Positions 1 to 43,185 of a stretch of DNA of 43,185 bases are shown here, piece by piece. The position numbers were made by a program, and so were the translations under genes. Position 1 is the stretch's first letter. Each line of letters opens with the position of its first letter. Location: assembly GCA_018303655.1 (NCBI GenBank), contig JAGVXT010000030.1:1-43185 (forward strand), read 5' to 3'. The DNA is from Candidatus Woesearchaeota archaeon (lineage in GTDB: Archaea; Nanobdellota; Nanobdellia; Woesearchaeales; GW2011-AR4). The notes beneath the pieces were generated by a model. The model was not told the origin of the DNA, did not search any database, and worked only from the letters and a program-made list of their open reading frames with translations.

Positions 1-470
1 GTGTCTATAAACGGAATGTGCCATGTCAGTATAACAGGTATGCCTCTTGGCGTATTCCTATAAATCAAAAGAAGCTGAAAGTCGTGGATATGCACTATTT
101 CAGCTGGGTTTTTCTCCAAAAGCTCTTCAATTTGTTTTCCAAGAGACAAATTAATTTGATGATATTCATCATAGCCATATGTTATCAAAGGCTCTTTTTT
201 GAAAAATTCACCCTCTCCATGGCACTCTTTGTAAATTCTTTCTTTGAAATTGCTATAGCCTTTAAGTAGTTCGTTTTTTAAAGGCTCTTTTGGAATCCTA
301 AAAACCTTGATTCCTTTAACAACATCTTCGCTTGACTCATTTGGCGGCCTTAGATGAACTTCAATAACATCGTTTCCCCTTTGCATCAATCCTTTGGCCA
401 GGTTGAGCAAATATGTTGAAACCCCGCCAATATTCGGGTAAAATGACTGGCTTGCAAAAAATATTTTCAT
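1..470 (-). CDS. Glycosyltransferase family 4 (GT-B), 5' part only
   Basis: The gene reads leftwards from ATG at 470 and runs off the window with 156 codons and no stop. The N-terminus (MKIFFASQSFYPNIGGVSTY) is the classic start of GT4 enzymes: a first beta strand followed by a Pro-x-x-Gly-Gly loop. Near residues 119-125 VHIHDFQ matches the 'H-x-H' strand of the acceptor-binding domain, followed by VILTWH. GT4 enzymes transfer a sugar from a nucleotide sugar to a glycan or lipid; acceptor and sugar cannot be told because the donor-binding C-terminal domain is outside the window. A TATA box about 25 nt upstream suggests a leaderless mRNA, divergent from the decayed regulator at 564. Confidence 0.85.
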   Translation of the reverse strand, partial: MKIFFASQSFYPNIGGVSTYLLNLAKGLMQRGNDVIEVHLRPPNESSEDVVKGIKVFRIPKEPLKNELLKGYSNFKERIYKECHGEGEFFKKEPLITYGYDEYHQINLSLGKQIEELLEKNPAEIVHIHDFQLLLIYRNTPRGIPVILTWHIPFID

Positions 471-489
471 AGGAATCACTAATCAACCG

Positions 490-504
490 AAATATTTATA
501 TAAA
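490..504 (-). promoter_or_regulatory. TATA box of the glycosyltransferase gene
   Basis: The sequence AAATATTTATATAAAA lies 20-34 nt before the ATG at 470 when read on the minus strand. This is the spacing expected if transcription starts at or next to the start codon. A second TATA-like stretch (catatataag, about 529-538) faces the other way, toward the decayed regulator at 564. Confidence 0.55.
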
Positions 505-563
505 ATCAATATTCTAATACTACATAATCATATATAAGCATAAGTATATGGTTGTATACCGCA

Positions 564-789
564 ATGCTGCAAAACTATAACATGCTGTTTGAATTTATGG
601 AAATTCTGGGCAAGAAATGGATAGTGCCATTGTTAGTATTTCTATTATTATATGAAAAAACAAATTTTAATACAATAAAAAAGCGGTTGAGATTAACTTC
701 TACCTAGAAAAGCAGTTTATACATTGAGCGAAAAAGGCAAAGAAATTTCACAAATGCTGTTAGGTTTTGCTACAAACTTTCCTAAATAA
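564..789 (+). pseudogene. Remnant of an HxlR-like winged-helix regulator
   Basis: From ATG 564 the frame gives 47 residues including MEILGKKWIVPLLVFLL and FNTIKKRLRLTS. This matches the start of HxlR regulators (Leu-Gly-x-Lys-Trp, then the helix around Asn-x-Ile-Lys-Lys-Arg). A TAG follows at 705-707. The family's end, VYTLSEKGKEI, then appears at 715-747 in the +1 frame and runs to TAA at 787-789. About 25-35 residues that normally hold the end of the recognition helix and the start of the wing are missing. An internal deletion with a frame change is therefore the simplest reading. HxlR proteins are small homodimeric transcription regulators. The fragment has its own TATA-like box. Confidence 0.65.
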
Positions 790-804
790 ATATTGAAACA
801 ACAG

Positions 805-1398
805 CTATTGTTTTGTCGTCTTTATAGATGTTATTACCCAACGCCCGATTCTTAGCAGCCATTCAACAGCTATTATGAAAAGAAGGTACTTTGCCACCCT
901 TGGAATTTGCTCCAGTAAAACAGGCACTGAAGACTTGATTGTTTCCAGCGTCACTGCCTTTGGATCCATAAGAAATATTGCTATCAGGGTTAAGGGAAGC
1001 AGCTTTGCCATGTCCTCTGCCAGCTTCTCGCTCACATAAGCCCCTATTCTTGTTGCAGCAACAACTATGATGCCAAGGAATAAAATGTCCTCTATGGGCC
1101 TTGATTTTGACAGCGCAAACAGCAAAAATGAAAATAAAAGAAACCACATGAATGAGTACACAGGAAATATAAACAAATATTTTAGAATGTATACCATCCT
1201 GTCCACTATGCTTACAAACTTCATCTTAAGGTTAAGCTTGGGTATATCAAACAAATCTCTTCTGGCCAGCTGCTTATAGTAGATGTACCATGCCAGCAGG
1301 CTTGCAAGGAACAAAATAAAAGTTGATATGAGCAAGTTTAGGAACTGCCTGTCCAGAATAAAATCTTTGGCAAACATCAGGTACTTATATATGTCCAT
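805..1398 (-). CDS. Multi-pass membrane protein of unknown function
   Basis: This 197-residue protein is not recognised. It has roughly five hydrophobic segments (about residues 20-41, 68-95, 103-120, 130-145 and 168-185), separated by short basic loops such as YYKQLARRDLF after the first segment and the terminal SIKTTKQ. No catalytic or binding motif is visible. It stands alone between the decayed HxlR-like gene and the divergent elp3 gene, with its start codon about 100 nt from that of elp3, so the two may share a promoter region. An integral membrane location is clear from the sequence; a role cannot be inferred. Confidence 0.75.
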   Translation of the reverse strand: MDIYKYLMFAKDFILDRQFLNLLISTFILFLASLLAWYIYYKQLARRDLFDIPKLNLKMKFVSIVDRMVYILKYLFIFPVYSFMWFLLFSFLLFALSKSRPIEDILFLGIIVVAATRIGAYVSEKLAEDMAKLLPLTLIAIFLMDPKAVTLETIKSSVPVLLEQIPRVAKYLLFIIAVEWLLRIGRWVITSIKTTKQ

Positions 1399-1497
1399 AA
1401 ACCAGTCTTATCTAAAGTTGTATTTATAATTTTTTGTTTTTGCCATACATCTCCTTTTCCTGCAAAACTTTAAATATAAAAAACAGACTCTTCAGTT

Positions 1498-3441
1498 ATG
1501 GACGGCTTCAAGCAGGCATGCATTGAAATATTGGACGAAATTAAGAAAAACAACCCTAAAACCCAGTTTCAACTGAATCAGATAAAGCTGAGAGTATTAG
1601 GCAAATACAATTCTGAAGGAAAATTAAGCCACACGCCAAAAAATGCGGACATTTACTTCGCTGCTTCTGAAGATGAACGCGAAAAACTAAAGGATTTGCT
1701 CTCGTTAAAGCCTGTAAGGACAATAAGCGGGGTTGCGCCGATTGCATTAATGTCAGAGCCTTACCCATGCCCGCACACGATGAAAGGCATCGGGCCTTGC
1801 ACTTACTGCCCAGGGGGGCCTGGCTCTGTTTTTGGGGATGTTCCGCAAAGCTATACAGGCAAAGAGCCGTCAACTCGCAGAGCAATAAGAAACAATTACG
1901 ATCCTTACTTGATTGTTTTCAACAGGCTTGAGCATTACATTGCAATGGGCAAAGTGCCTGACAAGGCTGAAATCATAATCCAGGGAGGAACATTCACTTT
2001 TTTTCCAAAGCAATATCAGGAATATTTCGTAAAATACGCATTAAAAGCAATGAACGACTTCTCAACATTGTTTTTTAACCAAGACGGCATTTTGGATATC
2101 TTAAAATTCAAAAAATTCTTTGAACTGCCGAGGATATTAAGCGAAGATGACAAAAGAACAAAAAAAATACAGCAAAAATTGCTGCATATCAAAAATTTTG
2201 ATTTGAATCATAATATTGCTGATTTAGGCAATTTTGAAAATAATGCGCTGGGAAAGACAGAAAGCAATAATCAAAATGAAATAAACATACCCTCACAAAA
2301 TACATCACTAAACATTGTTGAAAATAAAATTGAAGACCCAAGCATTTTGGCAATCAAAAATCTGCAAAATAAACTAAAAAGTGAAGACAATAAAAACCTG
2401 ACATTAAAGCAAATACAAAAAGAAAACGAAACTGCATTTATAAGATGCGTTGGATTGACAATAGAGACAAAAAGCGACTTTGGCAAGCTTTACCATGGAA
2501 ACTTGATGCTGGAATTGGGATGCACAAGAGTCGAGATTGGAATACAATCAATTTATGGTAATGTGCTTGAAGCAACAAACAGAGGCAACACAGTTGCTGA
2601 CAACATTGAATCAATAAGGATTTTGAAGGATTTGGGCTTTAAGATAAATGCGCATTACATGCCGGGATTGCCTTTGACAACAAAGGAAATGGATTTGAAT
2701 GGATTGAAACAATTGTTTGAAAATCCTGATTACAAGCCGGATATGCTGAAAATATACCCATGCATGGTGATGGAGGGAACAAAGCTTTATGATGACTGGA
2801 AAAATGGAAAATTCACACCATTGGCAACAAAAGAGGCTGCAGAGATAATAGCAGAAGCAAAAAGATTTGTGCCAAAATGGTGCAGGATAATGAGGGTCCA
2901 AAGGGACATTCCTACATTTGCAACAGCATCCGGAGTAGATAGAACTAATTTAAGACAATACGTGGAAAAGATTTGTAAGGAAAAAGGAATTAAGTGCAGA
3001 TGTATAAGATGTAGAGAGGCGGGAATTAATAAACTTAAAAATAATAACATTAAATTGGAAAATATGCAAATAAAAGTTGTAAAATATGAAGCTTCGCATG
3101 GCAAAGAGTTCTTTATAGCTGCTGAAGACAAAGGGGCGGATGTTTTATTCGGTTATTGCAGATTAAGATTCCCTTCACAGTACTTGAGGCAAGAAATAAT
3201 AAAAGATTCTGCACTAATAAGAGAACTTCATGTGTATTCGGCTGCTGTCCAGATAGGTAAAAAGTCAGATGATAGCTTTCAGCATAAAGGTATAGGTAAG
3301 CAGTTAATGGCAAAAGCTGAGGAAATAGCAAAGCAGAACGGAAAAGACAAGATGGTTGTTATTTCTGGCATCGGTGCTAGAGAATACTTTAGGAAGCTGG
3401 GCTACGGGCTGGAAGGATGTTATATGGCAAAAAAACTGTAA
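1498..3441 (+). CDS. elp3: Elp3-type tRNA uridine-34 acetyltransferase / radical SAM enzyme
   Basis: Elp3 uses S-adenosylmethionine and acetyl-CoA to start 5-carboxymethyl modification of wobble uridine 34 in tRNA. The radical SAM cluster ligands are visible as Cys91, Cys101 and Cys104 (CPHTMKGIGPCTYCPGG), the Elp3-specific CX9CX2C spacing. IIQGGTFTFFP (160-170) and RCVGLTIET (316-324) are also family hallmarks. The C-terminal GNAT acetyltransferase domain includes HKGIGKQLMAKAEEIA (acetyl-CoA pyrophosphate loop) and ends YFRKLGYGLEGCYM. At 647 residues it is about 100 longer than usual archaeal Elp3, because of a Lys/Asn-rich insert at about 190-305. A TATA box (TTTAAATATAAAA) lies about 25 nt before the ATG. 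Confidence 0.95.
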   Translation: MDGFKQACIEILDEIKKNNPKTQFQLNQIKLRVLGKYNSEGKLSHTPKNADIYFAASEDEREKLKDLLSLKPVRTISGVAPIALMSEPYPCPHTMKGIGPCTYCPGGPGSVFGDVPQSYTGKEPSTRRAIRNNYDPYLIVFNRLEHYIAMGKVPDKAEIIIQGGTFTFFPKQYQEYFVKYALKAMNDFSTLFFNQDGILDILKFKKFFELPRILSEDDKRTKKIQQKLLHIKNFDLNHNIADLGNFENNALGKTESNNQNEINIPSQNTSLNIVENKIEDPSILAIKNLQNKLKSEDNKNLTLKQIQKENETAFIRCVGLTIETKSDFGKLYHGNLMLELGCTRVEIGIQSIYGNVLEATNRGNTVADNIESIRILKDLGFKINAHYMPGLPLTTKEMDLNGLKQLFENPDYKPDMLKIYPCMVMEGTKLYDDWKNGKFTPLATKEAAEIIAEAKRFVPKWCRIMRVQRDIPTFATASGVDRTNLRQYVEKICKEKGIKCRCIRCREAGINKLKNNNIKLENMQIKVVKYEASHGKEFFIAAEDKGADVLFGYCRLRFPSQYLRQEIIKDSALIRELHVYSAAVQIGKKSDDSFQHKGIGKQLMAKAEEIAKQNGKDKMVVISGIGAREYFRKLGYGLEGCYMAKKL

Positions 3442-3508
3442 AAAAGAAAAAGTTTATTAGGGAGTTATTTCAGTTTCTAATTCAAGGTTTGGGAAGAGAG
3501 ATTTAGTC

Positions 3509-4786
3509 ATGACAAAAGAGAGCATAACAGTGATGGCGCCCCCCGATTCTGAAAGAGCCGGTTCTATGTACGCAGGTGGTTCTAATGGGCATACCAGGGT
3601 AAATGGGCATTCCCCAAAAGGGAATAATGCATCTCCCCGCTTAAATTTCATGGGAAAAGTTGCTACCATTCTCTCTCCAGAAATATTCTATGTGGCAAAT
3701 CCTGCATCAGACCATAGTGAAATTCAGCATCCTTCGTTGGAAGAGATTATAGCATTCGGGCTTCGAACAAAAAGACTGCCAACTAATGGAAAGGTAACAT
3801 TTGTCGGAAGTGGAGGGGCTGCAAAGGGTTACTGGGTTCTAGGATTTGTAAATGAACTAAAAAAATACATTAAGATTGATAAGTATCTTGTAACTTCAGT
3901 TCCAGCTCTTCTTTCAATAGGGGAAGTTGCAGGTCCAGAGAAGTTAGAGACATTAGCAAAGAAGGTGCCTGAATTGCTAAAAGAAAGGGAACATCATAGG
4001 TATGTTAGAATCGCAAAAAGAATGGCAACCCTATTGACTGCAGGTTATTTTAGGAAGCCACTAGATTCGGTAGGCAAGCTTTGGAACTTATTAGAAGCTG
4101 AAGAAATTCAAAGGGAAGATGGTACTTCAATAAGAAGCCCAAAAGGTATAGTAACAGCAGAACCACTTGAGGCGGCAATAAAGGAGTTAACAGGAGAAAA
4201 AACATTAGCAGATATAGGTAATTTCACAATCATGACAATGGATTACATCAAAAAAGGGTTTGTTGCTCTGGGGAAGGAACACCCAGATACTCCATTATAT
4301 CATGCAGTTCCCGCAGGCATTGCGCTCCAAATGATAATGCCATACAAAAAATATAACGGAAGTTTGCTCGGAGATGCAGGCCCGTTGTACTATTTCCCAC
4401 TTCTAAAAAAATATATAGATAAAGATACCACAACTATAATTGGAGTTGATCTTAATTTTAATAATGATAATCACAATGGGCTCCCGCCCTTCATGGCGGA
4501 TAAGGCACAACAAGAACATATAGCAGACATCGAGAAGACACGAGAACGGGTTGCAAATTTTACTCTTGCAAGTGTTGAAGAACTACTTGAAATCGGAGAT
4601 TACTCCAAACAAATGCTTGCATATTTTGCTCCGAAAATTGACAATGTGCCTTCAGGAGCCATCGACATTCCAAAACCACAAAGGGAAAGATTAATTGAAG
4701 AGGGAAAACAAGCAGCCAGAGCTTTTGTATCAAGGCTAAGACAACCTGTCTGGAATATACCTTACAGTTTTCAATATGCCACGTAA
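3509..4786 (+). CDS. Patatin-like phospholipase family protein with unusual nucleophile elbow
   Basis: Patatin-like proteins are Ser-Asp dyad lipid acyl hydrolases. Seen here: an oxyanion-hole loop GSGGAAKG (100-107), a Ser130 in VTSVPALLS where the family has Gly-x-Ser-x-Gly, AVPAGIALQMIMP (266-278) matching the patatin Ala-x-Pro-Ala helix, and Asp289 in LLGDAGPLYYFP matching the D-G/A-G motif with the dyad Asp. Both glycines of the elbow are replaced (Val128, Pro132), so activity is uncertain. The first ~75 residues are Gly/Ser/Asn-rich and probably disordered. No signal peptide or membrane helix is seen, so it is probably cytoplasmic. The ATG at 3509 was kept because no stronger start precedes the conserved domain. 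Confidence 0.7.
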   Translation: MTKESITVMAPPDSERAGSMYAGGSNGHTRVNGHSPKGNNASPRLNFMGKVATILSPEIFYVANPASDHSEIQHPSLEEIIAFGLRTKRLPTNGKVTFVGSGGAAKGYWVLGFVNELKKYIKIDKYLVTSVPALLSIGEVAGPEKLETLAKKVPELLKEREHHRYVRIAKRMATLLTAGYFRKPLDSVGKLWNLLEAEEIQREDGTSIRSPKGIVTAEPLEAAIKELTGEKTLADIGNFTIMTMDYIKKGFVALGKEHPDTPLYHAVPAGIALQMIMPYKKYNGSLLGDAGPLYYFPLLKKYIDKDTTTIIGVDLNFNNDNHNGLPPFMADKAQQEHIADIEKTRERVANFTLASVEELLEIGDYSKQMLAYFAPKIDNVPSGAIDIPKPQRERLIEEGKQAARAFVSRLRQPVWNIPYSFQYAT

Positions 4787-4828
4787 ATTTTGATAATGTT
4801 TATATTCGGTGTTTGATTCTTTCTTTTA

Positions 4829-5782
4829 ATGCACCTCAAACAATTCCCAAACGCTTCGGAAATAGTCTTCAAGCCCAAATTCATAGAGCGCTATTCGAAG
4901 CTTACGGACTGGGAAGAATTCAAAAAAGTTTCATTGTCTTTCTTAAGGCGCTCAATAAGGGTTAATACATTAAAAATTTCAATAAAGGAACTAAAAGAAA
5001 GGCTGGAAAAAAAATGGAATCTGGAGCAGGTGCCATGGTGCAGGGAAGGCTTCTGGATTGAGCATGGCAAAAAGGAAAGAAGAGATGTCGGGAATTTAAT
5101 CGAGCATTCTCTGGGTTATTTCTACCTCCAAGAAGCGGCATCAATGATTCCGCCGATTGTTCTGGAGCCAAAGCCGGATGATATTGTTTTGGATGTTGCT
5201 GCTTCTCCTGGAAGCAAGACAACACAAATTGCGCAATACATGCAAAACAAGGGCATTCTGATAGCAAATGACTACACATATGAAAGGATGAAGCCGCTGT
5301 CAATCAATCTGCAAAGATGCGGTGTTACAAATGCCATAATTACCTTAATGGAAGGACAATGGTTCAAAAAATCAGGAATTGAGTTTGACAAAGTGCTTGT
5401 TGATGCGCCCTGTTCAGGCACAGGCACAATAAGAAAGAGCCTGAAAACAATAGGCATCTGGAACCCCGGCATGGTAAGAAGGCTTTCAATAACCCAGAAG
5501 CAGCTGATTGAAACGGGGTTTAATTTACTTAAGGAAAATGGAACTCTTGTTTATTCAACCTGCTCGCTTGAGCCGGAAGAAAATGAAGAGGTTGTTGATT
5601 TTTTAATTAACAAGTATGGGAATGCAAAATTGGAAGAAATAAAATTAAGCCTGAAAAGAAGCCCTGCAATCCTAGAATTTGAAGGCAAAAAATACAATAA
5701 AGAAATCAAAAAATGCTTAAGAATATGGCCGCAGGATAATGATACTGAAGGTTTCTTTATAGCCAAAATAAGAAAATCATAA
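4829..5782 (+). CDS. NOP2/Sun-family RNA cytosine-C5 methyltransferase
   Basis: This 317-residue enzyme methylates C5 of cytosine in tRNA or rRNA using SAM. Diagnostic motifs: LDVAASPGSKTTQIAQYM (121-138, SAM binding), Cys195 in VDAPCSGTGTIRKS (motif IV, release cysteine) and Cys245 in VYSTCSLEPEENEEVV (motif VI, the attacking cysteine). The first 110 residues match the usual N-terminal RNA-binding lobe, including RVNTLK. Its length fits single-domain archaeal NSUN6/Trm4-like proteins; there is no PUA extension. The exact target (tRNA position 48/49, 72 or rRNA) cannot be read from the sequence. A TATA-like box (GTTTATATTC) lies about 27 nt upstream. It converges on the TFE gene. Confidence 0.93.
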   Translation: MHLKQFPNASEIVFKPKFIERYSKLTDWEEFKKVSLSFLRRSIRVNTLKISIKELKERLEKKWNLEQVPWCREGFWIEHGKKERRDVGNLIEHSLGYFYLQEAASMIPPIVLEPKPDDIVLDVAASPGSKTTQIAQYMQNKGILIANDYTYERMKPLSINLQRCGVTNAIITLMEGQWFKKSGIEFDKVLVDAPCSGTGTIRKSLKTIGIWNPGMVRRLSITQKQLIETGFNLLKENGTLVYSTCSLEPEENEEVVDFLINKYGNAKLEEIKLSLKRSPAILEFEGKKYNKEIKKCLRIWPQDNDTEGFFIAKIRKS

Positions 5783-5807
5783 AAATGCAATAAAGAAACT
5801 AACGAAC

Positions 5808-5830
5808 GAGCAGCGACATGCGAGTGAGAT
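5808..5830 (-). repeat. Degenerate partial copy of the palindromic element
   Basis: Read on the minus strand, this stretch (ctcgcatgtcgctgctcgtt) resembles the 3' half of the 68-bp element found at 11764-11831 and 42985-43052 (ctcgctatgtccctgctcac). About 18 of 21 positions agree when one base is skipped. It lies in the 77-nt gap between two convergent genes and may serve as a 3'-end structure or be a relic. The match was made by eye and is short. Confidence 0.4.
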
Positions 5831-5859
5831 TAGGTTTTTTGTGCGAGAGTTAGAAAATT

Positions 5860-6390
5860 TTAAGCCCTTACCCTTAAAGCCCTTCCGTTTCCGTTAAGCT
5901 GCAATTCCTTGATCTTTGTCCTTAAGAAGTCAATGGTTTTGGCGTTGTCCTGATGGTTTAGTATGTTGCCGCATTCAGGGCACCTGTACTCAAGGTCAAC
6001 TGCTTTCTCAAATCCAACCCGTATGCATGCATTCGGGCATAAGTAAAAGTTGCCGACATTTGCTTCCTCTTCCTTTAACCTTACAGAATACTTGGCAAGC
6101 TTTTCTTTAGTGGTTTTGTCAAGCAATTCCTTGACCTTTTTCTTGTTGAAAGTCCAGTAGCTTATGTACCATCCCTTCTGCCTGTCCTTTTTCCTGTAAT
6201 AGCTGACCAAGTTGTAGTTGTAAAGCCTGTAAAGAATGTTCCTCACATCATGTATGTCCCTGTCCACCTTCTCAGCAATCTTGAAGTCAGAAATGTTCTT
6301 CTTGTCCTTAAGGTACTCAATTATCCTTACGGAGTCTTCTCCGATTACTTCTTTAACGGTGTCGTATATTTTTGTGTTTGTCAGCTTCAT
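5860..6390 (-). CDS. tfe: Transcription factor E, alpha subunit
   Basis: TFE helps archaeal RNA polymerase open promoter DNA. It consists of an N-terminal extended winged helix (about 5-95; VRIIEYLKDKKNISDFKIAE, then LYRLYNYNLVSYYRKKD forming the wing) and a C-terminal zinc ribbon with Cys118, Cys122, Cys137 and Cys140 (CPNAC...CPECG). Length (176) and domain order match archaeal TFE and the N-terminal half of eukaryotic TFIIE-alpha. The tail NGNGRALRVRA is short and basic. A TATA box (AGATATTTAAC on the minus strand, about 6399-6411) sits about 15-20 nt before the ATG. Upstream of that lies an unusually structured gap (see 6416-6604). Confidence 0.95.
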   Translation of the reverse strand: MKLTNTKIYDTVKEVIGEDSVRIIEYLKDKKNISDFKIAEKVDRDIHDVRNILYRLYNYNLVSYYRKKDRQKGWYISYWTFNKKKVKELLDKTTKEKLAKYSVRLKEEEANVGNFYLCPNACIRVGFEKAVDLEYRCPECGNILNHQDNAKTIDFLRTKIKELQLNGNGRALRVRA

Positions 6391-6741
6391 TTTCCCTTGT
6401 TGTTAAATATCTCTTCCTTTTAAGGCCAAGCGCAGAAGAAAAGAGGTGATAGAAAAACTTCTATGCCCCCTTAAAAGGTTGGGATAAAATATAAACATGA
6501 TTATCCCTGTTCTTTACGCTGCCTTTCCACCCCAATTTTCTCCAATATATGGCTCAAACTTATTGAATATAAACTGTGCAATAGGTTTAGAAAGCTATTG
6601 CAGTCGTTAAGAGGGCTTGTTGTATATAAACTTTGTTATCTTGTGGTATATATGTTTAAACGTAGATATTCTATAGTATAGGTTATATATAAAACTTTTG
6701 GTTTTGAGAGTAAAAGCTATTTAAATAAGTCTTTTTAACTC
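6391..6741. other. 350-nt intergenic region between divergent tfe and Nudix genes
   Basis: No convincing protein gene is present; the longest minus-strand reading frame I followed is 31 codons from 6499. The gap holds three perfect inverted repeats between 6416 and 6604. It also has several TATA-like stretches: TGTATATAAAC at 6621-6631 (which also reads as GTTTATATACA on the minus strand), TTATATATAAAA at 6683-6694, and TATTTAAATA just before the Nudix gene. The last lies about 20 nt before ATG 6742 and is the likely Nudix promoter. Confidence 0.6.
6416..6604. ncRNA. Candidate structured RNA or long structured 5' leader
   Basis: Three perfect inverted repeats lie in tandem. CCTTTTAAGG 6416-6425 pairs with CCTTAAAAGG 6469-6478, enclosing a smaller hairpin ATAGAA/TTCTAT at 6449-6464. 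GGGATAA 6481-6487 pairs with TTATCCC 6501-6507. TGCAATAG 6577-6584 pairs with CTATTGCA 6595-6602. On the minus strand, a TATA box around 6621-6631 would start a transcript just before the 6604 hairpin. That transcript would run through all three hairpins into tfe. This fits a structured leader or a small RNA, but no known RNA family is recognised and chance inverted repeats in AT-rich DNA cannot be excluded. Confidence 0.35.
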
Positions 6742-7164
6742 ATGAATATGCCAAAAGAGAAAAGCTGCGGGGCTATAGTATTCACAAAACACAAAGAAGG
6801 CGTCAAATACCTTATCCTTCATTACGAAGCTGGCCACTGGGACTTTCCAAAAGGCCACATGGAAAAAAATGAAAAAGAGGAAATGACAGCCGCTAGAGAA
6901 ATCAAGGAAGAAACAGGAATTGAGGACATTGAGTTTGCTGATGGCTTCAGAGAGGTTATGAATTATTTCTACAAAAGAGGTGAAGAAACAATGCACAAGG
7001 AAGTTGTTTTCTTTCTTGCCAAATCTGCAGCAGAAGAAGTAACAATATCAAAAGAGCATATTGGATATGCATGGCTTGGCTATGAGAATGCCTTCAAAAA
7101 GCTGACTTTTAACAATGCAAAGGAACTGCTGAGGAAAGCTGACAAGTTTATTAAAGAGCATTAA
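6742..7164 (+). CDS. Nudix hydrolase, diadenosine tetraphosphatase-like
   Basis: The complete Nudix box GX5EX7REUXEEXGU is present at residues 38-60 (G38, E44, R52, E53, E56, E57, G59, I60). The preceding WDFPKGHMEKNE is typical of the bis(5'-nucleosyl)-tetraphosphatase subgroup, which cleaves Ap4A and related dinucleotides or mRNA-cap-like ends. The N-terminal SCGAIVF strand and the 140-residue length fit a single-domain enzyme. The Glu residues of the box bind Mg2+. ATG 6742 or 6748 could be the start; a TATTTAAATA box about 20 nt upstream favours a leaderless mRNA. Substrate assignment is an inference from the local motif only. Confidence 0.9.
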   Translation: MNMPKEKSCGAIVFTKHKEGVKYLILHYEAGHWDFPKGHMEKNEKEEMTAAREIKEETGIEDIEFADGFREVMNYFYKRGEETMHKEVVFFLAKSAAEEVTISKEHIGYAWLGYENAFKKLTFNNAKELLRKADKFIKEH

Positions 7165-7212
7165 GTGGATTCTAACTAAATCTTTATATATAGATTAATC
7201 AATCAAAATAAT

Positions 7213-7557
7213 ATGCCGACTCATAACCCAGGCTTGCATCATTTCCACAGAAGGAAAAGAATTTATGCAAATCACGAACCTTACCCCCACCCAAACAAAT
7301 GGAAAAGACTGATGGACAAATTGATTTATTTTGTTGGATTTATTGTACCATTGATGACCTTGCCCCAAGTCGCAAAGATATGGATTGACAAAAATGTTCA
7401 GGGAATCTCCGTTATAGCATGGGTTACTTACACTATAACATCACTATTCTGGGTTATTTACGGAGTAATGCATAAAGAAAAACCGATAATTGTATCTTCA
7501 ATTTTGCTGTTTATATTGGATTTTTTTATAGTGATTGGTGTTATTATTTACCAATAA
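7213..7557 (+). CDS. SemiSWEET / PQ-loop family membrane transporter
   Basis: The protein has 114 residues. A polar, His-rich head of about 33 residues is followed by three hydrophobic helices (about 36-55, 63-84 and 92-113), the triple-helix unit of SemiSWEETs. Pro51-Gln52 in LPQVAKIW is the PQ motif, and GISVIAWVTYTITSLFWVIYG is the usual second helix. SemiSWEETs work as dimers and carry sugars or other small metabolites across the membrane without an energy source. The substrate cannot be read here. A strong TATA box (TTTATATATAG) about 26 nt before ATG suggests a leaderless, independently transcribed gene. Confidence 0.88.
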   Translation: MPTHNPGLHHFHRRKRIYANHEPYPHPNKWKRLMDKLIYFVGFIVPLMTLPQVAKIWIDKNVQGISVIAWVTYTITSLFWVIYGVMHKEKPIIVSSILLFILDFFIVIGVIIYQ

Positions 7558-7613
7558 TTCCGGGCATAATAAGCACCAAATATTTAAATACATCAAAATA
7601 AAAATTTGTTTCT

Positions 7614-9326
7614 ATGAAAAACATTGAGGTTGCAGAGCTTCTCAATGAATTAGCGGATTATCTTGAATTTGAGGAAGACTCATTCAGGGTAAGGGCTTAC
7701 AGAAAAGCAGCATTGGTCATTGAAGGGCTTTCAGAGGACATTGAGCAGGTTTGGAAGGAAAATAGGTTGGAAGATTTGCCTGGAGTGGGAGAGGGCATTT
7801 CAAAGAAAATTGATGAATTTCTGAAAACAGGCAAGCTGAAGTATCTTGCTGAGCTGAAGAAAAAAACGCCTGTTGACATGGAAAGCCTTGGCAGGATTGA
7901 AGGCATAGGCCCGAAAACAATAATAAAGCTTTACAAGGAACTAAAGATAAAGACTGTAGCTAATTTGGAGAAAGCAGCAAAAAAAGGCAAAATACAGAAA
8001 ATCAGCGGCTTGGGACCTATTGTTGAGAGAAACATCCTGAAAAGCATAGAGTTTGCAAGAAAGACAAGCGAAAGAGTGCCTTTGGGTTTTGCATTGACAA
8101 GCGCAGAAGAAGTTGTGATTGCGCTGAAAAAGCTAAGGGAAGTGCAAAAAGCAAGCATTGCAGGCTCTACTCGCAGAATGAAAGAGACGATTGGCGACAT
8201 CGACATACTGGCAACATCAAAAGTTCCTGAAAAAGTTATTAACTTCTTTACAAAAATGCCGAGTGTTGCAGATGTGCTTGCAAAAGGCCCTACAAAGTCT
8301 TCTGTTAGATTAAAAGAAGGAATACGGGTTGATTTAAGGGTTTTAGATGACAATATTTTTGGAGCTGCCTTGCTTTACTTCACCGGCAACAAAGAGCATA
8401 ACATATTATTAAGAAGGATTGCAATTGAAAAAAGGCTTAAGCTGAGCGAGTATGGGTTGTTTGACACCAAAACCAATAGGCTTGTTGCAGGAAAAACAGA
8501 AGAAGAGGTTTATAAAAAGCTCGGCATGGATTTCATTGAGCCGGAGATGAGGGAGGATGAAGGCGAAATTGAATTAGCGCAGCATCATATGCTGCCAAAA
8601 TTGATTGGCTACAATGACATAAAAGGGGACTTGCAGATGCACACTAAATGGAGCGACGGCAGCAACACAATAGGGGAGATGGCTTTGGCTGCAAAAAAGC
8701 TCGGGTATGGGTACATTTGCATAACAGACCATACCGGAAAGCTGGCAATCGCAAATGCGCTTGACGAGAAAAGAATTCATGAGCAGAAAAAAGAGATTGA
8801 CAAAGTGAATAAAAAAATTAAAGGAATAACTGTTCTGCAGGGCGTTGAAGTCAACATAACCAATGATGGCTCATTGGACATGCCTAACAGGGTTTTGAAA
8901 CAACTCGGCATTGTTGTTGCTTCCATCCATTCCGGATTCAAGAACCCAAAGGAAAAAATAACAAAAAGAATGATAACAGCGATGGAAAACGAGCATGTTG
9001 ACATCATTGCGCATCCAACAGGAAGGCTGATAACAAAAAGAGAAAGCTACGATATTGACATGGATTCAGTTTTTGATGCTGCCAAAAAAACAAACACCGT
9101 CATGGAGATAAATGCATACCCGGAAAGGATGGATTTAAGGGACTCTCATGTAAGAGCTGCTGTAAAATCAGGTGTTAAATTGGTTATAAGCACTGATGCC
9201 CATAACAAAGACCAGCTTCATTTTATGAAATTAGGCATCGGAACTGCAAGAAGAGGCTGGGCAACAAAGAATGATATTATAAACACAAGAAATTTAAAGG
9301 AAATGATGAGGATGCTGAAGCACTAA
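7614..9326 (+). CDS. polX: Family X DNA polymerase with PHP domain
   Basis: PolX fills gaps in base-excision and break repair. The domains in order are an N-terminal helix-hairpin-helix region (LEDLPGVGEGISKKI 52-66; RIEGIGPKTIIKLY 94-107), the palm with GSTRRMKETIGDIDIL (184-199; catalytic Asp196 and Asp198) and a third Asp at about 240 (RVDLRVL). The C-terminal PHP domain starts at about 335 with LQMHTKWSDGSN (His343), followed by YICITDHTGKLAIAN, IAHPTGR and STDAHN. These PHP motifs carry the metal ligands of the 3'-5' exonuclease/phosphodiesterase activity known in bacterial PolX. The 570-residue length is typical. A TATA box (AAATATTTAAATA) lies 30 nt upstream. Confidence 0.96.
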   Translation: MKNIEVAELLNELADYLEFEEDSFRVRAYRKAALVIEGLSEDIEQVWKENRLEDLPGVGEGISKKIDEFLKTGKLKYLAELKKKTPVDMESLGRIEGIGPKTIIKLYKELKIKTVANLEKAAKKGKIQKISGLGPIVERNILKSIEFARKTSERVPLGFALTSAEEVVIALKKLREVQKASIAGSTRRMKETIGDIDILATSKVPEKVINFFTKMPSVADVLAKGPTKSSVRLKEGIRVDLRVLDDNIFGAALLYFTGNKEHNILLRRIAIEKRLKLSEYGLFDTKTNRLVAGKTEEEVYKKLGMDFIEPEMREDEGEIELAQHHMLPKLIGYNDIKGDLQMHTKWSDGSNTIGEMALAAKKLGYGYICITDHTGKLAIANALDEKRIHEQKKEIDKVNKKIKGITVLQGVEVNITNDGSLDMPNRVLKQLGIVVASIHSGFKNPKEKITKRMITAMENEHVDIIAHPTGRLITKRESYDIDMDSVFDAAKKTNTVMEINAYPERMDLRDSHVRAAVKSGVKLVISTDAHNKDQLHFMKLGIGTARRGWATKNDIINTRNLKEMMRMLKH

Positions 9327-9328
9327 GT

Positions 9329-9340
9329 TTTTATATAACC
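9329..9340 (+). promoter_or_regulatory. TATA box of the GAPDH transcript
   Basis: TTTTTATATAAC follows the polX stop codon almost directly. Transcription is expected about 25 nt downstream, near 9360. This leaves a short leader that carries GGTGG in front of the small reading frame at 9379, unlike the leaderless arrangement of most neighbours. Confidence 0.5.
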
Positions 9341-9378
9341 TATAATTTTTCTCAAGCAAACAAAAAGAAGGTGGCTTA

Positions 9379-9471
9379 ATGATTAATGCAGCAATCAACG
9401 GCAGCGCAAATCAGAGATTTGCTGACCATCGATTGCTTCAGAATGTTATTGAAAAAGTAAAGGTGATTTGA
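9379..9471 (+). CDS. 30-codon leader frame in front of GAPDH, partial copy of the GAPDH start
   Basis: ATG 9379 is preceded by GAAGGTGGC, a good Shine-Dalgarno match. It opens a 30-residue frame that stops with TGA at 9469-9471, directly abutting the GTG start of GAPDH and in the same frame. Its first residues, MINAAING, mirror VVNVAING of GAPDH, and 16 of 18 bases agree over AATGCAGCAATCAACGGC. This is best explained as a partial duplication of the GAPDH start region that later decayed. It could act as a translated leader that couples ribosomes to GAPDH, or stop readthrough could add a 31-residue extension. No function as a peptide is implied. Confidence 0.45.
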   Translation: MINAAINGSANQRFADHRLLQNVIEKVKVI

Positions 9472-10464
9472 GTGGTAAATGTAGCAATCAATGGCTTTGG
9501 CAGGATTGGAAGGCTTGTTCTAAGGGCAGGCATAAAAGACAAAAGCATAAACTGGGTTTGCGTCAATGATGTCACAGATGCAAAAACTTTAGCTCACCTT
9601 TTCAAGTATGATTCTGTGCACGGTAAGTATGATGGCAAGGTTGAGCACACCGATGATTCTCTGATTATTGATGGCAAGAAAACAAAAGTCCTGTCAATTC
9701 TTGACCCTCAAAAGCTGCCGTGGAAAGAGCTGAAGATTGATGTGGTAGTAGAGAGCACTGGCAGGTTTACAGACAGGGAAGGCGCGCAGCAGCATCTGAA
9801 TGCCGGCGCAAAAAAAGTTCTAATTTCAGCACCAGCAAAAAATCCAGACATCACGATTGTCATGGGCGTGAATGAACAAGATTACGATAAAAGCAGGCAC
9901 CACATTGTAAGCAATGCTTCATGCACAACAAACTGCTTAGCCCCTGTTGTGAAAATCCTTCATGATAATTTCGGGCTTAAAAGAGGATTTATGACAACAA
10001 TCCATGCCTATACGGCTGACCAAAAGCTTGTTGATTCTCCTCACAAAGACTTGAGAAGGGCAAGGCAGGCTGCTTTGTCAATAATCCCTACAACAACAGG
10101 CGCTGCAAAAGCAGTAGCAGAGGTTATTCCGGAGCTTAAGGGAAAGCTTGACGGACTTGCATTCAGGGTTCCGGTTGCTACAGGCTCTGTGACTGATTTT
10201 GTCTGCGAGCTTGAGAAAAGCACAACAAAAGAAGAAATAAACAAATTGTTCAGGGACTCTGCTAAAAAATTAAAAGGCGTGCTTGAATACACAGATGAGC
10301 CAATAGTATCAGCAGACATAATAACAGACCCAAACTCCTCGATATTCGACTCAGAACTAACCAATGTCATTAATGGAAATTTTGTAAAAGTAATTGCATG
10401 GTATGACAACGAGTGGGGCTTCAGCGAGAGAATGATTGATGTGATTAAGCTGATTGGGAGATAG
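9472..10464 (+). CDS. gap: Glyceraldehyde-3-phosphate dehydrogenase, bacterial class I type
   Basis: GAPDH oxidises glyceraldehyde-3-phosphate to 1,3-bisphosphoglycerate with NAD(P)+ in glycolysis, or the reverse in gluconeogenesis. [13 protein letters not shown] (2-14) is the dinucleotide-binding loop. Cys151 in [12 protein letters not shown] is catalytic and His178 in TTIHAYT is its partner. [21 protein letters not shown] and the terminal WYDNEWGFS complete the class I signature. Length (330) is normal. Most archaea carry the distinct class II enzyme, so this gene was probably acquired from bacteria at some stage. The GTG start has AAGGTGAT 5-8 nt upstream. It is preceded without a gap by the leader frame at 9379. 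Confidence 0.97.
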
Positions 10465-10466
10465 AT

Positions 10467-11117
10467 TTATTCTTTTTTAATATTTGCCCCAATAACCTTC
10501 ACAACAGCATTGAATATTTCTTTTGGCTTTTTAGAAGCATCAACATCAACAAGCAGCTTTTTCTTTTTGTAATGGTCGATTAAGGGTGATGTTTCCTGCT
10601 GGTAAACCTGTATCCTTTTTCTCACGGTTTCAGGCTCGTCATCTTTTCTAATAACAAGGGAGTTTCCGCATTTATCGCATACGTCTTTCTTCTTTGGCTT
10701 CATTGTAACCAGATTATACAAAGCTCCGCATTTGCTGCAGTTCCTTCTTGCGGTCAGCCTTTTTATAATTTCATCTTCAGTTGCAGCCAAGTTCAAAACC
10801 AAGCTTATGCTTTTCTTTAACTTCCACAATGCATTTTCAAGAAATTCGGCCTGGTCAGTTGTTCTTGGATAGCCGTCAAATATAAAGCCGTTTTTGCAAT
10901 TTTCCTGCTTCAATGCCTTTTCAACCACTTTGTTAACAACCATATCGGGCACAAGCAATCCTTTCTCCACATACTGTATAAGCTCGCTGTTGCCGCTCTT
11001 TATCTCGTTCCTGAAAATGTCGCCTGTAGAGATATGCGGAATTTTAAATTTTTCAGCCAATGAGTCAGACAAAGTGCCTTTTCCAACTCCCGGCGGCCCA
11101 AATATTATTAGTTGCAT
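10467..11117 (-). CDS. adk: Adenylate kinase (bacterial type, zinc lid)
   Basis: The enzyme interconverts ATP + AMP and 2 ADP. GPPGVGKGT (7-15) is the P-loop, DGYPRTTDQAEFL (81-93) is the AMP-binding signature, and the lid has a Cys4 zinc site (Cys127, Cys130, Cys147, Cys150). The 216-residue form with a zinc lid is the long bacterial/eukaryal type, not the short trimeric archaeal AdkA. The stop codon is two bases from the stop of the convergent GAPDH gene. The start immediately follows the stop of the coiled-coil protein gene at 11119, so tRNA, coiled-coil gene and adk are probably one transcript. Confidence 0.95.
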   Translation of the reverse strand: MQLIIFGPPGVGKGTLSDSLAEKFKIPHISTGDIFRNEIKSGNSELIQYVEKGLLVPDMVVNKVVEKALKQENCKNGFIFDGYPRTTDQAEFLENALWKLKKSISLVLNLAATEDEIIKRLTARRNCSKCGALYNLVTMKPKKKDVCDKCGNSLVIRKDDEPETVRKRIQVYQQETSPLIDHYKKKKLLVDVDASKKPKEIFNAVVKVIGANIKKE

Positions 11118-11118
11118 T

Positions 11119-11592
11119 TTAACCCAGATAGCCCAAATCCTCTTTTATGTCATCTTCTTCTGTTTTCCATGAAGCCCTCATTTTCCTGACAAACATCAGC
11201 AGTTCCTGCTTTAGGGCTTTCCACTCATCAAACAGGCGGTTTATAAAATCAGCTTCGTTGTTTTCATTATGCTCTAAAGAGACCTCTATCGATTGCCTGT
11301 TAAAATTCATCAGTTTAGTGTACAGCTCATACATCTGCTTTTTTTCATCCTCATCAAAAAATTTGGTTTCATGCATTGCATAAAGGTTTGAGGTGTCAGG
11401 CTGCAGCAGCTCTTCCAGCATGGTTGAATAAAAATCAAGCTTTTCTTCCATTCTTCTGATTATGGCCCTAAGCAGGAAGCTTGTCTCCTCCAAGTCGCTC
11501 AGCTCAAACTCAAAGTCTATTTCCCTGAATTCGGGAAGCATGTGCTTCTTCTTCAGTTCAGTGTATTGCTTTTCTATTTCTTTGTTTGGCAT
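11119..11592 (-). CDS. Acidic helical protein of unknown function
   Basis: The protein is not recognised. It has 157 residues from ATG 11592, is rich in Glu, Lys and Leu and predicted almost entirely helical (EIEKQYTELKKKHMLPEF, SDLEETSFLLRAIIRRMEEK, EWKALKQELLMFVRKM), so a coiled-coil or helical-bundle cytoplasmic protein is likely. The frame stays open upstream to 11667, but that extension would read through the tRNA-Thr gene at 11604-11688. The first ATG after the tRNA is therefore chosen; it lies only 11 nt beyond the tRNA 3' end. It abuts adk, with which it is likely co-transcribed. Confidence 0.75.
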   Translation of the reverse strand: MPNKEIEKQYTELKKKHMLPEFREIDFEFELSDLEETSFLLRAIIRRMEEKLDFYSTMLEELLQPDTSNLYAMHETKFFDEDEKKQMYELYTKLMNFNRQSIEVSLEHNENNEADFINRLFDEWKALKQELLMFVRKMRASWKTEEDDIKEDLGYLG

Positions 11593-11603
11593 TTTGTGAT
11601 ATA

Positions 11604-11688
11604 AGCCTCCGGAGGAAATTGCATCCTCGACCTGCAGATCCCTTGCATTGATACAAGTCTGCCGCAATAGCTACTATGCTACGGAGGC
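11604..11688 (-). tRNA. tRNA-Thr(UGU) with 12-nt intron
   Basis: Read on the minus strand: acceptor stem GCCUCCG/CGGAGGC with discriminator U (as in archaeal tRNA-Thr), D arm GCAU-AGUAGCUA-UUGC, anticodon stem GCAGA/UCUGC and T stem GAGGA/UCCUC. The anticodon loop is 19 nt long and contains CUUG pairing with CAAG, a 3-nt bulge UAU after the first strand and a 3-nt bulge GGA after the second. This is the archaeal bulge-helix splice signal. Cutting in the bulges removes UCAAUGCAAGGG and leaves loop CUUGUAA with anticodon UGU. No CCA is encoded. The D loop lacks the G18-G19 pair and the T loop reads UGCAAUU rather than UUCRANY, so the elbow is unusual. Confidence 0.8.
11638..11649 (-). other. 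12-nt tRNA intron at position 37/38
   Basis: The predicted intron UCAAUGCAAGGG follows A37 of the tRNA-Thr precursor. The 4-bp central helix CUUG/CAAG and the two 3-nt bulges place both cuts as the archaeal splicing endonuclease requires, after the second base of each bulge. The terminal loop is very small, so this is close to the minimum size for such an intron. Confidence 0.65.
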
Positions 11689-11705
11689 ATAGGTTTCAGA
11701 ATCGA

Positions 11706-11720
11706 TATTTAATTTAAATA
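11706..11720 (-). promoter_or_regulatory. TATA box of the tRNA-Thr transcript
   Basis: On the minus strand TATTTAAATTAAATA is centred about 25 nt before G1 of the tRNA, the standard archaeal spacing to the transcription start. It supports a transcript that begins with the tRNA and may continue into the coiled-coil gene and adk. Confidence 0.5.
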
Positions 11721-11724
11721 GGTT

Positions 11725-11855
11725 TCGAAAATCGACGATTTTCGGACCTTCCGAAAATCAGGCAATTGTGAGCAAGTTCGCGTGACTTGCGAAGTTCGCT
11801 TCGCTCGCTATGTCCCTGCTCACTCGCATTCAACTGATCAACTGATTTTTGATAG
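11725..11855 (+). repeat. Palindromic intergenic element, copy A
   Basis: A 68-bp core at 11764-11831 matches the core at 42985-43052 at 66 of 68 positions. It is preceded in both places by a hairpin built from CGAAAAT and ATTTTCG (here CGAAAATCG/CGATTTTCG, 11726-11744) followed by GGAC, and then by GAAAATCAG. The core contains nested inverted segments (GCGAA/TTCGC, GAGCAAG/CTTGCG-like, GCTCAC near the end) and can fold extensively. It is followed by an AT-rich stretch with gattttt. It lies between the divergent tRNA-Thr transcript and the prepilin peptidase gene. No open frame or terminal target-site duplication is evident. Confidence 0.75.
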
Positions 11856-11914
11856 GTTGCGGTTAAGCGCCAAAATAAAATAAATTTATAAACATTGCAT
11901 TTTTTATTTTAAAT

Positions 11915-12820
11915 ATGCTTTATGACAGAATAGCATGGCTTGGAATTGATTTTATTCCCATTGCCATAACTTATGTGCTGTCTTTTATTGCCCTTTTCAT
12001 AGGCTCCGTAACAGACCTGAAGACGAGAGAAGTTCCTGACTGGGTAAATTATGGGCTGATTATTTCAGGGCTCGGATTAAATTTGCTGTTTTCAGCCATA
12101 TACTCAAATTCTTTTTTTATAATAAACAGCATCATAGGCTTGGCGATATTCTTCGGCATTGCATATATCATGTTCTATGCAGGCCAGTGGGGCGGCGGCG
12201 ACAGCAAAATGATAATGGGGCTGGGGGCAATGATTGGCATTGACGTAAGCTTCCAGGAGCCGCAGTTTTTGCTTGGTTTTTTTATAAATGCATTATTTAT
12301 AGGCGCAATATATGGATTATTTTGGAGCATTTATCTGGCTGCTAAAAACAAGAAGAAATTTTTTATGGAGTTCAGAAAAATACTGCTTCAGAAAAATATT
12401 GTCAAGTCAAAAAAATTCATGATAGCCATTTTGGCTTTCTTGTTTGTAATATTTTTTTTGAACAATGCGCCTTCTATCAAAATCTTAATCCTTTCATTGG
12501 CATTTTTGGTTTTAACTACTTTTTACATGTGGATTTTTGCGAAGGCAATCGAAAAATCAGCAATGTATAAATTGGTAGAACCGGCAAAACTTACAGAGGG
12601 AGACTGGATTGTCAACGATGTTTATGTTAATAAGCAATATATTTGCGGGCCAAAAGACCTGGGCATTAGCAAAAGCCAAATCAGAAAACTGGTTGAGTTT
12701 TACAAAAAAGGAAAAGTCAGGAAAATCTTAATCAAAGAGGGAATCCCATTTGTGCCAAGCTTTTTGTTGGCTTTTGTTGTTACACTTATTTTTGGGAATC
12801 CGCTAATGTGGCTTGTTTAA
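11915..12820 (+). CDS. Prepilin/preflagellin peptidase (A24 family)
   Basis: This membrane aspartyl protease cleaves the class III signal peptides of archaeal pilins and archaellins. Seen: Asp34 in SVTDLKTREVPDWV, the first catalytic Asp region, and Asp96 in the GGGD motif (QWGGGDSKM, 91-99), the GxGD signature. There are six or more hydrophobic helices, and a ~110-residue soluble C-terminal part ends in another membrane helix. At 301 residues it is longer than FlaK, because of the extra segment from about 200. A TATA box (ATTTATAAAC) about 27 nt upstream suggests a leaderless mRNA. No pilin gene is adjacent. Confidence 0.92.
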   Translation: MLYDRIAWLGIDFIPIAITYVLSFIALFIGSVTDLKTREVPDWVNYGLIISGLGLNLLFSAIYSNSFFIINSIIGLAIFFGIAYIMFYAGQWGGGDSKMIMGLGAMIGIDVSFQEPQFLLGFFINALFIGAIYGLFWSIYLAAKNKKKFFMEFRKILLQKNIVKSKKFMIAILAFLFVIFFLNNAPSIKILILSLAFLVLTTFYMWIFAKAIEKSAMYKLVEPAKLTEGDWIVNDVYVNKQYICGPKDLGISKSQIRKLVEFYKKGKVRKILIKEGIPFVPSFLLAFVVTLIFGNPLMWLV

Positions 12821-13120
12821 TTATATTTTTATAATCTGTTGTGCATATTGGGGCATTCTTCTATATAAAACTTCTCTGTTTGGACCAGTCAATACTACTT
12901 CAAGCGTCCTTATTGTTTTGCCAACATACTCAAATAAAAATGTGAGAACATCATTACTTGTTGCAATAGGCACACTAACTTTTACTCTCTTGGTTTCATC
13001 ATTTTGACCGCTTAGCTGTTGCTTTTCTTGGTGGAATGCACTGGACACAGCAGCATCTATACTGCTAGAACTATATCCGATATGATTAAGAATGTCTGGT
13101 AATATCCCTCTGTGATCCAT
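12821..13120 (-). CDS. Small protein of unknown function
   Basis: The protein is not recognised. The 99 residues contain a Ser/Gln-rich first half and a second half with alternating hydrophobic strands (VKVSVPIATSNDVLTFLFEY, TIRTLEVVLTGPNREVLYRRM). There is no signal peptide or membrane helix. The stop codon directly abuts the convergent prepilin peptidase gene. A plus-strand frame overlaps it, but its hydrophobic appearance is what a reverse-complement shadow would give, and the minus frame is longer with an ATG start after an AT-rich promoter-like stretch. Coding status is likely but not certain. Confidence 0.55.
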   Translation of the reverse strand: MDHRGILPDILNHIGYSSSSIDAAVSSAFHQEKQQLSGQNDETKRVKVSVPIATSNDVLTFLFEYVGKTIRTLEVVLTGPNREVLYRRMPQYAQQIIKI

Positions 13121-13155
13121 GCTATCTTAAATTTTATATTACTTATTCATGAATC

Positions 13156-13692
13156 TTATGGCAGCCTTCTCATCTGCCTTGTGAAATACTCTTCTTCCTC
13201 TTCAGAAATTACCTTTTGCTTTGGAGCATGAACTCTTGGCTTTTTCTCCTCTTTCTGGAAATAGCCAACATTTTTTGTCTGCTCTTTTAGCTTGAGCTCG
13301 ACAGTCGACATTTCCTCTTCGCTTAATTGCTTAGGCTGCCATTGCAAATTGATGCCGTCATTCTCTTTTCTTGGAATGATATTAATGGTAAAATGAGCAA
13401 CAGTCTGGCCGGCAGGAACACCATTTGCAACAAATATGTTTGTGCCCTGCACCCCAAGGCTTTCAAATATCGCGCTTGAAATTTTATTGGAAACCTGAAA
13501 AAGCCTTCCTATCTCAGCATCAGGCACCTGCTCAATTATTGGATAGTGGTTTTTTGGCATTACAAAGCAGTGCCCGGGATTAGCGCCGTTGACATCAAGC
13601 ACAGCCATGGCAAATTCATCTTCATAAATTTTCTTTGAAGGAATATTATTTCCAACAATCTGGCAAACCACACATGCTTCCCTTGCTGCCAT
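13156..13692 (-). CDS. HIT-fold protein lacking the catalytic histidine (second of pair)
   Basis: HIT proteins are nucleotide hydrolases or transferases using the motif H-x-H-x-H-x-x, whose middle His is the nucleophile. Here the motif reads His100-Phe-Thr102-Ile-Asn104-Ile-Ile, followed by PRKENDGIN. The middle and last histidines are thus replaced by Thr and Asn. The rest of the fold is intact: Cys7-x-x-Cys10 and His41/His49 (possible zinc site), KIYEDEFAMAVLDVN, and AGQTVAH. The ~65-residue C-terminal extension is charged (EEKKPRVHAPKQKVISEEEEEYF). It overlaps the preceding HIT gene by one base (TAATG), so the pair is translated together. It may bind nucleotides without the usual catalysis. 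Confidence 0.85.
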   Translation of the reverse strand: MAAREACVVCQIVGNNIPSKKIYEDEFAMAVLDVNGANPGHCFVMPKNHYPIIEQVPDAEIGRLFQVSNKISSAIFESLGVQGTNIFVANGVPAGQTVAHFTINIIPRKENDGINLQWQPKQLSEEEMSTVELKLKEQTKNVGYFQKEEKKPRVHAPKQKVISEEEEEYFTRQMRRLP

Positions 13693-14315
13693 TATTTAAC
13701 ACCCAGTATCCTTGAAAGGTTGTCAAGGTCAATGCTGCCTTTAGCTTCCTTTTTTTCCGGCTCTTGTAGCTTAAATGGAATTACGGACTTCTCCTCTTCC
13801 TTTGCAACCGCTCCGCCTAATGCTGCAATCAGCTTGTTGCCAACAGCCTCAATTTCTTTTTGCTCCATTGTCTTTTGCGGCAATACAAAATTAATGCCGT
13901 CATTCTCTTTTCTTGGTATTATATGCACCATGAAATGCTGCGCCCGCTGCCCTGCCGCAATTCCATTGGCAGCAATGATGTTTGTTCCTTGGGCATCAAT
14001 TGAGCGGAGCATGGAGTTTGACAAAGCTTTTGCAACCATGAAAACATGGGCAACTTCATCATCCGGGACTTGCGGCATGATGGAATAGTGCTCTTTGGTT
14101 AAAAGAAGAACATGGCCCGGGTTGGAAGGGTTTATATCAAGAATGGCTATTGTTTTTTCGTCTTCATAAATCTTTCTTGACTGCACCTTGCCTGCGACAA
14201 TCTGGCAGAATATACATTGCTTTTTCTGGAATTCTTTCAGCTCTTCCGGGCTCATATTTTTTATTTTTTCCTGCAATGCCCTTAATTGCTCCTGGCTTAT
14301 ATTCTGCTCTGCCAT
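13692..14315 (-). CDS. HIT-fold protein lacking the catalytic histidine (first of pair)
   Basis: This is a paralogue of the next gene. After a ~30-residue helical head (SQEQLRALQEKIKNMSPEEL) come Cys34-x-x-Cys37, KIYEDEKTIAILDINPSNPGH and AGQRAQ. The HIT motif is His127-Phe-Met129-Val-His131-Ile-Ile. The central nucleophilic His is Met129, although both flanking histidines remain. The codon is ATG in the middle of an otherwise canonical GQ...H-x-x-x-H-IIPR block, so misalignment is not the cause. A C-terminal tail of ~50 residues is Lys/Glu-rich. Because the two neighbouring copies lost the same catalytic position differently, a shared non-hydrolytic role (for example a heterodimeric nucleotide sensor) is an inference worth testing. 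Confidence 0.87.
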   Translation of the reverse strand: MAEQNISQEQLRALQEKIKNMSPEELKEFQKKQCIFCQIVAGKVQSRKIYEDEKTIAILDINPSNPGHVLLLTKEHYSIMPQVPDDEVAHVFMVAKALSNSMLRSIDAQGTNIIAANGIAAGQRAQHFMVHIIPRKENDGINFVLPQKTMEQKEIEAVGNKLIAALGGAVAKEEEKSVIPFKLQEPEKKEAKGSIDLDNLSRILGVK

Positions 14316-14353
14316 GGTTTTGAAATTTTATTTATGTTTTATAAATATTGCCA

Positions 14354-17300
14354 TTATGGATTCTGACAAAAAACATTCCCGATGCAGCACTGCCCACCTC
14401 TACATTGATTTTGCGCTAAATTTTCCCCTCTGCAGTCATAATACAAAGAGCCTTTTTTGCCGCAGCTGTCAAACCAGTATATCTTGTCTCTCTCTGCACA
14501 TCTTCTTTCAACATTTGGTGTGCATTGCTCTTGGCATTCTCCATCTTTGCATTCTTCACCAGATTCGCAAGTTTCATAAATTTCTTCCAAATTGCTGCAG
14601 CTGTCAAGCCAATAAGCATTATTTCCAACACAGGTTTTTCTAGCCCTGCTCTGGCAGAATTGTGAAACATGGACATTGAAGCTAGCTGCATCTCTAAATT
14701 CCCCGTCATCAACCTGTATGGTAATTTTTGAGGCTCCATCTATGTTTTGCTTTACCTCGCAATCCATGTGCTTTTGTTCGTTAATAACACAATCAACTAA
14801 ATTAGAATTTGTTTGGTCTATTATTGTATAAATAAGATCTTTTGGCTCTGTTTCTTTGTCTTGAGCAAATCTCCAAATATTTGTGATAACGTTCCTGTGC
14901 AATTTAATGCCTGATAGTGTTATATCATTCAAGCCATTTATTGCTGGAGCTGTGTTGAATTCAGCGTCCTTTTCTTTTTGCTCTTCAATAAATTGAGCAA
15001 CACCAAGCCCCTTTATTGCATCCCTGCACTCGTCATCAAGATTGATGCTTAATTTGTAGGAAATTTTTTGCTCTTTGCCTATGCCATCAAAGTGCCACAT
15101 TATCAATGGGTCGCTCCTTATTTCCACATCGCCTTCCACATTTTCAGCAAGGTACTCATTTAAGTCTTCAATGCAGGTTTTTGGTATAAACTCAACGAAT
15201 GAAAAGTCTCTGATTTCCTGGCCCTTTTTTGGCCTTATTAAAATCTCAACATTGGTTATGCCGTCGCAAAAGGTGAATTTCCTGAACAATTCAACATTCT
15301 GTTTTGTTAATCTTATTTTTTGCACTTCTTGGTTAAAATCAGTCGGGCAGTTCTCGCAGCCAAATTCAACCGCTTCCCTTATTATTCTTTTCGAGTCTTC
15401 TTCACTTATCTCAATTGGTATGAATGTGCACTCTGGCTGGTCGCATGAGCTTGCAACTTTGGCAGAGTTTCCAGCGCCCTCTATAAAGAAGGATATCCTG
15501 TCAAACTTTGGGGTAAAGCATATGTGGTAAGGATACAACATTTCCAAATTTCCTGCGTAGAACGAGCGCTTGACCTCGCCTTCTTTGACTATAAACACAT
15601 TATTGTTGCCGCTACTCTCAATGGAGTCCTTGATAATCGGGATTTCTTTGAAGTCTTTGGAATTTATATTTCTGTTTAAATCAAAAAAATATATCTGGTC
15701 CGCTTTGCATGGTACGTCATAGCTCTGCAGCTCTTTTGCGCCAAACCTCACGCTTTTGTCCAAATTTCTCAAGTCAATCTCAAACTTTGCGATTTCCGTC
15801 TTGCAGGCTCTTTCCTTTACTACATTGACCAGATTATAGCCTGCAATAAGTATGACAACGGAAAATACGCCAACCATGCCGTACTTGAAAACTTCCCCTA
15901 TAATCTGGGCTTTCCTTGGCTTCATCACCCTTTTCTCAAACTTTTTTATTTTCCTAATTGCATTGACAAGCTCGTTGTCTATGGGCTCCGACCACTTTCT
16001 TTTGTGGTATTCCATAACTATCTCGTATAAAAACATTAAGTACCCGCCAACATAAAAAAGTATAGACATTATGAGGAAAAACACCAGCACTATGAATATC
16101 AAAAAGTGCGGAATGAATATTTCAAGCAATTTTTCGTCATAAAAATCAAGCAGGCCGCTGAAGAAATAGAATATGTACAAAGCATAAAATACAAGGCCGC
16201 CGATAATTGAAAGCGCATACAGCTCCCTTTTAACCTTTGGCTTCGAGCTTAACAGGTAGACAGCCAATCCGAATATTATTGATATTAATGAGACGGCAGT
16301 TATCACCGTGGTTTTATTCGGAAAAAATTTATCCAGAACCGATTTGCTTTCCAGCAGCGAGGCTGATAGGATGTCCACTCCGCCTAATGATATCCCTTCC
16401 CTTGTTGATAATTCAGTTATGGGAGATATGGCATAGCCAGGCAGCAGCATATAAGCCGCAGCTGATGAGTAAACGAAAAACAAAAAAACCCCGTTAAAGT
16501 GCAATTTTTTTTGTGAAAACATCTGCATCCAGACAAGTGCAGGAATTAGCAAAAATACTATGAGCGACAATGCATTAAGCGCATAATCAATGAATAACGG
16601 TATTGCAGCAAAGCTTGGCATGCTTTTTGCATCTTCCAGAAACAATTTTAAAAATGGGGTATGCCCGCTTTTCAAAAATTCAAGATAGAAATTTTCCTTT
16701 AGGAATATCAAAGAATACCCAAATACGCCTAAATCTGACAGCGCATGCAATATCAGCAATCCAGATATCGCCAAGGGCAGGGTTTTTTTGTAGTGGAATA
16801 ATGAAATAAATCTTCTGTACCATCCGGAGCTAAAGTCGCCGATCTTAAAGATAAAATTGCTTGGGTGGAATTTTTGGTGATGCTTGGCTATTTTATATAC
16901 AAAAAATACAATGCCGATTGCTATTACCGGATCATCTATTGTAAATTCAAGCCATTCCAGAATTGTATTGTAGACAAAATAGTAAAACCCAAGCAATAAA
17001 CCAAATACCAATAGGAATTTTATTGGATTGTTTTTAGGATTCTTCTGGTAAAATGAATATAAAAAGCTTGGATGCGATATCTCAATTTTTTTAGTCAGGT
17101 ACAGGCTAACCATAAGGATCCCAATAATGCCAATGTAGAATGAAAAGATGGTGGCTGCAGCCAAATTATCTGAAAAGAAAACGTAAAAGTTGTTAACAAA
17201 TGTTATGATTTTGAATTTGAATGCATTCAAAGATGTGTAGCTTATCATATCCTTGAAGAACAGGGAAAAATAGGAAACTATAATTATTGAATTTGCAAAT

Positions 17301-17506
17301 CTTGAAGTTTTTCCAAACAAAATGGAGGTTATATCCATCTTATAAAAAAGGTAGGAAAATAATACAAAGCTGACAGTGTGGTCAATCCAGTCCAAGTCGG
17401 CAGGCACGCTTGCAAAGTAGCCTACAAGCCCTATAACCATCAAAGCCCCTACCAAAAACTCCGTTATGCCGAACTCAAGCTTTTTAAGAACCTCTTTTGC
17501 AATCAT
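14354..17506 (-). CDS. Large polytopic membrane protein with exported Cys-rich C-terminal region
   Basis: The protein is not recognised. In this 1050-residue protein, about a dozen hydrophobic helices fill residues 15-500, a basic cytoplasmic loop (EYHKRKWSEPIDNELVNAIRKIKKFEKR) follows, and one more helix (GMVGVFSVVILIAGYNLVNVV, about 555-575) leads to an exported region of ~480 residues. Its last ~90 residues hold two Cys-rich repeats built around NAYWLDSC and KIYWFDSC, ending CCIGNVFCQNP. Such 'Y-W-x-D-S-C' repeats occur in DPANN surface proteins. The ATG overlaps the stop of the antiporter gene (ATGA), so it is translated with it. A transport or envelope role is likely but unproven. Confidence 0.8.
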   Translation of the reverse strand: MIAKEVLKKLEFGITEFLVGALMVIGLVGYFASVPADLDWIDHTVSFVLFSYLFYKMDITSILFGKTSRFANSIIIVSYFSLFFKDMISYTSLNAFKFKIITFVNNFYVFFSDNLAAATIFSFYIGIIGILMVSLYLTKKIEISHPSFLYSFYQKNPKNNPIKFLLVFGLLLGFYYFVYNTILEWLEFTIDDPVIAIGIVFFVYKIAKHHQKFHPSNFIFKIGDFSSGWYRRFISLFHYKKTLPLAISGLLILHALSDLGVFGYSLIFLKENFYLEFLKSGHTPFLKLFLEDAKSMPSFAAIPLFIDYALNALSLIVFLLIPALVWMQMFSQKKLHFNGVFLFFVYSSAAAYMLLPGYAISPITELSTREGISLGGVDILSASLLESKSVLDKFFPNKTTVITAVSLISIIFGLAVYLLSSKPKVKRELYALSIIGGLVFYALYIFYFFSGLLDFYDEKLLEIFIPHFLIFIVLVFFLIMSILFYVGGYLMFLYEIVMEYHKRKWSEPIDNELVNAIRKIKKFEKRVMKPRKAQIIGEVFKYGMVGVFSVVILIAGYNLVNVVKERACKTEIAKFEIDLRNLDKSVRFGAKELQSYDVPCKADQIYFFDLNRNINSKDFKEIPIIKDSIESSGNNNVFIVKEGEVKRSFYAGNLEMLYPYHICFTPKFDRISFFIEGAGNSAKVASSCDQPECTFIPIEISEEDSKRIIREAVEFGCENCPTDFNQEVQKIRLTKQNVELFRKFTFCDGITNVEILIRPKKGQEIRDFSFVEFIPKTCIEDLNEYLAENVEGDVEIRSDPLIMWHFDGIGKEQKISYKLSINLDDECRDAIKGLGVAQFIEEQKEKDAEFNTAPAINGLNDITLSGIKLHRNVITNIWRFAQDKETEPKDLIYTIIDQTNSNLVDCVINEQKHMDCEVKQNIDGASKITIQVDDGEFRDAASFNVHVSQFCQSRARKTCVGNNAYWLDSCSNLEEIYETCESGEECKDGECQEQCTPNVERRCAERDKIYWFDSCGKKGSLYYDCRGENLAQNQCRGGQCCIGNVFCQNP

Positions 17507-18711
17507 TGCTGTTCCATAATTTTCGCATGTTTTTTGACTAATAGCTTAAATACAATTGGGGCTAAAAATGTGCTGAATAAAGCTACTGTGATTATTACAG
17601 TAAATATATCAACAGTTATTAATCCGCTATTAAGCGCCAGCGTGGCTATCACAATCTCTGTATCGCCCTTTGGAATAACCCCCCATCCTATTATAATGCC
17701 TTCTGTCAAAGTTCCCCTGCTTAACAAAACGCCAATAATCGTTCCGGTTAATGTGCCAAGAATATCAATTAGGATAAGGACAAAAATCAGAAGTAAGCTG
17801 GAAGGCAGAGTTGTTATGCTTGTGTTAAGCCCTACATTAACAAAGAACAAGGGTATGAGGAAGCCAAAGGATATGATGTGTATTGAGTGCGAAATCTCGT
17901 TTTTTCTCCAAGGCTTTCTGCCTTCTCCTGTAAGAAGAGTTTGCCTTACAAGAACTCCGGCTATCAATGCCCCTATCAGCGAGCCTATCCCGAAAAGCTC
18001 TGAAAGATAAGACATTAAAAGAACTATAATCAGGGATCCCATAAACAGCGTTGATTTGGAATTGTCCCTTTCAAATATTTTTAAAGCAAAAGGTATCAAT
18101 AAAATTCTTGATAGAATAATGATTCCAACAAAAACTAGTATGCCCAAAACCAGTTTTTGAAAGCTGGCCTGTCCCAGAGAAACAGAATTAAAAAGAAATA
18201 AAATAAAGCTTATAAGCAATAGTTCAAATACATCATCAACTGTTCCTGATGCTATTATAATATTAGCTATCCTGCTCTTTAAAATTTTTGCTTCTTCCAG
18301 AATATCCAAGGAAATGGCCTGCGAACTTACTGAAACAGAAATGCCGATTATTACTGAGGTTGTGTTATTAAAATGAAACAAAAATTTGCCAGCAAGAAAC
18401 CCCGCAGTCAATGGTATCAGTGTATTAAAAACCGCTATCAGGGAAGACTCCCTAAAATTTTTCCTGAATTTTTTAAGATTTATCTCCAGACCCACAAAGA
18501 AGAATAATAAGATTATGCCTATGTTTGTGATAAATGAAAAAACAGGAATTATCTGCTCTGTGAATAATAAGTTCTTTATGAGAGGAATTCCTAAAACTAC
18601 CCCTGCCAGAATCTGGCCGATTACTCTTGGCAGCCCAAAATGCCTAAAAATCTCTGAAATCAGATATGCAAGAAGCAGCGCAATAAAAATTACTAGTAAT
18701 GCATTTGTCAT
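17503..18711 (-). CDS. CPA2-family monovalent cation/proton antiporter
   Basis: 402 residues with about 12 membrane helices. FGLPRVIGQILAGVVLG (25-41) and FFVGLEINLKKFRK (71-84) are hallmarks of the Na+/H+ exchanger and KefB branch. Asp159-Asp160 in GTVDDVFELLL lie at the ion-binding centre of CPA2 carriers. GWGVIPKGDTEIVIATLALN near 345-364 matches the conserved P-x-G loop, with Lys in place of the commoner Arg. There is no C-terminal TrkA-N/RCK regulatory domain. Na+ or K+ extrusion in exchange for protons is the expected role. It is in an apparent operon with the downstream 1050-residue membrane protein (4-base overlap) and probably the upstream 188-residue membrane protein. Confidence 0.93.
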   Translation of the reverse strand: MTNALLVIFIALLLAYLISEIFRHFGLPRVIGQILAGVVLGIPLIKNLLFTEQIIPVFSFITNIGIILLFFFVGLEINLKKFRKNFRESSLIAVFNTLIPLTAGFLAGKFLFHFNNTTSVIIGISVSVSSQAISLDILEEAKILKSRIANIIIASGTVDDVFELLLISFILFLFNSVSLGQASFQKLVLGILVFVGIIILSRILLIPFALKIFERDNSKSTLFMGSLIIVLLMSYLSELFGIGSLIGALIAGVLVRQTLLTGEGRKPWRKNEISHSIHIISFGFLIPLFFVNVGLNTSITTLPSSLLLIFVLILIDILGTLTGTIIGVLLSRGTLTEGIIIGWGVIPKGDTEIVIATLALNSGLITVDIFTVIITVALFSTFLAPIVFKLLVKKHAKIMEQQ

Positions 18712-18765
18712 TTTTAATTTTCAGCTAACTTATGTGTATTTATACTTTTCTTTTGCTGGAAACCT

Positions 18766-19332
18766 TTAAGAGCTTTCTTGATAAACTCTAGGCTCAGGCG
18801 TTATTCGGTCAAAAATTTCAATAACCCACCAGTATAGCGGGAAGAACAACAGTATAGCTAAACAGGTTTGAAAATCAAATTTTATGACATTATATACTAT
18901 GGGGGTTGTCATAACCAAAACGTATGTAATCCATCGTATCCTGCCTATGTAAAAAACAATCCTTTCAATTTTTATTCCCGCTATGATCACAAAAACACCA
19001 TATATGAGAACTGCCAATGAAAGAAAGAATTTTATGAGCACCCCAAATGTAAGTCTTATAATCCCTTCAGAAATAAGCCTATATAAGTACCTTGCCCAGT
19101 CAACGCTTGCAAGTATTGGCATTACTCCATTCCCAATGGCATTTCCAAAGCTTGTGCCGTGCTTTTCCATAAAAAACTCCGTAAAGAACCAGTTAATCCA
19201 TATTGGGATAATGATCCAAAACATCTCCGGCTCTTGTAAAGGGGCTGCAAAAATTGACAGCCAGTGCAAAAATAAGCCCCATAACGAAAACAATACAGAT
19301 AACACAATGCTTCCAAAGCTAATAAATATCAC
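18766..19332 (-). CDS. Small multi-pass membrane protein of unknown function
   Basis: This 188-residue protein is not recognised. Hydrophobic segments lie at about 3-28, 38-50, 98-125 and 135-175; the loop FTEFFMEKHGTSFGNAIGNG is polar and may be conserved. It precedes the antiporter gene on the same strand with a 54-nt gap, so co-transcription is likely. The start is taken as GTG 19332, because a TATA box (ATTTATAAAA on the minus strand, about 19350) would begin the transcript right there. An AGGTG stretch overlaps that GTG, so a slightly later start is possible. Confidence 0.7.
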   Translation of the reverse strand: MIFISFGSIVLSVLFSLWGLFLHWLSIFAAPLQEPEMFWIIIPIWINWFFTEFFMEKHGTSFGNAIGNGVMPILASVDWARYLYRLISEGIIRLTFGVLIKFFLSLAVLIYGVFVIIAGIKIERIVFYIGRIRWITYVLVMTTPIVYNVIKFDFQTCLAILLFFPLYWWVIEIFDRITPEPRVYQESS

Positions 19333-19418
19333 CTGTTCTTGACTTTTTTATAAATGACTATAAAAATCTGTTGAATTTTAAATAAATATATAAAAGTTAA
19401 TGAGTTAACAATTTAAAC

Positions 19419-20207
19419 ATGGCAAGGATTGTTTTGGACCTGACAAAAAGCATAGATGAGAATGCTGCTGCCTATTTTGAAAAGGCAAAGAAAATAAAGA
19501 AAAAGATTGAGGGAGCGGAAAAGGCGCTAAATGACAGCATCAGGAAGCTTCGTGAGCTTGAGCTGAAAAAGGAAAAGATAATCCTTGAAAAGTCAAAGCA
19601 GGCAAAGCTGAAGGAAAGGAAGCAGGAATGGTACGAAAAGTTCAGGTGGTTCATCAGCTCTGAAGGGTTTTTGGCTGTTGGCGGAAGGGACGCTACCTCT
19701 AACGAGATTGTTGTGAAAAAGCACACTGATGCAAATGATATGGTGTTCCACACAGACATGGTTGGAAGCCCTTTTTTTGTTGTAAAAAGCGAAGGAAAGT
19801 TAATTGGAGAAAAAACAAAAGAAGAAACTGCTGATGCTACATGCACTTTCAGCAGGGTTTGGAAGCTTGGGCTGCAGACAAGCTCTGTTTTTTATGTAAG
19901 CCCGGAGCAGGTAAGCAAAAAGACAAAAGCGGGAGAATACATGGGCAAGGGCGCTTTCATGATTTATGGCAAGGCAAATTATATTGGCAATAAGGTAAAT
20001 TTAGCAATCGGAATTAATCAAAGCCAGCAAATAATGTCTGGGCCTCTTGACGCAATTAAAACAAGCTGCGATAATTATGTTGTTTTAATCCAAGGTGATG
20101 AAAAAGCAAGCTCGGTTGCAAAATACATCCAGCACAAGATAGGGGGCACAATTGATGAGATAATAAGAGCGCTGCCAAGCGGAGGGTTTAAGGTTAAGAA
20201 GGAGTAA
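19419..20207 (+). CDS. Stand-alone NFACT-R domain protein (RqcH/Rqc2-related)
   Basis: The 262 residues comprise an N-terminal coiled coil (about 15-75, Lys/Glu-rich) followed by an NFACT-R domain. GGRDATSNEIVVKKH (89-103), DMVFHTDMVGSPFFVVKSEG and PEQVSKKTKAGEYMGKGAFM (163-182) match the RNA-binding half of Rqc2/RqcH/NEMF/FbpA. Full-length archaeal members have 550 or more residues, with NFACT-N and HhH domains in front; these are absent here. Family members bind 60S/50S subunits carrying peptidyl-tRNA and recruit Ala-tRNA for nascent-chain tailing. The short form should retain the RNA-binding part only. A TATA box (AAATATATAAAAG) lies about 30 nt upstream. Confidence 0.88.
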   Translation: MARIVLDLTKSIDENAAAYFEKAKKIKKKIEGAEKALNDSIRKLRELELKKEKIILEKSKQAKLKERKQEWYEKFRWFISSEGFLAVGGRDATSNEIVVKKHTDANDMVFHTDMVGSPFFVVKSEGKLIGEKTKEETADATCTFSRVWKLGLQTSSVFYVSPEQVSKKTKAGEYMGKGAFMIYGKANYIGNKVNLAIGINQSQQIMSGPLDAIKTSCDNYVVLIQGDEKASSVAKYIQHKIGGTIDEIIRALPSGGFKVKKE

Positions 20208-20261
20208 AAATAATTATTAATTAACAAAATATATAAATCAAGGTGTCTGGCAGAAAAGGAT

Positions 20262-20336
20262 ATGGAAAATCTTATAGAAAGATTTGACGGAAACTCAGAT
20301 GCCAAGGAAAAGATAAGCCAATTTATTAATTCCTAA
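20262..20336 (+). CDS. 24-codon frame translationally coupled to nnrE
   Basis: ATG 20262 opens MENLIERFDGNSDAKEKISQ and stops with TAA at 20334-20336, whose last base is the first base of the nnrE ATG (TAATG). A TATA box (AAATATATAAAT, about 20227-20238) is placed so that the transcript would start near this ATG. The frame may be a real micro-protein, a coupling leader, or the relic of an in-frame head. It is charged and helix-prone, with no recognised family. Confidence 0.4.
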   Translation: MENLIERFDGNSDAKEKISQFINS

Positions 20337-20932
20337 TGACTATCTCATCACAGGACATGAGGATTTTGGAGGCAAAAAGCAGCATCCCAAGGTCCGTTTT
20401 AATGGAAAATGCAGGCAGGGCTGTTTACCGGACAATAAAGCAACGGTTTGATTTAAAGGACAAAAAAATTCTTGTTGTGTGCTACCACGGCAACAATGGA
20501 GGGGATGGATTTGTGGCTGCAAGACATTTGTGTGATGAAGCGGAAACAGACATCCTTTTTATTGGCGATGAATCAAAATTTAAAAAAGAGGCATTGAGTA
20601 ACTTCAAGAAGATTGAGCACAATGAGAAAATCCAGTTTCTTGTTGATGATGAAGTGGATTTTGACGCTTACGACATAATTGTTGATGCAATCTTGGGCAC
20701 CGGGATGCAAGGCGGGCTTAACAAAGTAATTTCTGCTGTTATAGATGAGATAAACAACTCAAAAGCATACAAAGTTTCTGTTGACATACCGACTGGACTG
20801 GACCCGGACACTGGAGTTATGGTTGACAAATCGGTTAATGCAGACTTGATTGTTACATTTCATGACATTAAAAAAGGGCTCGAAACAATGCAGGAAAAGA
20901 CAGTTGTAGCTGATATTGGATTGCCTAAATAA
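20336..20932 (+). CDS. nnrE: NAD(P)H-hydrate epimerase
   Basis: The enzyme interconverts the R and S forms of hydrated NAD(P)H so that the dehydratase can repair them. ENAGRAVYRTI (24-34), NNGGDGFVAARHL (56-68) and VDIPTGLDPDTG (147-158) are the YjeF_N signature motifs, and VDAILGTGMQGGL matches the phosphate-binding part. The 198-residue length fits the single YjeF_N domain. In many archaea and bacteria the two repair activities are one fused protein; here they are separate adjacent genes. The start overlaps the stop of a 24-codon frame. nnrD follows after 10 nt. Confidence 0.92.
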   Translation: MTISSQDMRILEAKSSIPRSVLMENAGRAVYRTIKQRFDLKDKKILVVCYHGNNGGDGFVAARHLCDEAETDILFIGDESKFKKEALSNFKKIEHNEKIQFLVDDEVDFDAYDIIVDAILGTGMQGGLNKVISAVIDEINNSKAYKVSVDIPTGLDPDTGVMVDKSVNADLIVTFHDIKKGLETMQEKTVVADIGLPK

Positions 20933-20942
20933 AACAAGCAAA

Positions 20943-21815
20943 ATGAACTTCATAACAAAATTACAAATAAAACTGCCTGATAGAAGAAAGGACAGCCATA
21001 AAGGGGACAATGGCATGGTTCTTGCTGTTGGCGGCTCAAGGGATTTTGCTGGAGCTATTGCATTGGCAGGGCTGGCAGCATTAAGAAGCGGCTGCGATTT
21101 GGTCAAGGTTATTGCGCCGGAAAAGGTTGCATGGGCAATAAACACCTATTCTCCAGATTTGATAACTATGAAATTAAAGGGAGATTATTTTAACTTAAAT
21201 CATTCTGATATCATTAAAAAATCAATGGAAAGATTTGATGTTTTGCTGATTGGTAACGGAATTGGGTTAAGCAAAAGTACAAGGCAATTCTGCAAAAAAA
21301 CAATAAAAATCATTAAAAAACTAAAAGTCATTGATGCTGACGCTATTAAGTCAATTTCAATGAATGATGTGAAAAACTCCATAATCACCCCGCATTCAAA
21401 AGAGCTGGAATATTTTTTGATTAATTCCAAAATCAATAAAAATATTATTAAAAAAATCAGCAATACAAAAAATATTCAAAAAAAATCACAATTAATAAAA
21501 AAAATAACTCAGAAATTTTTGAATAAAAGCAACATAATTCTATTAAAAGGTAAAATTGACATTATTATTTCAAAAAATAAAATTTTTTACAACAAAACAG
21601 GCAATGCAGGCATGACAAAAGGCGGCACAGGAGATGTCTTGGCTGGATTGTGCGCAGGATTTCTGGCGCAAAGCAAGGACCTGTTGCAGAGCGCAATCAA
21701 TGCAGCGTATTTTAATGGCATGATTGGCGACATTTTACTGAAAAAGAAAAAAGGGTTTACGTTTCTTGCATCAGATATGGTTGGGGAGATAAAGAGGATA
21801 AGGGCCTATTCCTGA
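20943..21815 (+). CDS. nnrD: ADP-dependent NAD(P)H-hydrate dehydratase
   Basis: This is the partner of nnrE; it removes water from (S)-NAD(P)HX with ADP as phosphate donor. It has a ribokinase-like YjeF_C fold: KGDNGMVLAVGGSRDFAGAI (21-40), DADAIKSI, ITPHSKELEYFL, and GMTKGGTGDVLAGLCAGFLA, which contains the catalytic Asp and anion hole (GTGDVL). Length is 290 residues from ATG 20943; a TTG at 20916 in the same frame would overlap nnrE and is less likely. The middle (about 165-215) is rich in Lys, Ile and Asn and more AT-rich than its surroundings. The last codons overlap the convergent DUF4346 gene by 10 bases. Confidence 0.93.
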   Translation: MNFITKLQIKLPDRRKDSHKGDNGMVLAVGGSRDFAGAIALAGLAALRSGCDLVKVIAPEKVAWAINTYSPDLITMKLKGDYFNLNHSDIIKKSMERFDVLLIGNGIGLSKSTRQFCKKTIKIIKKLKVIDADAIKSISMNDVKNSIITPHSKELEYFLINSKINKNIIKKISNTKNIQKKSQLIKKITQKFLNKSNIILLKGKIDIIISKNKIFYNKTGNAGMTKGGTGDVLAGLCAGFLAQSKDLLQSAINAAYFNGMIGDILLKKKKGFTFLASDMVGEIKRIRAYS

Positions 21816-22165
21816 ACATACTCAACGCCAAGGGCAAGGCAAATCTCAGCTTTCTTCAGTTCCTTGCCGATGTATGCTGCATGGTCAAGCACCTTGAACC
21901 AGTTCTTGCTGTGCTGGTCATTAAACTTGAATATTTCAACATACAAGTCCTGGGCTCTTTTGCCCCTGAATTCTTTAAGAATTGTGTGCTTGTAGTCGCA
22001 GATTCCAACTCCTATTTCATGGGTGTCCCAGTAAATCCTTATCAAGGTGTAGCAGCCGTCGTCATTTCTGTGGTCTTTGTAGTCGTCATACGGCTTTGTG
22101 CGTATCACTTCAAAATCATCGGCTACTTTCTTGTCCTTCACCCATGCGGGCTTGTCTATCGCCAT
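21806..22165 (-). CDS. DUF4346-like protein
   Basis: The 119 residues contain GCYTLIRIYWDTHEIGVGICDY and, at the end, LDHAAYIGKELKKAEICLALGVEYVQE. This resembles DUF4346, the C-terminal domain of some archaeal dihydropteroate-synthase-related proteins, with its H-A-x-Y-x-G-x-E-L-x-K-A-E-x-A-L block. Here it stands alone. It is cytoplasmic, with no membrane helix. The biochemical role of the domain is not settled; a pterin or cofactor link is only suggested by its fusions. The family match is from memory of the motif. The 3' end overlaps nnrD by 10 bases, tail to tail. Confidence 0.7.
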   Translation of the reverse strand: MAIDKPAWVKDKKVADDFEVIRTKPYDDYKDHRNDDGCYTLIRIYWDTHEIGVGICDYKHTILKEFRGKRAQDLYVEIFKFNDQHSKNWFKVLDHAAYIGKELKKAEICLALGVEYVQE

Positions 22166-22237
22166 AGCTGAAGCGAATTTTACTCAATTTAAAATTCTTT
22201 TGTTTTGACTGCTTAAGCTCCAAATTCCGAAAGCTTT

Positions 22238-22307
22238 AAATACTATTAATTTAAATATTTTTTAGATTATTTTTAAAAATGTTAAAAATACTATTTAAAA
22301 TACTATT
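22238..22307 (+). promoter_or_regulatory. Three AAATACTATT repeats before the AbrB-like gene
   Basis: AAATACTATT occurs at 22238-22247, 22286-22295 and 22298-22307, the last two spaced 12 bp apart and ending just 6 bp before the ATG at 22314. Repeats so placed are natural binding sites for the small AbrB-like protein encoded directly downstream. The same TACTATT core appears in the palindromes in front of the other AbrB-like gene (26483-26526). Confidence 0.5.
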
Positions 22308-22313
22308 ATCAAG

Positions 22314-22475
22314 ATGGTAAAAATCCAAAAGCTTCCTTCCGGGCAGCTTGTAATCACAATTCCAAAGCTTATTGCACAGTATGAAGGAATAAGGAAAGGC
22401 ATGGAACTGGAATTCAGGAAGCACAAAGACGGCTTCATACTGGAAATTTTGGATAAAAGGAAAAAAGGTGGTTGA
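22314..22475 (+). CDS. AbrB/SpoVT-type small DNA-binding protein
   Basis: This 53-residue protein begins VKIQKLPSGQLVITIPKLIA, followed by KGMELEF and DGFILEIL. This is the swapped-hairpin beta barrel of the AbrB/MazE superfamily (G-Q-x-V-I-T-I-P, then G-M-E-L). Such dimers bind DNA as transition-state regulators or as antitoxins. It has the full length of one domain and a basic tail RKKGG. A 48-codon gene begins 2 nt after its stop, so the two form a small module. TACTATT repeats directly upstream suggest self-regulation. Confidence 0.8.
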   Translation: MVKIQKLPSGQLVITIPKLIAQYEGIRKGMELEFRKHKDGFILEILDKRKKGG

Positions 22476-22477
22476 AC

Positions 22478-22624
22478 TTGAGAATAGAAGATCTGGCAAA
22501 AATGTTAGGCAAGACAAGAACCGAAATTGAGGAAATGCTCAAGGCGCAGGACGTCATTGAGCTGAACCTGAGTGAAAGAAAACAAAAGTACAGGGAAGAG
22601 GATGATTTCAGGATTTTTGAATAA
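22478..22624 (+). CDS. 48-residue HTH-like protein paired with AbrB-like gene
   Basis: The frame starts at TTG 22478 (TTG 22472 is possible) behind AAAGGTGGT, a strong Shine-Dalgarno match inside the end of the AbrB-like gene. The product RIEDLAKMLGKTRTEIEEML, then Glu-Arg-Lys-rich residues and DDFRIFE, looks like a two-helix, helix-turn-helix-type unit with an acidic tail. It is too small for a RelE- or PIN-type toxin. It could be a partner that modifies DNA binding by the AbrB-like protein; the family is not recognised. Confidence 0.6.
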   Translation: MRIEDLAKMLGKTRTEIEEMLKAQDVIELNLSERKQKYREEDDFRIFE

Positions 22625-22696
22625 AATTATTAAGTTCAAACAGCAGGTTTAATAAAGAGAACTTCCTGAAAATTTAGGAATATCAAAAGAGGGCAA

Positions 22697-24109
22697 ATGG
22701 CAACTGATGCAGAGCTTAAGAAACATGGATTTGAGGAAAATGAGATAAGCGAGGAATTTAGAAGCTCTATCATTAAAACAGGATACCCTGCTCCTGCAAG
22801 GAGGTACAGGCTTCATTATGAAGGTTACAACATTTCCATTGAGGAGCCTTATTTCTGGACTTTGCATTACTTAAGATATTTCGGCGGCTTTCCGAGGATT
22901 GACAAAATCACCGATATATTCGCAGCTGCTGAAAATTCCGCTTTCTTTGGAGCGTCACAGCAAAGGCTTGGATTGCAGCAGGACAAGGTAAGCCAGTTTC
23001 TTGCCACAATAGGAAAGATGGTAAGGGAATTGTTCCAGCTTGTCAGGGAAATGAGGATTCTTGACGAAAGATTGAGTTATTATGCTGATTCTTACACAAA
23101 CAGCCCAAGCGCTGAAAGCGCTGAAATAACATTAAAAGGAATATGGGTTGATTTGGTGGAGCAAGGCGCAAAGAATCCAGCTTCTGTTTACGGCATGGCT
23201 AGAGAAGTGCAGTTCACAACATTGCCGGATCTGTTTTTTGCCACGCATCCAAAAAAGCAGGAGGATGTTGATATTGTTGTCGAAAGGGAAAGAGGCCAGT
23301 TCAACAGGAAGGTAAGGGAAGTTTTGAAAAGAAAATTGAGAAGCTTTTTGGCATGGAAAGAGCACACATATGAAGAGCTGAAGAACAGGAGAAAGTTTAC
23401 TTTAAAGTATTTGCGGCAGCACTTTGAGATAATAAGAATGTACATGACATGGGTTAAGCCTTACTTAAAAAACATACAAAGGCTGCAGCTTGACCAGTCA
23501 AGGATTGATACTCCTGACTTAATAGTTGCTTTTGAAAGCTCAATGATTGAGGTGGAGATTTTGGCGATAAAGCCAGCCGGAATGGTTAACCAGTGCATTC
23601 TAATGCATTACCTTTTCAGAACAAGGCCTGAAATGAGCTATTCGCAGGAATACCAAAGAGGGCCTTTGCATCTTGGCAGGGTAGAAATGGACTTTAGGGC
23701 ATATGCATGGACAGACAAGGAAATTGAAAATTACAAAAAAATGAGGGAGCAGGAGGATTTGCAGCTGCTCGGGGTTATTGACGGCTCTGTGAAAGCTGCT
23801 CTGGAGGCATTAGGCGATGAGCTGATGCGATATTTAAAAGAAGCAGGAGAGGAATTTGAAGAGAGAAAGGAAATTCCCAAAGCCCCCCCTAAACGCTCAG
23901 GCCCTTTTATGTCTGTTTTTGCGGGATTCGCGGAATTGTTCACATCCTTCAAAATGAACAAATCGCTTAAGCAGGCAAGGAAAAAGCCAACACAGACAGA
24001 CCAATTAAAAATGGCAATCACAAAGCAAAAAGCGGAGGATACTGTGAAAAAGGTAATGTGGAACACTTATCATCATTTCAAGAAGCAGCATGATATGCTG
24101 AACTGGTGA
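22697..24109 (+). CDS. Uncharacterised 470-residue helical protein
   Basis: The protein is not recognised. It is mostly helical and charged, with no signal peptide and no clear membrane helix. Visible landmarks are RRYRLHYEGYNISIEEPYFW near residue 37, an Arg/Lys/Glu-rich centre (KVREVLKRKLRSFLAWKEHTYEEL about 199-222), KYLRQHFEIIRMYMTWVKPYLKNIQRL (helical) and a C-terminal region with Pro-Pro-Lys-Arg and FAGFAELFTSFKMNKS. It follows the AbrB-like pair by 72 nt on the same strand. TTCCT/AGGAA at about 22662-22679 forms a small inverted repeat in that gap. A large cytoplasmic structural or nucleic-acid-associated protein is possible, but nothing specific can be claimed. Confidence 0.75.
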   Translation: MATDAELKKHGFEENEISEEFRSSIIKTGYPAPARRYRLHYEGYNISIEEPYFWTLHYLRYFGGFPRIDKITDIFAAAENSAFFGASQQRLGLQQDKVSQFLATIGKMVRELFQLVREMRILDERLSYYADSYTNSPSAESAEITLKGIWVDLVEQGAKNPASVYGMAREVQFTTLPDLFFATHPKKQEDVDIVVERERGQFNRKVREVLKRKLRSFLAWKEHTYEELKNRRKFTLKYLRQHFEIIRMYMTWVKPYLKNIQRLQLDQSRIDTPDLIVAFESSMIEVEILAIKPAGMVNQCILMHYLFRTRPEMSYSQEYQRGPLHLGRVEMDFRAYAWTDKEIENYKKMREQEDLQLLGVIDGSVKAALEALGDELMRYLKEAGEEFEERKEIPKAPPKRSGPFMSVFAGFAELFTSFKMNKSLKQARKKPTQTDQLKMAITKQKAEDTVKKVMWNTYHHFKKQHDMLNW

Positions 24110-24118
24110 ATTAGCAAA

Positions 24119-24140
24119 TTATTGAAATCAATAACCTTTT
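24119..24140 (+). terminator. Hairpin plus T-run after the 470-residue gene
   Basis: TTATTG and CAATAA form a 6-bp stem around AAAT, followed by CCTTTT. It begins 10 nt after the stop codon at 24109. Archaeal termination depends mainly on T-rich runs, so the hairpin itself may be incidental. Confidence 0.35.
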
Positions 24141-24228
24141 ATACATGTGTCAAATAAGTTTTAAAAAAAATGTTATCCTGAATTTGCCTGATGTAAAATG
24201 CACAAAAAATCCAATCTCCAGCCGCTTT

Positions 24229-24256
24229 ATTTGGATTAACTTTTATTAATCCAAAT
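24229..24256 (+). repeat. Perfect 11-bp inverted repeat with 6-nt loop
   Basis: ATTTGGATTAA (24229-24239) and TTAATCCAAAT (24246-24256) are exact complements around CTTTTA. It lies 49 nt before the ATG of the 155-residue gene, inside a frame that is open upstream of that ATG. It could be a regulatory hairpin, a terminator for upstream transcription, or a binding site. Confidence 0.5.
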
Positions 24257-24304
24257 ATAACAGGACATGTACTTGTAAATATTAATAGGCAAAATTTAAA
24301 TATT

Positions 24305-24772
24305 ATGATTAATGAAAGCCAAAATTTTCTTTTAACTGCCGATAATGAAGAGCATTTTACTATAACTTCATTTAAGATTTCAGGAAACATTACTGGAAAC
24401 GGCAGGGTCAAAATTTATATTGATAATGGAAGAGGGCAAAGACTTCTAGTTTACAAGAATATAGCTAAAAATAGTGCCGAGCAAAAGAGCCTTCCTAAGA
24501 TAACCGGAGCGGTGACAGAAAAAATAAAAAAAGAAAATGCAAATGATGAATGGCTGGTTATAAAGCCCATAAATACTCTATTGGAAAAAGAAATTTTTGA
24601 CGAAGTCGGAAGTGATGAGTCTTTAGTAAATGGGCAATTTGCAGAACAGTGCATGGACACGTGCTTTATGAAGATGCAAATATCTAGAAACATCGCTTAT
24701 AGATTTATCTTCTTGGTTGAACACGGGAACACTTTAAAAATAAATGAGATAGTCTATCGGACTGAGGATTAA
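24305..24772 (+). CDS. Beta-rich fragment of an exported-type protein, possibly 5'-truncated
   Basis: This 155-residue product carries FTITSFKISGNITGNGRVKI and YIDNGRGQRLLVYKNI, a beta-sandwich-like segment of the kind found in archaeal surface proteins, then CMDTCFMKMQISRNIAYRFIFLVEHG. It has no signal peptide or membrane helix in the annotated form. The same frame is open for 36 further codons upstream (from 24197), reading sensibly (for example FINPNITGHVLVNIN) but without a usual start codon. The gene may therefore be the 3' end of a longer, decayed surface-protein gene. It converges on and overlaps the BPL_N protein gene by 4 bases. Confidence 0.55.
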   Translation: MINESQNFLLTADNEEHFTITSFKISGNITGNGRVKIYIDNGRGQRLLVYKNIAKNSAEQKSLPKITGAVTEKIKKENANDEWLVIKPINTLLEKEIFDEVGSDESLVNGQFAEQCMDTCFMKMQISRNIAYRFIFLVEHGNTLKINEIVYRTED

Positions 24773-26355
24773 TTAGTTATAGTAAATGTCCCAAATACCG
24801 GCAAAGCTAAATTGCCGCTTGTGTCATTTGCATTGATAATATGGTTATATGTTTCAGAAGCCAAGCCAGCTGTGTTGTATGTATACTGCCATAGTCCTAA
24901 AGAGCCTGTTGCAGACACCTCTACATCATCAACACGGCAGTATTCAGATACAGCCCCTGCTTCGCACATAAAGCGAATCCTGAAATTAGGATTTTCATTA
25001 GCAGATGTTGGCAGTGAGAAACTCTTAAACACGTAATTTGCATTATCCTGGCTGCTTACATGCTCAAGTGTATTCCATGCATTGCCATTAAACCATTCTG
25101 CAGAAAAATCATCTGCTGCATCTAAGCCAATTAATTTTCGATTGTAGTTTACAGTAATTCCACTATAGCCAACTGTGCTTATAGATTTTTCCAAATAAGT
25201 TGGATTGCCAGCTCCTGATTGTTGGGATTGCGCATGGTATACGCCATTTAATGGGTTTTGAGTTGAAACTAGCCAAGGATTGCCTTGACCATATACAACC
25301 CATCCGTTAGTTGCAAAGTTTCCAGATTCAAAGGTCTCAACTAGCAAGTCTTTTGGTCCACTTGATTCCTGTGTCATAAAATAATCAGTGTTTAGTATAT
25401 TGACCCAAACTTTATTTACAGCTACATTATCGCTTAGATCAGCTTTAATTAACAAAGGTGTGCCTGCAATTAAGGGATCAGGCATGTCAATAATTGAGTT
25501 TATAAGTGGAGGTGTTCTATCAACACTTGGATCATCATCAGGCGCTTTTGTTATTGGTTTTTTTAATAACCAGTCCATGCCTGTCCATAAAAACGGCCAG
25601 TCTGAATGTTCATAGCCATCAATGAGTTCATCAGCGAAGTTTGTGTTATCCCTGCTGCTGTCTTCCTCAATTTCTGGATGGGGCCCAACAAGCAGTACTC
25701 TGCCTTGGCCATAATTAAAACCTATAACTCCTGGCTTGTTATTAGCTAAAGGATTGCTTGGAACTATCCACGATGCAAAGACCTGCATTTCCTGACCGGG
25801 ATTAGCAAGGAAGTAAGGTTCGCCATAATACAAAATATCTCTTTGTGCAGGCTCATAAATATTTGCAGGATGAGTTTGATTAATATTCATAGTCGTCATT
25901 ACATAATTGGGCCATGGCGCAATTTCATCTATTGGCCCGACGCACCTGCCGGAGAACATATCCAATGGATAATCATAAGTCTTCCCCTCCCAGACAACTT
26001 TGTCGCATAAGAGGTAAGCTCCAGCGCTCATTCCGATATAAGCGCCGCCCGAGCTGATGAGATTTTTAATATTCTGCCGTCCGGTCGCGCTGATGTCGCG
26101 CTTGTAATCAGCAGCCCATCCGCCGGGAAAGAATATTCCCCTGTACAGCGGTCTAAGGTCATTGCTGTTAATATCATTCTTGGCTATTTCTCTGTAAGTC
26201 AGATTTTTCCATGAAAGAAAACTTTCAAAGGCGGTAATGCTTGGCTGCCATGTTCCAGCTCCAACATAAACAGCAAAGTCAGCTTGCAGCGCATTAACAT
26301 TCATCAAACAAATTAGCAAAGAAAAAATTAAAGCAAAAACAAATTTATTTCTCAT
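24769..26355 (-). CDS. Exported BPL_N / class I amidotransferase-fold protein with surface module
   Basis: From ATG 26355 the product has 528 residues. A signal peptide (about 1-23, FVFALIFSLLICLMNVNA) precedes a BPL_N-like amidotransferase-fold domain (about 25-255). This domain shows GIFFPGGW, the nucleophile elbow YIGMSAGAYL with Ser110 in the place usually held by Cys, and GPHPEIEED carrying a His-x-Glu pair. The C-terminal ~250 residues are an Ig-like segment plus a jelly-roll-like module homologous to the N-terminal module of the divergent surface protein at 26674. The reaction is unknown; Ser in the elbow recalls cyanophycinase/S51 peptidases. There is no membrane anchor, so it is probably secreted or held by partners. 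Confidence 0.8.
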   Translation of the reverse strand: MRNKFVFALIFSLLICLMNVNALQADFAVYVGAGTWQPSITAFESFLSWKNLTYREIAKNDINSNDLRPLYRGIFFPGGWAADYKRDISATGRQNIKNLISSGGAYIGMSAGAYLLCDKVVWEGKTYDYPLDMFSGRCVGPIDEIAPWPNYVMTTMNINQTHPANIYEPAQRDILYYGEPYFLANPGQEMQVFASWIVPSNPLANNKPGVIGFNYGQGRVLLVGPHPEIEEDSSRDNTNFADELIDGYEHSDWPFLWTGMDWLLKKPITKAPDDDPSVDRTPPLINSIIDMPDPLIAGTPLLIKADLSDNVAVNKVWVNILNTDYFMTQESSGPKDLLVETFESGNFATNGWVVYGQGNPWLVSTQNPLNGVYHAQSQQSGAGNPTYLEKSISTVGYSGITVNYNRKLIGLDAADDFSAEWFNGNAWNTLEHVSSQDNANYVFKSFSLPTSANENPNFRIRFMCEAGAVSEYCRVDDVEVSATGSLGLWQYTYNTAGLASETYNHIINANDTSGNLALPVFGTFTITN

Positions 26356-26472
26356 TAAAATCACTTTAAGTTATATTTGACAAAAAAATACATACTTTAA
26401 CATGCTTTATATATTTTTTGTTTTTATCAGCAATTTAGCCCAAATCTTGATTTAGGCAAATTTTTAGAAAGA

Positions 26473-26526
26473 TTTATAAACTAATAGTACTATTTCTATA
26501 CTAGTATAGCAATATATTAGTACTAA
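26473..26526 (+). promoter_or_regulatory. TATA box and three palindromes before the AbrB/surface protein operon
   Basis: After a TATA box (TTTATAA, from about 26474) come three perfect palindromes: AATAGTACTATT (26483-26494), CTATACTAGTATAG (26496-26509) and TTAGTACTAA (26517-26526), the last ending 1 nt before the ATG. All share a TAGTA/TACTA core. They cover the expected transcription start, so a bound dimer would block initiation. The AbrB-like product of the first gene is the natural candidate to bind. Confidence 0.65.
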
Positions 26527-26527
26527 A

Positions 26528-26677
26528 ATGAGAGTAGTCGCCTATAAGGGACAATACAGGGTAACAATTCCCAAGGATTTGGCTGAGGCAAAAGGCTGGA
26601 AGCCAGGAACAAAACTGAGGTTTGTTGAGGATACAGAGGGAAATATCATCCTGAAAGAGCTTGAAGAAAAAAAATGA
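26528..26677 (+). CDS. AbrB-type regulator coupled to surface protein gene
   Basis: The 49 residues MRVVAYKGQYRVTIPKDLAE, GWKPGTKLRF and EGNIILKEL form a single swapped-hairpin AbrB/MazE domain, with G-Q-Y-R-V-T-I-P and P-G-T-K-L as family marks. Its stop overlaps the start of the 1176-residue surface protein by four bases (ATGA), so the two are translated together. Its promoter holds three palindromes, which suggests that the protein represses or tunes its own operon. It differs from the AbrB-like protein at 22314 but shares TACTATT-like sites. Confidence 0.82.
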   Translation: MRVVAYKGQYRVTIPKDLAEAKGWKPGTKLRFVEDTEGNIILKELEEKK

Positions 26678-29600
26678 AAAAAACCGTAAAAAAACGAGTT
26701 AGCAGTCTTGGAATTATATCTATTAATTTGCTATTCTTAATACTTTTATTGACAATAGTGTTGGCTGTGGATACAACACTGCCCATAACCAATTCGATAA
26801 ACTCTTCCCCAAATCCATTAAGTGCAAGCGATTTATTAACCATAACCGCTAATGTTACTGATGATGTTTTGATCCAAAGCGTCTCTGTAGAGATAAACGG
26901 AACAAATTATTTGATGCAGCGTGTTGCTGCCGACAACACATCGTTATCAGACGACTTTGAATCAAGAAACTTATCAAACTGGACAACAAGTGGCGCAGGC
27001 GCTGTTTGGACAAATAGATCTGTTAATCCCTTTAGTGGTACTGTACATATAAGAGCAGAGCCTCAAAATCTTGGAGGAAGCTTTATCGAGAGAAACATAA
27101 CAACTTTAGGCTACACAAACATAGATTTCAGCTTTTATGCTGCAACTAGCGGCTTGGATGCAGGCGATACTTTCCAAGTAGATTGGAATTATGGAAGCGG
27201 TTGGGTTAATCTGCTGACAACACATGCAAGCGGCTCAGATGAATTTTCAGGAGCAGCATCATACAAATTTTTTGGATTTAGCTTTAATGATAGCGCAGAT
27301 GACAAAAACAACATCTCGATTAGGTTTGTCTGCATTGCTGGCGGCATTAATGAAGTGTGCGATGTGGACAATGCTAGCGTAACAAAAGTTCCTTTTGGAG
27401 ATTTATGGAGTTTTGTTTATAATACTACTGGGCTAAGCGCAGGCTTGCATAATTATACTATATATGCTAATGACTCCAGCAATAACGCTGCATTGCCAAT
27501 AAAAGGTAATTTCACAATAAGCGGTGCTGATGTAACACCGCCAACAATAATAGGCTCATTAAACAAATCAATTAACAGCATTTTACAAAATGACACAATA
27601 AATGCCACATTCAATGCAACAGATGAAACTGGACTTAATATAGGGCAGATATTAATAAACGACACAGGAGCATTAAGAATATTCAATTTTACTCTTTCTG
27701 GAGCTTCTTCCCAATTTTCCCAGAACTTTACAGTAAGTTGCAGTGCAGGCTGTGCTGTTAATGTAACTGGAAGGGTAAATGACACTGGTGGAAATTTCAG
27801 GCAGAATGAAATAATATTTGCAGTTTCTTCGGCAGACACGACCAAACCAACGGTTATTTTAGGCAAGCCAGACAATAATTACTACAATGACACTGATTTG
27901 TATGCTAATATAACCTTTAATGGCACTGCTGCTGATAACATAGAATTAAAGAATGCCACCCTATATCATAATGCTAGCGGGATCTGGAAAGGTAACTTAT
28001 CGTCTATTGTAAGTGGAATTTCAGCCGGATTTAAATTTAGTTTAAACCTGACAAACGCAACATTTACATGGAATGTAGAGACTTGCGACACAGCTGGAAA
28101 TTGTGATTTTTCAACAACTAATAGAACTGTTATTTTGAATTTTACAGGCATTGCAAATGCTTCAAATATCACAAGTGCAAATACTTTTTCTGTATTGAAT
28201 TTTACTCCTGCAAATAACAGCGTTAATGTCTCATTAAAGCAGGATATAACTGCAACTTTCAACCAAGATGCTAATGTTTCCACAATAGACAATTCAACAG
28301 TTATTGTTAAAGACAGCAGCAATAATGCAGTAAGGGGCAAAATAAAATATTTCTCAGCTGAAAGAAGGGTAAGATTTAACCCTCACAGGTTTTTAAAAGA
28401 GAATGAAACATATGCTGTAAATTTAACTAAAGATATTAAATCTGATAATGGGACTAGTTTGAATTCAGATTTTACCTGGAGCTTTACAACAGAAATAAAA
28501 GATACAGACAAAGACGGAATTCTTGATATTGACGACACTGATGACGACAATGACGGCATTGACGATAGTGGCGATTTCTTAAAAGGAATTAATGCGTCCC
28601 ATATAAAAACTGATATAGTCGGATTGACGGTAAAAGTTAATGATTCTACAAATATTAGTAAAAATTTTGATAAAAAAGAATTAGTTCAGTTTCTTGTTAA
28701 TAACAGCGTAATTGTGGAGTTCAATTTTTCATTTGGACAAAGCAAGGCGCTAGATTTAACTAATATATCTATACAACAAAACGACAATTCATCTAAAGGC
28801 TCCATTATAATAAACAGTTTAATTGCCAATGCTACACTAAAAACATTCTATTTGGATAATTTGTCAAGTTATGATGGGGTATGCATAAAAGATGCGGATG
28901 TTGATGCAATTTCTGATATAAGCAATAATTGCAAAGGCTTATTTGAAACATTTGTAAAATGTCCGGGCAATGCAAGAAATTATAACTGCACGATCAATAG
29001 CACCCGGATTAAGTTAACAGGCTTAAATCATTCCGCTGCACAGCAGGCAAACGACAATGCCCCCCCCAATATTGATTTAATGAGTGTTTCATATAGCGGA
29101 ACAAGCACTGTAAGTGCGATTCTAACTGTGATAACCGATGAAGATGCAATCTGCAAGTATGACTCACAAGACATATCATTTGGCAGCATGAGTTCTTCAA
29201 TGAGCGGCAGCGGAACACAACATACAGGATCAATATCTTATGATGCAGACACCGCAGGAACATATTATACCTTATGCAAAGATGAGTTTGGAAATATAAT
29301 GCCCTCTTCTAACTCAATTTCATTCAATGCAAATGTGGCAGAAATCAGCACAAATTCCGGTGGAGGGGCATCTGATGGAGGAGCATCTGCAGGTGCTGAT
29401 AACAACATCTTAAACTTTAGCTCGTGCAATGAAAACTGGATTTGCGATGGCTGGAGCGAATGCGCAAATGATTTCCAGACAAGAAAGTGCTTTGATTTAA
29501 ACAATTGCGGCATGCAAAATAGAAAACCAAAGGAATTCCAGTCTTGCAAGAAAGAATGTGAGGAAATTTGGCAGTGCGATAAGTGGTCAGTGTGCACTGA

Positions 29601-30204
29601 AAGTGTAAGAAAAAGAGGATGCTATGATGTAAACTCATGCTCAACAGAGGATTTTAAACCTAGCGAGTATGAAGAGTGCGAATTTATTGCAGAGTGCTAT
29701 AATTTAATTCAAGATCAAGGGGAAGAGGGAATAGACTGCGGAGGTCCTTGCCCAGTATGCGAAACCTGTTTTGACAGGATGCAAAACCAGGGAGAAGAGG
29801 GAATAGACTGCGGAAATCCCTGCAGACCTTGCAGGACAGGCGATATCCTAACTGGGAAGAGTATTGCGATCTTTACAGAGCCTTTGCCAAAAATAAATTT
29901 GTTATTTATTTTTGTTATAGTAAGTGCTTTAATATTCATTGCATTTAAAAAAATTCCTGCAATTCAGGAAGTATTCAAAATCAAAGAAGATTCCTCCTTC
30001 GATAACAAGCATAAGATAATATCCAAACTAAAAGATAATTTTGGATTGGACAAAATAGAAGCCACAATGCCAAAAACTTATAATACTGGGGCAACAAAAC
30101 TAAAAAAACAATGGTTTACAGCAAATCATTATCCCGCAAATAAAGCTGCTGATAAAGAACAAATTTTGAATAAATTCCAAGAGGCATATCAACATGGCAG
30201 GTAA
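26674..30204 (+). CDS. Large anchored surface protein (adhesin-like)
   Basis: 1176 residues. Features in order: signal peptide (about 1-32); module 1 (about 35-285), homologous to the C-terminal half of the divergent BPL_N protein; Ig-like repeats; an SbsA-type Ig domain (FTPANNSVNVSLKQDITATF ... TWSFTT, about 509-609); a calcium-binding acidic loop DTDKDGILDIDDTDDDNDG; beta-rich domain; two C-x5-W Cys-rich modules (ENWICDGWSEC, EEIWQCDKWSVC); two copies of QGEEGIDCGGPC-like repeats; one membrane helix (LLFIFVIVSALIFIAF, about 1074); and a ~90-residue basic cytoplasmic tail. Asn-x-Ser/Thr sites are abundant. It overlaps the upstream AbrB gene by 4 bases and the downstream MinD-like gene by 11 bases. 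A cell-surface contact role is inferred. Confidence 0.85.
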   Translation: MKKTVKKRVSSLGIISINLLFLILLLTIVLAVDTTLPITNSINSSPNPLSASDLLTITANVTDDVLIQSVSVEINGTNYLMQRVAADNTSLSDDFESRNLSNWTTSGAGAVWTNRSVNPFSGTVHIRAEPQNLGGSFIERNITTLGYTNIDFSFYAATSGLDAGDTFQVDWNYGSGWVNLLTTHASGSDEFSGAASYKFFGFSFNDSADDKNNISIRFVCIAGGINEVCDVDNASVTKVPFGDLWSFVYNTTGLSAGLHNYTIYANDSSNNAALPIKGNFTISGADVTPPTIIGSLNKSINSILQNDTINATFNATDETGLNIGQILINDTGALRIFNFTLSGASSQFSQNFTVSCSAGCAVNVTGRVNDTGGNFRQNEIIFAVSSADTTKPTVILGKPDNNYYNDTDLYANITFNGTAADNIELKNATLYHNASGIWKGNLSSIVSGISAGFKFSLNLTNATFTWNVETCDTAGNCDFSTTNRTVILNFTGIANASNITSANTFSVLNFTPANNSVNVSLKQDITATFNQDANVSTIDNSTVIVKDSSNNAVRGKIKYFSAERRVRFNPHRFLKENETYAVNLTKDIKSDNGTSLNSDFTWSFTTEIKDTDKDGILDIDDTDDDNDGIDDSGDFLKGINASHIKTDIVGLTVKVNDSTNISKNFDKKELVQFLVNNSVIVEFNFSFGQSKALDLTNISIQQNDNSSKGSIIINSLIANATLKTFYLDNLSSYDGVCIKDADVDAISDISNNCKGLFETFVKCPGNARNYNCTINSTRIKLTGLNHSAAQQANDNAPPNIDLMSVSYSGTSTVSAILTVITDEDAICKYDSQDISFGSMSSSMSGSGTQHTGSISYDADTAGTYYTLCKDEFGNIMPSSNSISFNANVAEISTNSGGGASDGGASAGADNNILNFSSCNENWICDGWSECANDFQTRKCFDLNNCGMQNRKPKEFQSCKKECEEIWQCDKWSVCTESVRKRGCYDVNSCSTEDFKPSEYEECEFIAECYNLIQDQGEEGIDCGGPCPVCETCFDRMQNQGEEGIDCGNPCRPCRTGDILTGKSIAIFTEPLPKINLLFIFVIVSALIFIAFKKIPAIQEVFKIKEDSSFDNKHKIISKLKDNFGLDKIEATMPKTYNTGATKLKKQWFTANHYPANKAADKEQILNKFQEAYQHGR

Positions 30205-30949
30205 AATTATAGGTATAATAAGCTTAAAAGGAGGTGTCGGCAAAACAAGCACTGTAGCTAATTTAGGAGCTGTTTTAGCGACAAATTTTAATAAAAAGAT
30301 TTTAGTAATTGATGCAAATTTTTCAGCACCAAATTTAGGCCTGCATGTTGGCTTAGTCGATCCTAAAACCACAATACATGATGTTATGCTGAATAAAGCC
30401 AGCATAAATGAAGCCATTTACAAACATGACTCAGGCTTCCATTTGATACCAGGCGCTTATATCTCAAGAAAATTAAATCCAAGTAAACTGAAGCAGAAAA
30501 TTAGTTTTTTGAAAGACTACTATGATGTTATTTTAATTGATTCTTCACCAACTTTAAATGAGGAGCTCCTTGCTACAATGATGGCTTCAGATGAGCTGTT
30601 TGTTGTGACTTCACCTGATTATCCAACTTTAAGTACGACGTTAAGAGCAGTGAAGCTTGCAAAGCAAAAAAAAGTCCCAATAACCGGCTTAATTTTAAAC
30701 AGGGTAAGGGGCAAAAAATTTGAGTTAGGCATAAAAGACATAGAAGATGCTTCTCAAGTGCCTGTATTGGGTGTTTTGCCAGAAGACATAAAAGTTCCAG
30801 AGTCTATCTACTGCACAACCCCTGTCAGTTTATACAAGCCGACATCTAGCTCTGCTATTGGGTTCAAGAAATTAGCCGCTCGCATAATAGGAGAAAAATA
30901 TGAAGAGCATGCACTATGGAATAAACTAAAAGCTTTTTTCAAAAGATAA
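30194..30949 (+). CDS. MinD/ParA-family ATPase
   Basis: The 251-residue P-loop ATPase has the deviant Walker A motif LKGGVGKTS (11-19, signature Lys12 and Lys17), Walker A' region VIDANFSAPNLGLHVG (43-58) and VILIDSSPTLNEE (Walker B). The C-terminus, WNKLKAFFKR, has the shape of the amphipathic membrane-binding helix of MinD. Such ATPases dimerise with ATP and position partners on the membrane. The gene begins inside the last codons of the surface protein, so the partner is likely to be the cytoplasmic tail of that protein, an inference from coupling. No MinE or FtsZ gene is near. Confidence 0.9.
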   Translation: MAGKIIGIISLKGGVGKTSTVANLGAVLATNFNKKILVIDANFSAPNLGLHVGLVDPKTTIHDVMLNKASINEAIYKHDSGFHLIPGAYISRKLNPSKLKQKISFLKDYYDVILIDSSPTLNEELLATMMASDELFVVTSPDYPTLSTTLRAVKLAKQKKVPITGLILNRVRGKKFELGIKDIEDASQVPVLGVLPEDIKVPESIYCTTPVSLYKPTSSSAIGFKKLAARIIGEKYEEHALWNKLKAFFKR

Positions 30950-31039
30950 AATTTGCTAAACCAATAACTTTTTATACAACTATGCTCCTGACAATAATTT
31001 AAATAACAATTAATGTCAAATCAAAAATAGGTGTTTTAC

Positions 31040-33181
31040 ATGAAATTTTCAAGCGGCTATTACTCCCATCACCCAATGGTGGATTACTTTAACGCAATGG
31101 ACCCCCAGACTTATGGGGAAAAGCCTTCTTACGGTCTTGATTTGGGAGTCAAGGACATTGGAATGAGCGTGCCAATGGGAATTTCTGCTGCAAATGTTGC
31201 TGGAATTTATTCCAAGATAAGAATGGGGGCAGGCAACATAGAAATACAGTTTCCAGGCTACAGGACGGGCTCTAGGAATGCGCAAACCCCTGAAATGTTT
31301 GGCGAAGACCAGCGACAAGCAATAAGGGAATTGTCAATGGCCAACGAAGTCAAGTTCACAACACATGCCTCTTTCCAGCTTATGGGAATGATGGGAAGGG
31401 ATGAAAGGGGAAATTTCTCAATTTACAATGCAACACAGGACATGTTTGAGCTGAAAAGGGCAATTGACTTCCAGGCTGATATGGGCGGAGGCTCTGTTGT
31501 GATTCATTCAGGAGAATTTGAAAGGCCAATGACAGACATGTATTTAGATGACGAAAGCGGAAGGATTAATCTTGCAAGAGACCCAAGCGGCAGACTGATG
31601 TTCAAGCAGGCCCATACACAAGAGATTGATGCAAGGTTTGAGCTGCTTGACGACAGAACATCCGCAAAGATAGAGACAGTGCAGAAAAACAGATTGGTTG
31701 CGCATCCTGTCTGGAACAAGGCTGAGAAAGATTATTGGGGAGAAGATCAAAAAGGAGATAGTGTTTACATAAAAAAAGATGATTATATCAACTATCAAAA
31801 AAAACTAATCAATAACCCTTATGACCCTCTAAAAGGGCGCGTTCCAAAGTTCAATGAACAAACAAGATTGTTTGAATCAAGATTAAAGACTTTTGAAGAT
31901 TTTAAAAGAGAAGCGGACGAATATAATATATTCTTTGAGAAATTGCATGGAAGGAAGCCAAATTACTATGAAAAAAGATATCCTGAAGAGGCCTATGTGC
32001 AGGCAACTCTTGATGCGCAGGAAGGCATAGCAAGAGGATGGCAGCTTCAGTTCTCTGCGGCTGCAGAATCCAATATACATGCATTGCAAAAGCTTCAGGA
32101 AGCAAAAAAATTCTATGAACAGCTTCAAGCGTCAGTTCCGCCAGAAGAGCAATGGAAATTAATGAGACAAGACGATGAACTTTACAGAATTACAGGAGGC
32201 TTTGTTGCGCCTGAAATGAAAACACCTCTTGACTTAATTAAAAAGATAGAGTTTGATATTGAAAGGAGACTTGAATATGACAGGACTAGCGCTTCAGGCC
32301 AAGGTCAGCAGGCTGAAGATACGTATGAGACAAAACAGCACATAATCACACCAATCAAAAGGCTTGAGAAGCAAGGTGTAAGGCTTTATGCAGAAGCCGG
32401 AATACACGCTTTAAGAAAAACAAGAGATCCAAACAATCCAGTCACGGTTGCAGTTGAGCACATATTCCCTGAAAGGTTTGGAGGGCACCTGGAAGAATTG
32501 AAGTGGATAATCAAGAAATCAAGGGAAAGAATGGTTGACTTGCTGACGCAGCCTGAGATAGAGTATGGTGTAAGCATGTCTCCAAAAGAGGTTAAAGAAG
32601 GCGAGAAGCAGCCTAACCCATACTATATGGGCGTAAGCAGGAATGAAGCTGAAAAACTGGCTGAAAGGCACATAAAAGCAACGCTTGATACAGGCCACAT
32701 TAACTTATGGCGCAAGTACTGGCAGGAAGACCCGCGAAAGACAAGGGAAGAAAATGATAATGCATTCAATAAATGGGTATTCAACCAAGTTGAAAGCCTT
32801 GCAAAGGAAAAAATGGTTGGAAATGTCCACTTGGCTGACAATTATGGCTATCACGATGACCACCTTGCACCAGGACAAGGAAATTCTCCGATAAAGGAGA
32901 TAATGTCAATACTTAAAAGATATGGATATGAAAAAGCAATAACAGTTGAGCCAGGGGCTGATGCATCAACTGACTTAAGCGACTTTCATGGGCTGATGAA
33001 AACATGGAAATTTTTTGGCTCCCCAGTTTATGGAATGGGATTCAGGGGAGCAGGAGTTCCTCAGACATGGGCTGATGTTCAGTATTCTTTCTTTGGCCAG
33101 AACAAGCCGCCTTACTACATTTTTGGAGGCTATGCTCCTTCAAATGACTGGACTTTGTGGAGCGCAGTGCCGTTAGAGTGA
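31040..33181 (+). CDS. Endonuclease IV-like / xylose isomerase-like TIM-barrel protein with large insertion
   Basis: 713 residues from ATG 31040, which has AGGTG at a proper distance; a GTG at 31031 is part of that motif. The nine metal ligands of the endonuclease IV trinuclear zinc site are all recognisable in order: His109 (TTHASF), His156 (VIHSGE), Glu473 (VAVEHIF), Asp550 and His553 (DTGH), His597 (NVHLAD), Asp606 and His608 (DDH), Glu637 (VEPG). The family is normally ~280 residues. Here a mostly helical, charged insertion of about 300 residues lies between the second and third ligand. A metal-dependent phosphodiesterase/AP endonuclease or sugar isomerase activity is plausible. It stands alone with a TATA-like box around 30997. 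Confidence 0.82.
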   Translation: MKFSSGYYSHHPMVDYFNAMDPQTYGEKPSYGLDLGVKDIGMSVPMGISAANVAGIYSKIRMGAGNIEIQFPGYRTGSRNAQTPEMFGEDQRQAIRELSMANEVKFTTHASFQLMGMMGRDERGNFSIYNATQDMFELKRAIDFQADMGGGSVVIHSGEFERPMTDMYLDDESGRINLARDPSGRLMFKQAHTQEIDARFELLDDRTSAKIETVQKNRLVAHPVWNKAEKDYWGEDQKGDSVYIKKDDYINYQKKLINNPYDPLKGRVPKFNEQTRLFESRLKTFEDFKREADEYNIFFEKLHGRKPNYYEKRYPEEAYVQATLDAQEGIARGWQLQFSAAAESNIHALQKLQEAKKFYEQLQASVPPEEQWKLMRQDDELYRITGGFVAPEMKTPLDLIKKIEFDIERRLEYDRTSASGQGQQAEDTYETKQHIITPIKRLEKQGVRLYAEAGIHALRKTRDPNNPVTVAVEHIFPERFGGHLEELKWIIKKSRERMVDLLTQPEIEYGVSMSPKEVKEGEKQPNPYYMGVSRNEAEKLAERHIKATLDTGHINLWRKYWQEDPRKTREENDNAFNKWVFNQVESLAKEKMVGNVHLADNYGYHDDHLAPGQGNSPIKEIMSILKRYGYEKAITVEPGADASTDLSDFHGLMKTWKFFGSPVYGMGFRGAGVPQTWADVQYSFFGQNKPPYYIFGGYAPSNDWTLWSAVPLE

Positions 33182-33243
33182 AATGTTAAAACATTTTAAA
33201 CTCAATTTTTGCGTTGCCTTTAAGAATCTGAAAAAACCGAAAC

Positions 33244-33278
33244 ATTTATATATCATTTGATACCATATCACTTGATAT
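33244..33278 (+). promoter_or_regulatory. TATA box and two tandem operators of the toxin-antitoxin pair
   Basis: The TATA box ATTTATATATC (about 33244-33254) is followed by two inverted repeats of the same type: TATCA-TT-TGATA (33251-33262) and ATATCA-CT-TGATAT (33265-33278). Their centres are 15 bp apart. The second overlaps the start codon at 33277. This is the usual arrangement for self-repression of a toxin-antitoxin operon. Confidence 0.65.
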
Positions 33279-33564
33279 GAGCCCGGAAACACTAATAATG
33301 AAGAAAAGGGACTATAGCGAGCAAAGAAGCCCAACACTTAATACCGTCTTGATGGTAGAGGATACTTTAAGCAAAGCAGGCGAAGTATTGACAATTGGAA
33401 AGCTCAAAAGAATGCTTCCAAAGCAAGTCATGCACCAAACTCTGATGGCTGTTATTGACTATCTTGAGTATAGTGGCAAGATTGTTGTTCATGACGACAA
33501 AGTGCTTTGGACATTCAAGCCGCAGAGCAAGCTTAAAAAAATGCAGGGATTGACTGTTAGATGA
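33277..33564 (+). CDS. Winged-helix antitoxin-like protein
   Basis: In this 95-residue protein, the core (about 20-88: TVLMVEDTLSKAGEVLTIGKLKRMLP, then QTLMAVIDYLEYSGKIVVHDDKVLWTF) reads as a winged helix with a wing at KIVVHDDKVLW. The N-terminus is polar. It overlaps the RelE-like gene by four bases (ATGA), with the DNA-binding gene first, the standard toxin-antitoxin order. The two operators upstream fit dimeric binding. Antitoxins of this winged-helix type are known beside RelE-like toxins in archaea, but the family name is not certain here. Confidence 0.75.
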   Translation: MSPETLIMKKRDYSEQRSPTLNTVLMVEDTLSKAGEVLTIGKLKRMLPKQVMHQTLMAVIDYLEYSGKIVVHDDKVLWTFKPQSKLKKMQGLTVR

Positions 33565-33953
33565 AAGGCTATAAAGGCAGGATTAAAAAGAAAATTACCA
33601 TCAAATTGGTCGGCGATGCGGAAAAAGCGTTCAAAGACTTGAATGGGATAGTTGGTAAGCAGCGCGGTAACGGAATCACAAGCTCAAAAGACATAACACT
33701 TCTTAATGCCATTAACAGGATATTTGATATTATAGTTAACAACCCTTTTTATGGAGAAAATGCAAAGAAGGATTTAATACCAAAGGAATACAGGCAAAAA
33801 TATGATGCAGCTAATCTTTTTATTGTTGACTTGCCAGATTATTGGAGAATGATATACACGCTTGAAAGCGATGAAATTGAGATTATTACCTTTGTTTTGG
33901 ATATTATCGACCACGACGGCTATAATAAAAAATTTGGATTTAGGAAAAGATGA
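33561..33953 (+). CDS. RelE/ParE-superfamily toxin-like protein
   Basis: The 130-residue basic protein ends with the RelE-fold pattern LFIVDLPDYWRMIYTLESDEIEIITFVLDIIDHDGYNKKFGFRKR: hydrophobic strand, L-P-x-x-x-R-x-x-Y, a strand, and a terminal Tyr-x-x-x-Phe-Gly. The N-terminal KKKITIKLVGDAEKAFKDLN is the usual first helix pair. RelE toxins cut mRNA in the ribosome; ParE types act on gyrase. Conserved basic residues near the C-terminus favour an RNase-like role, but this is an inference. It is translationally coupled to the antitoxin-like gene upstream. Confidence 0.8.
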   Translation: MKGYKGRIKKKITIKLVGDAEKAFKDLNGIVGKQRGNGITSSKDITLLNAINRIFDIIVNNPFYGENAKKDLIPKEYRQKYDAANLFIVDLPDYWRMIYTLESDEIEIITFVLDIIDHDGYNKKFGFRKR

Positions 33954-34000
33954 AGTAACTCTAAAATATTGACCTATAATAATTATACAAAAAAACTAAA

Positions 34001-34507
34001 ATGACCATTGACAAAAAAGAATTAACAAAGCTCTCTCCTGAAGAAAGAATAAAAAAGCTGAAGCTGATGGAGGAAGAGAGAAAAAAGGAAGTCAACGAGA
34101 TAGAGGAATTAATCAAAAAATCAGTGCATGAATTGAAAACTGATAAGATTGCTGACGAAATTGCCCCTGAGCAAAGGGCAGTTGACATCTCAAGGCTTTT
34201 TGAAACCAAGGGAGAGGACAGGCTTGAACGGACTGCAAGGCAAGAAGCGCCTTCAAACTTAATGAGAGGAAACAGGGGATACCAAGCTATGGTGCAGACA
34301 TACCAAGCATATTCCCAGCTAACAAAATTTTACGGCAAAATATCCATGGGGGAAAATTTAACAGCAGAGGAAAGGGATACAATCAATCGTATTGATGAGC
34401 AGATTGGCGTAGCAGAAAGGTACATGACAGAAGGAGAGAAGGCAGCAAGCAAGCTTGATGCAAGCAGGGCAGTCTTGTACAAGCTAAAAAAAGAAACCGG
34501 GCTTTAG
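34001..34507 (+). CDS. Coiled-coil protein of unknown function
   Basis: The protein is not recognised. The 168 residues begin with a long charged coiled coil (KLSPEERIKKLKLMEEERKK, then EIEELIKKSVHELK), followed by a helical part with YQAMVQTYQAYSQLTKFYGK and ERYMTEGEKAASKL. It is cytoplasmic. Its stop codon overlaps that of the convergent gene at 34504 by four bases. The two convergent genes may belong to one cellular process, but nothing in the sequence shows this. Confidence 0.75.
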   Translation: MTIDKKELTKLSPEERIKKLKLMEEERKKEVNEIEELIKKSVHELKTDKIADEIAPEQRAVDISRLFETKGEDRLERTARQEAPSNLMRGNRGYQAMVQTYQAYSQLTKFYGKISMGENLTAEERDTINRIDEQIGVAERYMTEGEKAASKLDASRAVLYKLKKETGL

Positions 34508-35157
34508 GAAGTTTTAGATTTCAAAGTGTACATGACCGGGTCAAATCTCATAAGCATCTTTATTTCTTCCCATTCAGTAGAGCTTAAGCCTGCCACAGGA
34601 ACAAGAGAAAGGGCAACAATAGGCGTATCCATAACCTGCGGTTTTGAATATTTTTCAAATCTCCCTATTTTCTCCATTGAATCTTTATCGGCCAAAACAA
34701 AGCTTCCGCTTTCTGCAGCCTTGTTTAATGCTTCAAGGGGATTTCCCATGTTTTCATATGCGCTCTGCGATTTGAATTTTCCAAGATAGCTGAACAATTT
34801 TTCATAATCAACATAAGAAGCATGGGGCGATGCTCCGTAGCCTTTAGAAACAGTTCCATAGCCTCCATTGGCAATTAATGGTTTGTCGTCTTTTGATATA
34901 TCATAACTCTTGTCCCTTTCAAGAGATTTTTCTTTCTTTTCCCTTTTGGCTTTTTCAACAGCGGCTTTTATCAGGATATCTATAATTGAAGAAATGGGTA
35001 TCTTATCCTCGCTTTTTAATTTCGCAGCTTTATTTTTTCTAACCTTAAGCCTTGGAACTTTAACAGACGCTTTTTTTAGCTTTATTTTGGAGAATCCGTT
35101 CAAAATTTTATCCGGCAGCGTCTCTGTCCTTAAAACCACCTCTCTCTTGGATATCAT
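34504..35157 (-). CDS. Basic protein of unknown function
   Basis: The protein is not recognised. From ATG 35157 it has 217 residues (a TTG at 35166 is possible but weaker). The N-terminal half is very basic (KIKLKKASVKVPRLKVRKNK), the middle is Gly/Tyr/Ser-rich (NGGYGTVSKGYGASPHASYV) and probably flexible, and the C-terminal part (GSFVLADKDSMEKIGRFEKY, MDTPIVALSLVPVAGLSSTE) could be a small fold. There is no signal peptide or membrane helix. Nucleic-acid binding through the basic head is possible. It converges on the coiled-coil gene at 34001 and is divergent from the methyltransferase gene. Confidence 0.7.
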   Translation of the reverse strand: MISKREVVLRTETLPDKILNGFSKIKLKKASVKVPRLKVRKNKAAKLKSEDKIPISSIIDILIKAAVEKAKREKKEKSLERDKSYDISKDDKPLIANGGYGTVSKGYGASPHASYVDYEKLFSYLGKFKSQSAYENMGNPLEALNKAAESGSFVLADKDSMEKIGRFEKYSKPQVMDTPIVALSLVPVAGLSSTEWEEIKMLMRFDPVMYTLKSKTS

Positions 35158-35244
35158 ATCCAACAAAAAAAGCTGCTTATATTTATATTTTTTGGTTTGG
35201 TTTTAACAAAGTATTTAAACAAATAAAAACGTGAAAAAACAAAA

Positions 35245-35730
35245 ATGAATGATTCAACTTTCCAAAATATAAAAGAAGAATATGATGATTTCTACAGAAG
35301 CCTTCTGAAAGACGGCAAGCTGCCGATGCGGAGCACATCAAAAGGCTTCTGGAATGCTTCAATTACAGGCGAGGTTTACGAGTCATTTAAAAAATTAAAA
35401 TTAAACAAGTTCAAGAATTTTCTTGACATCGGAAGCGGAGATGGAAAAGTTGTATTGATTGCTTCCCTGTTTTGCAAGAATGCAGAAGGAATTGAGATTG
35501 ATAAAAATGCTGTTTTCCACAACAAGGATTTTTTTGGGCATGATTTTTCAAAATATGATGTTTTGTTTCTGGCTCCTGACGCGCCTTTGGAGAGGGGATT
35601 AGAAAACAAATTATTGAAAGAGATGAAAGGAAAGCTTATCCATTACGGGCACCACTTCCAGCCAAGGTTTTTGAAGAAAGAAAATAGTTTTTTGGTGAAT
35701 GGGAATTTGGTGAGTCTGTATTCTAACTAA
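35245..35730 (+). CDS. Class I SAM-dependent methyltransferase
   Basis: The 161 residues include FLDIGSGDGKVVLIASLFC (53-71), the glycine-rich SAM loop, EGIEIDKNAVFHN (motif II acidic loop) and KYDVLFLAPDAPLERGLENKLL (motif IV region), ending in the usual antiparallel strands LVNGNLVSLYSN. It is a minimal Rossmann methyltransferase. The substrate is not evident; there is no NPPY-like motif for N-methylation of bases and no lipid-type anchor. A TATA box (AAGTATTTAAAC, about 35209-35220) lies upstream. It ends overlapping the convergent DUF483 gene by eight bases. Confidence 0.85.
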   Translation: MNDSTFQNIKEEYDDFYRSLLKDGKLPMRSTSKGFWNASITGEVYESFKKLKLNKFKNFLDIGSGDGKVVLIASLFCKNAEGIEIDKNAVFHNKDFFGHDFSKYDVLFLAPDAPLERGLENKLLKEMKGKLIHYGHHFQPRFLKKENSFLVNGNLVSLYSN

Positions 35731-36613
35731 AAACCATCACCCCGTAACCTTTTCCTTTTATGTTTACATCGCTGATAACAAAATTGTTTTTGTCGACAAT
35801 TTTTAATTCCCTGTTTGAAGCAATGAGATAGTAAAGCTTGCTTTTGGATGTGGTCAATACATCGCCATAAACAATCATGTCGCCAAGCTTTTCGTATTTT
35901 CTCAATAAAAATATGCCTTCCTCCGCTGTGTAAATGGCAACACAATGCAAAATGCCTGAAAACACAGCTGCAAGCTGCTCTGAGTATTTTTTTATTATTT
36001 TCAGATTATTTTTTGCAATTTCAATTGAAGGCTTGCATTGAAAATTATGCGGAAAGTGGCTCAACAAGCTTACATCAAAATGCCTTGCTGCAATATTCGC
36101 ATATAATGGAAACTCATGCCCGTCTGAATTTTCAAGCGTTTTTAATGTCAAATCCGTGTTTTTTTCATTGAAATTCTTTTCAAAAAACTCGCAGCAGCAT
36201 TTCGGATAGCCTAATAATAATCCAAGCTCTTTATGGCTGTTATCTTCCTCCATTAATCTTGCTTTTTTCGCAGCTTCCCTGTTTTTGGACAAGTACACAA
36301 AAAAATGACCCTTTTGTTTTGAGTTTTTATCTATTTTTACTGATTTATCAGAATAGAATTCATTTTGCGCAGTTTGCTTTAACACCTTAAAATCAGAGAC
36401 CGCAGCACTTATTTTGTTATCATTTAAAAAATTCATGGCTTTTTCCAATTCATCCTCAAAAACAAGTATTCTTGCGCAAGGCTTTACTCCTTCAATGACA
36501 TAAAGAACTTCAAGCGATTTAATTATTGAATGGAAGAGCTGCTGCAGTTGCGGTATCATGCGGATTGGTTTTATTGCGCCATTTATATTGATTATGGTGA
36601 TGTCACTATCCAT
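35723..36613 (-). CDS. DUF483-like protein
   Basis: 296 residues from ATG 36613 (TTG 36625 is also in frame). The centre has LGLLLGYPKCCCEFFEKNF and FPLYANIAARHFDVSLLSHFPHNFQCKPSIEIAKNN, which matches my memory of archaeal DUF483 proteins (G-Y-P-x-C-C-x-x-F, and S-H-F-P-x-x-x-x-C-x-x-S). Conserved cysteines suggest metal or redox chemistry, but the family's function is not established. The N-terminal 115 residues are less typical. It is cytoplasmic and divergent from the nucleotidyltransferase gene. Confidence 0.72.
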   Translation of the reverse strand: MDSDITIININGAIKPIRMIPQLQQLFHSIIKSLEVLYVIEGVKPCARILVFEDELEKAMNFLNDNKISAAVSDFKVLKQTAQNEFYSDKSVKIDKNSKQKGHFFVYLSKNREAAKKARLMEEDNSHKELGLLLGYPKCCCEFFEKNFNEKNTDLTLKTLENSDGHEFPLYANIAARHFDVSLLSHFPHNFQCKPSIEIAKNNLKIIKKYSEQLAAVFSGILHCVAIYTAEEGIFLLRKYEKLGDMIVYGDVLTTSKSKLYYLIASNRELKIVDKNNFVISDVNIKGKGYGVMVFS

Positions 36614-36693
36614 TAAAAACAACAAAACATTTTAAACCAACAGCAATAATTTTATAAACATATAGGGTATTGAATGTTAAAAAGAGGTGGATA

Positions 36694-37500
36694 ATGAAGT
36701 TTGATATTCCTAAGAAAGAGCATCCCAACCTTGAGCGCTATTACAAGGAGGACATTGACACTGCCTACAGGTTTGCCAATGAAATCTACAAGGAACTGGG
36801 AAGCCTGATAAGGGCTGTTGTCATATTCGGCTCAACAGCAAGAAGGACAAAAGATGCAGGAGGAGACATCGACATTCTTGTCATCATAGACGATTTGATG
36901 ATGAGCATGTCTCCTGAGGTTGTTGAGGCATACAGGCTTATTGTCCAAAAGTCAATTGTAAGGATTTCTACAAAGCTTCACATCACAACAATGAGGTTCA
37001 CCTCATTCTGGGAATACATGAGAAACGGCGACCCTATAGCCATCAATCTTTTAAGGGATGGAGTTGCATTGATTGACTCGGGATTTTTTGACCCGATGCA
37101 GGCGCTGCTGAAAAGGGGAAAGATAAGGCCAACGCAGGAAAGCATATGGACTTATTATGCAAGGGCCCCAAACACGCTGCACAATTCAAAATGGCATTTA
37201 TTGCAGGGTGTGATTGACTTATACTGGGCGGTGATTGATGCTGCGCATGCTGCCCTGATGAAAATAGGGGAAATACCCCCAACACCTGAGCATGTTGCTG
37301 ATCTGATGGAGCAGAAACTGGTAAAGAAAAAAATGCTCGAGCATAAGTATGTAACAATAATGAGGAATTTCTACAGGCTGATGAAGATGGTGACACATCG
37401 CGAGATTGTTGAGATAAAAGGAGAGGAATTTGACAGGTACTATAAAATTGCCGAGGATTTTGTCCACAGGATGAGAAGGATTATAGAGCACGGGAAATAA
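36694..37500 (+). CDS. Pol-beta-type nucleotidyltransferase domain protein
   Basis: 268 residues from ATG 36694, which has AGAGGTGG 3-10 nt upstream; the frame also stays open to 36670 but without a ribosome site. VVIFGSTARRTKDAGGDIDILVIID (42-66) is the NTP_transf_2 motif: Gly46-Ser47 and the metal-binding Asp58-x-Asp60. The rest is helical, with YWAVIDAAHAALMKIGEIPPTPEHVAD resembling the substrate-binding helical domain (HEPN-like) found fused to such transferases. It may add nucleotides to a protein or RNA. The fused form with a HEPN-like tail recalls MntA/HepT systems, though here both are in one chain. Confidence 0.82.
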   Translation: MKFDIPKKEHPNLERYYKEDIDTAYRFANEIYKELGSLIRAVVIFGSTARRTKDAGGDIDILVIIDDLMMSMSPEVVEAYRLIVQKSIVRISTKLHITTMRFTSFWEYMRNGDPIAINLLRDGVALIDSGFFDPMQALLKRGKIRPTQESIWTYYARAPNTLHNSKWHLLQGVIDLYWAVIDAAHAALMKIGEIPPTPEHVADLMEQKLVKKKMLEHKYVTIMRNFYRLMKMVTHREIVEIKGEEFDRYYKIAEDFVHRMRRIIEHGK

Positions 37501-37504
37501 TATT

Positions 37505-39112
37505 CTAATCAGTGGCTTTAATCAGCAGGGCTGCTGCCACAACAACCAAAAATAAAAGGAACAAAGCGAAGAGTGTCATGAAGAGAAAATAGCTCATGCT
37601 GATTCCTTTGAAAACTATCCATACGGGCAGCAGGTTTTGCTTTTTGCTTTCTTTTAAAAACAATGAAACTAACCCGCTTTCCAGCTTTCCGCATTCTTCA
37701 ACTTCAAGTCTGGCAGTCTGCCTGTCTTTTATGATGCTGTCTTCAGAGTAAATGTTTGATGTCAGGCTGTAAGCGCCTTCCTGCAGGCTGCTGCCTAAAT
37801 TAAACGTTATGGACTTTGCAAGCACATTGTTTTCGCTTCCTGCCTTTATGGAAACAGCACTTGCAAGAATACTTGAGCCTGAATTGTCATTCACGATTTC
37901 AAGAAGGATGTTGTCCTCGTTTTCTTTTCCTGTATTTGCAATCCTGATGCCTGCAGTTACATCCCTTTCGCAGCCAACTGCTTTTGGGAACAGCTCAAAG
38001 CTTATGAACCTTAAGTCATGCGTGTCCTTCTCAACTTCCAGCTCTATGTCTGCATCATCATTTTGGTCATTGCCGTTCTCGTCCTCTCCCTCAGCCTCGA
38101 TTGCAATTGCATAAGTGCCTTCGTCAACGCTAAGCGGAACCTTAAACCTGAAAGTCATGGTTTTGCCATCCTGCGCATTCAGCTCAAATTCAGATGATTC
38201 AGCCCCAATATCATTTCCGCTTGCTATGCCTTCGATTACAACCCTAGCTCTTATATCTTCTATCGCTACGCCTTCGCTTAAAGTAAATTCATTTTTTACC
38301 TTGACCTTTAATTCAATATCCGAGCCTGGTTTGGCTTCTCTGTCTATCTTTTCATTGTCATTAATATTGCTGCTTTTTTTCCCATCAATTTCTGCATCAA
38401 TATCAATTATCCTTAGCTTGTTGCCGGAAGCGCTTGTTCCTCCAGCAGTGCCTATCTCTCCTGAACCGCTTCCTCCACTGCCTCCAGTCCCACCTGTTCC
38501 GCCAGTACCGTCTGTTCCACTGCCACCTGAAGCAATACATGTATCACCGCTTATTGTTTGAGTAATTGGGCACCCGCAAATGCTTGCCCTTTGTATTAAG
38601 GTTCCATTCTGGCAGAATAATGGCAGTGTTGAGGAGCATATTCCATAAGGAGTGTTGTCATTGCACCTTTGTACAGGAGCTATACAACTGTCGCCATTTA
38701 TAACAAGATTGCCAGGGCAGCCGCAGAAAGATGCCATGTTAATCAAAACACCATTTTGGCAAAAAAGAGGCACATTACTTGAGCATTGCCCTTCTGCTGT
38801 GCCATCGCTGCATCTTTGGAATTGAGGCGCTGCTGTCTGGCATACTATAAGGCAGCCAGGGCTTCCATAATTATCTTCCCCTTCAAATGCCTGGCAGCCA
38901 TTTGCTCCGGAAGGGACACATTGATGATTTTCACCATCTCCGGAATCGCGGCAGCTTAATCTTGCGTCATTGCCATTGCAGTACACAACCCCGCCGCTAA
39001 AGGTTGGAAAAGAAGTTATGGTGTAAATTTGCGCTAATGCTGCGCTTGCAAGCAACACACCCATTATAAAATTCGCAATGAAAAATTTAAATTTAAAAAT
39101 TGCATTTGCCAT
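37505..39112 (-). CDS. S-layer-like surface protein with Cys-rich repeats
   Basis: 535 residues from ATG 39112, one base after the stop of the upstream surface gene. It has a signal peptide (about 1-29, ending ASAALA). Two Cys-rich repeats follow (each with SSNVPLFCQNG- or SSTLPLFCQNG-, then GCP and GDSC/GDTC), then a Gly/Thr/Ser linker (GTGGTGGTGGSGGSG) and the shared S-layer-like domain (about 230-485: KLRIIDIDAEIDGKKSSNIN ... EKDTHDLRFISFELFP ... TARLEVEECG). One membrane helix (about 507-533) ends in a short tail. The ectodomain faces outside. It lies in a tandem array with two paralogues at 39114 and 41773. Confidence 0.83.
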   Translation of the reverse strand: MANAIFKFKFFIANFIMGVLLASAALAQIYTITSFPTFSGGVVYCNGNDARLSCRDSGDGENHQCVPSGANGCQAFEGEDNYGSPGCLIVCQTAAPQFQRCSDGTAEGQCSSNVPLFCQNGVLINMASFCGCPGNLVINGDSCIAPVQRCNDNTPYGICSSTLPLFCQNGTLIQRASICGCPITQTISGDTCIASGGSGTDGTGGTGGTGGSGGSGSGEIGTAGGTSASGNKLRIIDIDAEIDGKKSSNINDNEKIDREAKPGSDIELKVKVKNEFTLSEGVAIEDIRARVVIEGIASGNDIGAESSEFELNAQDGKTMTFRFKVPLSVDEGTYAIAIEAEGEDENGNDQNDDADIELEVEKDTHDLRFISFELFPKAVGCERDVTAGIRIANTGKENEDNILLEIVNDNSGSSILASAVSIKAGSENNVLAKSITFNLGSSLQEGAYSLTSNIYSEDSIIKDRQTARLEVEECGKLESGLVSLFLKESKKQNLLPVWIVFKGISMSYFLFMTLFALFLLFLVVVAAALLIKATD

Positions 39113-39113
39113 T

Positions 39114-41732
39114 TTATAGCCTCGCATATAAAATAAGGGACGTGAAGACAAAAAATGCTGCAAATATAAAAGTGCTAAACGCCAGCAACTGCATGTTCCT
39201 GTCAGATCCTTTGAACAGAATTTCTGTTATCTGCCCAATAGGTTTTTTAGCTGATTCAAGATTGCTTTTTCCTGATGGGCCTAGTGACGACAGCTCAACT
39301 TTGCCTTCTGCTGCTCCTGTCTTGATGCAGTCCCCAATAACTATCTCTTTTGTTTTTGTGTCCAGGATTTTTTCATCATCGCCATAGGCATTTGCAATTA
39401 CAGGATAAGCGCCGCTTTCAGCATCGCTGCCGATTTTCAGCTTTAACGATTTTGAAAATATGTTGTCCTCAGTTCCCGAAAGAAGGAATATATCTTTTTC
39501 AACTATATCAAGCCCCAGATTATCATTCTTTATTTTCACATAAGCATGCTCCTCGTCTTCCTGGCCGGTGTTTATCAATCTGTAGTTTAATGAAATTTCC
39601 CTGCTGCAGGCTGCTGTTGAAGGGTTTATGTCAAAATTCAAAAATCTTAAGTCATGCGTGTCCTTCTCAACCTCAAGCTCAACATTTATCTCGTGCTCGT
39701 GGCCTGTGCCGTTCTCATCCTCCCCCTCGGCTTTTATCACAATGTCAAAAGTGTCCTCATCGACATTCAGCGGGACATCAAACTTTAAAGTGACTGTCTT
39801 GTCATTCTGCGCGCTTAGGTCAAACTCTTTTGATTCACCTTCAAGATCATCGCCATTGTCTATCTCTTCAATTGTCACGTCAACTGTTATATCCTCTATT
39901 TTAAGGCCCTCGCTTTTTGTGAAATTATTGAATACCTTGATTTTGAGCTCCACTTTTGAGCCTGGCTCTGCCTCCCTGCTTATCTTTTCATTGTCCTCAA
40001 CATTATTGCTTTTTTTATTATCCACTTCTACATCCAGGTCAATTATTTTTAGTCTGCTTCCGCTGGATGATGCGCCAGCTCCTGCCCCTCCGCCTGCACC
40101 GCCTCCGGCAGATGCATTTGCAACAGTTAGGTTGTAAATCTGGCTTGTTGTTGCTATTAAGTCCGTAACGCTCAAATTAACCTCAAAGAAACCGCTAGCT
40201 GATGGTGTAAATGAAACAAGCCCTGTAGAGCTGTTTATTGAAATTCCGCTGATATTTGATTTAACCGAGAAAAACAATGTATCAGCTTCCAAGTCCACAG
40301 CATCAGCATCATAAGCGTATAGCTGATTTTGCGTTGCGGTTGTTACAGGAGATGAGGTTATGAATGGGGCTGCATTATTTGAGAAATTTACGCTTATCAT
40401 TATTATTTCAAAATCTGCTGAAATCCCATCTGTTACTGAAAAGGCTATTGTGTTGTTGCCTATGTCTGTGTTTTTTGGCTTCCATGTTACTGCTGCAATG
40501 CTGTCGTTTATTTTTGAGACTGATATGCCGGAATGGTTTGATGAGTAGTTTAGCACATCATTGTCAGGGTCGCTTGCTGTGATGTTAAATGACAATGTTA
40601 TGTTTTTAGTGCCTGACATGTTGCTTATGCCGCTTAACACAGGAGCAATGTTAAAGTTGGTTACCCGCACATTCCACAATATGGATAATTGGTTTGAGGA
40701 AGAGTCCTTGACTGTTGCATTTATCTTATGTGTTCCATTGTCATTGAAGCTTGGCGTGTAGGAAAAAGATGTGATGCTTGTGCTGTTAAGCGCATTATCT
40801 ATAAACCATGAGAAATTAAGCGCTGCATCGTCAGGGTCAGAGGCATTTGCATTAAAGTTCAATGTGGAGTTCTCCATCAAAGTCAGGTTAAGGCTTGATG
40901 GTGAAAATGAAACGATAAAAGGGCTGTTGTTTACACTTACATTAAATAATTTGTCAGAACTTGACAACCCATAGCTGTCATTAAAGAATAAAGTTATGTT
41001 GTACTGCTTTTGGGAATTTAAGCTTGTGTTCCAGGGGAAAAACCAAATGTCGCCATTTTTTATCATTGAAAAATTTGTGCCGTTGAAATTAACTATTGTT
41101 AAATTTACTTGTGAAGTGTCGTCTGTTATGTTGACGGTTATGTTTGTTAGAGCACTTATTTTTGTATTATTGCCTGACGGCTTTAGCCATTTGTTAAGAT
41201 TTGGAGACTGTTTGTCATTTTTTCCTCCGGGTGTCAAAACAGAGAGATTGAATATTGCAGAGTTTCCATCTGGATATCTGCCAACAGAAATATTCTCAAA
41301 TGCCTTGCCAGATGCCTGCGCATAGGCAACAGAATCAACCAATGAGCCTGATGAGTTATATAACCTGACTTCTCCGCTTGTATCTGCCAAATTAAAGTTG
41401 GATAAAGTAATATTGATAATATTTATCCCATTCAGCTTTACATTAGGATATGTTTGATTGAATATGCTTGAGTCACCGGCAAGTATAATGAACCCATTTA
41501 CAGGAATAGTTGCATTTAATGTAAAATTGCTGCTTGAAGTTTCTGAAATATTCCAGTTTGCAAGGCTCACAGGAAAACTGTTGTTGTTGAACAGCTCAAC
41601 CCATTCAGAATCAGGGTCATTAAGCCCGTTTGCAAGAATTTCATTTATCAAGACTGCGGAATAAGCATTTGATGATAAAGCTAGCATAAATATCACCAAT
41701 AAGCCAATGACTAATATTTTTTTAAAAACCAT
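39114..41732 (-). CDS. S-layer-like surface protein with lamin-tail and cadherin-like domains
   Basis: 872 residues from ATG 41732. Signal peptide (about 1-26). A lamin-tail domain (about 27-145: AVLINEILANGLNDPDSEWV, VSLANWNI, GFIILAGDS) is followed by Ig/cadherin-like repeats (for example LNLTLMENSTLNFNANASDP and TATQNQLYAYDADAVD), a Gly/Ala hinge and the S-layer-like domain (about 575-800, SRLKIIDLDVEVDNKKSNNV ... EKDTHDLRFLNFDINPS). One membrane helix and ILYARL end the chain. N-x-S/T sites are frequent. Lamin-tail domains occur in many secreted prokaryotic proteins. The stop is followed one base later by the next paralogue's ATG, so the array is probably one operon. Confidence 0.85.
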   Translation of the reverse strand: MVFKKILVIGLLVIFMLALSSNAYSAVLINEILANGLNDPDSEWVELFNNNSFPVSLANWNISETSSSNFTLNATIPVNGFIILAGDSSIFNQTYPNVKLNGINIINITLSNFNLADTSGEVRLYNSSGSLVDSVAYAQASGKAFENISVGRYPDGNSAIFNLSVLTPGGKNDKQSPNLNKWLKPSGNNTKISALTNITVNITDDTSQVNLTIVNFNGTNFSMIKNGDIWFFPWNTSLNSQKQYNITLFFNDSYGLSSSDKLFNVSVNNSPFIVSFSPSSLNLTLMENSTLNFNANASDPDDAALNFSWFIDNALNSTSITSFSYTPSFNDNGTHKINATVKDSSSNQLSILWNVRVTNFNIAPVLSGISNMSGTKNITLSFNITASDPDNDVLNYSSNHSGISVSKINDSIAAVTWKPKNTDIGNNTIAFSVTDGISADFEIIMISVNFSNNAAPFITSSPVTTATQNQLYAYDADAVDLEADTLFFSVKSNISGISINSSTGLVSFTPSASGFFEVNLSVTDLIATTSQIYNLTVANASAGGGAGGGAGAGASSSGSRLKIIDLDVEVDNKKSNNVEDNEKISREAEPGSKVELKIKVFNNFTKSEGLKIEDITVDVTIEEIDNGDDLEGESKEFDLSAQNDKTVTLKFDVPLNVDEDTFDIVIKAEGEDENGTGHEHEINVELEVEKDTHDLRFLNFDINPSTAACSREISLNYRLINTGQEDEEHAYVKIKNDNLGLDIVEKDIFLLSGTEDNIFSKSLKLKIGSDAESGAYPVIANAYGDDEKILDTKTKEIVIGDCIKTGAAEGKVELSSLGPSGKSNLESAKKPIGQITEILFKGSDRNMQLLAFSTFIFAAFFVFTSLILYARL

Positions 41733-41772
41733 GCCCCCACTACACAATGGTAATATAGTTGGTATATAAATC

Positions 41773-42849
41773 TTATCGTGCTTTGCCTGCCCTCAAATAG
41801 CCGAAAACTATAACCACGGCAAGCACTGTAACAACAAAAGCTCCCAAGACAACAGGCACAAACACCGGTTCATTCAAAAGCGATATTTCTTCTGTTGCTG
41901 TGACTTGCTCTCCTTGGTTTGCCTGCGTCTCATCTGTTGACTGGATTACCTCAACTGCTTCTTCACTCTTTGCCTCTTCTGGTTTGGATATTGTGCCGGA
42001 AGCGCAGTCTCTAACAACCAAATCCGCAGTTTTTTGGTCGAATAATACAAAGTTTTTCCAGTAAAGGTTTATGAAAATAGGGTAAGTTCCCGCTCTTAAA
42101 AATGAAGGTGCTTCAATGTTCAATGTTTTTGCATACATCTTTTCTTCTTCGCTTGCTTCGTCTGAAGATTCCAGGGATATGTCCTTGTCAAATGAATTTA
42201 TGCCAAGATTGCCTGACTTGAATTCAAGCGCAACCTCGTTTTCAAAATTCGAGCCTGCATTTGTCGCCTCAGCCACCAGCCTTGTTTTTCTGTCGCAATC
42301 TACTGTATTTGGGTTAAGCAAAACTCTTGTAATCCTTATGTCATGGCTCTGCTTCTTTACCTCAAGCTTTAAATTTAGCTCAGTGCTGTATGGTGTCTCG
42401 TTTCTGTCCTCGCCTTCGACTTCTATGATTGTGTTGTATAAGCCTGCATCAACATCAAGCGGTATTGGAAATTTAATGTCAACCCTTTCATCATTTCCAG
42501 GCTCTAAATCAAAATCTATGCTGTCCTCTTCCAAGTCAGCGCCGTCATCAATTTCTTCTATGGTAACCCTTGCAAATATTCCTCTTAAGTCAGGGTCCTC
42601 TCCTTGAAAAGTGTTTTCCACCCTTAAAGTAAGGGTTAAATTTGAGCCAGGCAAAACATCAACCCCTATTCTTGTGCCGTTTGCCACAGGGACTGAATTA
42701 GAATCTATCCTGTCCCTGTTTTCCACACGATAAGTGTATGCCTCATCATAGTCGACATTTGCATCTATTTCAGTTATCTGCAGCCCTGCTGCCATTATGG
42801 CTGGAGCTAGCAAAACCATGAATAAAAAGATAAAAGCTAATAGTCTCAT
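41773..42849 (-). CDS. S-layer-like surface protein, shortest member of the array
   Basis: 358 residues. Signal peptide MRLLAFIFLFMVLLAPAIMA. The chain is mostly the shared domain (about 22-285), with LQITEIDANVDYDEAYTYRV, ARVTIEEIDDGADLEEDSID and KKQSHDIRITRVLLNPNTVD as counterparts of the same blocks in the two downstream paralogues, then a Cys (VVRDCASG), an acidic Glu/Gln linker, a membrane helix (PVVLGAFVVTVLAVVIVFGY) and the basic tail LRAGKAR. It is the first gene of the array, 40 nt before the next start. A TATA box (CATTTATATATAG on the minus strand, 42878-42890) and AGGTAC before the ATG fit an operon start here. Confidence 0.87.
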   Translation of the reverse strand: MRLLAFIFLFMVLLAPAIMAAGLQITEIDANVDYDEAYTYRVENRDRIDSNSVPVANGTRIGVDVLPGSNLTLTLRVENTFQGEDPDLRGIFARVTIEEIDDGADLEEDSIDFDLEPGNDERVDIKFPIPLDVDAGLYNTIIEVEGEDRNETPYSTELNLKLEVKKQSHDIRITRVLLNPNTVDCDRKTRLVAEATNAGSNFENEVALEFKSGNLGINSFDKDISLESSDEASEEEKMYAKTLNIEAPSFLRAGTYPIFINLYWKNFVLFDQKTADLVVRDCASGTISKPEEAKSEEAVEVIQSTDETQANQGEQVTATEEISLLNEPVFVPVVLGAFVVTVLAVVIVFGYLRAGKAR

Positions 42850-43168
42850 TTTGTACCTATTCTATAGTGGTTATTTTCTATATATAAATGTTTTGGAATT
42901 CGAAAAATTCCAAAGCCCGAAAACCCATGTTTTTGATGTATCGAAAATGCTTAATTTTCGGACATTTATATTAGAAAATCAGTGAATTGTGAGCGAGTTC
43001 GCGTGACTTGCGAAGTTCGCTTCGCTCGCTATGTCACTGCTCACTCGCATTCCTCAGATTTTCTATATATAAAGGTTGTGTTTTTAGTGCTGTGTTGCAC
43101 AATTCTTATATAATTCCTCAATAACGTAACTAAGTAATGGGTGGTTTGTGAAGAAGGAGGCACAAACC
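42850..43168. other. 319-nt divergent intergenic region
   Basis: This gap holds the S-layer operon promoter (42878-42890), the palindromic element copy B (42941-43065), two plus-strand TATA-like stretches (CTATATATAAAGG about 43062-43074; TTATATAATT about 43106-43115) and GGAGG at 43156-43160 before the last gene. No protein gene or tRNA was found. A four-codon frame at 43138 (ATG GGT GGT TTG TGA) is noted but unsupported. Confidence 0.6.
42941..43065 (+). repeat. Palindromic intergenic element, copy B
   Basis: The core at 42985-43052 differs from copy A (11764-11831) at 2 of 68 positions. It is preceded by the hairpin CGAAAAT-GCTTA-ATTTTCG (42942-42960), GGAC and GAAAATCAG as in copy A, and followed by cagattttct. 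Both copies have the same orientation and lie between divergent genes. Extra CGAAAA blocks at 42900-42923 may be more of the element. The close match over an otherwise non-coding region implies recent duplication or selection on sequence. Confidence 0.75.
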
Positions 43169-43185
43169 ATGGGAGGCAAAACAAA
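43169..43185 (+). CDS. First codons of a gene that continues outside the window
   Basis: ATG 43169 is preceded by AAGGAGG with 8-nt spacing, the best Shine-Dalgarno match near the end of the window. It starts a frame reading MGGKT and then leaves the window. The head Met-Gly-Gly-Lys resembles the start of archaeal ribosomal protein S25e, but five codons are too few to identify it. Confidence 0.4.

What the first reader, a model, noticed from the sequence alone, without database searches (positions are those of the whole stretch)
31040..33181. Endonuclease IV-like metal site in a 713-residue protein with a ~300-residue insertion
All nine ligands of the Nfo trinuclear zinc site can be placed in the right order (H109, H156, E473, D550, H553, H597, D606, H608, E637). 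The protein is about 2.5 times the length of Nfo, and a helical insert splits the barrel after the second ligand. This could be a repair enzyme with a built-in partner domain or a new phosphodiesterase.
Basis: partly seen in the sequence, partly recalled or inferred. Interest (0 to 1): 0.6.

Follow-up and report, generated by a model that had tools for sequence, protein, structure and literature searches.

The report
Conserved zinc-site TIM-barrel enzyme in Nanoarchaea
This gene encodes a large predicted metal-dependent enzyme that shares its metal-binding residues with a DNA-repair nuclease but is not one, and it sits in an uncharacterised gene cluster that almost every sampled relative of these tiny-celled archaea keeps, so it probably does an important unknown job there.

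Summary
Window 31040-33181 encodes a 713-residue protein with a split xylose-isomerase/AP-endonuclease-2 TIM barrel (PF01261). In 68 homologues, down to 16-20% identity, H109, H156, E473, D550, H597 and E637 never vary and H553 varies only at one ambiguous residue; D606 is kept in 62 and H608 in 65. A 188-340-residue insert between barrel strands 4 and 5 is always present.

It is not endonuclease IV. Its nearest solved relative is MJ1311, not Nfo. It lacks Nfo's DNA-contacting HxxY..NL motif (0 of 59, against 24 of 24 Nfo-like proteins in relatives). The genome already has an Nfo-like protein and a PolX polymerase.

The main finding is context. The protein is near-universal in its archaeal class. 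It is encoded with a helical protein (A), a coiled-coil-like protein (B) and a nucleotidyltransferase (C), in the order A-TIM-C within 8 kb in 40 of the genomes tabulated. A and C probably correspond to two DPANN 'dark matter' families already listed; I found no description of the cluster or its metalloenzyme in the papers searched.

Best guess: a metal-dependent phosphoester hydrolase acting in a complex with A, B and C. Chemistry and substrate are inferred.

The parts
31040..33181 (+). TIM: 713-aa split-barrel metalloenzyme (the finding)
31148..31528 (+). First half of the barrel (residues 37-163) with ligands H109 and H156
   Evidence: hhalign to the Nfo N-terminal half, 92%; strands 66-70, 105-109, 151-157 in the model
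31529..32431 (+). Insert between strands 4 and 5 (residues 164-464, including the helix that leads back into the barrel); part beta, part long helices; poorly conserved
   Evidence: length 188-340 aa in 59 homologues; no column at least 90% conserved
32432..32959 (+). Second half of the barrel (residues 465-640) with ligands E473, D550, H553, H597, D606, H608, E637
32960..33178 (+). C-terminal tail (641-713) ending ...DWTLWSxVPLE in nearer homologues
   Evidence: low model confidence
22697..24109 (+). Protein A: 470-aa mostly helical protein of unknown fold, conserved partner gene
   Evidence: matches in 31 related loci and 201 of 234 genomes of the class; no Pfam or PDB relative
34001..34507 (+). 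Protein B: 168-aa Lys/Glu-rich, coiled-coil-like partner protein
   Evidence: BLAST matches in 18 related loci; alignment A4
36694..37500 (+). Protein C: about 268-aa nucleotidyltransferase-domain protein (GS and DxD motifs invariant), conserved partner gene; the Met at 36694 matches the homologues' start
   Evidence: PF01909 E 1.3e-5; alignment A2; 231 of 234 genomes

Best explanation
The protein is a metalloenzyme of the xylose-isomerase/AP-endonuclease-2 superfamily, closest to the archaeal MJ1311 type. It has an Nfo-like two- or three-metal site at the mouth of a split TIM barrel. It most likely hydrolyses a phosphoester bond with a metal-activated water, on a nucleotide, nucleic acid or nucleotide-linked substrate. 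It most likely acts in a complex with helical protein A, coiled-coil-like protein B and nucleotidyltransferase C, which may add the nucleotidyl group that the barrel removes or processes. The insert and the conserved C-terminal tail probably bind partners or close over the active site. Shown: homology, ligand conservation, the insert, near-universality and gene linkage. Inferred: metal identity, hydrolase chemistry, substrate and physical complex.
For: Nine ligand positions kept in 68 proteins down to 16-20% identity, seven of them with no true exception. The profile alignment to Nfo recovers seven of nine ligands unprompted. The two His that bind Zn1 in Nfo (H109 and H156 here) are invariant, while the isomerase-like paralogue in the same genome (L024) shows no His at the same strands (sequence). 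Other superfamily members hydrolyse phosphodiester-containing substrates: endonuclease IV and CbiR (PMC7733943). Linkage: among genomes with both genes located, A lies just upstream of TIM on the same strand in 65 of 73 same-contig cases, TIM lies upstream of C within 6 kb in 61 of 68, and all three are collinear within 8 kb in 40. The linkage persists in very divergent genomes. TIM was found in 208 of 234 genomes of the class and 117 of 119 of the phylum sample; seven of twelve genomes rechecked for a missing or weak match hold a divergent 500-690-residue reading frame, six of them next to a copy of A.
Against: The closest solved relatives after MJ1311 are sugar epimerases. The third metal site (D606/H608) is altered in 7 of 68 members, so a full trinuclear site is not universal. 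No substrate or product pathway emerges from neighbours beyond A, B and C. The structure model is of moderate confidence and metal geometry was not measured.
Confidence: 0.5

Rival explanations
1. It is a sugar or sugar-phosphate isomerase or epimerase that happens to keep extra metal ligands.
For: PDB profile hits after MJ1311 are D-tagatose 3-epimerases; NCBIfam weak hits are fructoselysine 3-epimerase and hydroxypyruvate isomerase; Foldseek's best barrel matches are UlaE, IolI and ketose 3-epimerases. The four ligands used by epimerases (E473, D550, H597, E637) never vary.
Against: The two Zn1-type His are also invariant in all 68, which the epimerase mechanism does not require; no sugar-metabolism gene recurs beside it; class-wide conservation with a nucleotidyltransferase is odd for sugar catabolism.
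Confidence: 0.17
2. It is an endonuclease IV-like AP endonuclease or other DNA-repair nuclease with a built-in partner domain.
For: Nine-residue site aligned with Nfo; partner C belongs to the polymerase-beta-type nucleotidyltransferases.
Against: No deoxyribonuclease IV model match; Nfo HxxY..NL motif 0 of 59 against 24 of 24, and three recalled PROSITE family patterns 0 of 59; separate Nfo-like protein and PolX in the same genome; Nfo absent from the PDB profile hits.
Confidence: 0.12
3. It is the nuclease or phosphatase arm of an RNA-processing or toxin-antitoxin-derived regulatory complex turned housekeeping, with C as a nucleotidyltransferase that modifies RNA or a partner protein.
For: A DPANN family described as MNT fused to HEPN, 'typically in house-keeping context' (PMC6393860), probably corresponds to C; some neighbours are RNA or translation genes (NFACT-R, YhbY, TYW3).
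Against: Pfam found no HEPN domain in C; neighbour recurrence is low (8 or fewer of 41 loci); correspondence of C to that family is inferred, not tested.
Confidence: 0.13
4. A metal-stabilised scaffold with no catalysis.
For: Large helical insert and coiled-coil-like partners.
Against: A scaffold would not need all active-site ligands kept at 16-20% overall identity.
Confidence: 0.06

Closest known systems
MJ1311 of Methanocaldococcus jannaschii (PDB 3wqo, D-tagatose 3-epimerase-like protein)
   Same: Best PDB relative (E 1e-11). Eight of the nine ligand positions can be read as conserved in the alignments shown. From memory, its structure paper (Uechi et al. 2014, not in the library) notes that all nine endonuclease IV zinc residues are conserved and that there is no DNA-binding groove.
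   Different: 293 residues, no insert, no extra C-terminal tail; alignment outside the ligand motifs is weak.
Endonuclease IV (Nfo)
   Same: Same fold and the same nine metal-ligand positions.
   Different: No HxxY..NL motif, no Nfo model match, split barrel, 713 against about 283 residues.
CbiR and other AP endonuclease 2 superfamily enzymes (PMC7733943)
   Same: Same Pfam superfamily; precedent for a phosphodiester-bond hydrolase outside DNA repair.
   Different: Different organisms and gene context; no insert known to me.
DPANN dark-matter families cls.004259 (NEQ050, MNT fused to HEPN) and cls.004340 (NEQ484, alpha-helical), PMC6393860 Table 1
   Same: Probably the same families as partners C and A: matching description, breadth and housekeeping context.
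   Different: That table does not report their linkage to each other or to a metalloenzyme; orthology was not tested here.

Membership tests
Xylose isomerase-like / AP endonuclease 2 superfamily (PF01261) | Score above the Pfam curated cut-off | tested here: met
   54.2 bits against 31.1; 37 of 37 homologues match at E up to 0.001
Xylose isomerase-like / AP endonuclease 2 superfamily (PF01261) | Eight-stranded barrel with metal ligands at strand ends | tested here: inconclusive
   Seven strands modelled, ligands at strand ends or following loops; strand 1 and parts of the site have low confidence, no coordinates given
Endonuclease IV (Nfo) | Nine metal-ligand residues | tested here: met
   D606/H608 altered in 7 of 68 homologues
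Endonuclease IV (Nfo) | Match to the NCBIfam nfo (TIGR00587) model | tested here: not met
   No hit up to E 10; the paralogue L023 scores 53 bits, below the 129.65 cut-off
Endonuclease IV (Nfo) | HxxY..NL segment (Tyr72 region that contacts DNA in E. coli Nfo, from memory) | tested here: not met
   0 of 59 against 24 of 24 Nfo-like proteins in relatives
Endonuclease IV (Nfo) | AP-site cleavage | not testable with these tools
   needs an assay
MJ1311-type proteins | Closest profile match and shared ligand motifs | tested here: met
   E473 equivalent not shown in the printed alignments
MJ1311-type proteins | Short uninterrupted barrel, dimer with residues of one subunit over the other's site | tested here: not met
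   insert of 188-340 aa in 59 homologues; oligomeric state not testable
Ketose 3-epimerases | Glu-Asp-His-Glu single-metal site, no second metal His pair | tested here: not met
   The four ligands are present, but the two extra His are invariant

The most novel reading that the evidence does not exclude
A-B-TIM-C is an undescribed core molecular machine of the class, a nucleotidyltransferase-metallohydrolase complex for a nucleic-acid or nucleotide-linked processing step that almost every sampled member retains even in 0.6-Mb genomes, and whose catalytic subunit is a new branch of the AP-endonuclease-2 superfamily.
Probability: 0.4. Interest if true: 0.82.

Novelty: new variant of a known kind. 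Interest (0 to 1): 0.62.

Why it matters
Few genes of unknown function are kept almost throughout a whole class of archaea with reduced genomes. This one keeps a complete metal active site at under 20% identity and travels with two other near-universal unknown proteins, so it probably performs a core process. It turns separately listed 'dark matter' families into one testable complex with a predicted catalytic centre.

Tried and rejected
Endonuclease IV membership: rejected on motif, model and profile evidence. A viral or mobile origin: the one IMG/VR scan found no relative. Fold of protein A: the model (mean pLDDT 67.5) gave no meaningful PDB match. The model of TIM gives only weak Foldseek hits (best E 0.016), though barrel matches have probability up to 1.0; a deeper alignment could not be submitted because the structure tool does not list loci from the genome search as allowed. 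Functional hint from wider neighbours: none recurs strongly. E159 and H483, which looked like extra ligands in the first alignments, are not conserved in distant members. The MJ1311 structure paper was not found in the library. The whole genome was not available as a file.

Full report
OBSERVATION. The window carries an ORF at 31040-33181(+) encoding 713 residues. Homologues begin at the same Met and end at the same residue. Pfam finds AP_endonuc_2 (PF01261) at E 2e-14. Twenty-one close homologous loci came from Woesearchaeota and other DPANN metagenome-assembled genomes. Wider sampling gave alignments of 49, 59 and 68 proteins. In the 68, whose most divergent members are 16-20% identical to the window protein, H109, H156, E473, D550, H597 and E637 never vary, H553 varies only at one ambiguous residue, D606 is kept in 62 (His in five, Gly in one) and H608 in 65. 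In the 59-sequence alignment only 12 of 124 His/Asp/Glu reach 90% conservation, and all nine predicted ligands are among them.

STRUCTURE. hhalign of the family profile against an Nfo-family profile anchored on a true Nfo (L087, above the NCBIfam cut-off) gives two complementary hits: residues 37 onward to the Nfo N-terminal half and the later residues to its C-terminal half. Seven ligands fall on the identical Nfo residue; E473 and H597 are off by one and two columns. AlphaFold2 (mean pLDDT 67) puts strands at 66-70, 105-109, 151-157, 468-474, 545-550, 593-597 and 634-636. H109, H156, E473, D550, H597 and E637 lie at or next to the C-terminal ends of successive strands, H553 just after strand 6, and D606/H608 in the loop after strand 7. 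These are the strand assignments known for Nfo (established knowledge of the family). Coordinates were not returned, so the meeting of the nine residues at one point is inferred. The insert between strands 4 and 5 is 188-340 residues long in 59 homologues, is the least conserved region together with the N-terminus, and is predicted as a beta portion followed by long helices.

WHAT IT IS NOT. No NCBIfam deoxyribonuclease IV model matches. A profile search of the PDB finds MJ1311 first (E 1e-11), then D-tagatose 3-epimerases, and no Nfo. The HxxY..NL segment typical of Nfo is absent from 59 of 59 members and present in 24 of 24 Nfo-like proteins from related genomes. The window's genome has its own Nfo-like protein (L023) and a PolX at window 7614-9326. 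The isomerase-like paralogue L024 shows no His at the two Zn1 positions (sequence), so the extra ligands are not a general feature of the superfamily.

CONTEXT. Comparison of flanks showed a 470-aa helical protein (A, window 22697-24109) in 31 related loci, a 168-aa Lys/Glu-rich protein (B, 34001-34507) in 18 and a nucleotidyltransferase-domain protein (C, 36694-37500) in 12. Class-wide searches found C in 231 of 234 genomes, TIM in 208 and A in 201; among genomes at least 90% complete the counts are 132, 125 and 126 of 133. In the phylum sample TIM is found in 117 of 119. Of twelve genomes rechecked for a missing or weak match, seven contain a very divergent TIM reading frame of about 500-690 residues, in six shown to lie beside A. 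From the coordinates listed in these searches, A precedes TIM on the same strand within 3.5 kb in 65 of 73 same-contig genomes, TIM precedes C within 6 kb in 61 of 68, and all three are collinear within 8 kb in 40. In distant genomes the order is A, then a protein of about 170-220 residues in the position of B, then TIM, then C. In the window the set is spread over 15 kb because other genes, including an Ig-like protein and a MinD-like ATPase, lie between A and TIM.

MECHANISM (inferred). The two His that hold the first zinc of Nfo, the bridging Glu and the second-zinc ligands are invariant, which suggests at least two metals; the third metal site is altered in 7 of 68. Endonuclease IV and CbiR show that this superfamily hydrolyses phosphodiester-containing substrates, and CbiR does so outside DNA repair (PMC7733943). 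The constant companion C has an intact GS...DxD nucleotidyltransferase motif. I therefore favour a phosphoester hydrolase working with a nucleotidyltransferase in one complex. An epimerase-type reaction is the main rival.

KNOWN AND NEW. A review of archaeal dark matter lists two DPANN families, 'MNT fused to HEPN... typically in house-keeping context' (NEQ050) and an 'alpha helical protein' (NEQ484) (PMC6393860), which probably correspond to C and A; this was not tested. A DPANN protein-family study reports 51 families shared by Woesearchaeota and Pacearchaeota, mostly of unknown function (PMC8204110); its supplementary list could not be read. I found no description of the metalloenzyme or of the linkage in the papers searched, but most subscription papers are not in the library.

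VERDICT. Observation confirmed; repair interpretation not supported; new phosphodiesterase plausible. The protein is a new variant of a known superfamily, made interesting by its near-universal conservation and its partners.

Noticed in passing
window 37505-42849 (-): Three large neighbouring ORFs (552, 877 and 358 aa) are mutually related by shared BLAST matches; the 877-aa one carries a lamin-tail domain and Ig-like domains, so they look like tandem surface proteins.
   Followed up: partly
window 26674-30949 (+): An 1176-aa protein with a bacterial Ig-like domain overlaps by a few bases a MinD-like ATPase (251 aa); the pair lies between partner A and the TIM gene in this genome.
   Followed up: partly
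window 7614-9326 (+): A PolX-type DNA polymerase (pol beta thumb, HHH, PHP domains), so a base-excision-repair polymerase is present independently of the module.
   Followed up: no
window 14354-18711 (-): A 1050-aa protein with no Pfam match lies next to a Na+/H+ exchanger; related exchanger proteins also lie just upstream of protein A in several relatives (L005, L017, L018); the L005 one carries a TrkA_N domain.
   Followed up: no
L023 (own genome, contig C29) and L088-L116: Related genomes carry a divergent archaeal Nfo-like family with the HxxY..NL motif that falls below the curated nfo cut-off; only one of 39 relatives has a match over the cut-off.
   Followed up: partly
window 36694-37500 (protein C): At the place where I would expect the third catalytic carboxylate of a nucleotidyltransferase, protein C has an invariant His (H104 in alignment A2), so its activity may be unusual or lost (inference).
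   Followed up: no
window 32960-33178 (C-terminal tail): The last residues are among the most conserved of the protein in nearer homologues (DWTLWSxVPLE), whereas distant members often end in FSGTPM-like tails; a functional C-terminus is likely.
   Followed up: partly
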